A DNA stretch of 64,000 nt, taken from Candidatus Competibacteraceae bacterium. Its GTDB lineage: Bacteria; Bacteroidota; Bacteroidia; CAIKAF01. The first letter of the stretch is position 1. Each line of letters opens with the position of its first letter. The DNA lies in the NCBI GenBank assembly GCA_014879445.1, contig JACSSC010000032.1, positions 1 to 64,000 on the forward strand, written 5' to 3'. A program made the translations under genes and the position numbers. Shown piece after piece: positions 1-64,000 of the stretch. A model generated the notes under the pieces. The model saw only the letters and a program-made list of their open reading frames with translations. It made no database searches and was not told the DNA's origin.

Positions 1-1
1 G

Positions 2-856
2 GGCTGGTACAGCACAGTAGGCGGTGGTCTTAATAACATGGCCAACAACAACAGCTTTGTAGGTGGAGGAGCATCAAACCGAGCTTCCGGATCGGCTTCA
101 ACCATTGGAGGCGGAACTGACAATACCGCTGTAGGTGCTGGTAGTGGGATATTAGGGGGATCTGGAAATACTGCAACCGGCATCAATAGTTGTGTGTTAG
201 GTGGCAGTAGCAATACGGCAAATGCAAGTCATGTTATGGTTTTTGGTCAGGGAGTTACGCCTTCCCAGAGCACTTCTCATAGGGTATATTTGTTTAATGG
301 AACCGCTCCCGGTCAATTGCTTTTAAATACACAAAGTAACCCATCATCACATGTGATTTATGCAGGTAATACAGCTCATCTGACCTTTGGAGGTACTTGG
401 ACAAATGCTTCTACCCGTATGGCCAAAGACAGATTTGTTCAACTCAATACCACAGATATTTTACAAAAAATTCAACAACTGCCTGTCGAGGGATGGTTTT
501 ATAAGAACACGGATGAATATCATATCGGACCTTATGCCGAAGATTTTCATCTAACATTTGGTACTGGTGTTCTTAATAGCCCTGATGCCGGTCGCACTTT
601 AGCTGCTTCAGATGTGGCAGGTGTTGCATTGCTTGGTATTAAAGATATTGCTTCGCAGTTTGAGCAATTAAAAGATCAAATCAATATCCAAATTGGTAAC
701 GCACAGGAGCATCAACTCGACATGACACAAAAAATTTCACAACTGCAAGATGAAAATCAGGAACTACGAATGCGAATTGATTCATTGGAAAATATGTTGC
801 AACAACTCTTGCAACACAATTCAAATATTTCACCAAATACGATTCCTGAAAAGTAA
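2..856 (+). CDS. Tail-fibre/adhesin-like protein with S74 chaperone domain (5' truncated)
   Basis: The reading frame is open to the window edge, so the true start lies upstream; the first in-window ATG is at 38. The N-terminal part is a run of short Gly/Asn-rich repeats (GGG-x-N-x-A-x-G pattern, up to about residue 70 from that ATG), as in YadA-type heads and phage tail fibres. Next comes a region like the peptidase S74 intramolecular chaperone of endosialidase (ASTRMAKDRF through HIGPYAEDFH). The last 50 or so residues form a heptad-like coiled coil. In Bacteroidota such proteins are usually annotated as tail fibre domain-containing proteins and are probably exported trimeric adhesins that process themselves. 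No phage genes lie nearby. The family call is firm; the role is inferred. Confidence 0.8.
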   Translation, partial: GWYSTVGGGLNNMANNNSFVGGGASNRASGSASTIGGGTDNTAVGAGSGILGGSGNTATGINSCVLGGSSNTANASHVMVFGQGVTPSQSTSHRVYLFNGTAPGQLLLNTQSNPSSHVIYAGNTAHLTFGGTWTNASTRMAKDRFVQLNTTDILQKIQQLPVEGWFYKNTDEYHIGPYAEDFHLTFGTGVLNSPDAGRTLAASDVAGVALLGIKDIASQFEQLKDQINIQIGNAQEHQLDMTQKISQLQDENQELRMRIDSLENMLQQLLQHNSNISPNTIPEK

Positions 857-1060
857 TATTGAAAATCAAAAATGCCAAAGGCATTGTGTACTACATTTCA
901 TACCCTTTGCCTGAAGCGACTTGCAACTGTATCTTAGATTATGGTTAAAGATTAAGAAAGCGAACCATTGCATGGATAATTAATGGTATCGAGAGTCAGG
1001 GTTTCATCTCTTACTATTTGTTACAAATCTCCACTAAATTGGGGCTCCCCGATAAATTAT

Positions 1061-1756
1061 TTAATGTCTGGATGAAATGATAATCGGTTTTACTACGAAA
1101 TTTCCATTTGCAAAATCAATTCTTAACAGATAAGTTCCCGGTGTTAAATCAGCTGCAGAAAATGAGATATCTTTTTGGCCGGAAATCGAAATTCCTCGAA
1201 CCATTTTTCCATGTGCATCCATTAGAATACCATATACCATCGCCTCATCAGAGTTGATATGGATATGTTCAGTAGATGGATTTGGATAAATACGAGCAGA
1301 CGAATTTACGATCTGTAATATGTTAAAGAAGCCAGATATATCAACATCGAGTTCTAAACTATCTGCAGGATACACATCGGGTAATACGGATGCAGGCCAA
1401 ACAATAATAACATTGCCACCAATGCGCATCTCCTGCGGTTGCACATCAAGCATAAGAGTGTCTTCGTAACCTGTATTCGAAGGAACCAGCACGCCGATGG
1501 TTGTGCTGTAAAACAATCGTGGCGGTTGAAAGGTGCTGATCATAGAGTCGGTCAGTACGTAAAAATCAATGACACCCTGCCAGTTTACACTATTGGTTTG
1601 AGCTGAGTCGAAGGCCAGTACTTTTACAGGAATTTCCATAATCCCATTCATTGGGGCCAATTGTATGGTATTGGTTGTGTCAAGTTTTAAATACGTTTGT
1701 CCTTGAATGTTAAGCCCCAACAACAAGAATATCAATAAGCCAAAATACTTTTTCAT
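1061..1756 (-). CDS. Secreted protein with T9SS type A sorting domain
   Basis: The 231-aa product starts with a clear Sec signal peptide (MKKYFGLLIFLLLGLNIQGQ). The middle is a beta-rich domain with no motif I recognise. The last 80 or so residues carry the T9SS type A sorting tail, beginning at ARIYPNPSTEHIHI and ending in a strand pattern typical of these tails. It should therefore cross the inner membrane by Sec and reach the surface or medium by the type IX system. It stands alone on the minus strand between two plus-strand genes. Function beyond export is unknown. Confidence 0.85.
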   Translation of the reverse strand: MKKYFGLLIFLLLGLNIQGQTYLKLDTTNTIQLAPMNGIMEIPVKVLAFDSAQTNSVNWQGVIDFYVLTDSMISTFQPPRLFYSTTIGVLVPSNTGYEDTLMLDVQPQEMRIGGNVIIVWPASVLPDVYPADSLELDVDISGFFNILQIVNSSARIYPNPSTEHIHINSDEAMVYGILMDAHGKMVRGISISGQKDISFSAADLTPGTYLLRIDFANGNFVVKPIIISSRH

Positions 1757-1855
1757 ATCTGTTTTCTCTTGAATACCAAAGATACATGTTAATTCATTTA
1801 ATAGTTATATGTAAATTGCAAACACATTACGTGAGTAAATCTAATAATTTGCAAC

Positions 1856-3301
1856 ATGAATATACTAAAAGAGCTTGTAAATCAATTAAATAAAGAAGAA
1901 ATTAGGGTTTATAAATATTACGCTGAAAGAATGAGGTGGGATGTTTCTCGTAAAGATTTGGAATTGTTTGCTCATTATAAGAAATCAGGTCATGATGTTG
2001 ATGATGCGGAGCTTTCAAAATTGATGTATGGCAAAGCAGGGATGAATGCTTTTTCACGTTTAAAAAATCGGCTTACTGAAGAAATTCACAAGTCGTTAGT
2101 GATTGATAATATTGAAAAAAACAAGTCGCTGCAAACGTATTTTCTTATGTGTGTATATCAGTATCATTTGTCGAAGCGAAACTATAAGTTGGCATTTAAT
2201 TATTTAAAAAAAGCGCGGAAGGCAGCTAACGAAACAGAGCAGTATGATATACTGGATACGATTTATGGTGAAATGATAAAGATTTCAAGAGAGCTATTGG
2301 AGTTGAATCCGGCAGAATTAATCGAAGAGCGGGGAAAGAATTTGGAACGACTTAATAGTTTGCGTAAAGTGGATGAAATTTTGGCGTTATTGAGTTATCG
2401 CTTAAAGCGAACGCAGAATATTGGAGAGCAGGGCAACAATGCAGGATTGTTTGATGAGGCACTGCAGATTTTTACTGGGAATGCAGATTATTCTACTCCT
2501 CAGTTTAGATTGCGTATTCATAAAGCCATTAGTCAGTTGCTGATTCAATCAAAAGATTATCCTAATCTGGAACTATGGATTAAGAGAAACATAGCATTGT
2601 TTGAAGAGGAACAGGTGTTTTCACGGCATAATCCTGAGGCACATCCTGAAATGATGGTTTACCTGATTAATGCTCTAAACGCACAAAAAAAGTATGAGGA
2701 AGCGTTGACATACAGCCATACATTGTTTAGATTGATACAAGACGCGCCTGTCTCAATTCGCAGCAAATTTCTTTATTTTTATTATCAAGGATTGGTTGCT
2801 TCTTATCAGGTACTTAATCGCAAAAAAGCCATTGATACACTGCTCGAAATGCAACACTCACCGGTGCTAAATACCAATGATTTTTATGACATGTTTATTT
2901 ATACCAATTTGGCCATATTATATTTTGATGAAGGAAAATATTCTTTGAGTTCAAAAAATTTAAATAAGGTTTATCGCAATTCATATTACGAACAGACCGA
3001 TTCGGCACTTAAAACTGCACTGTATGCATTGGAATTGTTGATTCGATTTGAAATGGACGATTGGGATTTGCTTGAGTACCGATTAGGACAAATTAAAAAA
3101 GATATACGAAAATGGGGTAATCTAGATACACGTGAAGCCAAGACCATATCATTGTTGGATAAGATTATTAAATCGAAAGATCCTAAACAGGATAAAAAAC
3201 TATATAAAGCAGTAACACAGTTTGTGAACGAAACGCCATATGATGCATCGGATATGGTGGACGTGAATCAATGGATGAAAAAAAAGATTGGTTTTAAATA
3301 A
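1856..3301 (+). CDS. Conserved helical-repeat protein, function unknown
   Basis: A 481-aa cytoplasmic protein with no signal peptide or membrane segment. It is rich in Leu, Lys, Tyr and Glu and looks all-helical, with repeated helix pairs (for example around residues 90-150 and 270-420) that suggest a TPR-like solenoid. It resembles long hypothetical proteins seen in other Bacteroidota, but I know no assigned role. The ATG at 1856 follows a short AT-rich leader. A scaffold or protein-binding role is only a guess from the fold. Confidence 0.75.
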   Translation: MNILKELVNQLNKEEIRVYKYYAERMRWDVSRKDLELFAHYKKSGHDVDDAELSKLMYGKAGMNAFSRLKNRLTEEIHKSLVIDNIEKNKSLQTYFLMCVYQYHLSKRNYKLAFNYLKKARKAANETEQYDILDTIYGEMIKISRELLELNPAELIEERGKNLERLNSLRKVDEILALLSYRLKRTQNIGEQGNNAGLFDEALQIFTGNADYSTPQFRLRIHKAISQLLIQSKDYPNLELWIKRNIALFEEEQVFSRHNPEAHPEMMVYLINALNAQKKYEEALTYSHTLFRLIQDAPVSIRSKFLYFYYQGLVASYQVLNRKKAIDTLLEMQHSPVLNTNDFYDMFIYTNLAILYFDEGKYSLSSKNLNKVYRNSYYEQTDSALKTALYALELLIRFEMDDWDLLEYRLGQIKKDIRKWGNLDTREAKTISLLDKIIKSKDPKQDKKLYKAVTQFVNETPYDASDMVDVNQWMKKKIGFK

Positions 3302-3379
3302 TTTTTTTTACGAGTGAGTTGATGTTGTAAATCATTAGAAACTCCTATTGTGAGTAAAAAATATATTTTAATGCTAAGA

Positions 3380-3862
3380 TTAAATTTTACAGATTTTATC
3401 AATGATAGCACTTGTGGAGTATCCATTAACAAATGGAATTGTTTGAACTTGCCCACCGTATGATTTTACAAAATCAGCGCCGACAATTTGATTGATTTGA
3501 TAATCGCCACCTTTGGTAAGTATATCGGGCGTAATTTGATGTATGATATTTTCAGGGGTATCTTCATTAAAAAGTATGATTGCATCTGTGCAATGCAGTG
3601 CAGCTAATAATAATGCACGGTCGTAATGTGGCATAATGGGTCTTGACATCCCCTTGAGTCGCTTTACGGATTCGTCTGAATTAAGCCCAATAACAAGGCG
3701 TTCTCCAAGTGATGCAGCTTGTTCAAGATATGTGATATGACCTGCATGTAGGATATCAAAGCATCCATTGGTGAAAACAATCCGGTCGCTCTGGAATTTC
3801 CACATGGCGAGCTGTTTTCTTAGAGTATCAATACTCATAACTTTTTGGCTTGTACTGATCAT
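3380..3862 (-). CDS. rfaE2: D-glycero-beta-D-manno-heptose 1-phosphate adenylyltransferase
   Basis: A 160-aa nucleotidyltransferase that adds AMP to heptose 1-phosphate for ADP-heptose, the inner-core LPS precursor. The NGCFDILHAGH stretch holds the HxGH nucleotide-binding signature at residues 39-42, and the C-terminus has the STSAIIDKI end usual for this family. It is the stand-alone adenylyltransferase half, not the HldE kinase fusion. A longer frame upstream overlaps the preceding gene; the ATG at 3862, five bases after that gene's stop, or the ATG at 3838, is the more likely start. It follows a flippase-like gene and panD on the same strand. The partner kinase rfaE1 is not in the window. 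Confidence 0.9.
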   Translation of the reverse strand: MISTSQKVMSIDTLRKQLAMWKFQSDRIVFTNGCFDILHAGHITYLEQAASLGERLVIGLNSDESVKRLKGMSRPIMPHYDRALLLAALHCTDAIILFNEDTPENIIHQITPDILTKGGDYQINQIVGADFVKSYGGQVQTIPFVNGYSTSAIIDKICKI

Positions 3863-3867
3863 GCTTA

Positions 3868-4893
3868 TTAGGATTTGTTGTAAATGGGTAATGCGATAAC
3901 TGAGAATATGCCCAACATGATAATTAATAGAGTTTGAGATGCCCAAATGATCCAACCTAGTGCAAGCCCAATTCCCGGATCAATTTTTCCAAATAATGGA
4001 ATGTGCAATACGGCAGCTACAACAACTGGGAAAATACCGATTCCGCCGGGTACAATAATTGTAGCTATGGAGCCCCCAACCATAATGGTTAGTCCTGCCA
4101 AATAGGAAATGTTGGCTGTTTCAGGTAATGAAAGAAAACAAATATAAGTCATCATGAAATACATGAACCATATAAACAAGGTATGTATTATGAAAGTGAT
4201 TTTATGTTTAACTCGGATAGCAGAACGAAGCCCTTCCCAAAATCCTTTGAGTAACTGAATAAATTTTGCATATATCTTACCGATAAAAGGATGCGATCTG
4301 AGCAGATAAAGTGTGGCAAATAGAATAAGCATACTACCGGCAATAATCCATTTAATGTTTTGTTGCCAAAATCCTGGAGGAGCATTGTCATCAATATGGT
4401 TTGATGTGGGTTGTAAGTTCTTAAAATTCTCAAGAATCGAATCAATATGTCCGCTCATCAAAAGATAAGTGATTCCCATAATAACAAGCAACATAATGAT
4501 ATCTATGGCTCTTTCAGCAACGACAGTTCCGAACGATTTTTCGAAAGGAATTTTTTCATATTTATGCAGGGTGGCGCAGCGTGTAACTTCCCCTAATCGG
4601 GGCACAGCCATATTGGCAAAATACATACTCATAACTGCAAAAAAGAGATTGGGCTTTCTAGGAGAATAGCCAAATGGCTCAATAATTTGCCCCCATCGTA
4701 GTGAACGGCTCAAATGACTGAGCCCGCCAAAAATGATAGAAACAACTAACCAAAAATAATTGGCCTTGTTGATACTGTCCCAAAATTGTTTTTTGTCTTC
4801 TTCCGAAAGATTATGCCAAAACCAAGCAATTACGGCAAAACCTAAACTGATAAACAGAAGAATTTTAAGCAGTGAAAGAATTTTTTTTTTCAC
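3868..4893 (-). CDS. Flippase-like integral membrane protein (LPG synthase TM-domain/YbhN family)
   Basis: A 341-aa protein with about eight hydrophobic segments. It matches the family named for the transmembrane part of lysylphosphatidylglycerol synthase (AglD/YbhN, PF03706): conserved features include the RSLRWGQII stretch near residue 65 and the glycine-rich VPGGIGIFP segment near residue 280. These proteins are thought to move or modify lipid-linked molecules; substrates are mostly unknown. The start codon is GTG. It lies 5 bp after panD and 5 bp before rfaE2, which suggests one operon and perhaps a link to LPS, but the pairing may be chance. Confidence 0.82.
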   Translation of the reverse strand: MKKKILSLLKILLFISLGFAVIAWFWHNLSEEDKKQFWDSINKANYFWLVVSIIFGGLSHLSRSLRWGQIIEPFGYSPRKPNLFFAVMSMYFANMAVPRLGEVTRCATLHKYEKIPFEKSFGTVVAERAIDIIMLLVIMGITYLLMSGHIDSILENFKNLQPTSNHIDDNAPPGFWQQNIKWIIAGSMLILFATLYLLRSHPFIGKIYAKFIQLLKGFWEGLRSAIRVKHKITFIIHTLFIWFMYFMMTYICFLSLPETANISYLAGLTIMVGGSIATIIVPGGIGIFPVVVAAVLHIPLFGKIDPGIGLALGWIIWASQTLLIIMLGIFSVIALPIYNKS

Positions 4894-4898
4894 GCAAA

Positions 4899-5249
4899 TT
4901 ACGTTAGTCGGTTTGTTGCAGTATCGGGAAATACAAGTGAGGGTGCATGAGTTTTTGCTTTCTCAAAATCCATCCAGCAATATGATACTATCAGAATAAT
5001 ATCACCAACCTGTACTCTTCGTGCCGCAGCGCCATTGAGGCAAATTACACCACTGTTTCTTGGCCCTTTTAATACATAGGTTTCAAATCTTTCTCCGTTG
5101 TTGTTGTTCAGGATGTGTACCTTTTCGTTCTCAATCAGGTTGGCTGCTTCCATGAGCGATTCGTCAATGGTTACACTCCCAATATAATTCAAATTGGCTT
5201 CTGTAACGGTTACACGGTGTAATTTCGATTTTAATACTTCAATCATCAT
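4899..5249 (-). CDS. panD: Aspartate 1-decarboxylase
   Basis: A pyruvoyl enzyme that makes beta-alanine from aspartate for pantothenate and coenzyme A. With the ATG at 5249 the product is 116 aa, close to the usual 115-126. The self-cleavage site Gly24-Ser25 lies in YIGSVTID, exactly where it sits in the E. coli enzyme. The SKLHRV start motif, the [11 protein letters not shown] segment and the [13 protein letters not shown] segment are all present. A TTG at 5258 in the same frame is less likely than either ATG (5249 or 5246). It is the first gene of the panD-flippase-rfaE2 run. Confidence 0.95.
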
Positions 5250-5298
5250 ATAAAGCAAAGGTAAATCATTCTTTATTAAAACAAAATTGTAAGAGATA

Positions 5299-6279
5299 TT
5301 ACCGGAATTGGCCTAAAAATCGAAGGTCGTTTTCATAAAAAAGGCGAATATCTTTAATCTTGTATCGCAGCATAGCTAAACGTTCAACGCCCACACCAAA
5401 AGCATAACCCGAATAGATATCAGCATCAATATTGCAATTTCGCAACACATTGGGGTCAACCATGCCACAACCTAAAATTTCCATCCATCTAAAAACACCA
5501 TTTACTTCCCAACCTATATCCATTTCTGCGCTGGGCTCAGTAAATGGGAAGTAGGAGGGACGAAAGCGAATTTGTACTTCTTTTCCAAAAAAAGCATGAA
5601 CAAAATAATAAAGCACATCTTTCAAATCAGCAAATGATACATTTTTTTCAATACACATACATTCGATTTGATGAAATACAGGTGAGTGTGTAGCATCACT
5701 ATCGCAACGGTAAACACGACCGGGTGAGATAAATCGTAGTGGAGGTGTTTCGGTTTCGAGTGTGCGAACCTGAATGGATGATGTATGTGTGCGTAATACC
5801 ATTTTGTCTTCGCGACTAATGAAAAAAGTATCTTGCATATCACGAGCAGGATGATCTTCAGGAAAATTCAATGCTGTGAAATTGTGCCAATCATCTTCCA
5901 TCTCCGGGCCATCTTTTACAGAAAACCCAATACGTTCAAATAATCCAATTACTTCTTCCATCACTAATGAAATGGGATGATGTGATCCGACTTCAAATTG
6001 TCGGGATGGAAGCGTGAAATCAAATGCAACGGGCTTGGTTTGTTTGTTTAGATTTTCTTGTAATGCCTGAAGTTTTTGAAGTGCTGACTGTTTTAGCAAA
6101 TTCAAGGGAGCACCAATGCTTTTGCGTGATTCAGGTGGCAATTCTCTGAATCGGTCAAAAAAGGATTGAATAACACCATTTTTTCCGGTAAATTCTCTTC
6201 TAAATTTCTCGATGTCTTGTTGACATGTAGCCGTGAATGTAGCTACCTGCTCATTTATTATTTCAATCTCTTTAAGCAT
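5299..6279 (-). CDS. pheS: Phenylalanine--tRNA ligase alpha subunit
   Basis: Class II aminoacyl-tRNA synthetase subunit that joins phenylalanine to tRNA-Phe together with PheT. The N-terminal 85 residues form the tRNA-binding coiled coil; the catalytic core follows with motif 2 ([19 protein letters not shown]) and motif 3 ([14 protein letters not shown]) near the C-terminus. The frame is open to 6351, but the extra 24 residues do not look conserved. The ATG at 6279 gives 326 aa, the normal length. pheT is not adjacent, which is common in Bacteroidota. Confidence 0.95.
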
Positions 6280-6421
6280 CTGTTGCCTTAAAATTTGGGT
6301 GTAAAGGTAATCAACTGTCTGAAATGCCCTAAATCTGACATGGTTTTTCAATTAAATGAAAAAAAATTTGCATGCAAAAGAAAAACATTGTATTTTTAGC
6401 TTTTGTAAATCAATACAAAGT

Positions 6422-6778
6422 ATGAGAAAGTTATTATTGTTTACACTACTTATTGGGAGCATTTTCTCCTTTTCATCTTGTTATCAAGATCCTGATTACG
6501 GAGTTGGAATTGTTACCGTATTAGATGCCAATGATTTTCGTGTTGCTTCAGCCGAGGTGGTATTGTCGCAACCCGGTCAAAACGGACAAGGAATTATACT
6601 TGTTCAAGGATATACTGACCCGAACGGAGAGTTTAAATACACACATGAACCGCCACAAACTGATTTGGCAACTGAAGTGATTTTGAATGTTTCTGTTCAA
6701 AAAGATAATGCCATTGGTGCCGGAATTATTCGCATAAAACCCAATGAGGTTGCAACGGTTACCGTTCGCATTTATTGA
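6422..6778 (+). CDS. Small lipoprotein
   Basis: A 118-aa product with a lipoprotein signal peptide; the lipobox ends FSFSSC, so Cys would be acylated near residue 20. The mature part looks like a single beta-sandwich domain with a DPNGEFKYTH turn, similar to the carboxypeptidase-regulatory or prealbumin-like folds common in Bacteroidota lipoproteins. The frame extends upstream to 6356, but the ATG at 6422 starts the signal peptide directly. It overlaps the convergent neighbour's stop by a few bases. Function unknown. Confidence 0.75.
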   Translation: MRKLLLFTLLIGSIFSFSSCYQDPDYGVGIVTVLDANDFRVASAEVVLSQPGQNGQGIILVQGYTDPNGEFKYTHEPPQTDLATEVILNVSVQKDNAIGAGIIRIKPNEVATVTVRIY

Positions 6779-7125
6779 TATTCTTCAAAGTAGCGAATGA
6801 TGGCTTCCTGTATAAGACGGTTCTGCTGAGACGCTTGAATATTTGGCAGTTTATCTGTGGGTAAATAATGAGGCCATCCATCTTCATCCCTTTTCTCAAA
6901 AACATAATAGCCAAAGATGCTTAATAGCTTGCAAACAGCAATATGCAACACTTCTGTTTTTTGTTGCTTGTCTAATGATTCAGGTACGTATTTTAATTCC
7001 TGCAATCCAATTAAAAACAGGATTCCATTGGTGTCCAAATCTTCGCCAAATCGTTGATCCAAATTCGATTTCAAATTAGCCCATTTTTGCTGAAATGTGA
7101 AGTCGTCACTTAATATAGTTTGCAT
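6772..7125 (-). CDS. Conserved hypothetical protein
   Basis: A 117-aa soluble, acidic, mostly helical protein starting MQTILSDDFTFQQKW. It looks like a small protein family found in Bacteroidota next to housekeeping genes, without a known role. The ATG at 7125 is preferred over a TTG at 7149 because the latter would overlap the divergent gene's start. The 5' ends of this gene and the CvpA-like gene lie only 17 bp apart, so at least one promoter must sit inside the other gene. Confidence 0.65.
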   Translation of the reverse strand: MQTILSDDFTFQQKWANLKSNLDQRFGEDLDTNGILFLIGLQELKYVPESLDKQQKTEVLHIAVCKLLSIFGYYVFEKRDEDGWPHYLPTDKLPNIQASQQNRLIQEAIIRYFEEYQ

Positions 7126-7142
7126 ATGCTTATCTTCGTGTC

Positions 7143-7634
7143 GTGTCAAATGTAGATATTTTTTTTGCAGTATTTTTCATTATTGCAGCTATTCTTGGAT
7201 ACAAAGCAGGCATTGTTCGTATGCTTTTAGGATTGTTGGGAATACTGCTTGGCATGTTTTTGCTCTATTATTACAGGCAATCTTTTTTAATACATGCTCA
7301 AGAATTAGCCGAACAGTATCCATATCTGTCTTTATTCATACTATCATTTTATCTGATTGGTTGCTCAGTATTGTTTATTTATATCGCTATACTCATTGAA
7401 AAATTTTTGAAACTTGTTTTTTTGAATTGGGTTAACCGATTGGTGGGAGCATTGGCTGCTGTCCTGATTACAATTGCCATGATTTCTTCTGTATTGATTG
7501 TATTGGTGAGGTTCCCATCCCACAAGCCCATGGTTTCTAGAACTCAATTACAATCATCGGTGGTGGCAAAAATGGTTTTTTGGGCTGAAGCACGGTGGTT
7601 TTATTTCCCCAATTCTGAAGATTCATTACAATGA
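7143..7634 (+). CDS. CvpA family membrane protein
   Basis: A 163-aa protein with four strongly hydrophobic segments and the N-terminal pattern VDIFFAVFFIIAAILGYKAG, matching the CvpA family (colicin V production/septal membrane proteins). These inner-membrane proteins have been linked to envelope homeostasis. The start codon is GTG at 7143; no in-frame ATG lies before the conserved first helix. The amidase gene follows 10 bp later, so the two are probably co-transcribed and both act at the cell envelope. Confidence 0.8.
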   Translation: MSNVDIFFAVFFIIAAILGYKAGIVRMLLGLLGILLGMFLLYYYRQSFLIHAQELAEQYPYLSLFILSFYLIGCSVLFIYIAILIEKFLKLVFLNWVNRLVGALAAVLITIAMISSVLIVLVRFPSHKPMVSRTQLQSSVVAKMVFWAEARWFYFPNSEDSLQ

Positions 7635-7644
7635 TGAAACTTAT

Positions 7645-8931
7645 ATGAGATACCATAAACTAATATATCTGCTACATCTTTTTTGTATCGTTGTTTCTTT
7701 TCAGCTGCTGAATGCCCAGCATATTTCTTATCACGATTCCATTTTTTTTAAGCAAGGTATGCTACTCGATGAAACGTATGCAACTCAACGAATTCGATTG
7801 ACGCCTGATACTATTTTCTTATTAGATAAACAGGGTAAAGTATGGGAAAAAATACCTTGCAATCAGTTACCTGTTGTGTTGCAACAGATTCGTTTGACAA
7901 GTGCTTCGTGGCCTCTCGATAATGTAGCCGACCTATATGAAAAACAATATCAAGAACATAAATCAGAAGTGTCCGGCATTTTTACAGGTGTTCGTATTGC
8001 TCTTGATCCGGGGCATTTTGCACATACAAGCCAAATGGCCCAGTGGGAAAAGAAATATGTTAGAGCTAAAGATAGTTTAGGTGTCGTGCAATTTATTTTT
8101 GAAGCAAATTATACCTGGAAAACAGCTAGAATTTTGCAGGATATGATTGAGCGTGAAGGCGGAAACGTCATGTTGACTAGGGGTTTCCAACTCTCTGCGT
8201 TGGGAATAACAGCGACGGAATGGTTAGATGGTGATTGGAGAAAATCAGTTGATGAGGCATTGCAAAAGAAATGGATTGATGCGGATATACATCAATCCAT
8301 TTTAAAACTAAAAGATTCGAAGCAGATAATCCGAAATTTTTTCAGAGCCCACGAAATGCAGGTTCGTGCTGAACAAATCAATCAGTTTCAACCACATTTA
8401 ACTTTGAGTATTCACTATAATGTAGAAGAAACCAATGTGCCTGATAAGAATGGACATCATTGGTTGCATAATAATAATTATTCTATGGTTTTTGTACCTG
8501 GCGCCTATGCAAAAGATGAGTTGGATAAACCGGCAGATCAACGCTCATTTGTGTATCAAAATTTCACCGGCCAGATTTCATTATCGCTGATAGCAGCCCG
8601 GATTTTTGAAAAAATGATTTCTGATAGTTTGCGGGTCGGTCCTGTATCTTTATCCGATGCAAGCCGGTTGAAATATTTATCGGATTATTCCATAGCAGAC
8701 AGCACCGGAGTGTATCATCGTAATTTGGCCATATTGCGAATGGTACGCTATCCAATTATTTTGCTGGAGCCATTTTTGCAGGATCATGCCGAGGAATTTT
8801 ATCGGTTGCAGCAATTGAATTGTCGGTATATTACCAAGCAAAACGATACTTTATGGCTTCCATGCCGGATATTGGAAACGGCTCAAACGTATTATCATGC
8901 CTTAGTTTTATGGCGTGAGACCATCCGCTGA
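7645..8931 (+). CDS. N-acetylmuramoyl-L-alanine amidase-like exported protein
   Basis: A 428-aa protein with a Sec signal peptide (first 25 residues, ending LLNAQ). It carries the zinc amidase (Amidase_3) pattern: DPGH with His124, Glu153 in EANYT, His257 in SIHYN and Glu375 in LLEPF. These are the three zinc ligands and the catalytic Glu of enzymes that cut the bond between muramic acid and the stem peptide. There is a long insertion between Glu153 and His257, and no SPOR or LysM domain. The family is clear; the exact substrate is inferred. Confidence 0.83.
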   Translation: MRYHKLIYLLHLFCIVVSFQLLNAQHISYHDSIFFKQGMLLDETYATQRIRLTPDTIFLLDKQGKVWEKIPCNQLPVVLQQIRLTSASWPLDNVADLYEKQYQEHKSEVSGIFTGVRIALDPGHFAHTSQMAQWEKKYVRAKDSLGVVQFIFEANYTWKTARILQDMIEREGGNVMLTRGFQLSALGITATEWLDGDWRKSVDEALQKKWIDADIHQSILKLKDSKQIIRNFFRAHEMQVRAEQINQFQPHLTLSIHYNVEETNVPDKNGHHWLHNNNYSMVFVPGAYAKDELDKPADQRSFVYQNFTGQISLSLIAARIFEKMISDSLRVGPVSLSDASRLKYLSDYSIADSTGVYHRNLAILRMVRYPIILLEPFLQDHAEEFYRLQQLNCRYITKQNDTLWLPCRILETAQTYYHALVLWRETIR

Positions 8932-8951
8932 CCTAACTTTCGGCTATCCGT

Positions 8952-8983
8952 TTTGGGTTTTTAATCTGAATATTCTACTTTTG
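8952..8983 (+). promoter_or_regulatory. Bacteroidota-type promoter for hppA
   Basis: TTTG (8952-8955), a 20-base spacer and TACTTTTG (8976-8983) match the -33 TTTG and -7 TAnnTTTG consensus of the primary sigma factor in this phylum. It lies 47 bases before the hppA ATG at 9031. This is a sequence match only. Confidence 0.65.
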
Positions 8984-9030
8984 CCGTCCTTAATAACTGC
9001 TGATTTATTAATAATAAAGAAATTGTAAGC

Positions 9031-11781
9031 ATGGAGAGTTTGTATTTAGTCCTTCCGCTATTTGGTGTATTGGCATTGATTTACACCTTTATTAAATTTG
9101 TTTGGGTAAGCAAACAAAACCCCGGTAATGAAAAAATGCAGGGGATTGCTAATGCCATTGCCGATGGTGCTATGGCATTTTTGAAAGCCGAATACAGAGT
9201 GCTTGCCATATTTGTGGTAATTGCAGGAATTTTATTGGGTTTAATCTCTACGGTTGAGGGCATTAAGGCCGAGCATTCGCATTGGTTTATTGTGGTAGCT
9301 TTTGTGGTTGGCGCTTTTTTTAGTGCTCTAGCAGGTTTTATTGGTATGCGTGTTGCAACCAAAGCCAATGTTCGTACGGCAGAGGCCGCTCGTACTTCAC
9401 TCAGCAAAGCACTCCACGTTTCTTTTACTGGAGGCAGTGTGATGGGAATGGGCGTAGCCGGATTGGCTGTTTTGGGGTTGAGCATGCTTTTTGCCCTTTT
9501 ATATAATTGGTTTATGGGTGGTGTTTGGACAGGTAATGACGGCATGACCAAAGTATTAGAAGCATTGGCCGGATTTTCGTTAGGCGCCGAATCCATTGCG
9601 TTATTTGCACGGGTGGGTGGCGGTATTTATACAAAAGCGGCTGACGTGGGAGCTGACTTAGTGGGAAAGGTAGAAGCTGGGATACCCGAAGATGATCCAA
9701 GGAATCCGGCAACTATTGCCGATAACGTGGGCGATAATGTGGGTGATGTGGCCGGTATGGGTGCCGACTTGTTTGGCTCTTATGTCGCAACAGTATTAGC
9801 ATCTATGGTGCTGGGCAATTATTTGATTCGTGATAATGGCGGAACGATATCTGATTCATTTGGTGGTATTGGTCCTATCATTTTACCTATTTTGATTGCT
9901 GGATTAGGGATTGTTTTTTCTTTAGTCGGATTTTTCTTTATTCGTGTGAAGGATGCTCAGGGAGTGAATGAAAGTCATGTCCAATCTGCATTAAATAAAG
10001 GCAATTGGGGCGCTATTATTTTAGCATTGATTACTTCTTATTTTGTTATTGACTGGATGCTGCCCGATACAATGAAAATGACATTCTTTGGTATTGCCGA
10101 AAAAGTTGAAATATCCTCAATCCGTGTTTTTGGAGCTGTTGTGGTTGGAATGTTTGTGGGGGGGGCTATTTCTTTTATTACAGAATATTATACAGGTATG
10201 GGCAAAAAACCTGTGGATGGTGTCGTACAGAAATCAGGAACCGGTGCGGCAACAAATATCATTGCAGGGTTGTCGTTGGGTATGATGAGTACGGCTCTTC
10301 CAGTTATTTTATTTGCTGGCGCAATATGGGGGTCTTATGCATTGGCTGGATTCTACGGTGTTTCTATTGCGGCAGCAGCTATGATGGCAACAACTGCTAT
10401 GCAATTGGCCATTGATGCATTTGGCCCGATTGCTGATAATGCAGGTGGTGTAGCCGAAATGAGTGAATTGCCTAAAGATGTTCGCGCTAAAACGGATATT
10501 CTCGATTCGGTTGGTAATACAACGGCTGCCATAGGCAAAGGATTTGCCATTGCGTCTGCTGCTCTTACGGCTTTGGCTCTCTTTGCCGCTTATGTTACTT
10601 TCACCGGTATTAATGGTATCAATATTTATAAGGCCGATGTGCTAGCTGCATTATTTATCGGAGGTATGATCCCGGTTGTGTTTTCTGCCCTTGCTATGAG
10701 TTCAGTGGGGAAAGCTGCTATGGAGATGGTTAATGAAGTTCGTCGCCAGTTTCGTGAAATTAAGGGAATTATGGAAGGAACGGGAAAACCCGATTATGGC
10801 AAATGTGTGGATATTTCAACACGTGCAGCAATCCGCGAAATGATGCTGCCCGGTGCTATTACTATTATTACACCCATTATTATTGGCTTTACGATGGGGC
10901 CTGAGCCACTTGGCGCATATATGGCCGGTGTTTGTGTTAGTGGTGTATTATGGGCATTGTTTCAAAATAATGCAGGTGGCGCATGGGATAACGCCAAAAA
11001 ATCTTTTGAAAAGGGTGTTGTGATAAACGGAGAAACATATTATAAGGGTAGTGAACCTCACAAAGCTGCAGTAACTGGTGATACCGTTGGAGATCCATTT
11101 AAAGACACTTCCGGCCCGTCTATGAATATTCTGATAAAGCTTACATGTTTGGTTGGGCTGGTTATTGCGCCAATATTAAGCAATATGGCCGGTAAGCATA
11201 ATGAAGAGCTACAGGCACATTTTGAAAACACAAAGGAAATTCTTTCTGAATCATCAGCTGATTTGAAAGCTATTTCAGGAAATTGGTTTATTGATACTAG
11301 CCATGCTTTTGTTGATTTTAGTGTACGTCATATGCTCAGTGATTCGAAAGGTTCGTTTAGCGAAATTTCGGGCTTCTTTGAATCTACAGGCGATATCAAT
11401 ACAGCAAAAATATATGTAAAAGTACCTGTTGCTACTATAAATACCGGAAACAAAAAACGTGATGCTCATTTGCAAGAAACGGATTTCTTTGATGTGGCCA
11501 ATTTCCCTGTTATTGAGTATATGGCCGATAAAATTGAAAAATCAGATGCCGGATATGTGGCTAAAGGAAAGCTTACGATGAAAGGTGTTACCAAATCTTT
11601 GGATTTGCCATTTACTTATTATGGTAATACAACAACTCCTTGGGGTACTGAGCTGGCTGCTTTTGATGGAGAGATTTCTGTTAATCGTTTCGATTATGGT
11701 GTGTCGGGTGGGAAGGCATCAGTAGGTGATAAAGTAATGATTCGATTCTCTGTTGAATTAAATCGCTCTATTTCTGAGTAG
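9031..11781 (+). CDS. hppA: Membrane pyrophosphatase fused to a C-terminal YceI domain
   Basis: The first 725 or so residues are a membrane-bound pyrophosphatase, an ion pump of about 16 helices driven by PPi hydrolysis. Signatures seen: the [19 protein letters not shown] block from about residue 221 and [10 protein letters not shown] from Gly495. Ala499 in the second block, instead of Lys, marks the K+-dependent group. Whether it pumps Na+, H+ or both I cannot tell. After a short linker, residues 750-916 form a YceI-like lipocalin-type domain ([18 protein letters not shown], later [10 protein letters not shown] and VNRFDYGV). In known structures the C-terminus faces the periplasm, so this domain would sit there. 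The 916-aa length is about 200 more than a normal pump. The frame is continuous and there is no internal stop. Confidence 0.93.
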
Positions 11782-11792
11782 TAATTTGATAA

Positions 11793-11828
11793 AATTGTTC
11801 GTTTTTTCTTAATGAGCAATTGTTTTTT
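11793..11828 (+). terminator. Possible terminator of hppA
   Basis: AATTGTTC at 11793-11800 pairs with GAGCAATT at 11814-11821 (one G-U pair), followed by a T-rich stretch. The 13-base loop is long, so this is a modest candidate. Confidence 0.4.
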
Positions 11829-11874
11829 GGAGTGATTTTTGATAGTAATGGGGATTTTTACACCCCCTGTAAAT

Positions 11875-12816
11875 ATGTATATTAACGGAATTGCACACTA
11901 TTTGCCTTCCCGTGTTTTGGGTAATGAGCATTTTGCCAGAACATGTGGTATTACATCCGACTGGATTGAAGAGCGCACTGGCATCATTGAACGCCGGATG
12001 TGTAGCGAAAATGAAAACACCAATACAATGGCCGTTCAGGCCGTTCAAAGGTTAAACCAACAATTTGAAGAACTGCCTCCCTACGATTTAATTATTGGCG
12101 CAACCTATTCACCTTACGATACCGTTTTTACTTTAGCCCATGCCGTTCAGCATCATCTTCTGATACCTAATATTCCTACCTTGAGTTTGTCTACAGCATG
12201 TTCGTCATTACTCAATGCTTTTGAAGTGGCTGAGGGATATTTTGCAACAGGTAAAGCAAGTAGAGCATTGATTATAGGAAGCGAACACAATACAGCATAC
12301 TTTGATGATACGGATAAGGTTTCTGGCCCTCTTTGGGGTGATGGAGCAGTGGCTTTTTCTGTTTCAAAAGATTCTATTTCTGATTGTGATTTGTCGGTCC
12401 GTTATTTGAAAACAGGAGGCGCCGCTACTCAGGGCAAAGCCAATAGTGCTGTATTCCTTCGCCCGTGGGAGGGCGGCATTGGTATGCCAAATGGTCGTGA
12501 TGTCTTTATTAATGCTTGTAGTTTTATGCAGAACGAAAGTTTGGAACTTTTTAAAAAATTACATCTTTCTGTGCATGACATTGATTATTTTATTCCTCAT
12601 CAGGCCAACCTGCGTATATCCAAGCATGTTGCTTCTGAGCTAGGACTTCCTGAGCATAAGTTAGTTTTGAATACACATAAATATGGAAATACCGGCTGTT
12701 GTGGATTTGGTATTGGATTTTCTGAAACGATGCCTGTGATTAGAAAGGGAAATCGAATGTTGGTAGTGGTTTTCGGCGGTGGTTATTCTTTTGGCGCGAT
12801 GCTGGTACAGGCCTGA
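11875..12816 (+). CDS. 3-oxoacyl-ACP synthase III-like protein (FabH family)
   Basis: A thiolase-fold condensing enzyme of 313 aa from the ATG at 11875 (an ATG at 11848 is possible). The catalytic triad is complete: Cys109 in STACSS, His242 in PHQANLRI and Asn272 in NTHKYGNTGC, nearly the same positions as in E. coli FabH. Such enzymes start fatty acid synthesis from acyl-CoA and malonyl-ACP, but related paralogues make other products. The gene stands alone, 1 bp from the convergent yggS stop, and no other fab gene is adjacent, so a housekeeping FabH role is likely but not proven. Confidence 0.85.
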   Translation: MYINGIAHYLPSRVLGNEHFARTCGITSDWIEERTGIIERRMCSENENTNTMAVQAVQRLNQQFEELPPYDLIIGATYSPYDTVFTLAHAVQHHLLIPNIPTLSLSTACSSLLNAFEVAEGYFATGKASRALIIGSEHNTAYFDDTDKVSGPLWGDGAVAFSVSKDSISDCDLSVRYLKTGGAATQGKANSAVFLRPWEGGIGMPNGRDVFINACSFMQNESLELFKKLHLSVHDIDYFIPHQANLRISKHVASELGLPEHKLVLNTHKYGNTGCCGFGIGFSETMPVIRKGNRMLVVVFGGGYSFGAMLVQA

Positions 12817-12817
12817 T

Positions 12818-13471
12818 TTATTCAAACAATTTGCTTCCAATTCGTACCATCGTACTGCCTTGTTCAATGGCAATAGGGTAATCGTTGCTCATGCCCATCG
12901 AAAGAATACGCATTTCATGTGGTTGCAGTGAACGCAAAGCTAGCATGTCAAAAAGCTTTTTTGCTTGGGCAAACTCTTTACTTATTTGCTTGCTCTCTGC
13001 AGTTAATGTTCCCATAGCCATGATGCCACAAATCCTTATATATGGATATTTATGTAAAGTATCTGAAGTGTGTAATTGCTCAATTTCTATAGGTAAAAGT
13101 CCATGTTTGGTTTCTTCGCTGGCTACATATACTTGCCAAAGACAATCTATGATGCGGTTTTGCTTTTTTGCCTGCTGATTAACTTCTGATAAGAGTTTCT
13201 CGCTATCAATGGAGTGAATTAGTGTAATGAATGGTACGAGATACTTTACTTTATTGCTTTGCAAATGTCCTATTAAATGCCATCGAACATCTTTTGGCAT
13301 TTGGTCTTTTTTTTTCATCAGCTCCTGTACTCTGTTTTCGCCAAAGTCGCGTTGTCCTGCTTGATAAAGAGACATCATTTCCTCAATGGTACGGGTTTTA
13401 GATACAGCAACTAATGTAACATCTGCAGGTAGCGTTTTTTTTACACAATCAAATGGATGCAATTCTTTCAT
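12818..13471 (-). CDS. YggS family pyridoxal phosphate-binding protein
   Basis: A 217-aa PLP homeostasis protein of the YggS/PROSC family. The PLP lysine is Lys25 in VAVSKTRT; FGENRVQEL, WHLIGHLQSNK and SMGMSNDYPIAIEQGSTMVRIG are all family blocks. These proteins hold PLP and have no proven enzyme reaction. It overlaps the DUF1015 gene by 4 bp (ATGA type) at the end of a serC-serA-DUF1015-yggS run. The link to SerC, a PLP enzyme, makes sense. Confidence 0.93.
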   Translation of the reverse strand: MKELHPFDCVKKTLPADVTLVAVSKTRTIEEMMSLYQAGQRDFGENRVQELMKKKDQMPKDVRWHLIGHLQSNKVKYLVPFITLIHSIDSEKLLSEVNQQAKKQNRIIDCLWQVYVASEETKHGLLPIEIEQLHTSDTLHKYPYIRICGIMAMGTLTAESKQISKEFAQAKKLFDMLALRSLQPHEMRILSMGMSNDYPIAIEQGSTMVRIGSKLFE

Positions 13472-14709
13472 GTTAGAGAGTAAATAAACAGTCCATTAAG
13501 GAGTTTAGGTTCAAAATAAGTGGTCTTGGGAGGCATAAACCACCCTTTGCTGGCAAATCGTTCTAATTCGCTAATTGAAATTTTGTTTACTATAAATACA
13601 GCTTTTACGTTTCCTTGTTTTACCATGTTTTCAAAAAGGATTGGTTCTGTTTTCCCCCCCTTAAATCCTATACGTTTGTCTTTGCGTAAATCATGAATAT
13701 TAAAAACAGGACTTAGCAGATAATCGGAGAGGATGCTGGTAGGCAAAACCGAATCTTCACTGATTTGCTGATATATTTCAGGACGAAGTTGTAATGAATA
13801 CCATCCAGATTCAATATACATGGCAAAACAGGCAGGGTGGGTTGATAAGCCGGGATATGATGTATGATGCTCTATGTAAAATGTATTTGATAGTTGCTCA
13901 ATTAACTTTTCAATTTCGATTCCATTCACATCAAAAATCATCCTGTTGAACTCGTGTAATTGTATATGTTCGGATGGAAGTAAAATGCCCATAAAGTAAT
14001 TATATGGCTCGTTACCCGTATAATTGGGATTTTCTTTTCTTTTTTCTTGGGCCAATAAAGCGGATGATCCGGTACGATGATGCCCATCGGCTATAAAGAG
14101 GTTTTTTGTTTCGGAAAAGCACGACTTCACAAAGTCAATTTCATTTTGTGTTGAAATTTTCCATACTTCATGCAGACCAAAATCTTCGTATTGAAAATGA
14201 AGAAATGCAGGTTCTAACATTCGCTCATTCAGAAATCTCTGTAATGTTAGATGTGGCGTATATGTGATGATAACCGGCTCGGCATTGATTTGTAATATTT
14301 CAAGATAGTGTTTTAATTTATTTTCTTTATGTTCAATCGTATGCTCATGCGGTTTAATAATCCCGTTCAGATAATCATCAACTGCGATGGCGGCTACAAT
14401 GCCGGTATAAGTAAAGTTGTCGCGGGTTTGCCTATAGATATAATAACAGGGATTTTCGTCTTGTTCGAAAATTTGTTTTTGGCAGAATGTGTCAAACTGA
14501 TTTTTCCCGGCATGCAGTTTTTCTTCATAAGTAAGCGTAGATGATTCATGTGATATTTGCGGCATAATAACATGCAGAAAACTTTCAGGAACTTGCTGAA
14601 GAATATTATCAATTTCACCTTTTGTGTATGATTCAAATGGACGTGATGCTATGGAATGGGCATATTTGGATCGGGGCATCCAACCTCTAAAGGGTATTAC
14701 AGTAGCCAT
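13468..14709 (-). CDS. DUF1015 family protein
   Basis: A 413-aa soluble protein of the DUF1015 family, identified by the N-terminal IPFRGWMPR start, the SRPFESYT segment and the central FIADGHHRTGSSAL motif. Families of this type sit beside serA and serC in many Bacteroidota and Firmicutes, which suggests a role linked to serine or its intermediates, but no biochemical activity is known to me. It starts 4 bp after serA and overlaps yggS by 4 bp, so the four genes are almost surely one operon. Confidence 0.87.
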   Translation of the reverse strand: MATVIPFRGWMPRSKYAHSIASRPFESYTKGEIDNILQQVPESFLHVIMPQISHESSTLTYEEKLHAGKNQFDTFCQKQIFEQDENPCYYIYRQTRDNFTYTGIVAAIAVDDYLNGIIKPHEHTIEHKENKLKHYLEILQINAEPVIITYTPHLTLQRFLNERMLEPAFLHFQYEDFGLHEVWKISTQNEIDFVKSCFSETKNLFIADGHHRTGSSALLAQEKRKENPNYTGNEPYNYFMGILLPSEHIQLHEFNRMIFDVNGIEIEKLIEQLSNTFYIEHHTSYPGLSTHPACFAMYIESGWYSLQLRPEIYQQISEDSVLPTSILSDYLLSPVFNIHDLRKDKRIGFKGGKTEPILFENMVKQGNVKAVFIVNKISISELERFASKGWFMPPKTTYFEPKLLNGLFIYSLT

Positions 14710-14713
14710 ATAT

Positions 14714-15676
14714 TTAATGGAAAAATCGTATAATTTTTTCAGCGATTTCTTTGCCTATTCGCTCTTGTGCTTCAATAGTTGAACCGCCGATGTGCGGAGT
14801 GATGGAAATGCGAGGATGATGTAATAATTCGACATGCGGAGTAGGCTCATCTAAGAAAACATCTAAGCCGGCTGCTCCCACATGATTAGCATTCAATGAT
14901 GTAAGTAATGCGTGCTCGTCAATAATTCCCCCTCTAGCTGTATTAATCAACATAACACCTTTTTTCATTTTTTCCATTTCATTAGCACCAATTATCGGGC
15001 GTTTATCAGGTGGCATAGGCACATGTAATGTTATGATATCACTTTGTGCTATCACATCTTCCAGAGAAACCGTATCGAAACGAATGGAAAATGTGTCGCC
15101 GGTATGTAGAAAATCAATATCCAATTCCGTGGATTTAACAACGGGATCGTAAGGTAATACTTTCATGCCGAGCCCCAGGGCCATTCGGGCAACGGCTTGT
15201 CCAATGCGACCAAATCCGATAATGCCGATTGTTTTACCGGTAACTTCACACCCTTTAGCATATTTCTTTTTCAATTCATTAAATGCATCTTTCGCTTTTT
15301 CGGGCATTTCTCGATTTGATAAATGCAGATTCCGAGATAGAGAAAACAAGTGTGAAAAAACGAGTTCGGCAACAGATTGCGTGGATGCTTCAGGGGTGTT
15401 GATTACCTGTATGCCTTTATTAATGGCGTATTCCACATCAATGTTGTCTAATCCAACGCCTCCTCTTCCAATGAGCTTAAGTGACGTACATTCATCAATA
15501 AGTGTTTTGCGAACTTTTGTAGCGCTGCGAACAAGCAATACAGAAATCTGATGGGATTGAATAAATGTTGCCAAATCCTCTTGAGGTACATGTTGGGTTA
15601 TTACATGAAATCCTTTGGATTGCAGTAGATCTATGCCTGAATTTTCGAGCCCATCATTGGCAAGAATTTGTATCAT
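14714..15676 (-). CDS. serA: D-3-phosphoglycerate dehydrogenase, short form
   Basis: A 320-aa D-2-hydroxyacid dehydrogenase that by context oxidises 3-phosphoglycerate in serine synthesis. NAD-binding motif GIIGFGRIGQAVA, catalytic Arg in NTARGG and catalytic His in ITPHIGGST are present. It lacks the C-terminal ACT domain of the regulated enzymes. The frame runs to 15715, but the ATG at 15676 starts at the first conserved strand and falls 4 bp after the serC stop. Adjacency to serC makes the serA call much stronger than the sequence alone. Confidence 0.9.
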   Translation of the reverse strand: MIQILANDGLENSGIDLLQSKGFHVITQHVPQEDLATFIQSHQISVLLVRSATKVRKTLIDECTSLKLIGRGGVGLDNIDVEYAINKGIQVINTPEASTQSVAELVFSHLFSLSRNLHLSNREMPEKAKDAFNELKKKYAKGCEVTGKTIGIIGFGRIGQAVARMALGLGMKVLPYDPVVKSTELDIDFLHTGDTFSIRFDTVSLEDVIAQSDIITLHVPMPPDKRPIIGANEMEKMKKGVMLINTARGGIIDEHALLTSLNANHVGAAGLDVFLDEPTPHVELLHHPRISITPHIGGSTIEAQERIGKEIAEKIIRFFH

Positions 15677-15680
15677 CGGT

Positions 15681-16745
15681 TTATGCAAATTTATTAGCGA
15701 ATTCACGCATGACATTAGTTAATACTTTAATGCTTTCAAGTGGAAGCGCATTGTACATCGAACAACGATAACCACCAACCGAGCGGTGCCCTTTTAGTCC
15801 ACTGATTCCGGCCTCTTTCAGCATACGTTCAAATTCTTGTTCAACAGCTGTGTTTTTTAATACAAATGTTCCATTCATATAGGATCTGAATGGCTTTTCA
15901 ACAGTGCCTTCAAACATTGGGTTTGAGTCCACTTCGTTATAAAATGTTTTTGCCTTTATTTTGTTCAGTGCCTCAATCCATTCTATTCCGCCGTTATCTT
16001 TTATCCATTGCATGGTAAGCATCGAAGCATAGACAGCAAAAACAGGTGGCGTGTTAAACATGCTATCTTTTTTATATTGCAATTCGTAATCTAGCATTTT
16101 GGGCAGATTACGTCCTGTTTTTCCGAGAATATCTTTTTTGAAAACAACCAATGTTGTGCCAGCCGGCCCCATGTTTTTTTGAGCACCAGCATATATCAGA
16201 GAGAACTGATTGGCAGGAATTTTTCGACTAAAGATATCGCTACTCATATCACAAACCAATGGTATCTCAGCTTGTGGAAATTCTTTCCATTGTGTTCCGA
16301 AAATGGTGTTGTTGCTTGTGATATGCAGATAATCAGCATCTATTGGAATAGTATATTTAGTGGGAATATATGTGAATTTTCGATCTTCGCTTGAGGCAAT
16401 CACATTTACTTCTCCCACTTTGCGTGCTTCAGCGATGGCTTCTGAAGCCCAGTTTCCGGTATTGATATATGCGGCTTTATTTTTTAATAAGTTAAGAGGG
16501 GCCATATGAAATTGTAAGCTGGCACCACCTTGCAGAAAAAGTGCTTCATAGTCGTCGCCGAGTTCGAGTAGCTCTTTTGCCAGAGATCTTGCCTGCTGCA
16601 TAACCTGTTCAAAATCGGCTGAACGGTGAGAGATTTCTAATAATGACAAGCCGGAATTGTTAAAATCAATGACAGATTCGGCGGCTTTGCGAAGTACATC
16701 ATGGGGGAGGATGCCTGGGCCGGCACTAAAGTTATGTATTTTCAT
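15681..16745 (-). CDS. serC: Phosphoserine aminotransferase
   Basis: A class V PLP aminotransferase of 354 aa that makes O-phosphoserine from 3-phosphohydroxypyruvate. The N-terminus HNFSAGPGILP, the PLP lysine in YAGAQKNMGPAG and the C-terminal LKGHRSVGGYRCSMYNA block fit SerC exactly. The ATG at 16745 is chosen over a start at 16775 because the extra residues are not conserved. It is the first gene of the serC-serA-DUF1015-yggS operon. Confidence 0.95.
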   Translation of the reverse strand: MKIHNFSAGPGILPHDVLRKAAESVIDFNNSGLSLLEISHRSADFEQVMQQARSLAKELLELGDDYEALFLQGGASLQFHMAPLNLLKNKAAYINTGNWASEAIAEARKVGEVNVIASSEDRKFTYIPTKYTIPIDADYLHITSNNTIFGTQWKEFPQAEIPLVCDMSSDIFSRKIPANQFSLIYAGAQKNMGPAGTTLVVFKKDILGKTGRNLPKMLDYELQYKKDSMFNTPPVFAVYASMLTMQWIKDNGGIEWIEALNKIKAKTFYNEVDSNPMFEGTVEKPFRSYMNGTFVLKNTAVEQEFERMLKEAGISGLKGHRSVGGYRCSMYNALPLESIKVLTNVMREFANKFA

Positions 16746-16850
16746 CCTGCCAGTTTTTATTGTTTCAGGGCACAAAGTAAATAATAAAAATGCCAGTATG
16801 TAGCAGCAATTTGCATGAGAGAAGAATACTTTTCAACCAATATACTGAAA

Positions 16851-18404
16851 CTATTTGGGCATCAACCGTACAACGGGTATGAGCATTTCTTCTAATGAAA
16901 TACCACCATGTTGAAAAGTATTACGATAAAAGTTTACATAATAATTGTAATTGTTGGGGTAAGCAAAAAATTTATCTTCTTTGGCAAAGATATATCGAGT
17001 ACTTACATTGATACGAGGCAGAAAAGCTTTTTGTGGATCAGTAACTTCAAATACATCTTTTGCCTCGTAGCGCAAATTACGACCTTGCTTATATCGCAGA
17101 TTTGTTGTGGTGTCACGGTCGCCCACTACTTGAGTTGGTTCTTTAACTCGAATGGTGCCATGGTCGGTTGATATAACTACCGGTACTTTGTATGCTGCAA
17201 CTTTTCGCAGGATGTCGAGTAGTGGGGAATGTTCAAACCAACTGGCTGTTATGGACCGATAGGCAGCTTCGTCATTTGCCAGCTCTCTGATAACTTCCAT
17301 GTCGGTGCGTGCATGGCTGAGCATGTCCACAAAGTTGTAAACGATGATGTTTAATTTATTACTCAGTAAATTTTTAATGTTCTCATTAAGCTTTTTGCCG
17401 GCCATCAGATTGGTAATCTTATCATATGAGAATTTAATATTGAGCCCCATGCGTTTTAATTGCTCTTTAACCAATTCTTCTTCGTGCATATTCTTTCCGC
17501 CTTCATCATCTTCATTTAACCAAAGCTTAGGATGGAGTTTCTCGATTTCGGATGGCAAAAGTCCTGCAAATATTGCATTTCGGGCATAATGCGTAGCCGT
17601 TGGAAGAATACTGAAATACATTTCTTCTTCTTCAACTTTATATAGTTCGGTAAGAGTGGGCTGAATGATTTTCCACTGATCAAATCGCAGATTATCAATA
17701 ACGATAAAAAATACAGAATCGTGTTGCGATAAAAGAGGAGCCACTTTTGATTTGAAAAGGGTATGCGACATCACAGGTTTATATTCTGTCTTGCCTGACA
17801 GCCAATCAAGATAATGTGATTTGATAAAATGAAAAAATTGCAGATTGGCTTCATTTTTTTGCATACGAAGGGTGTCTTCAAACTCGGTATTTCCAGACGA
17901 CTGAAGCTCTATTTCCCAATAAACCAACTTGCGATAGATATCTTTCCACTCTTCAATATCAAGGTGGTCGGAAAGGGCCATGCCAATATTTCGAAATTCT
18001 TGTAAATAGCCAGAAGAGGTTTTTTCAGTAATAATCCTTTTGATGTCTAAATTCTTTTTGATGGAAGATAGAATTTGTGAAGAGTTAACCGGCTTAATCA
18101 GATAATCTGATATTTTTGAACCGATAGCTTCATCCATGATATGTTCTTCTTCACTTTTTGTAATCATGATAACAGGAATCTCTGCACGAATAGATTTTAA
18201 CTCAGTTAGTACCTCTAATCCTGATTTGCCCGGCATATTTTCATCAAGTATAACCAACGAGTAATCATGTTCTCTGAACATGTCAATAGCATCATCACCG
18301 TTGTTGGCTGTTGCCACTTCATAGCCCTTATCGGTAAGAAAGAGAATTTGGGGTTTCAAGAGGTCAATCTCGTCGTCTGCCCACAGTATGCTGATTTTTT
18401 TCAT
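16851..18404 (-). CDS. porX: T9SS response regulator PorX (receiver + PglZ domain)
   Basis: A 517-aa protein that fits PorX, the regulator of type IX secretion genes, in length and layout. Residues 1-120 are a CheY-like receiver with phosphate-accepting Asp54 (VILDENMPG), the acidic pair at 10-11 and the Lys in YLIKPVN. After a helical linker, the C-terminal half is an alkaline-phosphatase-like PglZ domain; likely metal ligands lie in FFIVIDNLRFDQ, in NFVDMLSHARTDM and in ISTDHGT. There is no DNA-binding domain; known PorX acts with PorY and SigP. The upstream ATG-less extension to 18440 is not conserved. Neither porY nor sigP is in this window. Confidence 0.92.
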   Translation of the reverse strand: MKKISILWADDEIDLLKPQILFLTDKGYEVATANNGDDAIDMFREHDYSLVILDENMPGKSGLEVLTELKSIRAEIPVIMITKSEEEHIMDEAIGSKISDYLIKPVNSSQILSSIKKNLDIKRIITEKTSSGYLQEFRNIGMALSDHLDIEEWKDIYRKLVYWEIELQSSGNTEFEDTLRMQKNEANLQFFHFIKSHYLDWLSGKTEYKPVMSHTLFKSKVAPLLSQHDSVFFIVIDNLRFDQWKIIQPTLTELYKVEEEEMYFSILPTATHYARNAIFAGLLPSEIEKLHPKLWLNEDDEGGKNMHEEELVKEQLKRMGLNIKFSYDKITNLMAGKKLNENIKNLLSNKLNIIVYNFVDMLSHARTDMEVIRELANDEAAYRSITASWFEHSPLLDILRKVAAYKVPVVISTDHGTIRVKEPTQVVGDRDTTTNLRYKQGRNLRYEAKDVFEVTDPQKAFLPRINVSTRYIFAKEDKFFAYPNNYNYYVNFYRNTFQHGGISLEEMLIPVVRLMPK

Positions 18405-18413
18405 AATCTGATG

Positions 18414-18421
18414 TATATTTG
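18414..18421 (+). promoter_or_regulatory. Candidate -7 element for the HD hydrolase-lpx operon
   Basis: TATATTTG fits TAnnTTTG and lies 45 bases before the TTG start at 18467. No clear -33 TTTG is seen at the right distance. Confidence 0.4.
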
Positions 18422-18437
18422 ATGCCAGTTCAGAACA

Positions 18438-18445
18438 CAAAGTTA
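18438..18445 (-). promoter_or_regulatory. Candidate -7 element for porX
   Basis: On the minus strand the site reads TAACTTTG, matching TAnnTTTG, about 33 bases before the porX ATG. It faces the plus-strand candidate, so the 62-bp gap would hold two divergent promoters. Confidence 0.4.
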
Positions 18446-18466
18446 AACTATTAGATTCCTTAAATA

Positions 18467-19693
18467 TTGCCTTTTTCTAAAATTTTCAATGATCCGGTCT
18501 ATGGTTTTATTACTGTTAACGACAGATTAATACAACAATTAATTGACCATCCTTACTTTCAGCGATTAGCTCGAATTTCCCAGTTGGGAATGTCGGGGAT
18601 GGTTTATCCGGGCGCCAAGCATACACGTTTTCATCATGCATTAGGGGCCATGCACCTGATGAAGCAGACCATTGATACGCTTAGAGCCAAAGGCACGAAT
18701 ATTTCCGACCATGAATGCCGTTCGGCACTTATTGCTATCTTATTACATGATATAGGGCATGGACCTTTCTCACATACACTCGAACATTCTATTCTTGAAG
18801 GATATGATCATGAATCCCTTTCATTACAAATGATGGAAAAACTCAATGAGGAGTTTAATGGGGCATTACAAACAGCAATTGATATTTTTACCGGAAATTA
18901 TTTCCGTAACTTTTTTCATCAGTTGGTTTCCGGCCAATTAGATGTGGATCGCCTTGATTATTTGATGCGTGATAGCTTTTATACCGGTGTGGCTGAAGGA
19001 GTTATTGGTAGCGAAAGGATAATTAAGATGATGTATGTTGTGGATGATGTTTTATGTATTGAAGAAAAAGGCATATATTCCATCGAAAAATTTTTGATTG
19101 CCCGTCGCCTTATGTATTGGCAAGTATATTTACACAAAACTGTGATTGCAGCCGAAATGCTTATGTTGCTCATTATGCAGCGCGCTCGACATTTGGCAGC
19201 TGGCGGTATTCAACTGTTTGCTACATCAGCATTTTCAAGATTTCTGTACCCCATGCCCCTCAATGATGCAGCATATCTTGAGGATTTTACTTTGATAGAT
19301 GATATGGATGTGTTGGCATCTGTTAAGGAATGGTCGCGACACCCTGATCCTGTTCTTTCTTCTTTATGTCTTCGACTTATTAATCGACGCCTTTTCAAAG
19401 CCGTTTGGATGCATGAGGCGCCTCCTGATTCGCATTTGGATTATCTAACAAATCAGGTTGCTGCTCTGTACGGCCTGTCAATCAAAGAAGCCACCTATTT
19501 TGTAAAATGGGATAAGGTTATTCAATTACCTTACGATGCAACCAAAGGTGAAATTTGGATATTTACTAAAAATGGAGAAAGAAGAAATATATTTGAGGCC
19601 TCTGATAATTTAAGTAGAGACCATTTAAGTCACCCCGTTGAAAAGTTTATTTTATGTTACCCCAAAGAACTGAATATCAAAGATGAAAAATGA
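18467..19693 (+). CDS. HD domain phosphohydrolase
   Basis: A 408-aa protein with the HD metal-binding pattern: His in RFHHALG, the HD pair in [12 protein letters not shown], the second His in LEHSIL and the Asp in [12 protein letters not shown]. It resembles dNTP triphosphohydrolase or SAMHD1-like proteins widespread in bacteria. The start looks like TTG at 18467 because [11 protein letters not shown] begins the conserved part and no ATG precedes it. It overlaps lpxD by 11 bp; this gene order is common in Bacteroidota. The substrate is unknown. Confidence 0.85.
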
Positions 19694-20744
19694 ATTTTCT
19701 GCCCACGAAATTGCCACGATGCTAGGTGGCACAATTGAAGGGAACCCGGATACTATCGTTTCTGGTTTATCTAAAATAGAAGAAGGAGCTGTGGGCACCT
19801 TATCGTTTATGGCTCATCCCAAGTATGAACCATTTATCTACGAAACCAATGCAAGCATTGTGTTGGTTAACAGTAATTTTGTAGCAGCTAAACCGGTTTC
19901 TGCCACGCTGATTCGAGTAAACGACGCTCATCATGCTTTTGTACAACTCCTTCAAACATATAACAATAAACAAAATCATTCATCAGGTATTGAGCAGCCC
20001 TGCCACATAGCTACCGATGCTCAAATCGGTAAAGATGTATCAGTAGGTGCTTTCGCTTATATTGCTGATGGTGCAGTAATTGGCAATCATTGTAAGATCT
20101 TTCCGGGAGTTTATATAGGGCCTCACGTTAAAATTGGGGATGATTGTGTGATTTATCCCGGTGTGAAGATATATCAGCATTGTGTATTGGGTAATCGTGT
20201 CATTATTCATTCTAATACCGTAATTGGAGCAGATGGTTTTGGATTTACTCGTAATTCTGATAAGAGTTATAGCAAAATAGCACAAATAGGCAATGTAATT
20301 ATTGAGGATGATGTAGAGATTGGCGCTTGTACAACGATTGATTCGGCAACATTGGGTTCAACAATAATTAGAAGAGGTGCTAAACTTGATAATTTAATTC
20401 AGATAGCACATAATGTGGAGATTGGAGAACATTCAGCACTCGCCTCACAGGTAGGTATCAGCGGATCAACCAAGGTGGGGGCTTATTGCGTGTTGGCTGG
20501 TCAGGCAGGTTTAGTGGGTCATATCAAAATTGCTGACGAGGTGATTATAGCAGCTCAATCGGGGGTTACTAAATCATTTTCTAAATCAGGCGCAACTATC
20601 TTAGGTTCACCGGCTTACGATGTTTCTGAGGCGAAGAAGTTATACATTGCTTATAGAAGATTGCCTGATTTAATCAAAAAAATCACTATTCTTGAAGCCG
20701 AATTGGAAGAGTTAAAAAAGCAAAAGAGAGATTCAGATACATAA
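19683..20744 (+). CDS. lpxD: UDP-3-O-acylglucosamine N-acyltransferase
   Basis: The third step of lipid A synthesis: adds a 3-hydroxyacyl chain to the amino group of UDP-3-O-acyl-glucosamine. The 353-aa protein has an N-terminal uridine-binding domain (to about residue 100), then a left-handed beta-helix of hexapeptide repeats ([16 protein letters not shown] onward) with the catalytic His in [11 protein letters not shown], and a C-terminal helix. It sits between the HD hydrolase and lpxC/fabZ with overlap or near-contact on both sides. Confidence 0.95.
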
Positions 20745-20746
20745 GA

Positions 20747-22141
20747 ATGGAGAAACAACAAACGATTAAGAACCCTGTTTCGCTTGCAGGTATAGGGTTG
20801 CATACTGGCACTAATGTTACGATGACTTTTCGAGGTGCAGAACCAGGTTTTGGCATTCAGTTCAAACGCATAGATATTGAGGGCCAACCTTTGATTCCGG
20901 CTGATATTGATTGGGTAGCCGATACTAACAGAGGAACTGCTTTGTGTAAAAATGGCGTGTATGTTCATACAATAGAACATGTGATGGCTGGGCTTGCCGG
21001 TTTACAAATTGATAATGTTTTGATTGAGCTTGATGGCCCCGAAACCCCTATTCTTGATGGTAGTTCAAAACCCATTGTGGATGCCATCCTCAAAGCTGAG
21101 ATTCTGTCACAAGATGCCATTCGTGAATATTTTATCATTCCATCTGTCCTAACTTATGATGATGCAGAGCGGAAGTCAGAATTGATGGCTATACCTGATG
21201 AAAGATTTCGGCTTTCTGTATCCATTGATTTTGATTCAAAAACACTGGTTACGCAAAGTGCTCAAATGGATGATTACGCAGAGTTTGCCGATCAGATTTC
21301 TCCTGCCCGTACATTTGTGTTTCTGCATGAGATTGAGCATTTAATAGAACATAACCTCATCAAAGGAGGCGATTTATCGAATGCTGTGGTTTTTGTTGAG
21401 CAGAAGCCCAGTGATGAAAAGTTAGAATCTTTAGCCCGATTCTTTAACAAACCAGAGGTGAAAGTGAATGGCAGCCATACCCTCAACAATACGGAATTGC
21501 TTTTTGTAAATGAACCTGCCCGACATAAATTGCTTGATCTGCTTGGCGATTTAGCACTGATTGGGATGCCAATAAAAGCCAACTTCATAGCTAAGCGTCC
21601 CGGACATACATCCAATATTGCATTTGCCCGAAAAATCAAACAGCTGATTAAAGATGAAAAAGCCGGCAAAGCCATGCCCTATGTGGATTTGTCGAAAACC
21701 CTATTTGATATTCATCAAATCATGGATTTTTTGCCTCATCGCTATCCTTTTTTGTTGATAGACCGAATTGTAGAGATGAGTGATAATCAAGTTGTCGGTT
21801 TAAAAAATGTAACCATGAATGAGCCGTTTTTTACTGGCCATTTTCCCGACAATCCTGTCATGCCAGGCGTTATGCAGATTGAAGCTATGGCTCAGGTAGG
21901 CGGTATCTTGGCTATGAATTCAGTGGATGATTATCGCCTATATACACCATATTTCATTAAAATTGAATCGGTAAAATTTAAGCAAAAAGTATTACCGGGT
22001 GATACCATAGTTTTTATTCTAAAACTGCTTTCTCCTATTCGCAGAGGCGTATGTCATATGGCCGGAAAGGCATTTGTAGCAGGCAAAGTTGTAATGGAGG
22101 CGGAAATGATGGCTCAGCTCATTAAGAATGAAGGCGCATGA
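20747..22141 (+). CDS. lpxC/fabZ: Bifunctional LpxC deacetylase / FabZ dehydratase
   Basis: A 464-aa fusion typical of Bacteroidota. Residues 1-305 or so are LpxC, the zinc deacetylase that commits the cell to lipid A: ligands are His in TIEHVMAG and the His and Asp of RHKLLD, with catalytic His in RPGHTSN. Residues 320-464 are FabZ, the 3-hydroxyacyl-ACP dehydratase: LPHRYPFLLIDR and GHFPDNPVMPGVMQIEAMAQ hold the catalytic His and Glu. The fusion ties lipid A to fatty acid synthesis. It starts 2 bp after lpxD and shares ATGA with the next gene. Confidence 0.96.
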   Translation: MEKQQTIKNPVSLAGIGLHTGTNVTMTFRGAEPGFGIQFKRIDIEGQPLIPADIDWVADTNRGTALCKNGVYVHTIEHVMAGLAGLQIDNVLIELDGPETPILDGSSKPIVDAILKAEILSQDAIREYFIIPSVLTYDDAERKSELMAIPDERFRLSVSIDFDSKTLVTQSAQMDDYAEFADQISPARTFVFLHEIEHLIEHNLIKGGDLSNAVVFVEQKPSDEKLESLARFFNKPEVKVNGSHTLNNTELLFVNEPARHKLLDLLGDLALIGMPIKANFIAKRPGHTSNIAFARKIKQLIKDEKAGKAMPYVDLSKTLFDIHQIMDFLPHRYPFLLIDRIVEMSDNQVVGLKNVTMNEPFFTGHFPDNPVMPGVMQIEAMAQVGGILAMNSVDDYRLYTPYFIKIESVKFKQKVLPGDTIVFILKLLSPIRRGVCHMAGKAFVAGKVVMEAEMMAQLIKNEGA

Positions 22142-22740
22142 TGCTTCGCATCGAAAATTGTGGAAAAAAATATGAAAAAAACTGGATATTTCGCGGTATA
22201 TCCTCCACTTTTTCTTCTCCCGAACGCATTGCCATTCTTGGTCCAAACGGATCAGGAAAGTCAACTTTCGTAAAACTTTTATCCGGATATCTCAGCCCCG
22301 ATGAGGGCACCATGCATTTTCCGGTTTCTTCCGAAAAGATGTACAACCAAATCAGTATGGCTGCTCCCTGGATTGATCTTGTGGAGGATTTGACACTTGC
22401 CGAACTTCTTAAATTCCATGCAGGATTCAGGCCTTTTGTTTTATCGCTATCGCAAAATGATGTTTTGGAAATCAGTGGATTAAAATATGCGTCATCCAAA
22501 CAAGTTCGCCATTTTTCTAGTGGGATGAAACAACGATTAAAGCTTACTCTTGCGATACTTACACAGTCAGAAATGCTAATCCTCGATGAACCCTGTGCCA
22601 ATTTAGACCGAAATTCTATCATCTGGTACCAAGAAACTTTGAACAAGTTTTTGCTCGATCGGCTACTGTTTGTTGCCTCAAATCATCAACAGGATGAAAC
22701 ATTTTTATGCACTCGAAAGATTGAAATCAAAAGAATTTGA
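22138..22740 (+). CDS. ABC transporter ATP-binding protein
   Basis: A 200-aa ATPase with Walker A (GPNGSGKST), signature (FSSGMKQRL) and Walker B (MLILDEPCANLD). It has no membrane segment and no permease gene lies next to it. It starts within the stop of lpxC/fabZ (ATGA overlap), the place where lpxA usually follows in Bacteroidota lpx operons. The small size fits a single-domain exporter subunit such as CcmA- or GldA-like ATPases; the partner and substrate are unknown. Confidence 0.87.
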   Translation: MMLRIENCGKKYEKNWIFRGISSTFSSPERIAILGPNGSGKSTFVKLLSGYLSPDEGTMHFPVSSEKMYNQISMAAPWIDLVEDLTLAELLKFHAGFRPFVLSLSQNDVLEISGLKYASSKQVRHFSSGMKQRLKLTLAILTQSEMLILDEPCANLDRNSIIWYQETLNKFLLDRLLFVASNHQQDETFLCTRKIEIKRI

Positions 22741-22797
22741 TTTATTTGTTGATATTTTTTTAAAACCTTAACAGTTATTTCCTCTAATAATCAATGA

Positions 22798-22824
22798 TTG
22801 GAATATTCCTTTTTAATACATTTG
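22798..22824 (+). promoter_or_regulatory. Candidate promoter for ssb
   Basis: TACATTTG at 22817-22824 fits the -7 TAnnTTTG element, with TTG at 22798-22800 as a poorer -33 element (16-base spacer). It lies 30 bases before the ssb ATG. Confidence 0.5.
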
Positions 22825-22853
22825 TAGATTAACAAACAAGTAAATGTATTATT

Positions 22854-23300
22854 ATGGCGGGAATCAACAAAGTAATTTTAGTTGGAAATTTGGGCAAAGA
22901 CCCTGAAATTCGAACCCTTGAAAGCGGTGCCGTTGTAGCTAAATTTCCATTGGCTACCAGCGAAAGTTTTCGTAACAAAAACAATGAAAAAGTAGAACAG
23001 ACCGAATGGCATAACATTGTTATGTGGAGAGGATTGGCCGAGATAGCAGAGAAGTATCTACGAAAAGGAAGCAAGGTATATATCGAAGGCAAAATTCGTA
23101 CTCGTAGTTATGAGGATAAGGATAGAAACAAACGCTATGTTACAGAAATCGAAGCAGATAATTTACTTATGCTTGATGGGAAGGCCGAGCGTACCGAATT
23201 TACGCCTCCTGCCGAATCGTTTGCGCCTCAGCCAAATACTTCATCCAAACCCGACAGCTCAATAGATACGAGGGCACTATCTGATGATTTGCCTTTTTAA
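22854..23300 (+). CDS. ssb: Single-stranded DNA-binding protein
   Basis: A 148-aa SSB: N-terminal OB fold (MAGINKVILVGNLGKDPEIR, WHNIVMWRGLAEIAEKYLRKG, VYIEGKIRTRSYEDKD), then a flexible Pro/Ser-rich linker and the acidic tip DDLPF that binds partner proteins. It coats single-stranded DNA in replication and repair. It has its own candidate promoter and a 19-bp gap to gldE; ssb next to gldE is usual in Bacteroidota. Confidence 0.96.
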   Translation: MAGINKVILVGNLGKDPEIRTLESGAVVAKFPLATSESFRNKNNEKVEQTEWHNIVMWRGLAEIAEKYLRKGSKVYIEGKIRTRSYEDKDRNKRYVTEIEADNLLMLDGKAERTEFTPPAESFAPQPNTSSKPDSSIDTRALSDDLPF

Positions 23301-23319
23301 TCTCCAATGAAATTGTAAT

Positions 23320-24648
23320 TTGGACGACCCCCTCGGTTATACAAGTATTGCCGGCAGCATGGAGCCAATGATGCAATCCTCACATCTTTGGTACTGGATT
23401 ACTATTGTTTTGCTATTGATCTGTTCAGGCCTTATTTCAGCATCTGAAGTAGCATTTTTTTCTCTTTCAGAAAAAGACATTGACGAAATCGAAAATGAAT
23501 CTTTGCGTAAAAGAATTCGTAAGATAACCTCCTATCCCAAAAAACTGCTTGCGACTATCCTAATTCTTAATAACGCCGTCAATATTGCGATTATTATACT
23601 ATCTTCTATTAGTACTCAGCTTCTATTTGCGCAGGCCAACATTCCCGATTGGGCAATTTTTCTTATTCAGATTGTGGCAGTAACCTTTATTATTTTACTT
23701 TTCGGGGAAGTATTGCCCAAGATTTATTCTACATATCATCCGCTAAAATTAGTGAAACTGATGCTTGCTCCTTTAGCATTCTTTAATGTAGCTCTAAGTT
23801 GGTTATCAGCACCACTTCTTTTATCAGGCCGATTCTTTGATAAAAGAATTAAGAAAAATCAGGAAACTATTTCTGCAATCGACCTGAACACGGTTATTGA
23901 AATGACCAATGATGTAACAGTTACTGAAGAAGAAAAGAAAATTTGGAAAGGGGTGGTTGAATTTGGAACTATTTCGGTTAAAGAAACCATGAAACCTCGT
24001 ACTGATGTCATGGCATTAGAGTATCATACACCATTTTCTGAACTGCTACAATTTATACTTCAATTCGGATATTCCCGAATCCCTGTTTATAAAGAACATT
24101 TTGATCAAATAGAAGGTGTACTCTATATCAAAGATGTTATTCCTCATATACGCAAACCATCTGATTTTGCATGGCAAACATTGATTCGCCCAACTTTTTT
24201 TGTTCCTGAAAATAAAATGATAGATGACCTGCTTAAAGAATTCCAGGAAAAGAAGATGCATTTGGCCATTGTAGTGGATGAGTTTGGAGGTACGTCAGGA
24301 ATTGTTACTCTTGAAGATATCATTGAAGAAATTGTAGGAGAAATCAATGATGAGTTTGATGATGAAGAAGTGGTTTATTCACGTATAGATGAAAATACAT
24401 ACCTTTTTGATGGCAAAACGACCCTCATTAATCTTTGTCGTATTTTACAGATTAATTACGAACAAATTGAACCATGGGTGGGAGATGCAGATACCATAGC
24501 AGGAATGATTTTACAGATCAATCAAAAACTGCCATTACGGGGACAAACAATAGAATCGGGAGGGCTTCGTTTTGTTGTTGAATCTGTGGATAAGCGGCGC
24601 ATTAAATCAATACGTGTTATTAAAACCATGAATTCGGAATTGTTATGA
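23320..24648 (+). CDS. gldE: Gliding motility-associated protein GldE (CNNM/CBS family)
   Basis: A 442-aa membrane protein: DUF21/CNNM domain with four hydrophobic segments (residues 20-165), two CBS domains (about 210-335, with MKPRTDVMALE and LAIVVDEFGGTSGIVTLEDIIEEIVGEI), and a C-terminal CorC/HlyC transporter-associated domain. It is called GldE because gldD follows with a 4-bp overlap. GldE supports gliding and T9SS function together with GldD; CNNM relatives are linked to Mg2+ transport. The start is a TTG at 23320 or an ATG at 23359; the former keeps a DDP N-terminus seen in relatives. Confidence 0.88.
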   Translation: MDDPLGYTSIAGSMEPMMQSSHLWYWITIVLLLICSGLISASEVAFFSLSEKDIDEIENESLRKRIRKITSYPKKLLATILILNNAVNIAIIILSSISTQLLFAQANIPDWAIFLIQIVAVTFIILLFGEVLPKIYSTYHPLKLVKLMLAPLAFFNVALSWLSAPLLLSGRFFDKRIKKNQETISAIDLNTVIEMTNDVTVTEEEKKIWKGVVEFGTISVKETMKPRTDVMALEYHTPFSELLQFILQFGYSRIPVYKEHFDQIEGVLYIKDVIPHIRKPSDFAWQTLIRPTFFVPENKMIDDLLKEFQEKKMHLAIVVDEFGGTSGIVTLEDIIEEIVGEINDEFDDEEVVYSRIDENTYLFDGKTTLINLCRILQINYEQIEPWVGDADTIAGMILQINQKLPLRGQTIESGGLRFVVESVDKRRIKSIRVIKTMNSELL

Positions 24649-25220
24649 GTAGGTATTTATTTATCTCTTTGTTTAGTTTAGCTCTGATGGCATGTGGAGG
24701 CAAACCGGTTCATACTCCAAAGCCAAGGGGATATTTTAAGCTATCCGTACCACAGGCCGATTACAAGAATTATGTAACCGATTGCCCATTTCATTTTCAT
24801 TATTCTACTCATGCCGAAGTAAAACCTTATTCGCATGGCGGAGTACCCAATCCTTGTTGGTTTGATATTCAATATGCCGGACTTCACGCTACCTTACATT
24901 GTTCTTATGATAAAGTAAATAATAATTTAAAAAGTTTTATTGATGATTCACAAGCGCTGGTTTACAAACATGTTATTAAATCTTCTGGTATCGAAGAAAG
25001 ATTAATCATTAATGAAGAGGCACGTGTGTATGGAACCTTGTATAATATTATGGGCGACCCGGCCACTCCATATCAGTTTTATTTGACCGACAGTATTCAT
25101 CATTTTTTTCGTGGTGCTTTGTATTTCGATTACAAGCCCAATTACGACTCATTAAAACCAATTCTTGATTTTCTCAAACAAGATGTTGATTATATGATTC
25201 AAACTTTTGAATGGAAGTAA
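24645..25220 (+). CDS. gldD: Gliding motility lipoprotein GldD
   Basis: A 191-aa lipoprotein (lipobox ALMAC, Cys17) with the KPRGYFKLSVPQADYKNY start of the mature chain and the CPFHFHYS segment seen in GldD. It is needed for gliding and type IX secretion in Flavobacterium; its biochemical job is not known. It overlaps gldE by 4 bp, which is the conserved gldE-gldD pair. No gldA, B, F, G, K, L, M or N gene is in the window. Confidence 0.92.
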   Translation: MSRYLFISLFSLALMACGGKPVHTPKPRGYFKLSVPQADYKNYVTDCPFHFHYSTHAEVKPYSHGGVPNPCWFDIQYAGLHATLHCSYDKVNNNLKSFIDDSQALVYKHVIKSSGIEERLIINEEARVYGTLYNIMGDPATPYQFYLTDSIHHFFRGALYFDYKPNYDSLKPILDFLKQDVDYMIQTFEWK

Positions 25221-25267
25221 TGAATCACCACCCATATAACCTATTCTTTATATCAATCATTTTTTTC

Positions 25268-25275
25268 TACCTTTG
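25268..25275 (+). promoter_or_regulatory. Candidate -7 element before the polysaccharide export operon
   Basis: TACCTTTG matches TAnnTTTG but lies only 9 bases before the ATG at 25285, so the leader would be very short, and no good -33 element is seen. Confidence 0.3.
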
Positions 25276-25284
25276 CTCATACCA

Positions 25285-26073
25285 ATGAATAAAATTACAT
25301 CAGCCGGATTAGTAGCGATGATAATGCTCTTATCATCTTGTAGCGTATTTAATCCAAGTGTTATGCTGCGAACACACAAAAATTTTCAGTATGACCAGTT
25401 TGTTTCAGCCGGTCCGGATAGTACTTATCTTATTGCGCCCAACGATATTCTCTTTGTGAGGGTACTTAGCAATAGCGGAGAAAATCTGATTAGCATGACG
25501 AGTAATTTGAATATGCAGGGAACAACACAGCAAAACCAAGTTCAGGACGGTATTTCGGTACAGGTTGAATATGATGGCACAGCCAAGTTTCCGCTCATTG
25601 GCCGCGTTGATATGAAAGGAAAAACACGAAGGCAAGCTGAGGATCATCTGGAAACATTATATGCCCATTATCGTCGCGACCCATTTGTTACAATTCGCAT
25701 CACCAACCGCAAAGTAATTGTGTTTCCTGGCACCGGAAACAATGCCCAGATTATTGATTTTACTGGTGATAATATGAACCTGCTTGAAGCGTTGGCCCGT
25801 GTAGGAGGTATTGCCAATACCGGTCGAGCCAAAAGAGTAAAACTCATTCGGGGCGACCTGAAAAATCCCAAAGTATATCGCATTAATCTTGGTACGTTGG
25901 AAGGCATGAAAGAAGCAGATCTTGCCTTGCAGGCAGGAGATATTATTTATGTGGAACCGTGGGAAGACCCTGCGGTTATCTTTAACCGAAATGTAGCACC
26001 TTATCTAACCATATTTACAACCGTTGCATCCATCGTTACCAGTGTAGCCCTGGTTATTACTCTTGTAAAATGA
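25285..26073 (+). CDS. Polysaccharide export outer-membrane lipoprotein (Wza family)
   Basis: A 262-aa lipoprotein; the ATG at 25285 gives a signal peptide with lipobox LLSSC. The YLIAPNDILFVRV segment and the KFPLIGRVDMKGKTRRQAEDHLE segment are the Poly_export core, followed by an SLBB-like domain (FTGDNMNLLEALARVGGI). A C-terminal hydrophobic helix (about residues 235-260) is unlike the amphipathic Wza helix but common in Bacteroidota. It should form the outer-membrane exit for a capsule or exopolysaccharide. It overlaps the Wzc-like gene by 4 bp. Confidence 0.9.
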   Translation: MNKITSAGLVAMIMLLSSCSVFNPSVMLRTHKNFQYDQFVSAGPDSTYLIAPNDILFVRVLSNSGENLISMTSNLNMQGTTQQNQVQDGISVQVEYDGTAKFPLIGRVDMKGKTRRQAEDHLETLYAHYRRDPFVTIRITNRKVIVFPGTGNNAQIIDFTGDNMNLLEALARVGGIANTGRAKRVKLIRGDLKNPKVYRINLGTLEGMKEADLALQAGDIIYVEPWEDPAVIFNRNVAPYLTIFTTVASIVTSVALVITLVK

Positions 26074-28508
26074 CACCAACCGAACAAAAAAAACCCATTC
26101 CTATGTTCAACCAGGACTTTGACCTGGGATTGTTTGTGTTTATCACAAGCAAGAATCTAAAATGGTGTTTGCTTATCTTCTTAGTTCTTTGTGTTAGTGC
26201 ATTTCTTTATTTGAGATATACCATTCCGCAATATCGGTCTGCTTCTATCATTCAGCTTACGGATGATATTCAGCAAAGAAAATTTCTAGGTAAAGATGAT
26301 ATCTTTGATAACAATTTGGCACAAGAACTTGAATTATTAAGATCGCCAGTCTTTTTACAGCGTACACTCGATACGCTTATGTTGGATGTGACCTACTTTA
26401 ACAAAGGTCGAATCATTGATTTTGACAATTACAAAAATGGACCATTTCGAGTAAAAGCTACAGTGCTGCATTCTGATATATATGATATCCCCATTCATGT
26501 TCATTTTAAATCTCTTACCAATTATACGATTCGCTATCGCTTGAAAGGAAAAGCATATGAATTTGAAGGAATCACGAATCAATTAGAAAAGACACCGCAT
26601 TTTGAATATACGATTTCTGTTAGAATTGAAGACCAAGTGCTAAAACCAGAAGCTGAAACATATTTTGTTCTGAATGATTCCAAACATTTTGTAACCAGAT
26701 TTGGTAAGGGAATTGATATTGCAATCCTTAATGATGCAGCACGAACCATTAAAATTACAACTACCGATGTAAACTATTCGCGTGCTGCTGATATTGCAAA
26801 TGGTATTGCTAGTGAGTTTGAGCATTTTAATTTGGAAAAAAAGAAAGAAAGCGCAAATCGTATTATTGAATACATAGATCGAACACTAGGCCTTGTTAAA
26901 GACAAACTCGAAGAGGCCGACAGTAGTTTGGTGGCATACAAAAAAAGCAATCGTGTGATTGAAAATGACGATATCAATCCCCTTGCCAATAAAAATCTTG
27001 ATATCATTAAAAATTTCGAAACACGCAAACTTGAAAACGAAGTTCAGTTAATGATATTAAATGATATCATCAAAAAGGTGGAAAGCTCCGATGTTAATGT
27101 TTATCAACTGATCACACTAATATCTCAAGCCAACATTCAGGGTAATGTTTCTAATATTGTGAATAATCTCAATAACCTATTCTTGCGTCGCGATCAGCTC
27201 AAACAAACGGTTACTGAAAACAGTCGAGAATGGCAGGAAATTAATTCACAAATCGAAACGCAAAAGAAACTACTCATTGAAAGTGTAACCTATATTAAAC
27301 AAACCGTAAGCGAGCAAATATCTGACTTAAATAAGAGAATTAATTTACTCGAATCGGAACTCTTCGCCGGTTCGGGTTCTCAAAATATGGAAGCCGATTA
27401 TTTGCAGTTGAAACGCATCTATGAAGTGAACCAAAAATATTATGATGAATTGATATCCAAACGCGCTGAATATATTTTGGCACGTGAAGGTTATACACCC
27501 GGGTACAGGGTATTGCAAATTGCATCTGTGAATCAAACCCCCGTTTCACCTAAGAGATATTTCATTATTGGAGTAACCCTCTTGATTGCTACTTTGCTTT
27601 CTCTTGCTGTAATAGTACTGAATTACATTACTCACGACCTGGTGCTTTCGGTAAACGATATTGTACGATACACAGAAACCCCCGTGTTGGGAGTTATTTC
27701 TAAGTACAAAGACAACGTACCGGTTTCGCAACTCGTAGTAGATAAGTATCCGAAGTCGCTAACTTCAGAAACTTTTAGAACCATCCGCTCCAATCTCGAT
27801 TTTATATCAAATGAGCCAGGTCCAAAGTTGATATCTATTACTTCAACCATATCAGGTGAAGGTAAAACCTTTGTTGCCATAAATTTGGCAGGGATACTGG
27901 CTTATGCCGGAAAAAAAGTTCTAATCATGGATGCCGATATGCGTAAACCTAAAATCCATCTCGGTTTTAATATAACCAATGAGAAAGGCCTTAGTACCAT
28001 TTTGATTGGCAAAGACAATGAAGCCGATAGCATTCGATCTAGTAGCATGAAGGGGCTGGATATTATTACAGCCGGACCCATACCTCCTAACCCTTCCGAG
28101 TTGTTGCTTAGTGATAAAATGCAAAATCTTATTCAATCCCTTATGTCGCAATATGAATATGTGTTGATTGACAATCCACCCGTTGGTATTGTTGCAGATG
28201 CTCACTCCAATCTCAAAATTGCCGATTATCCGATTTATGTTTTTAGGGCGAATTATTCTCGTAAGTTTTTTATTAATAATCTTGATAAAATCAGGAGCGA
28301 ACACAAATTGGATAAATTGGCAGTAGTGCTTAATGGATTTGATTTAAGAAAAACAGGTAAGTATTCCGGCTATGGCTACGGCTATGGCTATAGTGGCTAT
28401 GGCTATGGTATGGGCTATGGTTATTTAGATAAAGGATTTGGCTATTACGAAGAAGATATTGTTCAAAGCAAGCCCAATATATTCAGGCGGTTATTTGGCA
28501 AAAAATGA
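26070..28508 (+). CDS. Wzc-like polysaccharide co-polymerase / tyrosine autokinase
   Basis: An 812-aa two-part protein. Residues 20-510 are the Wzz-like chain-length part: a TM helix at 30-50, a long periplasmic coiled-coil region (GNVR type) and a second TM at 495-520. Residues 560-780 are the BY-kinase: Walker A SGEGKT with Lys599, Walker A' in LIMDADMRKPK and Walker B in VLIDNPPVG. The C-terminal tail is Tyr/Gly-rich (a YG-repeat run), the usual place of autophosphorylation. It works with the preceding export lipoprotein. It shares 4 bp with both neighbours. Confidence 0.93.
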   Translation: MTPTEQKKPIPMFNQDFDLGLFVFITSKNLKWCLLIFLVLCVSAFLYLRYTIPQYRSASIIQLTDDIQQRKFLGKDDIFDNNLAQELELLRSPVFLQRTLDTLMLDVTYFNKGRIIDFDNYKNGPFRVKATVLHSDIYDIPIHVHFKSLTNYTIRYRLKGKAYEFEGITNQLEKTPHFEYTISVRIEDQVLKPEAETYFVLNDSKHFVTRFGKGIDIAILNDAARTIKITTTDVNYSRAADIANGIASEFEHFNLEKKKESANRIIEYIDRTLGLVKDKLEEADSSLVAYKKSNRVIENDDINPLANKNLDIIKNFETRKLENEVQLMILNDIIKKVESSDVNVYQLITLISQANIQGNVSNIVNNLNNLFLRRDQLKQTVTENSREWQEINSQIETQKKLLIESVTYIKQTVSEQISDLNKRINLLESELFAGSGSQNMEADYLQLKRIYEVNQKYYDELISKRAEYILAREGYTPGYRVLQIASVNQTPVSPKRYFIIGVTLLIATLLSLAVIVLNYITHDLVLSVNDIVRYTETPVLGVISKYKDNVPVSQLVVDKYPKSLTSETFRTIRSNLDFISNEPGPKLISITSTISGEGKTFVAINLAGILAYAGKKVLIMDADMRKPKIHLGFNITNEKGLSTILIGKDNEADSIRSSSMKGLDIITAGPIPPNPSELLLSDKMQNLIQSLMSQYEYVLIDNPPVGIVADAHSNLKIADYPIYVFRANYSRKFFINNLDKIRSEHKLDKLAVVLNGFDLRKTGKYSGYGYGYGYSGYGYGMGYGYLDKGFGYYEEDIVQSKPNIFRRLFGKK
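28368..28430 (+). repeat. Hexanucleotide GGCTAT-type repeat in the kinase tail
   Basis: About nine imperfect copies of GGCTAT or GGCTAC, encoding alternating Gly and Tyr (with one Ser and one Met). Such a run could change in length by slippage in steps of two residues without a frameshift, which would alter the number of phosphorylatable tyrosines. Confidence 0.7.
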
Positions 28509-29050
28509 AGATAGATTTTACCGATATTAAAGGATTGGCTGTTATTACGCCACAGATATTTGCTGATGAAAGAGGATATTTTCTTGAAACATATCATCAC
28601 GAAAAGTTGAGGCAATTGATTTATCCTCTCGAATTTGTTCAGGACAATGAGTCAAGTTCAACCATTCATACCCTTCGTGGATTGCATTTCCAAATTCCAC
28701 CTTTTGCACAAGGCAAGTTGGTTCGCGTTATACGTGGTAAAGCGCTGGATGTGGCTGTTGATCTACGTAAATCATCGCCTACATATGGACAATATTTTTC
28801 GATTTGGCTTGATGATATTTCCAAACAACAATTATGGATTCCGCCCGGTTTTGCTCATGGCTTTTTAGCGGCTGATGAGGGAACATTGTTTGCTTATAAA
28901 TGCACCGCATACTATCAGCGTGATGCCGAACGCTGTATTCGTTGGAATGATACTAATCTCTCGATTGACTGGGGGGTGGATAATCCCTTGGTTTCTATAA
29001 AAGATAATCAAGGCATGGATTTTAAGATGTTTGATTCTCCTTTTATTTAA
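28505..29050 (+). CDS. rfbC: dTDP-4-dehydrorhamnose 3,5-epimerase
   Basis: A 181-aa cupin-fold epimerase for dTDP-L-rhamnose. Substrate and catalytic residues appear in [10 protein letters not shown] (His), [10 protein letters not shown] and [12 protein letters not shown] (Tyr). It overlaps the kinase gene by 4 bp, pointing to rhamnose or a related deoxysugar in the exported glycan. rfbA, B and D are not in the window, so the pathway must be completed elsewhere. Confidence 0.93.
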
Positions 29051-29064
29051 TACATCGCCTCTGC

Positions 29065-29352
29065 ATGTCATTTTTACTTCAAATGCTTACATTTTTGTTC
29101 ATGATTCCCGTTAGGTTATATCAATGGACAATTTCTCCATTGATTCCATCCTCCTGTCGTTACCAACCCACTTGCTCGCATTATATGATAGATGCGCTTA
29201 AAATGCATGGTCCCTTCAAAGGCCTTTGGATTGGGCTTAAGCGAATAGGAAGGTGTCATCCTTGGGGAGGATGGGGCTACGACCCTGTGCCAACGACCAA
29301 ATCAAAAAAGAAGGAAGAAAATACATCACATGATACACATAAAAAAATGTAA
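29065..29352 (+). CDS. yidD: Membrane protein insertion efficiency factor YidD
   Basis: A 95-aa protein with the YidD pattern: an N-terminal amphipathic helix, then [22 protein letters not shown] and the C-terminal [15 protein letters not shown]. It aids YidC in inserting membrane proteins. It is usually near rpmH and yidC; here it lies 14 bp after rfbC, away from that cluster. The tail is Lys-rich and longer than average. Confidence 0.93.
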
Positions 29353-29364
29353 CTTTACGTTTTT
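29341..29364 (+). terminator. Possible terminator after yidD
   Basis: An A-rich arm (AAAAATGTA) pairs with TACGTTTTT across a 4-base loop, overlapping the yidD stop. The stem is weak (almost all A-T), so it is a low-to-moderate candidate. Confidence 0.35.
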
Positions 29365-29471
29365 CAAAATAATTGTATTTGTGTCGGCTCTATAAAATAT
29401 TTGAAGTGCTTTCGGCATACGTCAATGTTATTTTTTGCGTTTAATTTATCATAATGGTGAAATAATATTTT

Positions 29472-31565
29472 GTGTTTGACATAGCGATATCATATCCTTC
29501 ATGGTTTATTCTCCTTTGTATTGCTGGTGGTGCAACATACAGTATCGTATTGTATGTTAGAAACCGTAATCAAACTTCTATTTCATCACATTGGTTGTAT
29601 GTTTTGGCTACGCTGCGTTTTGTTTTTACAACTTTGCTTTTCTTTTTTCTGCTATCGCCTTTTGTGAAAAAAAATTTCAGACAAGTATTAAAGCCACATG
29701 TTGTGATTATGGCCGATAATTCGGCTTCCATTCTTTTTAATCGCGATTCATTATTTTATAAGTCAGTATTCCCTGCTCAGGTTAAAGAATTTGCAGATAA
29801 TTTACGGGCCGATTATGAAGTGTCGTTATATGGATTTGATGACGAACTTCATGAGCAGCATGACTGGAAGTATGACGGTACACAGACAGATATTGCTTTA
29901 GCGTTGGATGAACTCTCTGTTCGATATGCCAATCTTAATCTTGGTGCAGTTGTACTGATGAGCGACGGATTGTATAATCGAGGGTTGAATCCGATGTTTA
30001 TGCTTGAAGGATCACCGGTGCCATACTATACCATTACATTAGGAGATACAGCGAGGCAGCGCGACCTCCTGATCCGCGATGTGATGTATAATAAAGTGGT
30101 GTTTTTGGGCAATCAGTTTCCACTTGAAATTACAGTTGATGCTAATAAATTAGCTGATAAGAATACGCGACTTTCCGTTTTGCATAATGGTCGCGAACTC
30201 TTTGCCAAAGATATTCGCATAACGAATGAGCGATTTTCAACTCAAATACTCGTTCCATCCATTAAAGCCGAGCAAACAGGCACCATGCGACTAACGATAT
30301 CCCTTCAACCGCTGGAAGGAGAAATTACACTGCAAAACAATCAACGAGATGTTTTTATTGAAGTGATTGACAGCCGTCAGAAAATTCTTATTCTTGCCGA
30401 GTCGCCCCACCCTGATATTGGTGCGTTGAATCAACTTATTGCATCCAATCCGAATTATCAGGGAGAGGCATCTTTGATTCAGGATTTTCGCAAACCGATC
30501 AACGGATATTCATTGGTTATTTTTCATCAATTACCTACAGCTACAGCTCCGGCGTCTGCTCTTATCAATGATGCACGTAATGCCCGTGTGCCTCTCCTTT
30601 TTATTCTTGGTGCTAACACTCATATACCTGCATTTAACTCCTTGCAAACTGGTTTGACGATTCAAGGTAATCGTAACAATACTGACGAAGTACAACCTTC
30701 ATTTAATCATTCTTTTACTTCTTTTTCTCTTTCAGACCCGCTTAAGCAGTTTATGCAACGAGTACCGCCTCTATACAGTCCATTCGGCAATCAATACCAA
30801 ACATCATCGGCTTTCAATACGTTGTTTTATCGAAAAATAGGCAATACAACCACTGATTTTCCTTTGATTGGATTTATGCAATTGAATCAATCTAAAACCG
30901 GTATTATTGCCGGTGAAGGTATCTGGCGTTGGCGATTACATGATTATATGCAAAACGAAAATCATGAACGATTCCATGAGCTTTTTTCAAAAATTATTCA
31001 ATTCCTTGCAATCAAAGAGGATAAAAGTTTATTCAGAATTTATACCCAAAATCAGTTTTGGGAGAATGAGCCCATTCGCATTGATGCCGAACTGTATAAT
31101 GATAGCTATGAACTCATCAATGAACCTGATGTGAAACTGGATATTGTATCTGACGAAAAGAACACATATTTATTTACGTTTAATCGCTCAGGAAATGCAT
31201 ACCGATTGCAAGCAGGGCAATTACCTGTTGGAGAGTATGCATATACTGCCACTGTGGTGAGTGGAGGCAGAACACATCAAAAATCAGGACGTTTTTTGGT
31301 TAAGCCCATACAGATTGAATCTGTTCAAACCGTTGCCGATTTTGAATTGATGAAAGGGATTGCCGGAATTACAGGCGGACAGATTTTTGAAAAAAATCAA
31401 CTATCCGCATTAGCCGATACCATCCGTCAGCGCCCGGATATCATCAGTAAATCTATCTCTCAAAAACAATTACGTGATTTGATATATTACAAATGGATTT
31501 TCTTTTTATTATTAGCGATTGTTTCTTTAGAGTGGATTATTAGAAAATGGTTAGGTACGTATTAG
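29472..31565 (+). CDS. VWA domain membrane protein
   Basis: A 697-aa protein with two hydrophobic segments at the N-terminus (residues 8-30 and 39-62) and one at the C-terminus (about 670-690). Between them lies a von Willebrand A-like domain with a complete MIDAS: Asp82-x-Ser84-x-Ser86 (ADNSAS), the Thr in GTQTDIA and the Asp in VLMSDG, followed by a glutamine-amidotransferase-like region (about 305-390). Related Bacteroidota proteins are known only as VWA-domain membrane proteins; a role in envelope assembly or protein interaction is plausible. The start is GTG at 29472. The next gene begins inside its end (19-bp overlap). Confidence 0.78.
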   Translation: MFDIAISYPSWFILLCIAGGATYSIVLYVRNRNQTSISSHWLYVLATLRFVFTTLLFFFLLSPFVKKNFRQVLKPHVVIMADNSASILFNRDSLFYKSVFPAQVKEFADNLRADYEVSLYGFDDELHEQHDWKYDGTQTDIALALDELSVRYANLNLGAVVLMSDGLYNRGLNPMFMLEGSPVPYYTITLGDTARQRDLLIRDVMYNKVVFLGNQFPLEITVDANKLADKNTRLSVLHNGRELFAKDIRITNERFSTQILVPSIKAEQTGTMRLTISLQPLEGEITLQNNQRDVFIEVIDSRQKILILAESPHPDIGALNQLIASNPNYQGEASLIQDFRKPINGYSLVIFHQLPTATAPASALINDARNARVPLLFILGANTHIPAFNSLQTGLTIQGNRNNTDEVQPSFNHSFTSFSLSDPLKQFMQRVPPLYSPFGNQYQTSSAFNTLFYRKIGNTTTDFPLIGFMQLNQSKTGIIAGEGIWRWRLHDYMQNENHERFHELFSKIIQFLAIKEDKSLFRIYTQNQFWENEPIRIDAELYNDSYELINEPDVKLDIVSDEKNTYLFTFNRSGNAYRLQAGQLPVGEYAYTATVVSGGRTHQKSGRFLVKPIQIESVQTVADFELMKGIAGITGGQIFEKNQLSALADTIRQRPDIISKSISQKQLRDLIYYKWIFFLLLAIVSLEWIIRKWLGTY

Positions 31566-32467
31566 ATATTAAACATTATTTATTATACTGGGGGTGGGCA
31601 TCCATGCTCTGTATGTCATGGACATCCTGTAAACAAGAAATACCTAGCGAAGGAACGCCGGATTATACCGTTCAATATTTAGAGATAGATGGTGTAGATC
31701 CCACATTGTTGAGCTTGGATATTTATATACCCCAACAACCGGACGTTCTGCCTGCACCCGTTGTTGTTTGGATTCATGGGGGCGGTTGGCATACAGGCGA
31801 TAAAGCCAATCGCATGGCTTATAAAGAAGCACTTTTTGATAGTTTGGGTTATGTATTGGTAAGCATTAATTATCGCTTGTCGCAGGAAGGCATGGATTAC
31901 AATGATTCGCTGCATGTTCATTATCCAATACATAATCAGGATGTTGCGACAGCAGTTTCTTGGATATTTATACATATTGAAGAATATGGAGGCAATCCAC
32001 AAAAAATTGTTTTGATGGGGCATTCGGCAGGTGCTCATTTAGTGGCGCTTACAGCAACCGACACATCGCTGCTTGGAACAACCGGCTATGCTCCATCGTG
32101 GTTACGCGGTGTTGCTTCTTTTGATACAGAAGGGTATGATGTGTATGCCACACAAACCTATTCGCCTAATGATATTTACAATGGTGCTTTCGGCAATAAT
32201 CCAGATATATGGAAACAGGCATCGCCTATTTATCATACTTCGCATGGGCAGCCGATTCCTCCCTTTTTAATGTGTGAAAGGGGAAGTACATTAAGAAAAA
32301 ATATATTACATCGGTTTGCCGATTCTTTGTTACTGAAAGGCACACCTGTTACTATTATAGATGCCAATGCATTAAGCCATGAAGAAGTAAATACATACAT
32401 TGGTAAAACGGGTGATTCATTCATTACGCCAGGTTTAATTCAATTTTTGGCGAATTGTTTTGAGTGA
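31547..32467 (+). CDS. Alpha/beta hydrolase lipoprotein (esterase/carboxylesterase-like)
   Basis: A 306-aa hydrolase with the esterase oxyanion motif HGGGW, nucleophile Ser160 in GHSAG and a candidate His in LSHEEV. The N-terminus has a hydrophobic stretch ending SWTSC, which fits a lipoprotein signal. It resembles family IV lipases/carboxylesterases and kynurenine formamidase-like enzymes. The substrate cannot be read from sequence. It overlaps the VWA gene by 19 bp and precedes the DNA glycosylase gene by 3 bp. Confidence 0.83.
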   Translation: MVRYVLDIKHYLLYWGWASMLCMSWTSCKQEIPSEGTPDYTVQYLEIDGVDPTLLSLDIYIPQQPDVLPAPVVVWIHGGGWHTGDKANRMAYKEALFDSLGYVLVSINYRLSQEGMDYNDSLHVHYPIHNQDVATAVSWIFIHIEEYGGNPQKIVLMGHSAGAHLVALTATDTSLLGTTGYAPSWLRGVASFDTEGYDVYATQTYSPNDIYNGAFGNNPDIWKQASPIYHTSHGQPIPPFLMCERGSTLRKNILHRFADSLLLKGTPVTIIDANALSHEEVNTYIGKTGDSFITPGLIQFLANCFE

Positions 32468-32470
32468 GAT

Positions 32471-33079
32471 ATGATACGTTTAGCCGAATCATATTACCTC
32501 AATCAGGATGTAGTGGGATTGGCACGTGATATGCTGGGCAAAGTGCTGGTAACGCATATAGGTGGTATTGTAGCTGCCGGATTGATCGCAGAAACGGAGG
32601 CATATGCGGGTATCAATGATAGGGCATCACATGCCTTTGGTGAACGGCGAACAAATCGTAATGAAGTGATGTATCATCGAGGCGGAAAATCGTATGTGTA
32701 TTTATGTTATGGGATACATCATTTGTTCAATATTGTTACTCATGATGAGGGCATTCCACATGCAATTTTGATTCGTTCAATTATACCTATTGAAGGAATA
32801 GAGGCGCAATTGAGAAGAAGAAGCCAAACCATTTGGAAGCCGTCCGTTACTCAGGGGCCCGGTAAAGTATCACAGGCAATGGGTATCACGGTGAAAGAAA
32901 ATGGAGTATCTCTGTTAGGAAATAGAATATGGGTAGAGGATAGAGGCGTAGATATTCCCAAAGAGATTGTTAATATTAGTCCACGCATCGGAATAGATTA
33001 TGCTGGAGAAGATGCGAGTTTGCCCTATCGGTTTTATATAACATACGAGGGCTTAAAAAATCATCATTTGATTTTTTAA
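32471..33079 (+). CDS. 3-methyladenine DNA glycosylase (AAG/MPG family)
   Basis: A 202-aa base-excision repair enzyme that removes alkylated purines. Catalytic Glu lies in AETEAYAG; RASHAFGERRTNRNEVMY, YVYLCYGIHHLFN and TQGPGKVSQAMGI are family blocks. The stop codon lies inside the right arm of the strong terminator hairpin, so the last residues are coded by the stem. Confidence 0.93.
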   Translation: MIRLAESYYLNQDVVGLARDMLGKVLVTHIGGIVAAGLIAETEAYAGINDRASHAFGERRTNRNEVMYHRGGKSYVYLCYGIHHLFNIVTHDEGIPHAILIRSIIPIEGIEAQLRRRSQTIWKPSVTQGPGKVSQAMGITVKENGVSLLGNRIWVEDRGVDIPKEIVNISPRIGIDYAGEDASLPYRFYITYEGLKNHHLIF

Positions 33080-33088
33080 GCCCTCGTA
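33044..33088. terminator. Bidirectional terminator hairpin, perfect 20-bp stem
   Basis: The left arm 33044-33063 (starting TACGAGGGCTTAAAAAATCA) and right arm 33069-33088 are exact reverse complements with a 5-base loop TCATT. GC-rich base and A/T-rich top give a T run on both strands. It lies between the convergent glycosylase gene and the 1357-aa T9SS gene (stop at 33123) and would stop both. Its left arm and the glycosylase stop codon overlap the coding region. Confidence 0.88.
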
Positions 33089-33122
33089 GGCGTTTTTCAG
33101 TAGAATGAAATGCAGAGAGTGT

Positions 33123-36100
33123 TTACTGTTTGATAATTTTGTTCAGCAGAATGAGTTCGTCATTTCCTACCACTCGAACTTTGATAGCATACACACCGGC
33201 AGCCCAGTTTGATCCGTCTAAAGAAACTAGCGTATTGCCTTCGAGCGAATAGCGGCGAAAAGATATAATGCGACCTATCATATCAATTATTTCTATATCA
33301 ACAACGCAATCCTGAGAAGTAATAAAATCTAAGAAGAATTCATTGTGAGATGGATTGGGATAAATGCTATTGATGCTTACTAAGGCACTAGGTAGTTTGC
33401 CACCCGATGCAATGGTTACGATATTTGAATAAGAATAATCGCCGTTAAAGTCTGTTTGTTTGAGGCGATAGTAACTGATAGGGAAGTAAGGCGACTCATC
33501 ATATGCATGGTAATTGATTATCATGTTGCTATTACCTGCGCCGTTTACTATAGCTATAGGCAAAAAGTTGACACCATCAGCTGAACGCTCTAGTGTAAAG
33601 TAGTCGTTATTTGTTTCGGAAGCTGTTATCCACTCAAGCCGATTTCTATCACCTTCTGCATAACCTGTAAAGCTGAGAAGCTCGATAGGAAGGGGTGTAG
33701 CAGATTGTGCAGCACCAAATTGTGAAAATCCATTCATGTTAGTACGTGTTACTACAGTGGGTGTAGATGCTGCACATATACCATTAAGTGTCCAAGTGCT
33801 TCCGTTGTCTGAAGATTTCATTACGGTCCATCCGGCTGCACTGATAATGTTTGTAGCGTTGGTAGGATACAAAGTACAAGTATAAGTCCCACTTGATGAG
33901 TTATCAGATGCATTGATCGTCCAATAGCCATTATCTTCTGCAGGAAGGTTGTAAGATGTAGAGCACTCAGATCCGCCCTGAGTAGGAGGGGCGCTTGGCC
34001 ATCCATCAAAACGTGCTGCTAATCTGGGAATATTAGTAGGTGTAGTGAATGAGATGTTGGCACGTTGATATCCTTTCACTGTGTCGCCAACCGGCAGATC
34101 ATAGCTGGCAGCTGCACCATTTAAACTACGCCATAGATTACCTGCTACAAAGCTACTTGTATTGCCAGATGAAACAGAGGAGGGTGTATTGTTTTCTATA
34201 TCAACACGGAAAGCACCTGTAATGATAGTACCCAGCGTTAAAGTGAGTGTGCCTGTATTTGATTTGATGAACATATCGCTAAACAGCTTAACCGCATTAT
34301 TAATACCACCTGCATTTTGAATGATTACATTATTTAGATCTAACTGAGAAGCTCCTTGATTATAGTTTTGCACCGCAGTACCAATAAAATGTAATGTGCC
34401 TGTCGTTCCAGTATTGCTGAATGTAGTATTCCCATCAAAATTGGACAGATTGCCACCAAGACGAATGTGTTTTCCATTTGTATTTAGGATACTAGAGGCA
34501 TTAGTGGTTATAAGGTCTCCATTTACAGTAATATTGCTTTGTAATACTACTGAGCCACTTGTTTTGTCAATCACAAAGTGATGAAATGCATCTGTTCCGA
34601 CAAAAGAACCTGTAATATTTTGCACACCGGATCCAACAAATTGTATGATAGACCCAGGTAGGCAAATCAGATTACCATTATTAGTTACATTACCGTAGAT
34701 ATTTAATGTTACATTGGGTTGAATAGTTAGCGATGCGCCGGGGGCAATGTAAATATCTTCAACATTATATGTTGTGGGATTTGTATTGGTTAGATTGGGT
34801 TGAAATGTTGATGAGCTTAGAATATAGGCATCTTTATTATAGTCAGGCATGCCGCAGCCGCCCCAGTTGATTATTTCATCCCAGTTAGAGCTATTATTTC
34901 CACCGGTCCAATAATATATATTTGATGAGTTGTATAAAATGGGTGTTGAATTAAATTGAATACTAAATCCAGAAGTAGAGTTTGAGTAATTTTGAATTAC
35001 CAGTAAAAAGGTTTCGCCGGTCAATCCGAATGGTGATACTTCATAAGCAGCATTATATCCTGAACCATACGGTGAAGGGCCATTTCCGTCTAGAGAAGTG
35101 CCTGTTACGCCTAAATAACTGTAATTACAAGCCAGTTCGCCATCGCCACCTGATGAAGATATGTTAGTGCAGTTGGTAGAGCCGGCTCCACCAATTTTCC
35201 ATAATACCCAGTCATAGTCGGTTTCATTGCCTGCGCTATTATATCCAGGGTTTGATTGACCTGTAATGGGATTGGGGTTTCCGTAGTCGTTAGGAACGAT
35301 ATTAAAGAGAATGTTGCCATCTGATGCCATAGTAAACTGATACCAAACAGAGTTGGCTTCACCATTGGTACAATTACCAGCACCTGAGAAATCGCAGGTT
35401 GCTCCAATGGCTTGGAATCCAGGATTCCCAGAGGTCATGGTAGCACCACATACTTGTAATGCAGAAGAACAATCCTGGCCTGGTAAACTATCGAAATGAT
35501 TTGTACCGTCAATGGCAACAATTTCGAATGTGCCAATCGAATTGTTGTTCCCATCTACTACAATATAGTAAGTTTGTCCGGCTGTGAGGCCTGAGAGGTG
35601 TAAGTATGAGTAGTATTGAGTGTAACCACCACACGAAGGGGCATTGTCGTTGCATGCTACAAAAGTTAGTGATGTGCAGCTTCCCGAATAAACTGCAATC
35701 TGTGGATTTTGTAAAGGTGTACCACTATTGGTTGGGAGGGTTCTTATTTTTAGTTGACCTGATGCAGGAGCAACAACTGTGTACCAAATGGAATTTATGA
35801 TGCCTGTTGACCAACAAGTTGGTTTGGCAGGTTCGTTGGCGGATCCGGCACATGCATTGTTGCCAGATGCTTGTATCCCTAAACTCAATGGCTCAGCATT
35901 GCAAGGCAAATCGTTGGCTGCTGCCCCACCTGTTCCTGATGGTGCTGTAATACTTATTGAATAGGGGTTGCAGTCAGGACTAGGCCATGAGTCAACAATA
36001 ACATAATACGTAATCCCCGCTGTAACACAAACTGTCAATGATTTATTTCCGGTAGATGATTGTGCCGAACCAACACATATACCACCTAAGGTTGGGCAAC

Positions 36101-37196
36101 CTTCGTGAACATTTAAGCTGGTATAGCTACCTGTTGAGGTAAGTGTAATATTAACATTGCCCGAAATGGTAGGTGTAAAGCTGTACGAAACGTCTTCGCC
36201 ATTGTAGTATTGTGATGCCCCGCAAATACCTGTTACATTGGTACTCGAAATATCATTGACTTTTCCACAGGTTGTTTGTCCGTTATGAGAATAGGGTAAA
36301 GTGCTAATTGCTATGTCGCCCGTTCCTAAGTTACATGATACTACATCAGATGCGCAAATGGTAAATGTGTTAGTCCCCGATCCAATGCCTTGATGATATA
36401 CTCGGATATAATAGGATTGCCCTGGTGTAAGCCCATTTAATAATACAGTTTCTGTTCCGCCATTTCCTGTTGCGTTTACGCATTGCAATGAACTAAGCGA
36501 GGCACAAGTACCTGAAAAAACCTGCACAACAGCGTCATAAGAAGCTGAAGAATTTACTGTAATTTGTGCAATGCCGGTATTAGTAGCTGTGATTTTATAC
36601 CAAACATCATCGTCGGCAGTGCCTGTGCACCCCAATTGTGATTGTGATGCATTAGACGATGTACCTGATATGGGGCTACTACAGCCGGTGAGTGGTATGT
36701 TGATGGCTTCTAAACAATTGTCGTTGGCCGGAGGGGATGAAACACAAAGTTGTCCAAGCATACTGCTTCCTGATGCTGTAACTTGCACGTAATAGTAGTT
36801 TCCAACAACTGTTGTAAATGTAATGGTTTCGTCGGCACCATTTCCAGGGTTGTCAGCACAGGTTAGGTACGACATGCTGCCACAATCGTTGATGCTGTTT
36901 TGGTATATATATACCTTAGAATCTCTATTTGTGGTTTGATTATCAAAAGTAACAGTTGTAGTGCTTGTTGTGGCCTGAAACCAAACAAATTTATCGCGAC
37001 TACCGGTGCCTCCACATTGTGTGCTAAGTGGTGTAACTGTGCTGTGATTCCAGTAAGCAACGACAGAACATTCATTAACTGCAACCTGAGCACTGCCGGC
37101 GATTGAACAATCATTGCTGGGAGTTTGGCTCCATATTGTTGTATAAAAGGTTAGGAATGTAGTGTAAAATAATATAATTTTTTTCATCATATTCAT
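33123..37196 (-). CDS. Large T9SS cargo protein with pre-peptidase-like repeats
   Basis: A 1357-aa exported protein: Sec signal peptide in the first 25 residues, then several bacterial pre-peptidase-type beta domains (about 25-700; repeated GxSYYIRV and CxxLxxLxC patterns). Around 760 begins a region with IYYWTGGNNSSNWDEIINW followed by repetitive strands, and at about 1275 the T9SS type A tail starts (IYPNPSHNEFFLDF). It has many Cys residues. It is likely a surface or released adhesin or matrix protein; no enzyme motif is visible. The ATG at 37196 or one at 37187 may be the start. Confidence 0.88.
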   Translation of the reverse strand: MNMMKKIILFYTTFLTFYTTIWSQTPSNDCSIAGSAQVAVNECSVVAYWNHSTVTPLSTQCGGTGSRDKFVWFQATTSTTTVTFDNQTTNRDSKVYIYQNSINDCGSMSYLTCADNPGNGADETITFTTVVGNYYYVQVTASGSSMLGQLCVSSPPANDNCLEAINIPLTGCSSPISGTSSNASQSQLGCTGTADDDVWYKITATNTGIAQITVNSSASYDAVVQVFSGTCASLSSLQCVNATGNGGTETVLLNGLTPGQSYYIRVYHQGIGSGTNTFTICASDVVSCNLGTGDIAISTLPYSHNGQTTCGKVNDISSTNVTGICGASQYYNGEDVSYSFTPTISGNVNITLTSTGSYTSLNVHEGCPTLGGICVGSAQSSTGNKSLTVCVTAGITYYVIVDSWPSPDCNPYSISITAPSGTGGAAANDLPCNAEPLSLGIQASGNNACAGSANEPAKPTCWSTGIINSIWYTVVAPASGQLKIRTLPTNSGTPLQNPQIAVYSGSCTSLTFVACNDNAPSCGGYTQYYSYLHLSGLTAGQTYYIVVDGNNNSIGTFEIVAIDGTNHFDSLPGQDCSSALQVCGATMTSGNPGFQAIGATCDFSGAGNCTNGEANSVWYQFTMASDGNILFNIVPNDYGNPNPITGQSNPGYNSAGNETDYDWVLWKIGGAGSTNCTNISSSGGDGELACNYSYLGVTGTSLDGNGPSPYGSGYNAAYEVSPFGLTGETFLLVIQNYSNSTSGFSIQFNSTPILYNSSNIYYWTGGNNSSNWDEIINWGGCGMPDYNKDAYILSSSTFQPNLTNTNPTTYNVEDIYIAPGASLTIQPNVTLNIYGNVTNNGNLICLPGSIIQFVGSGVQNITGSFVGTDAFHHFVIDKTSGSVVLQSNITVNGDLITTNASSILNTNGKHIRLGGNLSNFDGNTTFSNTGTTGTLHFIGTAVQNYNQGASQLDLNNVIIQNAGGINNAVKLFSDMFIKSNTGTLTLTLGTIITGAFRVDIENNTPSSVSSGNTSSFVAGNLWRSLNGAAASYDLPVGDTVKGYQRANISFTTPTNIPRLAARFDGWPSAPPTQGGSECSTSYNLPAEDNGYWTINASDNSSSGTYTCTLYPTNATNIISAAGWTVMKSSDNGSTWTLNGICAASTPTVVTRTNMNGFSQFGAAQSATPLPIELLSFTGYAEGDRNRLEWITASETNNDYFTLERSADGVNFLPIAIVNGAGNSNMIINYHAYDESPYFPISYYRLKQTDFNGDYSYSNIVTIASGGKLPSALVSINSIYPNPSHNEFFLDFITSQDCVVDIEIIDMIGRIISFRRYSLEGNTLVSLDGSNWAAGVYAIKVRVVGNDELILLNKIIKQ

Positions 37197-37205
37197 TTTA
37201 ATGAG

Positions 37206-37550
37206 TTAGCATTTCTTTTTTAATTCGTTATGATTAGCGCCATGCTTGTAAAATACTTGCATGCCTGATAGCGTATGGTTAACAACTCGGAATGCAGCTT
37301 CGGAGGAGACGTACACAGAAACATCATAAGTGATGAGAAAAACTTCAGCGCCCTGACAATATTCAATGCTACGAATGCCAGGTATATGATTGAGTTTTTG
37401 CATGACCTCATCATAGCGTTTCTGATTAAAATTGGGAATGCCAATCACCAACTCTCCGGATTCGTTAGCCGAATTATAGCTGGCAAATGACGAGTTATCT
37501 ATGCTTGTATGTGCGTTTACACTCCATGATAATGAACTATAAACAAGCAT
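37206..37550 (-). CDS. Small exported protein, signal peptide interrupted by a stop codon
   Basis: A 114-aa reading frame from the ATG at 37550, with a ferredoxin-like stretch (YDEVMQKLNHIPGIRSIEYC and FLITYDVSVY) and no known family. Read upstream in frame the sequence gives ATG AAA TAA ATT GTA TTG CTG ATT ATG at 37574, which would be a normal signal peptide start except that codon 3 is TAA, most simply a change from AAA. The gene is therefore either a fresh pseudogene, is started at 37550 without the positive end of the signal, or reflects a sequencing error. It lies 9 bp before the T9SS gene. Confidence 0.6.
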   Translation of the reverse strand: MLVYSSLSWSVNAHTSIDNSSFASYNSANESGELVIGIPNFNQKRYDEVMQKLNHIPGIRSIEYCQGAEVFLITYDVSVYVSSEAAFRVVNHTLSGMQVFYKHGANHNELKKKC

Positions 37551-37891
37551 AATCAGCAATACAATTTATTTCATTTTACATGTTTTTGTTGTTATTGAAT
37601 TGATTAAAAGTATGGCTTGATATAATAAATATGAAAATGGTTAACTAATACTTTTTGTAGGTAATTTCAAAAAGATAATGGAGGATATTACGTATGATGT
37701 TACGTAGTATTACTTGTTTTTAAGAATAAAAATCTAAAATTACGTAATGAAAAATGGTATGACGCTTTGCGAATTTTGAACTCAATAATCCGTCAAGTTG
37801 TAAAGTTGATAAGCTGATTGTTTCGTGAAATCGAAGCACAACTAGATAGGCACAAAATAATCGAAGCATTATTTAATTTGTATTTGATTAA

Positions 37892-37904
37892 GCTCCGTAG
37901 GAGC
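37892..37904. repeat. Short palindrome, copy 1 (GCTCCGTAGGAGC)
   Basis: A 5-bp stem with GTA loop; AGCTCCGTAGGAGCG is shared with a second copy exactly 50 bp downstream. The sequence resembles short REP-like palindromes seen in Bacteroidota intergenic regions; that comparison is from memory. Confidence 0.7.
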
Positions 37905-37941
37905 GGAATCAAAATAGCATTTTGGATATATGGTTGGGTTA

Positions 37942-37954
37942 GCTCCGTAGGAGC
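37942..37954. repeat. Short palindrome, copy 2 (GCTCCGTAGGAGC)
   Basis: Second exact copy of the palindrome, same orientation, 50 bp from copy 1. Confidence 0.7.
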
Positions 37955-38040
37955 GATATAATTGATTATTTATAAACCCTATTGTATTAGGTTAGGAAAT
38001 ACAAAAAAATGTTGAAGAGGTGGAAGATGTCGGCTGTTTT

Positions 38041-38151
38041 GCGGCAGGGATAGAAAGGGCGCTGCCAAAAGGCAGCGGTGCGCAGCACCGGAGCGAAGCG
38101 AAGCCCTGCATAGCCCGGCGACCCGCAGCTGCAAGTGCGGGGCGGGCGCCC
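38041..38151. repeat. GC-rich folded element (dispersed-repeat-like)
   Basis: A sharp GC-rich island in AT-rich DNA. Nested pairings can be traced: GCAGGG (38044) with CCCTGC (38104); CGCTGCC-AAAA-GGCAGCG (38060-38077); GGTGC-GCA-GCACC (38077-38089); GCCCG (38113) with CGGGC (38143) enclosing CCCGCA (38122) with TGCGGG (38136); and a final GGGCGCCC. It resembles repeats that I recall between genes in other Bacteroidota. It could be a mobile palindromic element, an RNA or a terminator of the radical SAM gene, whose stop lies 18 bp further on the minus strand. Confidence 0.6.
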
Positions 38152-38169
38152 AAATAAAAAAAATTAGAG

Positions 38170-39204
38170 TTAATCAGGAGAGGTCCACACTTTGGTACCT
38201 TCGGTGCAGTTGGCGCAGATATCAATATTTTTACGTGAAAGCAAAAGACGAGATCGAAAATGACGATACAGTTTGCCAAACCAGATTTGATGCAAAGTAT
38301 GTTGCTGCAAATTGCCCATGGCGTGGGTGGCATCTTTATCGAAACAGCAAGGCACAACAGTTCCATCCCAAGTAATGACACAGCTATGCCACATGCGCCA
38401 GCAATGATTGAGTTGTTGGTTTTTGATGACGTATTGTCCTTCTTTATTTTTTATATAGCGAGCATAGCGTGTATTTTCTGGCAACAGGCCTGACGCTTCT
38501 GGATTGCCATAAATTTGAGCCGTTTTGAATCGTATTTCATCAACCCCATATTCTTTTGCAAGCTTTCGTGCTTCGTCAACTTGATGTTCATTTGGTTTGA
38601 CAACAAGGAATTGAAAAATGAGATAAGGTGTACGACTTTTTTTAATACGTTTGGCTTGAACCACATTTTTGGTCCCTTGCAGCACGCGGTGCAACGAACC
38701 GCCAATTCGATACTGTTCATACACATCTTGCGTAACACCATCGATAGAAATGATCATGCGATGCAAACCAGAGTTTACTATTTGTTCAGCCATTTCATTA
38801 GAGAGATAATGTGCATTAGTGCTAGTATTAACATAGAATCGCTTCTCTGTTGCGAATTTGACCATTCGAAGAAAATCGGGATTAAGAAAGGGTTCGCCCT
38901 GAAAGTAAAAATTAAGATAAAGGGCATGTGAGCTGATTTGAGAAATCCAAAGTTGCAAATGCTTGAGTTGGAGCATACCGGTAGGTCGAGAAAAAGATCG
39001 TAAACCACTAGGGCATTCGGGGCATCGCAGGTTACAAGATGTAGTGGGTTCAACAGAGATGCTGATAGGCATACCGGCCATAAAAGGTTTATTGAATAAA
39101 CGACTTAGCCAATAGCTTGACCAAACAACAAAGATATTCAAGCAACGAGAAGGCGTAATTCTACGAAATAAAGTGAAGGTATCCCATATTTTGTCAGGAA
39201 GCAT
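38170..39204 (-). CDS. Radical SAM/SPASM domain protein
   Basis: A 344-aa iron-sulfur enzyme. The radical SAM cluster motif is Cys57-x3-Cys61-x2-Cys64 (CNLRCPEC); the C-terminal SPASM region has Cys-rich segments (SCVITWDGTVVPCCFD, ICANCTEG) for one or two extra clusters. Such proteins modify peptides or sugars. No precursor peptide gene was found next to it; the upstream neighbour is rbfA (2 bp gap). The substrate is unknown. Phe/Trp-rich N-terminus (residues 20-40) is hydrophobic. Confidence 0.88.
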   Translation of the reverse strand: MLPDKIWDTFTLFRRITPSRCLNIFVVWSSYWLSRLFNKPFMAGMPISISVEPTTSCNLRCPECPSGLRSFSRPTGMLQLKHLQLWISQISSHALYLNFYFQGEPFLNPDFLRMVKFATEKRFYVNTSTNAHYLSNEMAEQIVNSGLHRMIISIDGVTQDVYEQYRIGGSLHRVLQGTKNVVQAKRIKKSRTPYLIFQFLVVKPNEHQVDEARKLAKEYGVDEIRFKTAQIYGNPEASGLLPENTRYARYIKNKEGQYVIKNQQLNHCWRMWHSCVITWDGTVVPCCFDKDATHAMGNLQQHTLHQIWFGKLYRHFRSRLLLSRKNIDICANCTEGTKVWTSPD

Positions 39205-39206
39205 AA

Positions 39207-39572
39207 TTATTCCTCTTCAGCATCGTTTTTACGATGAATTTGGTCAAAGATGCGATCCATTTTTTCGGCATAATCAGCAGAATCGTCGTGAAAGAAAGCG
39301 AGTTCGGGTATGATTCGTAATTGTTTTTTCACTTCGTTACCCAGCCAAAATCTGATGCGAGGTTTATGCTGGTTCAGGTTATTGATTACATCCTTCGGTG
39401 ATGCGCCAAAAATACTAATGTAGATACGAGCTACGGATAAGTCGGGAGAGATTCGTACTGTAGTAACAGAGACCATACAATGGCCATAGATACTTACACC
39501 TTCTTTAATAAAAATCTGGCTGATGGCTTTTTGAACCAACCTAGCCACTTTAAGTTGACGAGTAGTTTCCAT
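39207..39572 (-). CDS. rbfA: Ribosome-binding factor A
   Basis: A 121-aa KH-fold assembly factor for the 30S subunit. Typical elements: METTRQLKVARLVQKAISQIF start, VTTVRISPDLSVARIYISIFG centre and the PELAFFHDDSADYAEKMDRIF end. The ATG at 39572 is preferred over an in-frame TTG one codon upstream. Operon partner is the downstream radical SAM gene, an unusual pairing. Confidence 0.93.
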   Translation of the reverse strand: METTRQLKVARLVQKAISQIFIKEGVSIYGHCMVSVTTVRISPDLSVARIYISIFGASPKDVINNLNQHKPRIRFWLGNEVKKQLRIIPELAFFHDDSADYAEKMDRIFDQIHRKNDAEEE

Positions 39573-39690
39573 CAATTTTTTTTCAAATATAATGAATTTA
39601 AGATGAATTGAATTGATTTGAATAGCACCAAGGTTTGCAATGCACTGTATGAGTAATAAAAAGAGCGGTACAATCTAATTTATTTAAATA

Positions 39691-39722
39691 CTTGTTTATC
39701 CTTTACGGGCTTGCTATATTTG
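39691..39722 (+). promoter_or_regulatory. Bacteroidota-type promoter of the mutase cluster
   Basis: CTTG at 39691-39694, a 20-base spacer and TATATTTG at 39715-39722 fit the -33/-7 consensus well. The start point would be near 39729, so the ATG at 39745 is a better translation start than the one at 39733. Confidence 0.62.
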
Positions 39723-39732
39723 CAAACTTACT

Positions 39733-41865
39733 ATGCGTAAAAACATGCGATACAAATTAGGCATTGATATAGGCGGTACATTCACCGACTTAATACTAAT
39801 TGCCGAATCCGGCGAAACCACCATACATAAAACATTATCAACACCCGAAGATCCATCGGTAGGATTTATTAATGGCATACGTGAGTTATCGGAGATGAAT
39901 GACATGCCATTTGAGAAGTTGGTTCAAGCCATTGACACGATTGTACATGGCACAACCGTTGCCACCAATGCATTGTTAACACTCCGTGGTGCTACTACAG
40001 CGTTGGTTACGACCAAAGGATTTAGAGATGCGCTTGAGATGCGCAGAGGTATTCGAGAAGAGCAATACAACAACCATTATCGCAACGTGGAACCACTAGC
40101 CCCTCGTCATTTACGATACACCGTTAATGAGCGTATAGATGCAGAGGGAAAAATATTGCAGAAGTTAGATGAAAAAGAATTGCTATTGCTTGTTCGTAAG
40201 CTTAAAATGAGTAAGGTAGAGTCGGTAGCTATTTGTTTTATGAACTCATACAAAAATGCGATTCATGAAAAAAAGGCGTTGCAGTATTTAAGAAAAAATC
40301 TGCCCGGAATATTCATAACTGCATCATATGAAGTATTGCCATCGATACGATTTTATGAGCGCATCAGCACAACAACAGTGAGTGCGTATGTGGGGCCCAT
40401 TGTAGCAAATTATTTTGAGAAGTTGCAACAGAAACTACGTGAAATAAAATTCACGGGAGTATTGTTGGTGATGCAATCCAACGGTGGTGTCGTATCGCCG
40501 GAGGCGGTATGTAAGAACCCTGCCGTTACAGTGTTATCGGGGCCTGCTGCTGCACCCACAGCCGGTGCATTTTATTCCAAGATGTTAAACTATAGAAACT
40601 GTATTACAGTAGATATGGGTGGCACCAGTTTTGATGCTGCGTTGGTAATAGACAATCAGTGCATAACCGGAACAGAAGGAAGCATTAATCGATATCGCAT
40701 CGCATTGCCGTCGCTTGATATCATTACCATTGGCGCCGGTGGAGGCAGCATTGGATGGATTAATGAAGGCGGATTACTGCAAATGGGGCCTCAAAGTGCA
40801 GGCGCATTACCCGGTCCTGTTTGTTATAATCGTGGTGGCGAATTACCAACCTGCACCGACGCAGATTTACTACTTGGATACTTGAATCCTACATTTTTTG
40901 CTGGAGGGAAACTGAAGCTGGACAAGAAAAAAGCTGAAAAATCCATTCAAGAAAAACTAGCATCTCCATTAGGATTGTCATTATTGGAAGCTGCAGCCGG
41001 CATGTATCGTATCATTAATAGCAATATGGCGCAGGGCGTAAGACAAATTTCCATTGAGCGCGGCTATGACCCCCGAGAATTTTTATTTATAGTAGCCGGC
41101 GGAGCGGGATCAATACATGCTTCTGAAATATGCAAAGAGTTGGAAATACCCATGTTTTTAGTGCCAAATGTATCATCCATCTTTTGTGCAGCCGGCATGC
41201 TACTCGGCGATTTAAAACATGATTACATTCGCTCATATTACACCTCATTTCAAAGTATGGATAAAAAGAAATTCCTATCACTTTTTAAAGAAATGCAGGA
41301 AGAAGGATTAACGACATTGTCTGGAGAAGGGGTAAACAAAAACAAAGTAACTTATCAGCCGGTAATTGATATGCGCTATAACGGGCAATATCATGAAGTG
41401 CAATTATCGTGCAACTGGGATGATATTTTGAACTTGCGTTTTGATAATATCTTTGAGACCTTTCATCATGAGCATAATCGACAGTTTGGATACTCATTGA
41501 AAGAAGAAGGCACCGAAATGGAAATTATCAACCTTAGGTTACGAGTAACCGGTCATAACGAAAAACCTCAATTTCTTTCGAAAAACACTCGCCGAATCAG
41601 TGCATCCGATGCCATTAAAGAGCATCGAGACGTATATATACCTGAGCTAAACAAAATGAAAAAAGTACCTGTATATGATGGAGACCAACCCATTTGGGGC
41701 GAAACCATTCAAGGTCCTTGCGTCATAGAAAAAATCACAACTTGCATTTTTGTCAGCGAAGGATACACGTGTAAGGTTGACGATTGGGGTTCGTTTTTGG
41801 TACATGAAAAAACCCATTCGCCTGCAAGATTAAAACAAGCAAAACTTTCAGCGCATGCAAATTGA
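39733..41865 (+). CDS. Hydantoinase/oxoprolinase A-type ATPase subunit (HyuA-like)
   Basis: A 710-aa protein with the ASKHA-type phosphate-binding start (LGIDIGGTFTDLI), GTTVATNALL and a later VDMGGTSFDAAL motif, and the RISTTTVSAYVGP block. The family includes N-methylhydantoinase A, 5-oxoprolinase and the beta subunit of acetone and acetophenone carboxylases, enzymes that use ATP to open a ring or activate a substrate. It overlaps its HyuB partner by 11 bp. The true start may be the ATG at 39745 (MRYKLGIDIG). Exact reaction unknown. First gene of the nine-gene cluster. Confidence 0.88.
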   Translation: MRKNMRYKLGIDIGGTFTDLILIAESGETTIHKTLSTPEDPSVGFINGIRELSEMNDMPFEKLVQAIDTIVHGTTVATNALLTLRGATTALVTTKGFRDALEMRRGIREEQYNNHYRNVEPLAPRHLRYTVNERIDAEGKILQKLDEKELLLLVRKLKMSKVESVAICFMNSYKNAIHEKKALQYLRKNLPGIFITASYEVLPSIRFYERISTTTVSAYVGPIVANYFEKLQQKLREIKFTGVLLVMQSNGGVVSPEAVCKNPAVTVLSGPAAAPTAGAFYSKMLNYRNCITVDMGGTSFDAALVIDNQCITGTEGSINRYRIALPSLDIITIGAGGGSIGWINEGGLLQMGPQSAGALPGPVCYNRGGELPTCTDADLLLGYLNPTFFAGGKLKLDKKKAEKSIQEKLASPLGLSLLEAAAGMYRIINSNMAQGVRQISIERGYDPREFLFIVAGGAGSIHASEICKELEIPMFLVPNVSSIFCAAGMLLGDLKHDYIRSYYTSFQSMDKKKFLSLFKEMQEEGLTTLSGEGVNKNKVTYQPVIDMRYNGQYHEVQLSCNWDDILNLRFDNIFETFHHEHNRQFGYSLKEEGTEMEIINLRLRVTGHNEKPQFLSKNTRRISASDAIKEHRDVYIPELNKMKKVPVYDGDQPIWGETIQGPCVIEKITTCIFVSEGYTCKVDDWGSFLVHEKTHSPARLKQAKLSAHAN

Positions 41866-43549
41866 TAAAATTTTGGTTTCGCTATTTCAGCGGGCATTCA
41901 AATCCATTACAGATGAGATGAGTATTTCGCTGACAAAGACCACGCGTTCGCCAATACTCTGTGAGGCAAAAGATTTTGTTACCGGACTATATGATGCAGA
42001 AGGTCGGATGCTTGAACAAACCGAGAATCTGCCCATCCTTTCATTTTCATTGGGGCCTGTTTGCAAAGTGATTTTAGAGCAATATGGGAGCAACATTCAC
42101 GAAGGAGATGTGATTATCCACAACGATGTTTTTTCGATGGGCAATCAGAACAATGATGTGGCCATATTCAAGCCCATTTTTGCCAAGGGTAAATTAGTGG
42201 GATGGTCGGCAGCCAAAGGGCATCAGGCCGATATTGGCGGAGCCGTGCAGGGTGGCTATAACCCCAATGCAACTGAAGTATGGCAGGAGGCCATTCGCAT
42301 TCCCGCCACCAAGCTATACGAAAAAGGCAAATTGCGTAAAGACGTTTGGAATCTGATTTTTGCAAACATTAGATTACAAATGGTACAGGAAGATATTAAA
42401 GCACAGATAGGCGCATGTACATTGGGTGAAAGACGACTTCAGGTGTTTGTAGAAAAATACGGATTAGAAGTATTTGAAGCACACAAGCAAGCACTCTTTG
42501 ACAGTACCGAAAAGATGATGAGATCGGAAATTAGAAAAATTCCCAACGGAGTATACGAAGGCAAAAGCATGGTATATTATGATGGGAAGCATAAAGGCAC
42601 ACGTTTCCCCATCCATGCCAAAATCTCTGTAAAAAGCGATCAAATTGTTTTTGATTTTTCCAAATCATCGCCACAAACAAAAGGGTTTGTGAATGGCACA
42701 TACACATCAACCTGTTCGGCCATCACGCTTACATTGCTACAAATGGTTAATCCACATATTCCGCATAATGAAGGAATGCTCAAGCCGTTGACATACATCG
42801 TACCCGAAGGCACTATTCTGAATGCCTCATGGCCGGCAGCCACTACGTTTGGCAATCATCTTTGTCCTCAAATAGCCGATTCTATTTTCAAGGCACTTGG
42901 TCCGGCAGTGCCTGATCGAATTACAGCAGGGTGGAATCACTTATTATGTTCTTTATTCACAGGCACGCATGTACGCACGGGAAGAAAATATGTTGATATT
43001 TGTTTTTTGGGAATGAAAGGAGGTGGCGGAGCGCTTAAAGGCAACGACGGATATGATCATATTGGTATGATTGATGCGTCGGGCGGAGTACTTGATCAGG
43101 ATTATGAAATGTATGAGATACAAACACCACACCTCATACTTCAACATGAATATCTTTGTGATTCGGGAGGAGCTGGACAATGGAGAGGCGGTTTAGGAAC
43201 TGAAACAAAAATATGGCTTCGAGGCAATGATACGACGATGGTAGTATTTGGAGATGGAGATATCGAGCCCAACTATGGCTTATTTGGTGGTAAAGGCAGT
43301 GTGCTGAATAAAATTGAATTACGTTATAAAAACGGAAAAAAAATTATTCCACTAAACAAAGATATCATATTGGGCATACCCGACAAAACACTCTATTATC
43401 AGATAGCCGGAGGCGGAGGTGGGTATGGGAATCCAAAAAAACGAGATAGAAACAGTGTGTTACGCGACTTAAAAAATGAAGTGATTTCAAAAAAAGCAGC
43501 TGAGAAAATTTATGGATTAAAAACAGCATCAAAAAGAAAAAAACCATGA
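41855..43549 (+). CDS. Hydantoinase/oxoprolinase B-type subunit (HyuB-like)
   Basis: A 564-aa partner of the A subunit: SISLTKTTRSPILCEAKDF start, GDVIIHNDVFSMGNQNNDVA metal and substrate region, and the YLCDSGGAGQWRGGLGTE glycine-rich motif. Together A and B form an ATP-dependent amidohydrolase or carboxylase. The Lys-rich C-terminus ends 4 bp into the next gene (ATGA overlap), so the third gene is translated in step with it. Its length is near that of hydantoinase B and shorter than the acetone carboxylase alpha subunit. Confidence 0.88.
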   Translation: MQIDKILVSLFQRAFKSITDEMSISLTKTTRSPILCEAKDFVTGLYDAEGRMLEQTENLPILSFSLGPVCKVILEQYGSNIHEGDVIIHNDVFSMGNQNNDVAIFKPIFAKGKLVGWSAAKGHQADIGGAVQGGYNPNATEVWQEAIRIPATKLYEKGKLRKDVWNLIFANIRLQMVQEDIKAQIGACTLGERRLQVFVEKYGLEVFEAHKQALFDSTEKMMRSEIRKIPNGVYEGKSMVYYDGKHKGTRFPIHAKISVKSDQIVFDFSKSSPQTKGFVNGTYTSTCSAITLTLLQMVNPHIPHNEGMLKPLTYIVPEGTILNASWPAATTFGNHLCPQIADSIFKALGPAVPDRITAGWNHLLCSLFTGTHVRTGRKYVDICFLGMKGGGGALKGNDGYDHIGMIDASGGVLDQDYEMYEIQTPHLILQHEYLCDSGGAGQWRGGLGTETKIWLRGNDTTMVVFGDGDIEPNYGLFGGKGSVLNKIELRYKNGKKIIPLNKDIILGIPDKTLYYQIAGGGGGYGNPKKRDRNSVLRDLKNEVISKKAAEKIYGLKTASKRKKP

Positions 43550-44025
43550 GTGCACAAGCAGAAACAGGTTGCTGTCCCCGATTTGATGTTAGTAATTGGG
43601 ATGAAAAAGAATGGATTTGGCAAGAGAGGCGTTTTATTAAAGACCGCGTTATAAGTTTTTTTCACATACCGCTCAACTTTTCGAAAGTAATCATCAGGAA
43701 TATGCAGAAGATGGAGAAGGCCGGCGCTCAGAATCCTGATAATCTTATGCTATCGGATGAAAACTCATTATGGAGCTCGGACTTATATATTGCCACAGAC
43801 AAAGAAGTGGCAGATGCCCATCATGCAACTTTAAATGGGACATTCCTTTCAAAGGTATTTGAAGGTCCTTATCGTGATGCACCAAAATGGGGAAAAAAAT
43901 TCAGACAGATGTTGGAAAAAAAAGGAATTGCTTTCAATAAAATTTACTTTTGGTACACAACCTGCCCTCGATGTGCTAAGGTATATGGGAAAAACTATGT
44001 AGTACTATTTGCAAAAATGATTTAA
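43546..44025 (+). CDS. Uncharacterised 159-aa protein, third gene of the HyuAB module
   Basis: I do not recognise a defined family with certainty. The protein has a CCPRFDVSNWDEKE start, a FFHIPLNFSKV helix, LMLSDENSLWSSDLYIATDKE, a FEGPYRDAPKW turn that recalls GyrI-like ligand-binding domains, and ends YFWYTTCPRCAKVYGKNY with a CxxC. It resembles short proteins labelled hydrolase in databases, without evidence. In acetone carboxylases a third, roughly 160-170-aa gamma subunit follows A and B; this protein is of similar size and place, but I see no sequence match. It overlaps hyuB by 4 bp and RidA follows 2 bp later. Confidence 0.7.
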   Translation: MSAQAETGCCPRFDVSNWDEKEWIWQERRFIKDRVISFFHIPLNFSKVIIRNMQKMEKAGAQNPDNLMLSDENSLWSSDLYIATDKEVADAHHATLNGTFLSKVFEGPYRDAPKWGKKFRQMLEKKGIAFNKIYFWYTTCPRCAKVYGKNYVVLFAKMI

Positions 44026-44027
44026 CT

Positions 44028-44432
44028 ATGCGTCATGAAATTATTTTGCCAGATGGCTGGCCTGTACCCAAAGGATATTCAAACGGCATTCTTGCTGCAA
44101 ATGGAAGGCCTCTATTTATGGCCGGACAAGTAGGATGGACAGCAGAAGAAAAGTTTAACAGCGAAGCGCTAGTACCTCAATTTGCTCAGGCACTAAAAAA
44201 TATCAGAGCTATTGTGGAAAAAGCCGGTGGGCAAACAACAGACATATGTAAAATGACTTGCTTCTGTAAAGACCGAGAGCAATATATTGCTTCACGAAGA
44301 GAATTAGGCAAGGTATGGAAAGAAATTATGGGAAATCATTATCCATGCATGAGCATGATCTTTGTTGTAGATTTACTTGACCATCCTGCATTAATTGAGA
44401 TTGAAGCCATGGCAGTGATACCCGAATCATGA
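44028..44432 (+). CDS. RidA family protein
   Basis: A 134-aa YjgF/UK114 fold protein. RidA proteins hydrolyse reactive enamine or imine intermediates; related members sit in degradation operons of amides, pyrimidines and tryptophan. Seen: GYSNGILAANGRPLFMAGQVG, ALKNIRAIVEKAGG, and the IFVVDLLDHPALIEIEAMAV end. The canonical catalytic Arg near residue 105 (as in IRVFVDL) is not obvious; Ile-Phe-Val-Val stands there, so it may be a non-archetypal member. Its presence in the cluster hints at a nitrogen-containing intermediate. Confidence 0.88.
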   Translation: MRHEIILPDGWPVPKGYSNGILAANGRPLFMAGQVGWTAEEKFNSEALVPQFAQALKNIRAIVEKAGGQTTDICKMTCFCKDREQYIASRRELGKVWKEIMGNHYPCMSMIFVVDLLDHPALIEIEAMAVIPES

Positions 44433-45556
44433 TAGCACTCACCGACATACAAAAAGAAGTACAGAAAACTTTTCAAGAGTTTACGGATAAACACGTGAAA
44501 CCAGTTGCTTCGAAAATTGATGAAGAGAAACAATTTCCTCATACATTATTTAAACAGGTTGGCGACTTAGGATTTTTCGGAATGCGATATCCGCAAAGCG
44601 AAGGGGGTGAGGGGTTAGATGTAGTTTCATACATACTAGCGGTTATGGAATTATCTCGCGGATCCATGTCGCTGGCAGCTGCATGCACTATGCAATCCCT
44701 AATGGGAACTTACTTTTTGTACCGATTTGGTAATACAGAAATCAAAGAGCATTATTTCTTAGAAGCATTAAAGGGTAATAAGATTGGTGGCATATGCATG
44801 ACAGAGCCCGATGCTGGCAGCGACCTGATGTCAATCAAAACAACAGCTACGGTAACGGCAGACGGATTTATACTCAATGGTCAAAAAACATGGATCACAT
44901 CAGCGCCTGTAGCCAACTTCTTTACAGTGTTTGCCCGAACTAATAACCACGATCAACTATCTATTTTCTTTGTACCTGCAACAGCTCAGGGCGTGATGAT
45001 TGGAAAGAATATTGAGAAGATGGGTGTTCGGGCTTCGCTAACCAGTGAAGTTGCATTTGACAATGTTCATCTTCCTCCACATTATTTATTAGGTGAAATA
45101 GGCAGTGGTACAAAATGTCTTCGTGAAATATTAGCAGAAATTCGTATCATGACAGGCGCATTGGCAATTGGTATAGCTACGGCAGCATATCAAGATGCCT
45201 TGGAATACGCTAATACCAGGATACAGTTTGGAAAGCCGGTTGGCAAGTTTCAGGCCATTCAACTCAAATTTGCCGATATGGCTGTGAAACTTGAAACAGC
45301 CAAGAGCTATGTGCTGTATGCTGCTTCTCTTAGTGATAGTAATCAGCCACGACAAAAAGAATCAATGATTGCCAAGCTTTATGCATCAGAATGTGCTGCT
45401 TCTATTTGTGACGAAGCCAGCAGGGTATTGGCATCGTATGGATATGCTACAGAATATAACATGGAGCGTTATTTACGAGATGTGCGGTTTACGCTAATTG
45501 GTGGAGGTACATCTGAAATCCTTAAAATTAATATTGCAAAAGAGATGGGATTATAA
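44429..45556 (+). CDS. Acyl-CoA dehydrogenase
   Basis: A 375-aa FAD enzyme making 2-enoyl-CoA. FAD and substrate motifs: GGICMTEPDAGSDLMSIKT, GQKTWITSAPVANFF, and the YLRDVRFTLIGGGTSEI end. The Glu of the medium-chain type (YEGT) is Gly359 here; instead Glu237 in LAEIRIMTG lies where isovaleryl- and long-chain enzymes keep their base. A branched or long acyl-CoA is therefore more likely than a short straight one (inference). It overlaps RidA by 4 bp and is followed by the B12-binding subunit. Confidence 0.92.
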   Translation: MIALTDIQKEVQKTFQEFTDKHVKPVASKIDEEKQFPHTLFKQVGDLGFFGMRYPQSEGGEGLDVVSYILAVMELSRGSMSLAAACTMQSLMGTYFLYRFGNTEIKEHYFLEALKGNKIGGICMTEPDAGSDLMSIKTTATVTADGFILNGQKTWITSAPVANFFTVFARTNNHDQLSIFFVPATAQGVMIGKNIEKMGVRASLTSEVAFDNVHLPPHYLLGEIGSGTKCLREILAEIRIMTGALAIGIATAAYQDALEYANTRIQFGKPVGKFQAIQLKFADMAVKLETAKSYVLYAASLSDSNQPRQKESMIAKLYASECAASICDEASRVLASYGYATEYNMERYLRDVRFTLIGGGTSEILKINIAKEMGL

Positions 45557-45567
45557 TACAAATAACG

Positions 45568-45960
45568 ATGGGAAAAATAAAAAAAGTAGTATTAGCGAAA
45601 CCCGGCCTCGATGGCCACGATGTAGGTGTAAAAGTTATTGCACATGCCCTGATTGAAAATGGCTATGATGTCGTTTATACAGGTCTGCGCAAATCCATTG
45701 AATTTATTGTTGATAAAGCAGAGAAAGAAAATGCGGATGCAATTGGTTTGTCAATTCTTTCTGGAACACACAAACTCATTTGCCAACGCATGCACGAATT
45801 AATGAATGAAAGAAACCTGCATACGCCTTGGTTTGTGGGTGGCAACATTCCCCAGCAAGATGTAGCATATCTCGAGTCGCACGGTGCTCACAAAGCATTT
45901 CCAACAGGCACAACCATTGAAGAAGTGCTTCAATATTTGCATACCATTTCAAACGCATAA
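45568..45960 (+). CDS. B12-binding subunit of an acyl-CoA mutase
   Basis: A 130-aa Rossmann-type cobalamin domain with the DxHxxG motif at residues 15-20 (LDGHDVG; His17 is the axial Co ligand), the SIL segment and the GGN loop. It is the separate small subunit of split mutases such as methylmalonyl-, isobutyryl- or 2-hydroxyisobutyryl-CoA mutase. The large subunit lies 3.4 kb downstream at 49341, with thiolase and hydratase genes between, rather than next to it. Confidence 0.92.
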   Translation: MGKIKKVVLAKPGLDGHDVGVKVIAHALIENGYDVVYTGLRKSIEFIVDKAEKENADAIGLSILSGTHKLICQRMHELMNERNLHTPWFVGGNIPQQDVAYLESHGAHKAFPTGTTIEEVLQYLHTISNA

Positions 45961-45979
45961 AAATATAGAACAAAAAAAG

Positions 45980-47176
45980 ATGAAGAAAGTAAAATCAATG
46001 TTTCCGGAAGCCCGCATACCATATGGAACATGGGGCAGTAGTTATTTTCCTGCTTGGCAGTCATCGCCGTTAGCCGAGGTAAATATCGGACAATTTGCAG
46101 GCGAAGCCATGGCGCGTATCATGGGATTACGAAAAACACCTGTATCTCATCTCGATTATTTAGTGATCGGTTCAACCGTTCCTTGGCACTATAAATTTTG
46201 GAATGCTACCGTTGTAGCAAGCTGTATGGGAAAACGTGTGCCCGGCTTTCAAATGGAGCAGGCCTGCGCTACCGGCCTTCAGGCCATTATACTGGCCGGC
46301 GCACAAGTGCAAAGCGGTGCAAGCAAAGTTGCCGGCGTATTGACATTTGACCGTACAAGTGATTCTCCAGTTGGTGTATTTCCTGAGCGTCGTGCTTACA
46401 GGCGTACTGAAGTTATCAGTGATGTTTGGGATAACTTCGGATTTGATCCAGCAACAGGTGGTTCCATGCTGGCTTCTGCCGGTAATGTGGCTAGAAAACA
46501 TAAAATCGAGAAGAAGGAAGTGGATGAACTCACAGCTTATCGCTATGAGCAATACTTTAAAGCAAAGGAATCTGGCTTTATCAAAAGATACGCTGTCCCT
46601 TTAGAAATTCTTAATATGCAGGGCAAATCTATGGGTATGATAGAAGAGGATATGGGTGTAAAAAAATTATCGTTGGACTCACTTCGTGCCATGCGTGAAT
46701 TGGATAGTTGTGTTACAGGGGGAACACAAACTCATGCTGCCGATGGTATGGCAACATTGCTCGTTACATCAACTGATAAAGCTAAAGAGCTAAGCCGTAA
46801 TCCGAAAGTAGATATTCAATTCATTGCTAAAGCTGAAGTACGAGTGGGGCCTGGCATGATGCCTGAAGCACCCGCCGTTGCTGTTCAAAAAATTCTGAAA
46901 CAAACCGGATTAACAATGCAGGATATTGCAGTTGTGAAAGATCATAATCCTTTTGCTATCAACGATGCTGTATTTGCTAAAGTGATGAACTACGACTGGA
47001 GAAAAATGAACAATACAGGAAGTCCTTTGGTTTGGGGCCATCCGCAAGGACCAACGCTTACACGTGTAACCATTGAAGCGCTGGAAGAAGCGGTGGATCT
47101 CGGCGGGGGGTATGTACTTATCTTTGGATGTGCGGCCGGCGATGTGGGGATTGCATCTATATTTAAAGTGAATTAA
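45980..47176 (+). CDS. Thiolase family acyl-CoA acyltransferase
   Basis: A 398-aa thiolase. Catalytic residues are all there: Cys96 in QACATG, the HNPFA motif (NEAFA in FadA), His354 in GHPQGPT and Cys384 in FGCAAGDVGIA; the 30-residue gap from His to Cys equals that of known thiolases. It would split a 3-ketoacyl-CoA to acetyl- or propionyl-CoA. The ATG at 45980 is chosen since the open frame upstream overlaps the B12 subunit. The WGHPQG and CATG variants are unusual for classic FadA and suggest a side branch of the family. Confidence 0.9.
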   Translation: MKKVKSMFPEARIPYGTWGSSYFPAWQSSPLAEVNIGQFAGEAMARIMGLRKTPVSHLDYLVIGSTVPWHYKFWNATVVASCMGKRVPGFQMEQACATGLQAIILAGAQVQSGASKVAGVLTFDRTSDSPVGVFPERRAYRRTEVISDVWDNFGFDPATGGSMLASAGNVARKHKIEKKEVDELTAYRYEQYFKAKESGFIKRYAVPLEILNMQGKSMGMIEEDMGVKKLSLDSLRAMRELDSCVTGGTQTHAADGMATLLVTSTDKAKELSRNPKVDIQFIAKAEVRVGPGMMPEAPAVAVQKILKQTGLTMQDIAVVKDHNPFAINDAVFAKVMNYDWRKMNNTGSPLVWGHPQGPTLTRVTIEALEEAVDLGGGYVLIFGCAAGDVGIASIFKVN

Positions 47177-47201
47177 TAATATTGACAAAAAGACAAGAGA
47201 T

Positions 47202-49286
47202 ATGACTAATAAAATGCGTGCATCAACACTGGAATCTCTCAAGTTAGGTTCTGTGTTGGATATTTTTAAAAAGGGTACTTTACCTGTAACAACTGATGAA
47301 TTAATTGACAAGGTTTTTGGGCCTAAAGGCAAACGCGGAGCCATGATTATTTCTGGAGCAAGTGGAATTGTTGGCGCTGGTAAAGTTATGCAGTTTGCTT
47401 CCCGTCTTAAACCTTATGGCATTCCCATTATTGCTCTTGACCTGCCAGGCGCCCCCGACGGAATTGGAAAACAGTACAAAGGATTAGTAAGGGCATTTGG
47501 TCGCGACGGCGCCAATGATATCATGAAGAATATCATTCAGCTGACTTATGATGGCAAATCATTGCCCGATACGCTGAAATCATACAATCCCAAATTTTTG
47601 CTCGAAGCCATTCCCGAAAACTTGGAACTTAAAAAAGCCCATTACAAACTCTTTAAAAAGGATTTTCCAGATATTCACATTTGGTCTGTTACGTCAGGAT
47701 TCCCTTCCAAACAGCTTGGCGTTGGTATTGCACATCCCGCTTTTCCACACGAAATCAATAAGATTTTTGAGATTGTGGAGAAAACACCTTCTGCTCAAAC
47801 GCAAATGCTTTGGGCTTTAGGTCTAATTCCTATGGAAGTAAGTGATGACTGGTCATTTGTTTTAGATGTATTTTTCTGCGGATTGATGTTAGCCAGCTTG
47901 CAATATCAAGAAAAAACAAATATGCCATTTTGGAAAGCAGATAAATATATTCGTCAAATCATTGGGCCCAATCCATTCAGAGCTCATGATGCGATAGGAG
48001 CTAAAGGGGCAAACTTCCTTACTTGGTCATGCCTTTATCATTTGAGCAAAGAATACGGACCACTTTTTGAACCCACACAATCACTTAATGAGCACAAAGA
48101 CAGCGGTCAAAATTGGTATCCACCTGACCATTTCAGGCCGATGGTAAACTGGCAAATCAACGATAAAGAAAAGGAAGATTTGCGCAACATCATTTATGGA
48201 TCTTTGTATCAAATGACATCCATCATGATTAAAGAAAAACGCTCAGATTTTGTTTCGATGAATGCTATTGGCGAGCTCTGCGCTCAGTTTACTCGTGGCA
48301 TGCTGGCTATTATGCGAAATGAAGGAGCAACAAATATTATAAATACAGTAAAGGCCTATCACAAACTTCATCCTTTAGCAGCCAAAACCAAATGGTATCC
48401 TGAGGTTTTCAAAAAAATGGATTCTCCAGAATGGCAACAGCTTTATGTTAATGCAGAACATGACGGCAAAGCAGGTGTTATTACCATCAGTCGTGAAAGC
48501 TACAACAGTGACGTGGATGCCGAACTGAATCGTGCTATTGATTGGTTAAAGAAGAACAAAATCAAGCGTGTTATCGTAACAAGTGATTTTCATTTTTCAA
48601 CACAAATGGTGGGAGCTGATACTACCGAGTTTTTCCCAGCGCTTACCGAAACAAAAGAAGGATTTCGTGTGGCACATACTTGGTCGAAAACTGCACGCAG
48701 GTTGTATAATGAATTCGAAATATCAATAGGATTTATCAATGGAAAAAGATGTATGGGTGGTATGCTTGAATTGATGATGCATTGTCATTATATGTTTGCT
48801 GATGCCGACACGACTTTAGCCATGCCTGAAGTAACACTTCCTGTGGTTCCTGGTATGGAAGGTTGTCATTGGGCCATTCGCAAAGCCAAACCAACCGACA
48901 GAAATAAACTTATTTCTATGCTGCTTGATGGCAAACAGGTTAAAGCTAAAGATACGGTTGGATGGTTTGTTGACTATGCAGGCACACTAGAATCAGGTAT
49001 TAAAAAATCCTGGGAAATTGTGCAAAAAGGAAATGGCGTTTTACCACTCAGAAAAGTAGATCCCGGATCGCTGAATATTTCAGTAAAGAAGGCAAAAATT
49101 CCATCCTCAGGTAATCCTGATTTTGAAGAAGCCAAACAAGCTATATCAAATTGTATAGAGCAATCATGCAATACTACGTTGGCAAAAGCCATCGAAGTTC
49201 AGGCACGGCACTCAGCTGATTTTATGGTAACACGGCTTTGCAGAAAAGGCCGCGTTGGCAGCGAATACGATAAAATAATGCAATAA
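47202..49286 (+). CDS. 3-hydroxyacyl-CoA dehydrogenase / enoyl-CoA hydratase fusion
   Basis: A 694-aa fusion with the dehydrogenase first (residues 40-410; NAD motif ISGASGIVGAGKV, LEAIPENLELK, catalytic His in AHPAFP) and the crotonase-type hydratase second (about 430-694; GGMLELMMHCH with Glu523 and MPEVTLPVVPG with Glu543, 20 apart as in rat hydratase Glu144/Glu164). This order is the reverse of FadB/FadJ and recalls archaeal crotonyl-CoA hydratase/dehydrogenase fusions. The Asn of SNTS is Val here (SVTSG). It carries out two central steps of beta-oxidation for the cluster. Confidence 0.88.
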   Translation: MTNKMRASTLESLKLGSVLDIFKKGTLPVTTDELIDKVFGPKGKRGAMIISGASGIVGAGKVMQFASRLKPYGIPIIALDLPGAPDGIGKQYKGLVRAFGRDGANDIMKNIIQLTYDGKSLPDTLKSYNPKFLLEAIPENLELKKAHYKLFKKDFPDIHIWSVTSGFPSKQLGVGIAHPAFPHEINKIFEIVEKTPSAQTQMLWALGLIPMEVSDDWSFVLDVFFCGLMLASLQYQEKTNMPFWKADKYIRQIIGPNPFRAHDAIGAKGANFLTWSCLYHLSKEYGPLFEPTQSLNEHKDSGQNWYPPDHFRPMVNWQINDKEKEDLRNIIYGSLYQMTSIMIKEKRSDFVSMNAIGELCAQFTRGMLAIMRNEGATNIINTVKAYHKLHPLAAKTKWYPEVFKKMDSPEWQQLYVNAEHDGKAGVITISRESYNSDVDAELNRAIDWLKKNKIKRVIVTSDFHFSTQMVGADTTEFFPALTETKEGFRVAHTWSKTARRLYNEFEISIGFINGKRCMGGMLELMMHCHYMFADADTTLAMPEVTLPVVPGMEGCHWAIRKAKPTDRNKLISMLLDGKQVKAKDTVGWFVDYAGTLESGIKKSWEIVQKGNGVLPLRKVDPGSLNISVKKAKIPSSGNPDFEEAKQAISNCIEQSCNTTLAKAIEVQARHSADFMVTRLCRKGRVGSEYDKIMQ

Positions 49287-49290
49287 ATTT

Positions 49291-49325
49291 CAGTTGCTCA
49301 TTCTATCCGTATGAGTGGGCAACTG
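49291..49325 (+). other. Intercistronic hairpin between the fusion gene and the mutase
   Basis: CAGTTGC at 49291-49297 pairs with GCAACTG at 49319-49325, with inner TCAT/ATGA pairing, a bulge and a roughly 13-base loop. It lies in the 54-bp gap before the mutase. No T run follows, so attenuation or mRNA processing fits better than full termination. Confidence 0.5.
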
Positions 49326-49340
49326 ATTTAATCAACGAAG

Positions 49341-50972
49341 ATGTCAGCAATGGAAACAGCAAAAAAAACTCAGCTAACCGATGAAACACAAAAAGTGTTT
49401 CTCGAATCGGGCATAGAAGTAGCGCCTCTTTATACCCGCGAAGATATGCTTGCAGGCAATCCGGATATAGATTTAGAACGCCCGGGCAAATATCCGTTTA
49501 CTAGAGGCATACATCCTCTGATGTACCGTAAACGACCGTTTACCATCAGGCAATATGCCGGATTCGCATCGCCCGAAGAAACCAATGAGCGTTTTCAGTT
49601 TTTGATTAAGAACGGACAAAATGGTTTGAATGTAGCATTTGATTTACCGACCCAGTGCGGACTTGACTCGGACGATCCACGGTCACTTGGCGAAGTGGGG
49701 CGCGTTGGTATGTCTATCGATACACTCGAAGATTTTGAAATTGCATTTCGTGGTATTGATTTGGAAAAAATCACGGTTTCAATGACCATCAACGGGTCGG
49801 CATTGGTTATGATGGCGATGTATTTTGCCCTCGCCGAAAAAAGAGGATATGACTTAAAGAATCTTCGTGGTACTGCACAAAATGATATTCTCAAAGAATT
49901 TATTGGAAGGGGTACATGGATTTTCCCAGTAGATAAATCTGTAAAAATTGTGGTTGATACGATAGAATATTGTGCCAAACATGTTCCTAAATACAGCCCT
50001 GTTAGCATCTGCGGGTATCATATTCGTGAAAGCGGAGCCAATCCTATACAAGAAATGGCATATGCATTTTGTATTGCAAAAGCATATTCGGATGAAACAT
50101 TAAAGCGAGGTATTGATATTGACGAATTCGCCTCACGACTTTCATACAATTTTGATATTTACGGCAACTTCTTTGAACAAATTGCAAAATTTAGAGGAGG
50201 TCGTCGTTTATGGGCTAAAATCATGAAAGAAGAATATAAGGCCACGAAAGAAGAATCATGCTGGATGCGCATGATTGCAGGCGGTGGTGGTGCCGGTCTA
50301 ACGAAAGAACAGCCCGAAAATAATATTGTACGTACTGCATACTATGCATTAATTTCAGCATTATCAGGCACGCAAACGATGGCCCTTTGCACTTATGATG
50401 AGGCATACACCATACCTACTGAAAAAGCTGCAGAAATTGCCCTGCGAACTATGCAAATCATGATTCACGAAATGGGTATCTGCGATACTGTGGACCCGCT
50501 AGGAGGTTCGTATTATGTGGAGTCGCTCACCAATCGCTTTGAAGAAGAAATAAAAAATGAAATGAAAAAGGTGGATGCCTGGGGTGGTATCATTCAAGCT
50601 GTTGCTAATGGTAAGATTCAGGAAGCTGTTTCAAAACAGGCCTATCAAAGAGAAAAAGCCGTGCAAGATGGTGACACATTAAAAGTAGGCGTTAATTGCT
50701 TTAAGAGTGAAGAAGGCGACAGGCCAGTTGAGTTTCATCCATACAATGAAGATGCAGCACAAAAACAAATTTCTAAACTCAAAAAAATTAAATCCGAACG
50801 AGATGAGTCGGCTGTTAAATCAGCTCTTGAACAACTGCGTAACGATGCATCCCAAAACAACAACCTCATGCCTGCTACCATTGAAGCAGTTAAGGCATAC
50901 GCTACTGTTGGAGAAATTATTCAGGTGATAAAAGATATTTATGGCGAATACAACGAACCTATTTTCTTTTAA
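49341..50972 (+). CDS. Methylmalonyl-CoA mutase-family large subunit
   Basis: A 543-aa TIM-barrel mutase subunit without its own B12 domain. Substrate residues: Tyr72 in RQYAGF and Arg190 in EFIGRGTWIFP align with Tyr89 and Arg207 of methylmalonyl-CoA mutase; isobutyryl- and 2-hydroxyisobutyryl-CoA mutases have Phe or Ile and Gln there. His227 in GYHIRESG is conserved. So a dicarboxylic acyl-CoA such as methylmalonyl-CoA is favoured, although YHIRE is also typical of the isobutyryl group. The next gene starts 32 bp before its stop. No MeaB chaperone or epimerase lies near. Confidence 0.9.
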   Translation: MSAMETAKKTQLTDETQKVFLESGIEVAPLYTREDMLAGNPDIDLERPGKYPFTRGIHPLMYRKRPFTIRQYAGFASPEETNERFQFLIKNGQNGLNVAFDLPTQCGLDSDDPRSLGEVGRVGMSIDTLEDFEIAFRGIDLEKITVSMTINGSALVMMAMYFALAEKRGYDLKNLRGTAQNDILKEFIGRGTWIFPVDKSVKIVVDTIEYCAKHVPKYSPVSICGYHIRESGANPIQEMAYAFCIAKAYSDETLKRGIDIDEFASRLSYNFDIYGNFFEQIAKFRGGRRLWAKIMKEEYKATKEESCWMRMIAGGGGAGLTKEQPENNIVRTAYYALISALSGTQTMALCTYDEAYTIPTEKAAEIALRTMQIMIHEMGICDTVDPLGGSYYVESLTNRFEEEIKNEMKKVDAWGGIIQAVANGKIQEAVSKQAYQREKAVQDGDTLKVGVNCFKSEEGDRPVEFHPYNEDAAQKQISKLKKIKSERDESAVKSALEQLRNDASQNNNLMPATIEAVKAYATVGEIIQVIKDIYGEYNEPIFF

Positions 50973-52095
50973 ACTGCTGCTGTTCCCGATTTGGATTTTT
51001 TCAATTACGGTTTCGGCTCAAACTACTGTAGGCAATATTCAGCATACATCAGGTCTCAGGTCCTATCGAATCCATCTCCCGTCAGGATACCAATCCACTC
51101 AAACTTATCCTCTTGTTTTTAATTTTCATGGATATACGTCCAATGCATGGCAGCAGGAATTTTATTCTGGCATGAGTCAAATAGCCGATGATGAACAATT
51201 TATTGTGGTCTATCCAGAAGGTATTGGCAATTCATGGAATGTTGGATTTAGCTTTCAATCCTACACATCGGGTGTTGATGATGTAGGATTCACTAATGCT
51301 TTAATCGATACTCTAATCATGTTATATTCTATTGATACAACCAGAATTTATTCATGTGGGATGAGCAATGGCGGATATTTAAGCTATCGTCTTGCCTGTG
51401 AGCTAAGCCATCGCATAACAGCAATTGCATCAGTAACTGGATTAATGACAGACAGTATGGCTTATTTCTGTTCTCCGATGCGTGATGTGCCTATTATGCA
51501 GGTTCACGGAACTGCCGATCCGGTTGTGAACTATAATGGCATCCCATCATCGCTGAGTGTTGAAGAAACACTCTTATTTTGGGTAAATAATAATGATTGT
51601 CAGAGTAGTTACTCACTAAATCCTGTTCCCGACAACAACGTACTTGATTTATGCACTGCCGACTTCATTACTTATCATGGATGCAACGATTGTGCCCCGT
51701 TAATTTTTTATAGAATCAATGGCGGAGGCCATACCTGGCCGGGAGCTACTATTGATAATCCTACGGTAGGACTTACAAATAGAGATTTTAATGCATCTGC
51801 CGAAATTTGGAATTTCTTCATACAACATCAAATGGGTTGTTATGTTTCAATAGAGCAAAACCAACTTCCTGTTGTGCAGATTTATCCTAATCCTACAACT
51901 TCGTTCTTGCAAATTCACAACTTACCCAACGATGTTCAATATATTTCAATATTTGACATTCATGGCCATATGATTACGGCTCTACTAAATAATGAGATAC
52001 TTGATGTATCAATGCTACATAATGGCATATACCTACTAAGCATTCATCATGCAAAAGGAATAGAATACACTAGATTTATTAAAATCTCAGATTAA
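50941..52095 (+). CDS. T9SS-secreted esterase (PHB depolymerase/feruloyl esterase-like)
   Basis: A 384-aa exported hydrolase. Signal peptide to about residue 27, then an alpha/beta fold: nucleophile Ser142 in GMSNGGY, an Asp in GTADPVVNY and His in GGGHTWPG, all in order. The tail starting VQIYPNPTTSFLQI is a T9SS type A sorting domain. Similar proteins cut polyhydroxybutyrate or plant cell-wall esters. The ATG at 50941 overlaps the mutase by 32 bp, so it may be a run-on from the cluster, but the function is extracellular. Confidence 0.87.
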   Translation: MANTTNLFSFKLLLFPIWIFSITVSAQTTVGNIQHTSGLRSYRIHLPSGYQSTQTYPLVFNFHGYTSNAWQQEFYSGMSQIADDEQFIVVYPEGIGNSWNVGFSFQSYTSGVDDVGFTNALIDTLIMLYSIDTTRIYSCGMSNGGYLSYRLACELSHRITAIASVTGLMTDSMAYFCSPMRDVPIMQVHGTADPVVNYNGIPSSLSVEETLLFWVNNNDCQSSYSLNPVPDNNVLDLCTADFITYHGCNDCAPLIFYRINGGGHTWPGATIDNPTVGLTNRDFNASAEIWNFFIQHQMGCYVSIEQNQLPVVQIYPNPTTSFLQIHNLPNDVQYISIFDIHGHMITALLNNEILDVSMLHNGIYLLSIHHAKGIEYTRFIKISD

Positions 52096-52604
52096 CTGGG
52101 TAATTTTTTCTCTGAATCAGGAGTAAAAAAATAAAGAATCTTCACTTTCCCATAGCCAAATAGTTCGCTTTCGTCGGTTAGCTCAATAGAAATTCCATTT
52201 TTGTCCCAACGAAGGGTTCCTTTTTCTTCTCCTTTAAATTCAAATTTGGTATTAAGTTTATCTTTCATCCATTGTGTAAAAAAGACGCCATCACTCACCT
52301 CTGGCAAAAAAACATCAGCAAAAATATCATTGAGTTTTTCATCAGAAAAAAGATAAGAAAAAGCATACATCTCACTTTCGGAAATAGAATAGTTAGATCG
52401 TATCATAATTTCGTCCTGAAATGAAATATGAGCATCTTCATCTTTCAGTACTTTGAAATATGAATCACCAAGATTGGTGTTGCGTAACAAAGCTTTGTCA
52501 TCGTTAAATACAACAGCAAAGTTCTCTGCCATTTTTTTATGCGCTTTGTTAGTACACGAAACAAGCGATAATACAATAATAATCAATGAGAAAAGCTTTT
52601 TCAT
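52092..52604 (-). CDS. Lipoprotein, function unknown
   Basis: A 170-aa product with lipobox LVSC in the first 20 residues, then a soluble acidic domain with several Asp/Glu pairs and an even share of strands. No family recognised. The ATG at 52604 is preferred to a start at 52631. Ends a few bases within the esterase stop (convergent overlap). Confidence 0.65.
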   Translation of the reverse strand: MKKLFSLIIIVLSLVSCTNKAHKKMAENFAVVFNDDKALLRNTNLGDSYFKVLKDEDAHISFQDEIMIRSNYSISESEMYAFSYLFSDEKLNDIFADVFLPEVSDGVFFTQWMKDKLNTKFEFKGEEKGTLRWDKNGISIELTDESELFGYGKVKILYFFTPDSEKKLPS

Positions 52605-52679
52605 TTGTATGAATTTACAACAAATGTACAAACAATGTAAGTGAAGCTAACACAAGATACCTCTTTTTATAAACAAGCA

Positions 52680-53372
52680 TTAGCAAATATCTGGCTCACC
52701 TGCTAATTTCAAATACACACGACACAATGTAAGCACATCTTTTTCACAATATTGTTGAATGCGACCTATGTCCTGATCCTGATAATATACCTTTCCAACC
52801 ATGCTTCCGTCAATATCATCTTTGGGTGAAGGAATATTAAAAACAGAGGCCAGCAGGTTCAACGAAACAAATTGTTTCATATCACCGAATTTCCACAATT
52901 CCATCGTATCAATATTCGAAATTTCCCATGGTTTTTTTCCACGAGCATCAAGCATTGAAGGCAGACGGACACCTTGAATCATCATCCTGCGGGCAATATA
53001 TGGAAAATCAAACTCCTTACCATTATGTGCACATAATGCCCATTTGGTACCTGATGATTCGATACGACTGAGTGCTTCCGAAAATTCAAGCAACAATTCT
53101 CTTTCATCTTGATGAACAAATGAGCGCATATTGAGTTTGCCTGCCCTGATATATCCAGAAGAAATACATATAATCTTACCAAACTCAGCATAGATAGCTG
53201 CTCTTTCATATGTTTTTTCGGGTATGGCCTCCGAATCATTTCTAAATAATGATGCAGATTTATAATCCCAAAATTTTTTCTGCTCTTCAGGCAACAAATG
53301 ATAATCAGCATACTGAGAAACCGTCTCAATATCTATAAATAAAATATGATCCTTACTAATATCAGTAAACAT
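52680..53372 (-). CDS. Predicted 3'-5' exonuclease (DnaQ-like/PolB-like)
   Basis: A 230-aa RNase H-fold exonuclease with ExoI Asp14-x-Glu16 (FIDIET), ExoII in AHNGKEFDFPYI and ExoIII in YCEKDVLTL. It belongs to the stand-alone PolB-like exonuclease group (PF10108-like) common in Bacteroidota. It may act in DNA repair or RNA trimming; the substrate is unknown. The ATG at 53372 is preferred to an in-frame TTG at 53405. Confidence 0.85.
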   Translation of the reverse strand: MFTDISKDHILFIDIETVSQYADYHLLPEEQKKFWDYKSASLFRNDSEAIPEKTYERAAIYAEFGKIICISSGYIRAGKLNMRSFVHQDERELLLEFSEALSRIESSGTKWALCAHNGKEFDFPYIARRMMIQGVRLPSMLDARGKKPWEISNIDTMELWKFGDMKQFVSLNLLASVFNIPSPKDDIDGSMVGKVYYQDQDIGRIQQYCEKDVLTLCRVYLKLAGEPDIC

Positions 53373-53417
53373 GGGTTGTGTTTTAAGTTGTTGATATGGC
53401 CACAATGTGGCGGGGCT

Positions 53418-53813
53418 TTAGTTTCGTGTGAAATTATAATCCCAGCTAGGAGTATCAAGAGTCATAGCATCATTGCCACAAGTTAAAGTACCGGCAATAC
53501 CTGTAATTACGTCGTTGCCAGTAAAGGTATGGGCTACTCCACATTTTTGCCCTTGCGTACTGAATGCAAAAGCAAACACATTGTCAATGTATGTCCAACT
53601 AAAATTATACACACGCGTTTGGTTGCCTGATGAAGGACAAGACGGGTCAACAACTATCATTGTTCCTGTGTTGTCATTGTTAACAGTAACAGTAGTTGAA
53701 AGTATCCACATTGGATTGGTCATGGTCCAATCGCCAACATAACAAGGATCTTCTGAACATGAAGAGAAGAACAAAGTAAAAACAAACAATAGTGGAAAAA
53801 AAATTTTTTTCAT
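53418..53813 (-). CDS. Small lipoprotein
   Basis: A 131-aa product with signal peptide MKKIFFPLLFVFTLFFSSC (lipobox at Cys19) and a mature part rich in Thr, Asn and Cys (CYVGDWTM, CPSSGNQT, GTLTCGND), which looks like a lipocalin-type barrel of the kind seen in many Bacteroidota lipoproteins. Function unknown. Confidence 0.65.
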   Translation of the reverse strand: MKKIFFPLLFVFTLFFSSCSEDPCYVGDWTMTNPMWILSTTVTVNNDNTGTMIVVDPSCPSSGNQTRVYNFSWTYIDNVFAFAFSTQGQKCGVAHTFTGNDVITGIAGTLTCGNDAMTLDTPSWDYNFTRN

Positions 53814-53886
53814 AATAATTGATTTATACATTTATTTAAGAATCAAATGTAAGAAAAAAACAAAATGCAATAGCGTTGAAAATTTA

Positions 53887-56280
53887 TTATTTCAGACCGT
53901 TTTTCTTAGACATCAGGGTTGTTGCCAATACTGTAAAGCCAATTACACTTACAGAGCTTACGGGCATGAGAATTGCAGCCACAACGGGTTCAAGTTCGCC
54001 TCTTATGGCAAATGATAGACCGATAATGTTATAAAAAAAGGAAATCATAAAAGACAAACGAACAACTTTCATGCTGTCTTTAGCTTGTTGAAGGATTGTG
54101 GGAAGAAGGTGAAAGGAATGACCTCGCAACATCCCGTCGCATGCAGGAAAAAAAGTAGCATTTTTGTTGGTAACAGCAACACCCACATCTGCCTTCTTTA
54201 AAGCACCTGCATCATTGAGCCCGTCTCCCAGCATCATCACATGATGATTTTTTTCTTGCAATGAGCTGATATAGGTCATCTTCATCTCTGGTTGCTGCCT
54301 GAAATGCAAAGATGTATCCTTGCCTAAGATAGAAAGCAGATTGTTCCTTTCTCGATCATTATCGCCTGATAGCACATGTAAAGAATAGGTTGCTCCTAGT
54401 TTTTTTGCTATATCAGATAAGCCAACTCTATACTGATTTGTAAAAATAAATTTTCCAAGTATCATTTCCCCATCAGCCACAAAAACTTCGGTTGTTGCAA
54501 AATCATTATCAAAATGTTGCTTAGTTCCTATTACAAAACTACGTGAGCCAATTCGCATACTACCTGATGACAAACCCTTTCCTGGAATTTCTTCAACATG
54601 TAATCCGGGTATCAAATGTATATTATCTCTTTGTAGATAATGATGAATGCGTATGCTTAAAGGATGAGTTGATGTAGCAGTAATGGAATAGATTTGTTGC
54701 CTGTAATCATCATTAAGCGTAATCCCTTCATAAACAATATTGGCTGCATCGGGCATTGTTATAGTACCTGTTTTATCAAATACAAGTGTATTTACTTTTG
54801 CCATTTCTTCGATTAAATCTGCATTTTTCATATAGAAATCATTTCTTCCAAAAATCCTAATTGTATTTCCGAAAGAAAAAGGAATGGTGAGAGCAAGCGC
54901 ACATGGGCAAGTGATGATAAGAACAGAAGTAAAAGCATTTAGTGCCAGAGAAGTATCAGCCCATAACCAAAATAATGCAGAGCCGGATGCAATAAGGAGA
55001 ACAGCCAATGTAAAATATTTGCTAACTGATAGCGTGCGCTTAGAGAGATATGGCTGTTGCTTTTTTTCGAAAACATCATGATTCCAAAGTGATGTGAGAT
55101 AGCTTTGCGAAACAGTACGGGTTAATGTTACGGTAATCATCCCTGAAGTTTGTCGCCCTCCTGCATATACTTTTTCGCCCGGATTAAGCACAACAGGTTC
55201 TGATTCACCGGTTACAAAGCTATAATCAATGCTGGCCGGACCTTGTGTCAGCAGCCCGTCGGCAGGTATAAGCTCATGATTTCGAATACGGATGGTATCT
55301 CCGGCTCGTAATTGATCTATGGTACATGTTGATTCTTTACCATCTGCTATACGTGTAATAGATAAAGGAAAATATGATTTATAATCGCGTTCAAAAGAAA
55401 GTGCCTTATATGATTTATGTTGAAACCATTTGCCGATGAGCAGAAAAAAAACCAATCCGGCTAAGGCGTCCATAAATCCAGCACCTGTTCCACTTATAAT
55501 TTCATAACTGCTACGCAGAAACATTGCTAGAATACCAAGCGAAAGTGGAACATCTATGTTGATTAGTTTCTGTTTCAATCCTATGATAGCAGAAGAAAAA
55601 TACCCAGAAGCACTATAAAAAAAAACAGGTAATGAAAGAAGCAGATTGAGATATGCAAAAAAAGGTTTGAAGCCGGGATCAATAATTTCGTCTAAATGAA
55701 AATATTCAGGAAAACTAAACAACATGATATTGCCAAAACAAAATCCGGCTACACCGAGTTTATAAACAAAAGTACGACGGGTTTGATGAATCGGTTCAGC
55801 TCCTGATAATCTAATTTCCGGTTCGTAACCTAATGTAGCAAGCAATTCAACTAAACCTCGAAGTGAAATCATATCGGGCTGAAAAGTAAAAGACGCTGAT
55901 TTTTTAAGAAAAGCTACTTCGCTGCGCTCCACGCCCGGCGCAAGCCGATACAAATTTTCAAGAAGCCAGATACATGATGTGCAATGAATGGCTGGAATAT
56001 AAAAACTAACCCGTATCTTTTTGCTATCGGCATAATCAACCAATCGCTCAATCACTTTTTCATCATCCAAAAAGGCAAATCTCTCTCCAAATGATTTTGT
56101 AGCCAATGTAATACCCGGATGCGCTTCAAAATCATAATATGTGCACATATCATTTTCTGCCAACAACTCATAGACGGTCTTACACCCCTCGCAGCAAAAT
56201 ACTTTATTGTCTGAAGAATGGATAGAATCTGTACAGGAATCACCACAATGATAACATATAATATGAGGTTGCGATGCCAT
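53887..56280 (-). CDS. Copper-type P-ATPase, CcoI/FixI-like
   Basis: A 797-aa P1B-type ATPase. N-terminal metal site with Cys9, 12, 16 and CCEGC (29-33), a heavy-metal domain with Cys100-x2-Cys103 (HCTSC), the membrane CPC motif (Cys458-Pro459-Cys460), phosphorylation site Asp502 in DKTGTIT, the HP motif in STHPLS and GDGLNDAGAL. This layout is that of CcoI/FixI, which supplies copper to cbb3-type cytochrome oxidase. No ccoN, O, P, G, H or S gene is in the window, so the call rests on architecture and the nearby Fnr genes. Confidence 0.88.
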   Translation of the reverse strand: MASQPHIICYHCGDSCTDSIHSSDNKVFCCEGCKTVYELLAENDMCTYYDFEAHPGITLATKSFGERFAFLDDEKVIERLVDYADSKKIRVSFYIPAIHCTSCIWLLENLYRLAPGVERSEVAFLKKSASFTFQPDMISLRGLVELLATLGYEPEIRLSGAEPIHQTRRTFVYKLGVAGFCFGNIMLFSFPEYFHLDEIIDPGFKPFFAYLNLLLSLPVFFYSASGYFSSAIIGLKQKLINIDVPLSLGILAMFLRSSYEIISGTGAGFMDALAGLVFFLLIGKWFQHKSYKALSFERDYKSYFPLSITRIADGKESTCTIDQLRAGDTIRIRNHELIPADGLLTQGPASIDYSFVTGESEPVVLNPGEKVYAGGRQTSGMITVTLTRTVSQSYLTSLWNHDVFEKKQQPYLSKRTLSVSKYFTLAVLLIASGSALFWLWADTSLALNAFTSVLIITCPCALALTIPFSFGNTIRIFGRNDFYMKNADLIEEMAKVNTLVFDKTGTITMPDAANIVYEGITLNDDYRQQIYSITATSTHPLSIRIHHYLQRDNIHLIPGLHVEEIPGKGLSSGSMRIGSRSFVIGTKQHFDNDFATTEVFVADGEMILGKFIFTNQYRVGLSDIAKKLGATYSLHVLSGDNDRERNNLLSILGKDTSLHFRQQPEMKMTYISSLQEKNHHVMMLGDGLNDAGALKKADVGVAVTNKNATFFPACDGMLRGHSFHLLPTILQQAKDSMKVVRLSFMISFFYNIIGLSFAIRGELEPVVAAILMPVSSVSVIGFTVLATTLMSKKNGLK

Positions 56281-56371
56281 ATTTTGCGTATGCGTGTTTT
56301 GTATTAAGTTTGAAATACAGATAGATAACCCTATTTTTAATGAAATGTTCGGCGGATAAAATATTTTTCCA

Positions 56372-56395
56372 AAAATCATACTTTTATGTGATTTT
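56372..56395. promoter_or_regulatory. Inverted repeat in the CcoI-Fnr intergenic region
   Basis: AAAATCA (56372-56378) and TGATTTT (56389-56395) are exact reverse complements 10 bases apart. It is a possible operator for the Fnr-type regulator at 56441, but it does not fit the TTGAT-N4-ATCAA Fnr consensus. Confidence 0.35.
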
Positions 56396-56440
56396 AGGAA
56401 AAATATATTTACATTTACAAAGATTTTTACCCTATAGTAT

Positions 56441-57151
56441 ATGAAGAGATACCCTGAGAAGTACTCATGTTCCGATTGTTCTGCACGTCAGTTGTCAATA
56501 TTTCATAATTTTCCTGCTAATCATCTTCACGATGTGGATGTTGATAAAAGTTGTTTTGTGATGAAACGTGGAGAAATAATTTTTAATGAAGGTAACTTGC
56601 CACACGGCATATATTGCATAAGGAAGGGGAAAATTAAGATATTTAAAACCGGAAATGAAGGGCGTGACCAGATTGTAAAATTTGCCAAAACAGGTGATGT
56701 AATTGGGTATAGAGCATTGCTAAGTGGCGAAAAATATTCATCCTCCGCCGCCTGTCTTGAAGAAACGCAACTCTGTTTTATTCCTAAAAATTCGCTTTTA
56801 TCCTTGGTCGCAGGTCATTCATGTGTGGCAATGAATTTAATGCGATTTGCTTGTCATGAGCTCGGTACATCATCACGACTTATTACTAACATGGCCCAAA
56901 AATCAACCCGCGAACGCTTGGCTGAAATGCTATTAGTGCTGAAACAAAATTTTGGGATCGACAATGATGGTGCGCTGGATGTTAAACTTACTCGTGAAGA
57001 GTTAGGTAGTTTGGTTGGAACGGCTACCGAATCCGTTATCCGTTTGCTTAGCGATTTCAAAGAAGAAGGATTAGTTGAACTTAATGGTAAAAAAATTATA
57101 CCCAAAAATATTTCATCTCTTATCAAAGTAGGGAAAGTTATTGATATATGA
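56441..57151 (+). CDS. Crp/Fnr family regulator (Fnr-like, altered cluster site)
   Basis: A 236-aa regulator with cNMP-type sensor (GEIIFNEGNLPHGIYCIRKGKIKIF), dimer helix and C-terminal HTH (TREELGSLVGTATESVIRLLSDFKEEG). The N-terminus CSDCSARQLSIF lines up with E. coli Fnr CQDCSISQLCIPF: Cys10 and Cys13 match Cys20 and 23, but Fnr Cys29 is Ser19; Cys112 (QLCFIP) matches Fnr Cys122. An oxygen-labile cluster is thus uncertain. It is divergent from the copper ATPase gene, whose oxidase it may control. Confidence 0.87.
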   Translation: MKRYPEKYSCSDCSARQLSIFHNFPANHLHDVDVDKSCFVMKRGEIIFNEGNLPHGIYCIRKGKIKIFKTGNEGRDQIVKFAKTGDVIGYRALLSGEKYSSSAACLEETQLCFIPKNSLLSLVAGHSCVAMNLMRFACHELGTSSRLITNMAQKSTRERLAEMLLVLKQNFGIDNDGALDVKLTREELGSLVGTATESVIRLLSDFKEEGLVELNGKKIIPKNISSLIKVGKVIDI

Positions 57152-57248
57152 TTTATACCAAATATCAGGTTTTTACATGACAAACATCATTGTTTACAAT
57201 ATTGAGTAGCCCTAAATTTGTTCTGTTATTTTTATGTGTTGATTGTTT

Positions 57249-57923
57249 ATGATTACTAGAGAGGAGAAAAATTTGAATGGGTTGTGCGAAGCGATGAAGG
57301 ATGTTCTCAACTATTCCCCATCAGATTTGAAGGACTATTTCCACAAATCTGTAGAATTACGGCATTATGGCCCTAATGATTTGTTGTTTGATCAAGGAGA
57401 TGATCCTTGTGGCATTTTTTCAATTTATCAAGGCAGCGTTAAATTGTCAAGATACAGCGGAAAAAAAAATAAGCAAATCGTATTACTTGCCTCCAAAAAT
57501 GAGATGATGGGTATATCTGCTATTTTCAACAAACATCCGCTACTATATACAGCGCATGCGATGGAACCTACTCAGGTTTGTTATTTGCCTATTGACCAAG
57601 CAAATCACTTAGCACAAACCAATCCATTAGTGTTGGTTCCATTGATGAACAAAGTGAATGAGGCCATTGAAGAGTTAGAACGTCATACTGCATTGGTTAT
57701 GTCGTGTGATGCCAATACCGTTGTAATAAAAACATTGCAAAATCTTCAGCAAAAATTTGGTTCAGATAGTCATGGATTTATTAATATTAATTTACCTGCT
57801 AGAGATTTGGCCAATTATGTTTGCATGAGCAAAACCAATCTTTACAGGGCTTTGAATTATCTCAAAGAAAAAATGATTATCACATACGAAACCAATCGTT
57901 ACAAGATTTTTCATTTTGAATAA
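57249..57923 (+). CDS. Crp/Fnr family transcriptional regulator
   Basis: A 224-aa second Crp/Fnr protein, same strand. Sensor domain (GPNDLLFDQGDDPCGIFSIYQGSVKLS) and HTH (PARDLANYVCMSKTNLYRALNYLKEKMII) are clear. It lacks the N-terminal CxxC of its neighbour and has few Cys, so it probably senses something else. The ATG at 57249 is preferred to a TTG at 57243. The two regulators are distinct in sequence, not a recent duplication. Confidence 0.85.
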   Translation: MITREEKNLNGLCEAMKDVLNYSPSDLKDYFHKSVELRHYGPNDLLFDQGDDPCGIFSIYQGSVKLSRYSGKKNKQIVLLASKNEMMGISAIFNKHPLLYTAHAMEPTQVCYLPIDQANHLAQTNPLVLVPLMNKVNEAIEELERHTALVMSCDANTVVIKTLQNLQQKFGSDSHGFININLPARDLANYVCMSKTNLYRALNYLKEKMIITYETNRYKIFHFE

Positions 57924-57957
57924 TCCTCAATCGGTTACCCTTTTACCCTTTTTTTGT

Positions 57958-57965
57958 AGGTTTGC
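57958..57965 (+). promoter_or_regulatory. Candidate -7 element before trmB
   Basis: TAGGTTTG fits TAnnTTTG, 48 bases before the trmB ATG. No good -33 element is visible. Confidence 0.38.
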
Positions 57966-58013
57966 TGCCCTGAAAACAATTTCTGTTAGTTAGAGTAGAT
58001 ATATGTTGGCTGC

Positions 58014-58679
58014 ATGGGAAAGAACAAACATCTGAGATTTGCCGAAAACCGCACATTTGCCCATGTGTTTCAACCCGCTTATCATCAACTAATTAACGAG
58101 GGGTTCCCTCTAAAAGGAGCATGGCATACTTTTTTTGATAACAAGCAACCCGTTACCCTCGAACTAGGATGCGGAAAAGCCGAATATACAATTGGGTTAG
58201 CACTTATGTATCCGCAACGCAATTTTATTGGTATGGATGTGAAAGGTGCACGTTTTTGGAAAGGGGCCCGCTATGCACAAGATCATCAAATGCAAAATGT
58301 GGCTTTTATCCGCTCCCGAATAGATCAGATTAATCATTTCTTCTGTACCGAAGATACTATTAATGAAATTTGGATTACTTTTCCTGATCCACAGCCACGT
58401 GAGAGCAAAGAAAAAAAACGACTGACATCTCCCGAATTTCTTCACCGCTATCGACAATTTGCTATGCCCAACACCACAATTCATTTGAAAACCGACAGCA
58501 TTTCATTATATAATTATACTCTTGAAGTAATAAAAGATCATCATTTGCATATCATTACAGCTTCACAAAACATCGATTTGGACTTCCCTCATCATCCCGA
58601 ACTAAGTATTCAAACATTCTATGAATCCATTTGGCGCAAACAAGGTAAGCCCATTCATTACATTTCATTCAAACTATGA
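58014..58679 (+). CDS. trmB: tRNA (guanine-N7-)-methyltransferase
   Basis: A 221-aa SAM-dependent methyltransferase that modifies G46 of tRNA. Motif I (LELGCGKAEYT), FIGMDVKGARFWKGA, and the FPDPQPRESKEKKRLTSPEFL block are the family marks. It overlaps the next gene by 4 bp (ATGA type), a pairing with MGMT-like genes seen in Bacteroidota. Confidence 0.95.
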   Translation: MGKNKHLRFAENRTFAHVFQPAYHQLINEGFPLKGAWHTFFDNKQPVTLELGCGKAEYTIGLALMYPQRNFIGMDVKGARFWKGARYAQDHQMQNVAFIRSRIDQINHFFCTEDTINEIWITFPDPQPRESKEKKRLTSPEFLHRYRQFAMPNTTIHLKTDSISLYNYTLEVIKDHHLHIITASQNIDLDFPHHPELSIQTFYESIWRKQGKPIHYISFKL

Positions 58680-59011
58680 GTCATTCAGGATTTTTTGATA
58701 TGGTATATCAGGTAGTGAAGATGATCCCCCCGGGTCGTGTAACAAGTTATGGCGCCATTGCTCGTTATCTTGGCGATGCCAAATCGGCTCGTATGGTTGG
58801 ATGGGCTATGAACGCTTCTCATAATACAGATTCTAATATTCCGGCTCACCGCGTTGTGAATCGCAACGGACTTTTAACCGGCTTGGCACATTTTCCTGAT
58901 CCAGCTTATATGCAAAGAGCTCTGGAACAAGAAGGCATACGTATTCAAGAAAACAGAGTAATAAATTTGGATGAACATTTTTGGGACCCAATGGTTGAAT
59001 TAAGTTTATGA
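58676..59011 (+). CDS. Alkyltransferase-like (ATL) protein
   Basis: A 111-aa protein of the O6-alkylguanine-DNA alkyltransferase fold, but the active-site PCHR is PAHR here (Ala57), so it cannot accept alkyl groups. E. coli ATL has PWHR. The Arg finger (SARMVGWAMNAS) and DNA-binding HTH (PPGRVTSYGAIARYLG) are kept. Such proteins bind damaged bases and hand them to nucleotide excision repair. Overlaps trmB by 4 bp. Confidence 0.88.
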   Translation: MSHSGFFDMVYQVVKMIPPGRVTSYGAIARYLGDAKSARMVGWAMNASHNTDSNIPAHRVVNRNGLLTGLAHFPDPAYMQRALEQEGIRIQENRVINLDEHFWDPMVELSL

Positions 59012-59028
59012 ATTAATTAGTGAAATTT

Positions 59029-60120
59029 ATGATAACTAAAGATCAAATTATAGAAACGCTTCGTCGTGTTGAAGACCCGCAACAGAAAAAAGACCTGGTT
59101 TCATTGAACAGGGTTCTACGTGTTGATGTACTGGGTAATAAAATTATTTTGGACATAGAAACTTCGAGTCCGGCCATGCATGTTAAGAAGAAAATTGAAC
59201 AGCGCATCACAGCCATATTGCATGAATCATTTGGAAATGAAATTCAAATTGCCCTTAATTTAGTTGTTCAGGCGGCATCAACACGAACCGATAGCCATTC
59301 CATTCTTCCAGGTGTGAAAAATATTATTGCTGTAGGTTCTGGAAAGGGTGGCGTGGGCAAATCAACAGTAGCTTCAAATTTGGCCATTGCACTCATGAAA
59401 ACAGGCGCAAAAGTGGGCTTGATTGATGCTGATATATACGGCCCTTCAGTACCGGTTATGTTTGACACACAATACGTACGACCCAACGTAGTACAAAAAG
59501 AAGACGGCAAAACCTATATTGAACCAGTAGATAACTATGGCATTAAACTACTTTCTATCGGTTTTTTCTCCGATCTCAATCAGGCCGTTGTTTGGCGTGG
59601 ACCTATGGCAGCAAAAGCACTATCACAAATGTTTTCGGATGCCGAATGGGGCGAACTTGATTATTTACTGATTGACTTACCTCCTGGAACCGGCGATATC
59701 CCGCTTACTTTAGTTCAAACCGTGCCTGTTTCAGGCGCCATTATTGTAAGCACACCACAAGAGGTGGCTTTGGCCGATGTTAGAAAAGCACTTTCTATGT
59801 TTAATCACCCTAATATTCATGTGCCTATATTAGGTTTGGTAGAAAATATGGCATGGTTCACGCCTGCTGAATTGCCCGAAAACAAATACTATATATTTGG
59901 TAAAAATGGCGTAAAGAAACTTGCTGAAGAATTTCATGTGCCATTGCTAGCTCAGATTCCCCTTGTTCAGAGTATTTGTGAATCGGGAGATAAAGGCACG
60001 CCTGCTGTACTTCAAGAAACCAATCCAATTACACCTGTTTTTATAGAATTGGCCGAAAAAGTGATTGAACAACTTGATTTGATTTCAATTAAAAATACTG
60101 AAATTAGCGAAACCAATTAG
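59029..60120 (+). CDS. Mrp/ApbC family iron-sulfur cluster carrier ATPase
   Basis: A 363-aa P-loop ATPase: N-terminal DUF59-like part (EDPQQKKDLVSLNRVLRV), deviant Walker A GSGKGGVGKST from about residue 103, LIDADIYGPSVP and LIDLPPGTGDIPL. It delivers Fe-S clusters to apoproteins. The C-terminal CxxC of many Mrp proteins is not seen (SGDKGTPAVLQ instead). ATG at 59029 preferred over GTG at 59020. The HAD gene begins directly after its stop. Confidence 0.9.
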   Translation: MITKDQIIETLRRVEDPQQKKDLVSLNRVLRVDVLGNKIILDIETSSPAMHVKKKIEQRITAILHESFGNEIQIALNLVVQAASTRTDSHSILPGVKNIIAVGSGKGGVGKSTVASNLAIALMKTGAKVGLIDADIYGPSVPVMFDTQYVRPNVVQKEDGKTYIEPVDNYGIKLLSIGFFSDLNQAVVWRGPMAAKALSQMFSDAEWGELDYLLIDLPPGTGDIPLTLVQTVPVSGAIIVSTPQEVALADVRKALSMFNHPNIHVPILGLVENMAWFTPAELPENKYYIFGKNGVKKLAEEFHVPLLAQIPLVQSICESGDKGTPAVLQETNPITPVFIELAEKVIEQLDLISIKNTEISETN

Positions 60121-60756
60121 ATGACATCAAAACCTAAACACATCATCTTTGATTTGGGTGGTGTTATTTTAGATATAGATTATAATCGCCCAGTTGAAGC
60201 CCTGAAAAAAAAAGGCATTCATATAGGTTCGCAAATATTTTCTATCCAAAACCCTGATCCCGTATATGCACTATACGAAACAGGCCAACTTAATACCGAC
60301 GAGTTTTTATCATATCTCGCCGCTCAATCTCCACAACCCGTTACACACGACGAACTTATAGTTGCATGGAATTCAATTTTGGTAAACCTGCCTCTGCATC
60401 GAATTCTTATGCTACGAAACATCAAAAATGAATATGATACATTCTTACTAAGCAACATTAATGAAATGCATATTGAAGCTTTTGATAAAATGTATGCAAC
60501 ACACTTCCCAAAATCAACATTTTCAAATGAATTGGACAAAATATATTATTCATGTCGAATAGGATTTCGGAAACCAGAGCCACAGGCCTTCAAATATATA
60601 TTGCAAGACCAGGGTATTAATCCTGAAGATACTTTGTTTGCCGATGATTCTCTTACGCATATTCAACAAGCACGGCTACTTGGCTTGCAAACTTATCATA
60701 TCAGTCCTTCTACAGGGCAAAGCTTTGAGGCCCTGTGTGAATTTCTAGTTAGATAA
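60121..60756 (+). CDS. HAD-superfamily phosphatase (YihX-like)
   Basis: A 211-aa HAD hydrolase with nucleophile Asp11 in FDLGGVIL, DTFLLSNINEMH (motif II, Ser), a Lys in RIGFRKPEPQAF and FADDSLTHIQQARLLG (motif IV). The second Asp of motif I is Gly (DLG), as in YihX-type sugar phosphatases. The substrate is unknown. No gap after Mrp, so co-translation is likely. Confidence 0.88.
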   Translation: MTSKPKHIIFDLGGVILDIDYNRPVEALKKKGIHIGSQIFSIQNPDPVYALYETGQLNTDEFLSYLAAQSPQPVTHDELIVAWNSILVNLPLHRILMLRNIKNEYDTFLLSNINEMHIEAFDKMYATHFPKSTFSNELDKIYYSCRIGFRKPEPQAFKYILQDQGINPEDTLFADDSLTHIQQARLLGLQTYHISPSTGQSFEALCEFLVR

Positions 60757-60806
60757 GTTAATTACATTACCATAATATAACTTGAATTTTTCTTATCACA
60801 ATTATT

Positions 60807-61478
60807 TCAGTTGCTAAAAGGTGAATTGCGATTATGAATACGAATTGCACGTAAAGATAAATATATGCCAACCACCAAAGAAACGATTGCCCCAAGCCAA
60901 ATGAAAGGCACATCTTCTATCATCAGGAAAAAATCATAAGCGCCATGAAACAGAACGGATGAAAAGAATGCCATTCCTATAAATGCAAAACGATTTGATT
61001 TGGAAAATTTTGATAAACCCAAATAATACCCCATGATAATGCCAAAAGTAGCATGAGCCGGAACTGCTGTAAACATACGCATAATGGCAACTGTCCAACC
61101 ACCCTGCCAAACATACAAAACATTTTCAAGCGTGGCAAAGCCCATTGATACCATCACTGAATAGGTAATCCCGTCATAGGGTTCATTAAATGCATTTTTA
61201 CGATAAGCAAATACAAGAATAAACAACAATTTACTTAACTCTTCGGGCAATGCAATGCCAATAAATGCCTGGACAAACACATAATTTTTAATAATAGGCA
61301 AAGTATCTAATGCAAACTCAGCAATAACAGCCGGAACAACACTAATCATGCCCAGTATGAAAGAAAGAATCAAAATAGATAAAGGTTCTTTTTCGAATTT
61401 GTCGCGATAATAAACATATACAGCCAGCGCTAAGCCCGGAGCAATAGCGAGCCCCATAATAATAATGAGTTCTACCAT
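60807..61478 (-). CDS. PrsW family intramembrane metalloprotease
   Basis: A 223-aa protein of about seven TM helices with the PrsW signature: EELSKLLFI (EExxK), FATLENVLY (E), AVPAHATFG and FHGAYDFFL (His pairs). PrsW enzymes cut anti-sigma factors; the partner here is not known. It is the last gene of the minus-strand run and lies 23 bp after the transketolase half. Confidence 0.88.
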   Translation of the reverse strand: MVELIIIMGLAIAPGLALAVYVYYRDKFEKEPLSILILSFILGMISVVPAVIAEFALDTLPIIKNYVFVQAFIGIALPEELSKLLFILVFAYRKNAFNEPYDGITYSVMVSMGFATLENVLYVWQGGWTVAIMRMFTAVPAHATFGIIMGYYLGLSKFSKSNRFAFIGMAFFSSVLFHGAYDFFLMIEDVPFIWLGAIVSLVVGIYLSLRAIRIHNRNSPFSN

Positions 61479-61501
61479 GTTGGGTAATAATTTATAAAGA
61501 G

Positions 61502-62359
61502 CTAACGAACTATTAATGTTTCTGAATGGATACGTGCTTGTTCTTCACCATGTAATTCACGAATCAACGCCTCTACTTCATCATGGGTAAAATTACAGAA
61601 CCATCTGTCTGCGCGTTCTTGAATGCTTGGCAAGCCCTTCCCTCTTAGCGTGTCGGCAATGATAACTGTCGGCTTTCCAACTGATAATGGCAACGAAGAA
61701 AATGCATCCGCCATTTCGTCAAACTGATGTCCATTGATGCGCTTAACAGCACAACCAAATGATTCAAATTTTTGCTGCAGCGGCTCAAGAGGCAAAAGGT
61801 CTTCAGTACGAATATTGGCCTGAAAATGATTTCTGTCAACCAAAAAAATTAGGTTATCTAATTTATATGCTTGTGCTACCAACACGGCTTCCCATACAGT
61901 TCCTTCATTGAGTTCGCCATCGCCCGTTATCACTACAACACGGTTTGCATCGCCACGCATTTTTATATCAAGAGCAATGCCAACAGCCACTGAGGGTAAA
62001 TGACCCAAAGAACCTGAATAATATTCAATACCTGGAATCTGACGATTTGGATGCCAATATATAGTGTCATTTGATTTAAGGTGGTTTGCCAAACGGCTTT
62101 TATCCAGCCAACCCAACTCAACAAACAATCCATACAACGCCGGCACATCATGTCCTTTAGAGAGCAACAAATAATCGCGCTTAGGATTATCAAACATAGA
62201 TGGTCCAATTTGCAAAAATTCATTATACAAATACACTACCAAATCAGTACATGACAATGATGCACCCGTAAAACAACCACCATCAGTGCTCATACGGATA
62301 ATATGTTCACGAACCTTTAAGGCCTGAGATTCGAGTTCTTTTTTTCTTTCTGCTTTCAT
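61502..62359 (-). CDS. Transketolase N-terminal (TPP-binding) subunit
   Basis: A 285-aa half transketolase: substrate His in KGHDVPALYG, TPP/Mg motif GDGELNEGTVWEA (GDG...N) and NLIFLVDRNHFQ. The C-terminal half (pyrimidine and transketolase C domains) would be a second gene, but PrsW follows instead and the SpsF gene precedes. The partner may lie outside the window. With a cytidylyltransferase next to it, the pair could serve synthesis of an unusual sugar or polyol rather than central metabolism (inference). Confidence 0.9.
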   Translation of the reverse strand: MKAERKKELESQALKVREHIIRMSTDGGCFTGASLSCTDLVVYLYNEFLQIGPSMFDNPKRDYLLLSKGHDVPALYGLFVELGWLDKSRLANHLKSNDTIYWHPNRQIPGIEYYSGSLGHLPSVAVGIALDIKMRGDANRVVVITGDGELNEGTVWEAVLVAQAYKLDNLIFLVDRNHFQANIRTEDLLPLEPLQQKFESFGCAVKRINGHQFDEMADAFSSLPLSVGKPTVIIADTLRGKGLPSIQERADRWFCNFTHDEVEALIRELHGEEQARIHSETLIVR

Positions 62360-63165
62360 GCTCCGGTTTGTTTAGTTTGAGTTGCGTCAATAGTTTTTAA
62401 TTCATGAAGATGATTTCTGTACCAATTCACCCCTGCAAATTTGCTATTAATTTCATAAATCTCCGGTTTTTGGTTAAGCAAATTGAGAATATCATTCAGC
62501 CCAAAACCCGGATTGTTTTTATACAACTCTTCATATACTCTTGCGATGAAATGATAATCGGCCTCGTAATCAATCGTCCAACGATGACTCATCGAATAAT
62601 CCAAACCGCTATTCCACTTTACATTGTGGATACGAAATTCATCTGGTCTTTCCCAAATATACGGTGTAGTATGCTCTCTCTCCATTGGCATTTTTGCCTT
62701 TTCCCAAGCACTCTGTAAACATGACATGGACATTACCTCCACATCGTTACCATCAGGATACGATGGTGGATGAAGATTACTAACATAGTCAATATCAGGA
62801 AACATATCCAAGAATTGTTGTAATACATAATCAATAACCTGCGAATCAATCAAGGGGCAATCAGACGGTATTTTGGCCACTGCATCTGCATTGAAATAAA
62901 GAGCTGCTTGATAATGCCTGTCGAGAAGGTCTGTTGGATGACCTCTAAACAAGTTCCATGCATGCTGTTTGGATAATTCTTCAATGATATCATCTTCGGG
63001 TAATGTAGTTGTGGCTACCACAACCGTGCCTGAGTTCTGAGCATTTAATACTCGATGCACCATACGCACCAACAATGGCTCACCCGCTAATGGCATCATC
63101 ACTTTGCCCGGTAAACGAGAAGAACCGCTACGTGCCTGAATGACAGTAACCAGATGAGGCGTCAT
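62356..63165 (-). CDS. SpsF-like cytidylyltransferase
   Basis: A 269-aa nucleotidyltransferase with VIQARSGSSRLPGKVMMPLAG (nucleotide-binding loop), KIPSDCPLIDSQVIDYVL (metal-binding Asp) and the HTTPYIWERPDEF block. Spore-coat SpsF and acylneuraminate cytidylyltransferase-like proteins activate sugars for surface glycans. It overlaps both neighbours by 4 bp (ATGA type), so it is translationally coupled to the glycan gene before it and the transketolase half after it. Confidence 0.88.
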   Translation of the reverse strand: MTPHLVTVIQARSGSSRLPGKVMMPLAGEPLLVRMVHRVLNAQNSGTVVVATTTLPEDDIIEELSKQHAWNLFRGHPTDLLDRHYQAALYFNADAVAKIPSDCPLIDSQVIDYVLQQFLDMFPDIDYVSNLHPPSYPDGNDVEVMSMSCLQSAWEKAKMPMEREHTTPYIWERPDEFRIHNVKWNSGLDYSMSHRWTIDYEADYHFIARVYEELYKNNPGFGLNDILNLLNQKPEIYEINSKFAGVNWYRNHLHELKTIDATQTKQTGA

Positions 63166-64000
63166 GGGACGTGCGCTATTTCGTTTATCATTTCCTGAAG
63201 TAATCCGGCGTGTTTAGATAAAAACTCTTTGCCCGATCCGGGATAATAAATATATCGTCGTGCAATTTCGGCAATATAATGAGCCGATTTACCCTGATTC
63301 TGCATGGGCATCATTTTCTCCAAAAATTCTTTATCAAAATAAGAATGAACAGGTTTCCCCAATGCCATGCCTATATACACAACGGTTGAATATTGAGTGA
63401 TTAATTCCTGGCAGTTGGCTATCATCTGATTGGTATTGCCCTCCTGAAAAATCAGTGTGCCTTCAGGTGTATTTTCAGAAATTTCACGCTGAGCTCTTTC
63501 ATATAGCTCGTTTGGGTGCAGTTTGAAAAGCAATGTCCTTCCATCCGCTATTTTTACACAATGTTGGATGAATGAAACCCTGTCTTCATCTCTGAATGTT
63601 TCTCGTATATCGGATGTGCAAACAAGTACATAATCCTTATGAGGAAAATCGTTGCTTAGATACTGGGTGGCATTATCAAAATTAATCATACCTGTAACCA
63701 CGATTTTATCGCGCTCTGTACCCATATTGGCAAAATATTCTTTGTAACCTTCACTGGCTGCACAATAAATATCGGCCCTATTCATGCTGCCATTAAGAGA
63801 TGTACGTACGGCAAAATAAGCGGGCAATCGAAGACGCTTTACCCACTTCGACCAATTGGTTATCGGATCAATCATTCCTTCCTGTATCCAAATTGATTTT
63901 GTACGACGAGCAACAGGCGGATAAGAAACATCTACACACATAAAAACCAAATCGTATGCATGTCCACGTTGCATGCCTTTATAATCGTATTGCAGACCAT
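63162..64000 (-). CDS. Glycan biosynthesis protein, CDP-glycerol glycerophosphotransferase/epimerase-like (5' truncated)
   Basis: The frame runs past the window end on the minus strand; the codons before the ATG at 63974 stay open (GLQYDYKG), so the start is outside. Residues fit a GT-B-like fold: MINFDNA, LVCTSDIRE, LLFKLHPNE and ITQYSTVVYIGMALGKPV, which recall CDP-glycerol glycerophosphotransferases and UDP-GlcNAc 2-epimerase-like proteins of capsule clusters. I cannot choose between these. It overlaps SpsF by 4 bp. Confidence 0.7.
   Translation of the reverse strand, partial: GLQYDYKGMQRGHAYDLVFMCVDVSYPPVARRTKSIWIQEGMIDPITNWSKWVKRLRLPAYFAVRTSLNGSMNRADIYCAASEGYKEYFANMGTERDKIVVTGMINFDNATQYLSNDFPHKDYVLVCTSDIRETFRDEDRVSFIQHCVKIADGRTLLFKLHPNELYERAQREISENTPEGTLIFQEGNTNQMIANCQELITQYSTVVYIGMALGKPVHSYFDKEFLEKMMPMQNQGKSAHYIAEIARRYIYYPGSGKEFLSKHAGLLQEMINEIAHVP

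Follow-up and report, generated by a model that had tools for sequence, protein, structure and literature searches.

P0001, a protein of 159 residues whose gene lies between hyuB and ridA in an operon with a probable role in cyclic-amide degradation, belongs to the Pfam family PF20603, has a predicted GyrI-like fold and carries four invariant cysteines, and its relatives co-occur with HyuB in the bacterial class of the window (the whole stretch of 64,000 nucleotides analysed here). Moreover, two catalytic acids of cyclopropanoid hydrolases (CCH) are missing in a tentative residue register, and the place between hyuB and ridA is repeated in a second genus. We consider it an even bet that P0001 is a GyrI-like binding protein with a metal or thiol site and that a cyclic-amide pathway uses it as an accessory, though not an obligate one. 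Most useful among the new results are the fold, the cysteine signature, the lack of the hydrolase residues and the co-occurrence at class level: A family annotated as hydrolase appears to lack the residues on which the known hydrolases of this fold depend, and a first, testable clue to the role of such a protein comes from its co-occurrence with a hydantoinase-type operon across the class.

The operon and its enzyme

The gene of P0001 is embedded in the following features:

39733 to 41865, plus strand: HyuA-like ATP-binding subunit, 710 aa (Pfam; nearest solved chain 6yra_A)
41855 to 43549, plus strand: HyuB-like metal subunit, 564 aa (Pfam; nearest solved chain 6yra_B)
43546 to 43549, plus strand: ATGA, four bases shared by the hyuB stop and the P0001 start (ORF coordinates)
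43546 to 44025, plus strand: P0001, PF20603 protein with GyrI-like fold, between hyuB and ridA (ORF, Pfam, predicted model)
44028 to 44432, plus strand: RidA-like protein (Pfam); in most homologous operons its gene comes directly after hyuB, with no P0001 between
44429 to 45556, plus strand: acyl-CoA dehydrogenase (Pfam)
45568 to 45960, plus strand: B12-binding small subunit of a methylmalonyl-CoA-mutase-like enzyme (Pfam, NCBIfam)
45980 to 47176, plus strand: thiolase-like protein (start chosen; the ORF list has an earlier GTG at 45884)
47202 to 49286, plus strand: 694-aa protein with weak 3HCDH_N and enoyl-CoA-hydratase matches (profile matches)
49341 to 50972, plus strand: methylmalonyl-CoA-mutase-like large subunit (Pfam, NCBIfam)

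The first-pass annotation had described this open reading frame, its four-base overlap with hyuB, a CxxC and a FEGPY turn, all of which we verified on the sequence: The frame runs from an ATG start to a TAA stop, the CxxC is C140-P-R-C143 close to the C-terminus, and FEGPY comprises residues 105–109. The ATGA overlap suggests translational coupling of hyuB and P0001, which would then be co-translated with HyuAB in this organism. A gap of two bases separates the P0001 stop from the RidA-like frame. The GC content of the gene, about 38–40%, is in line with the rest of the operon, and promoter and terminator scans gave no excess over shuffles.

Among solved structures, HyuA scores highest against 6yra_A (490 bits), followed by N-methylhydantoinase (7hk5; 446), acetophenone carboxylase gamma (351) and acetone carboxylase beta (239); the scores of HyuB are 324 for 6yra_B, 255 for N-methylhydantoinase, 116 for acetophenone carboxylase delta and 82 for acetone carboxylase alpha. 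The molecules of 6yra are deposited as 5-oxoprolinase and Hydantoinase, and we take the entry to be the ATP-dependent caprolactamase CapAB, with 6yra_A as CapA. The best NCBIfam models are those of the caprolactamase alpha (688 bits) and beta (396 bits) subunits, each below its cut-off of 1000. Because HyuAB is thus nearest to caprolactamase and N-methylhydantoinase, the operon is more likely of the lactam/hydantoin type than an AcxABC carboxylase. A literature search found no described pathway for a HyuAB-RidA-ACAD-thiolase-B12 mutase operon (39733–50972).

The same operon type has another insertion at L112 (genome G051; 5799–7222 of the reverse complement), where a 190-aa membrane-type and a CxxCH-rich protein are encoded between ridA and the acyl-CoA dehydrogenase gene. 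In G030 and G702 (L111, 6879–9448; L154, 10535–13068) the genes of the thiolase and the 694-aa protein are replaced by those of a 452–458-aa CxxC...CxxC protein and a different, 390–397-aa thiolase-like protein (names given by eye). Elsewhere in the window, the minus strand encodes a 1357-aa protein (33123–37196) with a signal-like start; its C-terminal end presumably resembles a type IX secretion sorting domain (both by eye).

Family, predicted fold and conserved residues

P0001 is a strong member of PF20603 (“Bact_hydrolase”, “Bacterial hydrolase”): The profile matches 154 residues at model positions 5–159 of 160 with 212.1 bits (E 5.6e-63; gathering cut-off 27), all motifs are present, and the profile also recognises 58 of 58 aligned relatives. 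The family name is not a demonstration of function; P0001 is a protein of the small-molecule-binding type, and PF20603 is widespread and little studied. A full-text search of open-licence literature for “PF20603” returned no paper, no NCBIfam model matches P0001, and the GyrI-like profile PF06445 finds neither P0001 at E ≤0.1 nor any of 58 members at E ≤1. Searched by sequence against solved structures, P0001 produced chance-level matches only (VipE, E 1.7; enoyl-CoA hydratase, E 0.65). A genome scan yielded at least 549 relatives, the best 80 of which, many from short contigs, were kept for analysis. These 80 stem from Planctomycetota, Chloroflexota, Patescibacteria groups, Woesearchaeota, Methanoperedens and others. 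The distribution of PF20603 over bacteria and archaea is scattered and extends to very small genomes, where each gene matters; phyla are intermixed in the family tree, and in the window's phylum 8 of 395 genomes carry PF20603. No relative was confirmed in viral contigs.

The AlphaFold model, computed from 58 aligned sequences (57 of the best 80 relatives and the window's own), has a pLDDT of 90.2 and a pTM of 0.84, with a mean pLDDT of 67 for residues 1–10, and its elements follow the order E-H-E-E-E-H-E-H-E. Foldseek ranks CTR107 and its rhodamine-tag derivatives, lin2189, STM3175, BmrR, SbmC and EcmrR as best matches (E 7e-6 to 2e-5 for CTR107/Rho-tag and lin2189). With VIA-align, Z is 13.8 for the EcmrR C-domain, 13.6 for CTR107 and 11.2 for SbmC and lin2189, and drops to 6.0 at the first row outside the GyrI/BmrR/SOUL group. 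The predicted fold is of the GyrI/BmrR-C/SOUL type with two SHS2 units, matched over the whole domain. In view of these structural matches, the “GyrI-like” turn that the first-pass annotation had seen in FEGPY was a good hint, borne out by model and matches alike.

Residue conservation was counted in 92 PF20603 members (P0001, 88 loci and three further genomes). Y137, T138, C140, P141, C143 and N150 are invariant in all 92, as are C9, C10, F13 and W18 in the 91 rows that have a residue there; the 92nd row is that of genome G281 (L009/L012), whose PF20603 gene is broken into two frames and keeps the CC pair in its N-terminal piece. The count for C140 and C143 is biased, because the patterns of the genome scan spanned this motif; the 12 members read from pattern-free searches keep both cysteines too. 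Aromatic residues are conserved at W76 (90 of 92), Y109 (85, with phenylalanine in 7), W115 (91) and Y137 (92).

Does the Pfam name nevertheless hint at a hydrolase of the CCH kind? The fold predicted for P0001 is that of lin2189, and the aromatic residues W76, Y109, W115 and Y137 are conserved. According to the excerpted text of PMC5684135, lin2189 (PDB 5x5m, 5x5r) hydrolyses yatakemycin by means of E157 and E185 within an aromatic cage, whereas GyrI-like proteins devoid of this acid pair do not hydrolyse it. We took the lin2189 motifs GPFSEE and HHEIY from a PDB alignment and aligned the two families by hhalign; the match is weak (probability 18%, E 0.0013), so that the residue register is tentative. 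In this register, P0001 position 112 corresponds to E157, 135 to E185, Y137 to Y187 and C140 to the next aspartate position. Under the same tentative register, the members have A, M, V, I, T, S or F at position 112; at position 135, 76 of them have F and the others M, C, S, T, L, A or I. D or E occurs in 0 of 92 at either site; P0001 thus lacks the acid pair. As to the cage of Y46, W85, W99, F154 and Y187, Y109 lines up with F154, Y137 with Y187 and, by eye, W76 with W85. With both essential acids missing in 92 of 92 members, albeit in a tentative register, and with acid-less GyrI-like proteins inactive on yatakemycin, we regard a CCH-type hydrolase as very improbable.

Association with HyuB

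A close HyuB (E 1e-100 or better) is found in 24 of the 395 genomes of the window's class, where it is scattered and lacking in the three other genomes of the window's genus. Relatives of P0001 occur in 11 of the 395, nine of which also hold a close HyuB. Expressed by host, 9 of 24 HyuB genomes carry a relative compared with 2 of 371 others (Fisher p 1.1e-10); by genus the ratio is 6 of 16 versus 1 of 180 (p 7e-7), and p is still 1.1e-4 when the window's own genus and G703, counted as a carrier on a 27-residue fragment only, are left out. Within family f33, carriers make up 3 of 6 HyuB genomes versus 0 of 40 (p 0.0013; by genus p 0.05). Ancestry and habitat are possible confounders of such figures, and the counts were made by genome, genus and family. 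The two class carriers without HyuB (G665 and G715) are still negative at E 0.001, genus g26 comprises one carrier with and one without HyuB, and among seven carriers in the phylum's other classes, five have no HyuB match and two a distant one (27–29% identity). In seven of the nine co-occurring genomes the two genes lie on different contigs. The class III ribonucleotide reductase NRDD, an anaerobic marker, was detected in 0 of 13 carriers, 1 of 17 other HyuB genomes and 2 of 48 others; anaerobic life therefore does not explain the co-occurrence. Since the P0001 gene and the hyu operon occur together in this class much more often than chance predicts, a pathway link is plausible. The “ligand-binding accessory” of the first-pass annotation holds as regards the fold (model, Foldseek and VIA-align) and fits the co-occurrence, with ligand binding and function putative.

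RidA is encoded downstream of hyuB in 21 of the 24 close-HyuB genomes, and in two of these 21 operons, the window and G702, a PF20603 gene lies in between. A third in-operon case, G780 of the same genus as G702, emerged when P0001 was searched against 46 genomes of that family. The five syntenic operons read in detail have ridA directly after hyuB, and all five lack the basic C-terminal tail TASKRKKP of the window's HyuB (43520–43549), which points to an insertion at the hyuB stop; the tail is probably its scar. In a few related bacteria, then, a P0001-type gene has slipped into the hyu operon. G702 and G780 share 59–60% identity with the window in the PF20603 protein and 79.7–79.8% in HyuA, compared with up to 75.9% for other relatives in the HyuA parts read. 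One insertion that spread through transfer of the operon would be the simplest history, since the AU test does not reject a single clade of the three in-operon PF20603 proteins (p 0.861); the HyuB tree gives no resolution on this point. Between G780 and G702, dN/dS is 0.030/0.276 for the PF20603 gene and 0.012/0.291 for HyuB. The former ratio, about 0.11, indicates that selection maintains the P0001 gene within the operon.

Across the family the neighbourhood is different. The 89 relative loci amount to 88 places, because L013 and L033 coincide, and with the window as positive control none of the 89 holds a relative of the window's HyuA, HyuB or other operon proteins at E 1e-4. In 45 of 49 carrier genomes tested (from the best 80 of at least 549 relatives), PF02538 (HyuB) is absent. 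The stand-alone copies have 73 co-directional neighbours, no family of which recurs in more than four members, and the 10 loci of the window's class have few neighbours in common apart from the PF20603 gene. A family of about 260 aa lies 3′ of the PF20603 gene in 10 planctomycete-type loci (e.g., L024, 10475–11266); one member, scanned alone, gave no Pfam match.

Role of P0001 and comparison with known systems

The first-pass annotation had seen the size and order of AcxABC-type carboxylases in HyuA, HyuB and P0001; the size does not fit HyuB, which has 564 aa versus 776 in acetone carboxylase alpha. It had rightly judged the protein unlike AcxC, as P0001 has no PF08882 match in a search of all Pfam models at E ≤0.1, and homology to AcxC is rejected for want of this profile match; a PF08882 search of its own genome also found nothing, with the controls silent as well. 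Its proposal of a new third subunit does not stand as the family role. HyuAB is near the gene at 0 of 89 loci, HyuB is missing from 45 of 49 carrier genomes tested (from the best 80 of at least 549 relatives), and the gene is missing from 19 of 21 hyuB-ridA operons; on these three counts a conserved third carboxylase or HyuAB subunit is rejected as the role of the family. A confident match to a family without HyuAB neighbours elsewhere, which the annotation itself had named as the outcome that would speak against it, is what we obtained. A lineage-specific version, in which P0001 acts as a third HyuAB subunit in the manner of AcxC gamma, with its gene inside the operon here (in cis) and away from it (in trans) in the class's other HyuB genomes, could draw on the four-base overlap and gene order, the co-occurrence with HyuB, and the small size and four cysteines that P0001 shares with AcxC (the latter as given in the excerpt of PMC5543143). 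We think it very improbable: the gene is wholly absent from 15 of 24 HyuB genomes, the AcxC profile finds no match, the GyrI-like model differs from the Yippee-like AcxC, and HyuAB is nearest to caprolactamase, which the consulted excerpt of PMC8453981 describes as a two-subunit enzyme.

A weightier possibility, which we would not call likely but take seriously, is that P0001 is a generic stand-alone binding or detoxification protein, co-expressed with HyuAB without any role in its chemistry, and that shared habitat and gene exchange create the co-occurrence. The scatter of PF20603 over bacteria and archaea, small genomes included, its unconserved neighbourhood, the 45 of 49 tested carriers (from the best 80 of at least 549) without HyuB and the 19 of 21 hyuB-ridA operons with no gene at that spot all agree with this. 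However, the co-occurrence holds within the class and within one family, the in-operon gene is found in two genera of two families and is under purifying selection, and the anaerobic marker is absent from all 13 carriers.

In the accessory role to which we give even chances, P0001 would have its ligand, a small molecule and probably an aromatic or acyl one, in the groove that separates the two fold halves. The N-terminal CC and the C-terminal CPxC may jointly hold a structural metal, most likely zinc; alternatively, they may work as thiols near the groove. The protein could bind or buffer a compound of an ATP-dependent lactam/hydantoin-type pathway, be it substrate, product or reactive intermediate, and would not be a core subunit. 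More speculatively, and in our view rather doubtful, PF20603 as found in archaea, small-genome bacteria and Planctomycetota could be a separate GyrI-like class, in which a four-cysteine (CC...CPxC) metal/thiol centre replaces the usual acidic ligand site and which one Bacteroidota class has recruited, in cis (three genomes) or in trans, as the dedicated partner of an ATP-dependent cyclic-amide pathway feeding a B12 mutase.

Set beside known systems, the enzyme encoded by the operon has CapAB and N-methylhydantoinase (7hk5) as its nearest solved relatives, but differs from caprolactamase in that its subunits score under the respective NCBIfam cut-offs. AcxC resembles P0001 in being small, in following two Hyu-type subunits and in having four cysteines. 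In the excerpt of PMC5543143, however, acetone carboxylase gamma is Yippee-like and its zinc site comprises Cys74, 76, 124 and 127, so that a C74-x-C76...C124-xx-C127 spacing contrasts with CC...CxxC in P0001; the latter has a GyrI-like model and leaves the PF08882 profile unmatched, and Yippee-like chains are absent among the matches listed for this model, which excludes nothing alone. Relative to PF20603 members elsewhere, P0001 is unusual in its location within a hyuAB-ridA operon and no different in sequence. lin2189 shares with it the fold, the GPY/GPF turn and the tyrosine at the Y187 position, whereas the equivalents of E157 and E185 are non-acidic in 92 of 92 PF20603 members (tentative register). 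The GyrI-like binders as a whole (CTR107, SbmC/GyrI, the BmrR and EcmrR C-domains, SOUL/HEBP) have their fold in common with the P0001 model over 131–145 aligned residues (Z about 11–14), yet only about 7–14% identity, and P0001 has no PF06445 match at E ≤0.1. They carry a glutamate two residues ahead of the conserved tyrosine, where PF20603 mostly has an aromatic residue, and the four invariant cysteines also set PF20603 apart from them.
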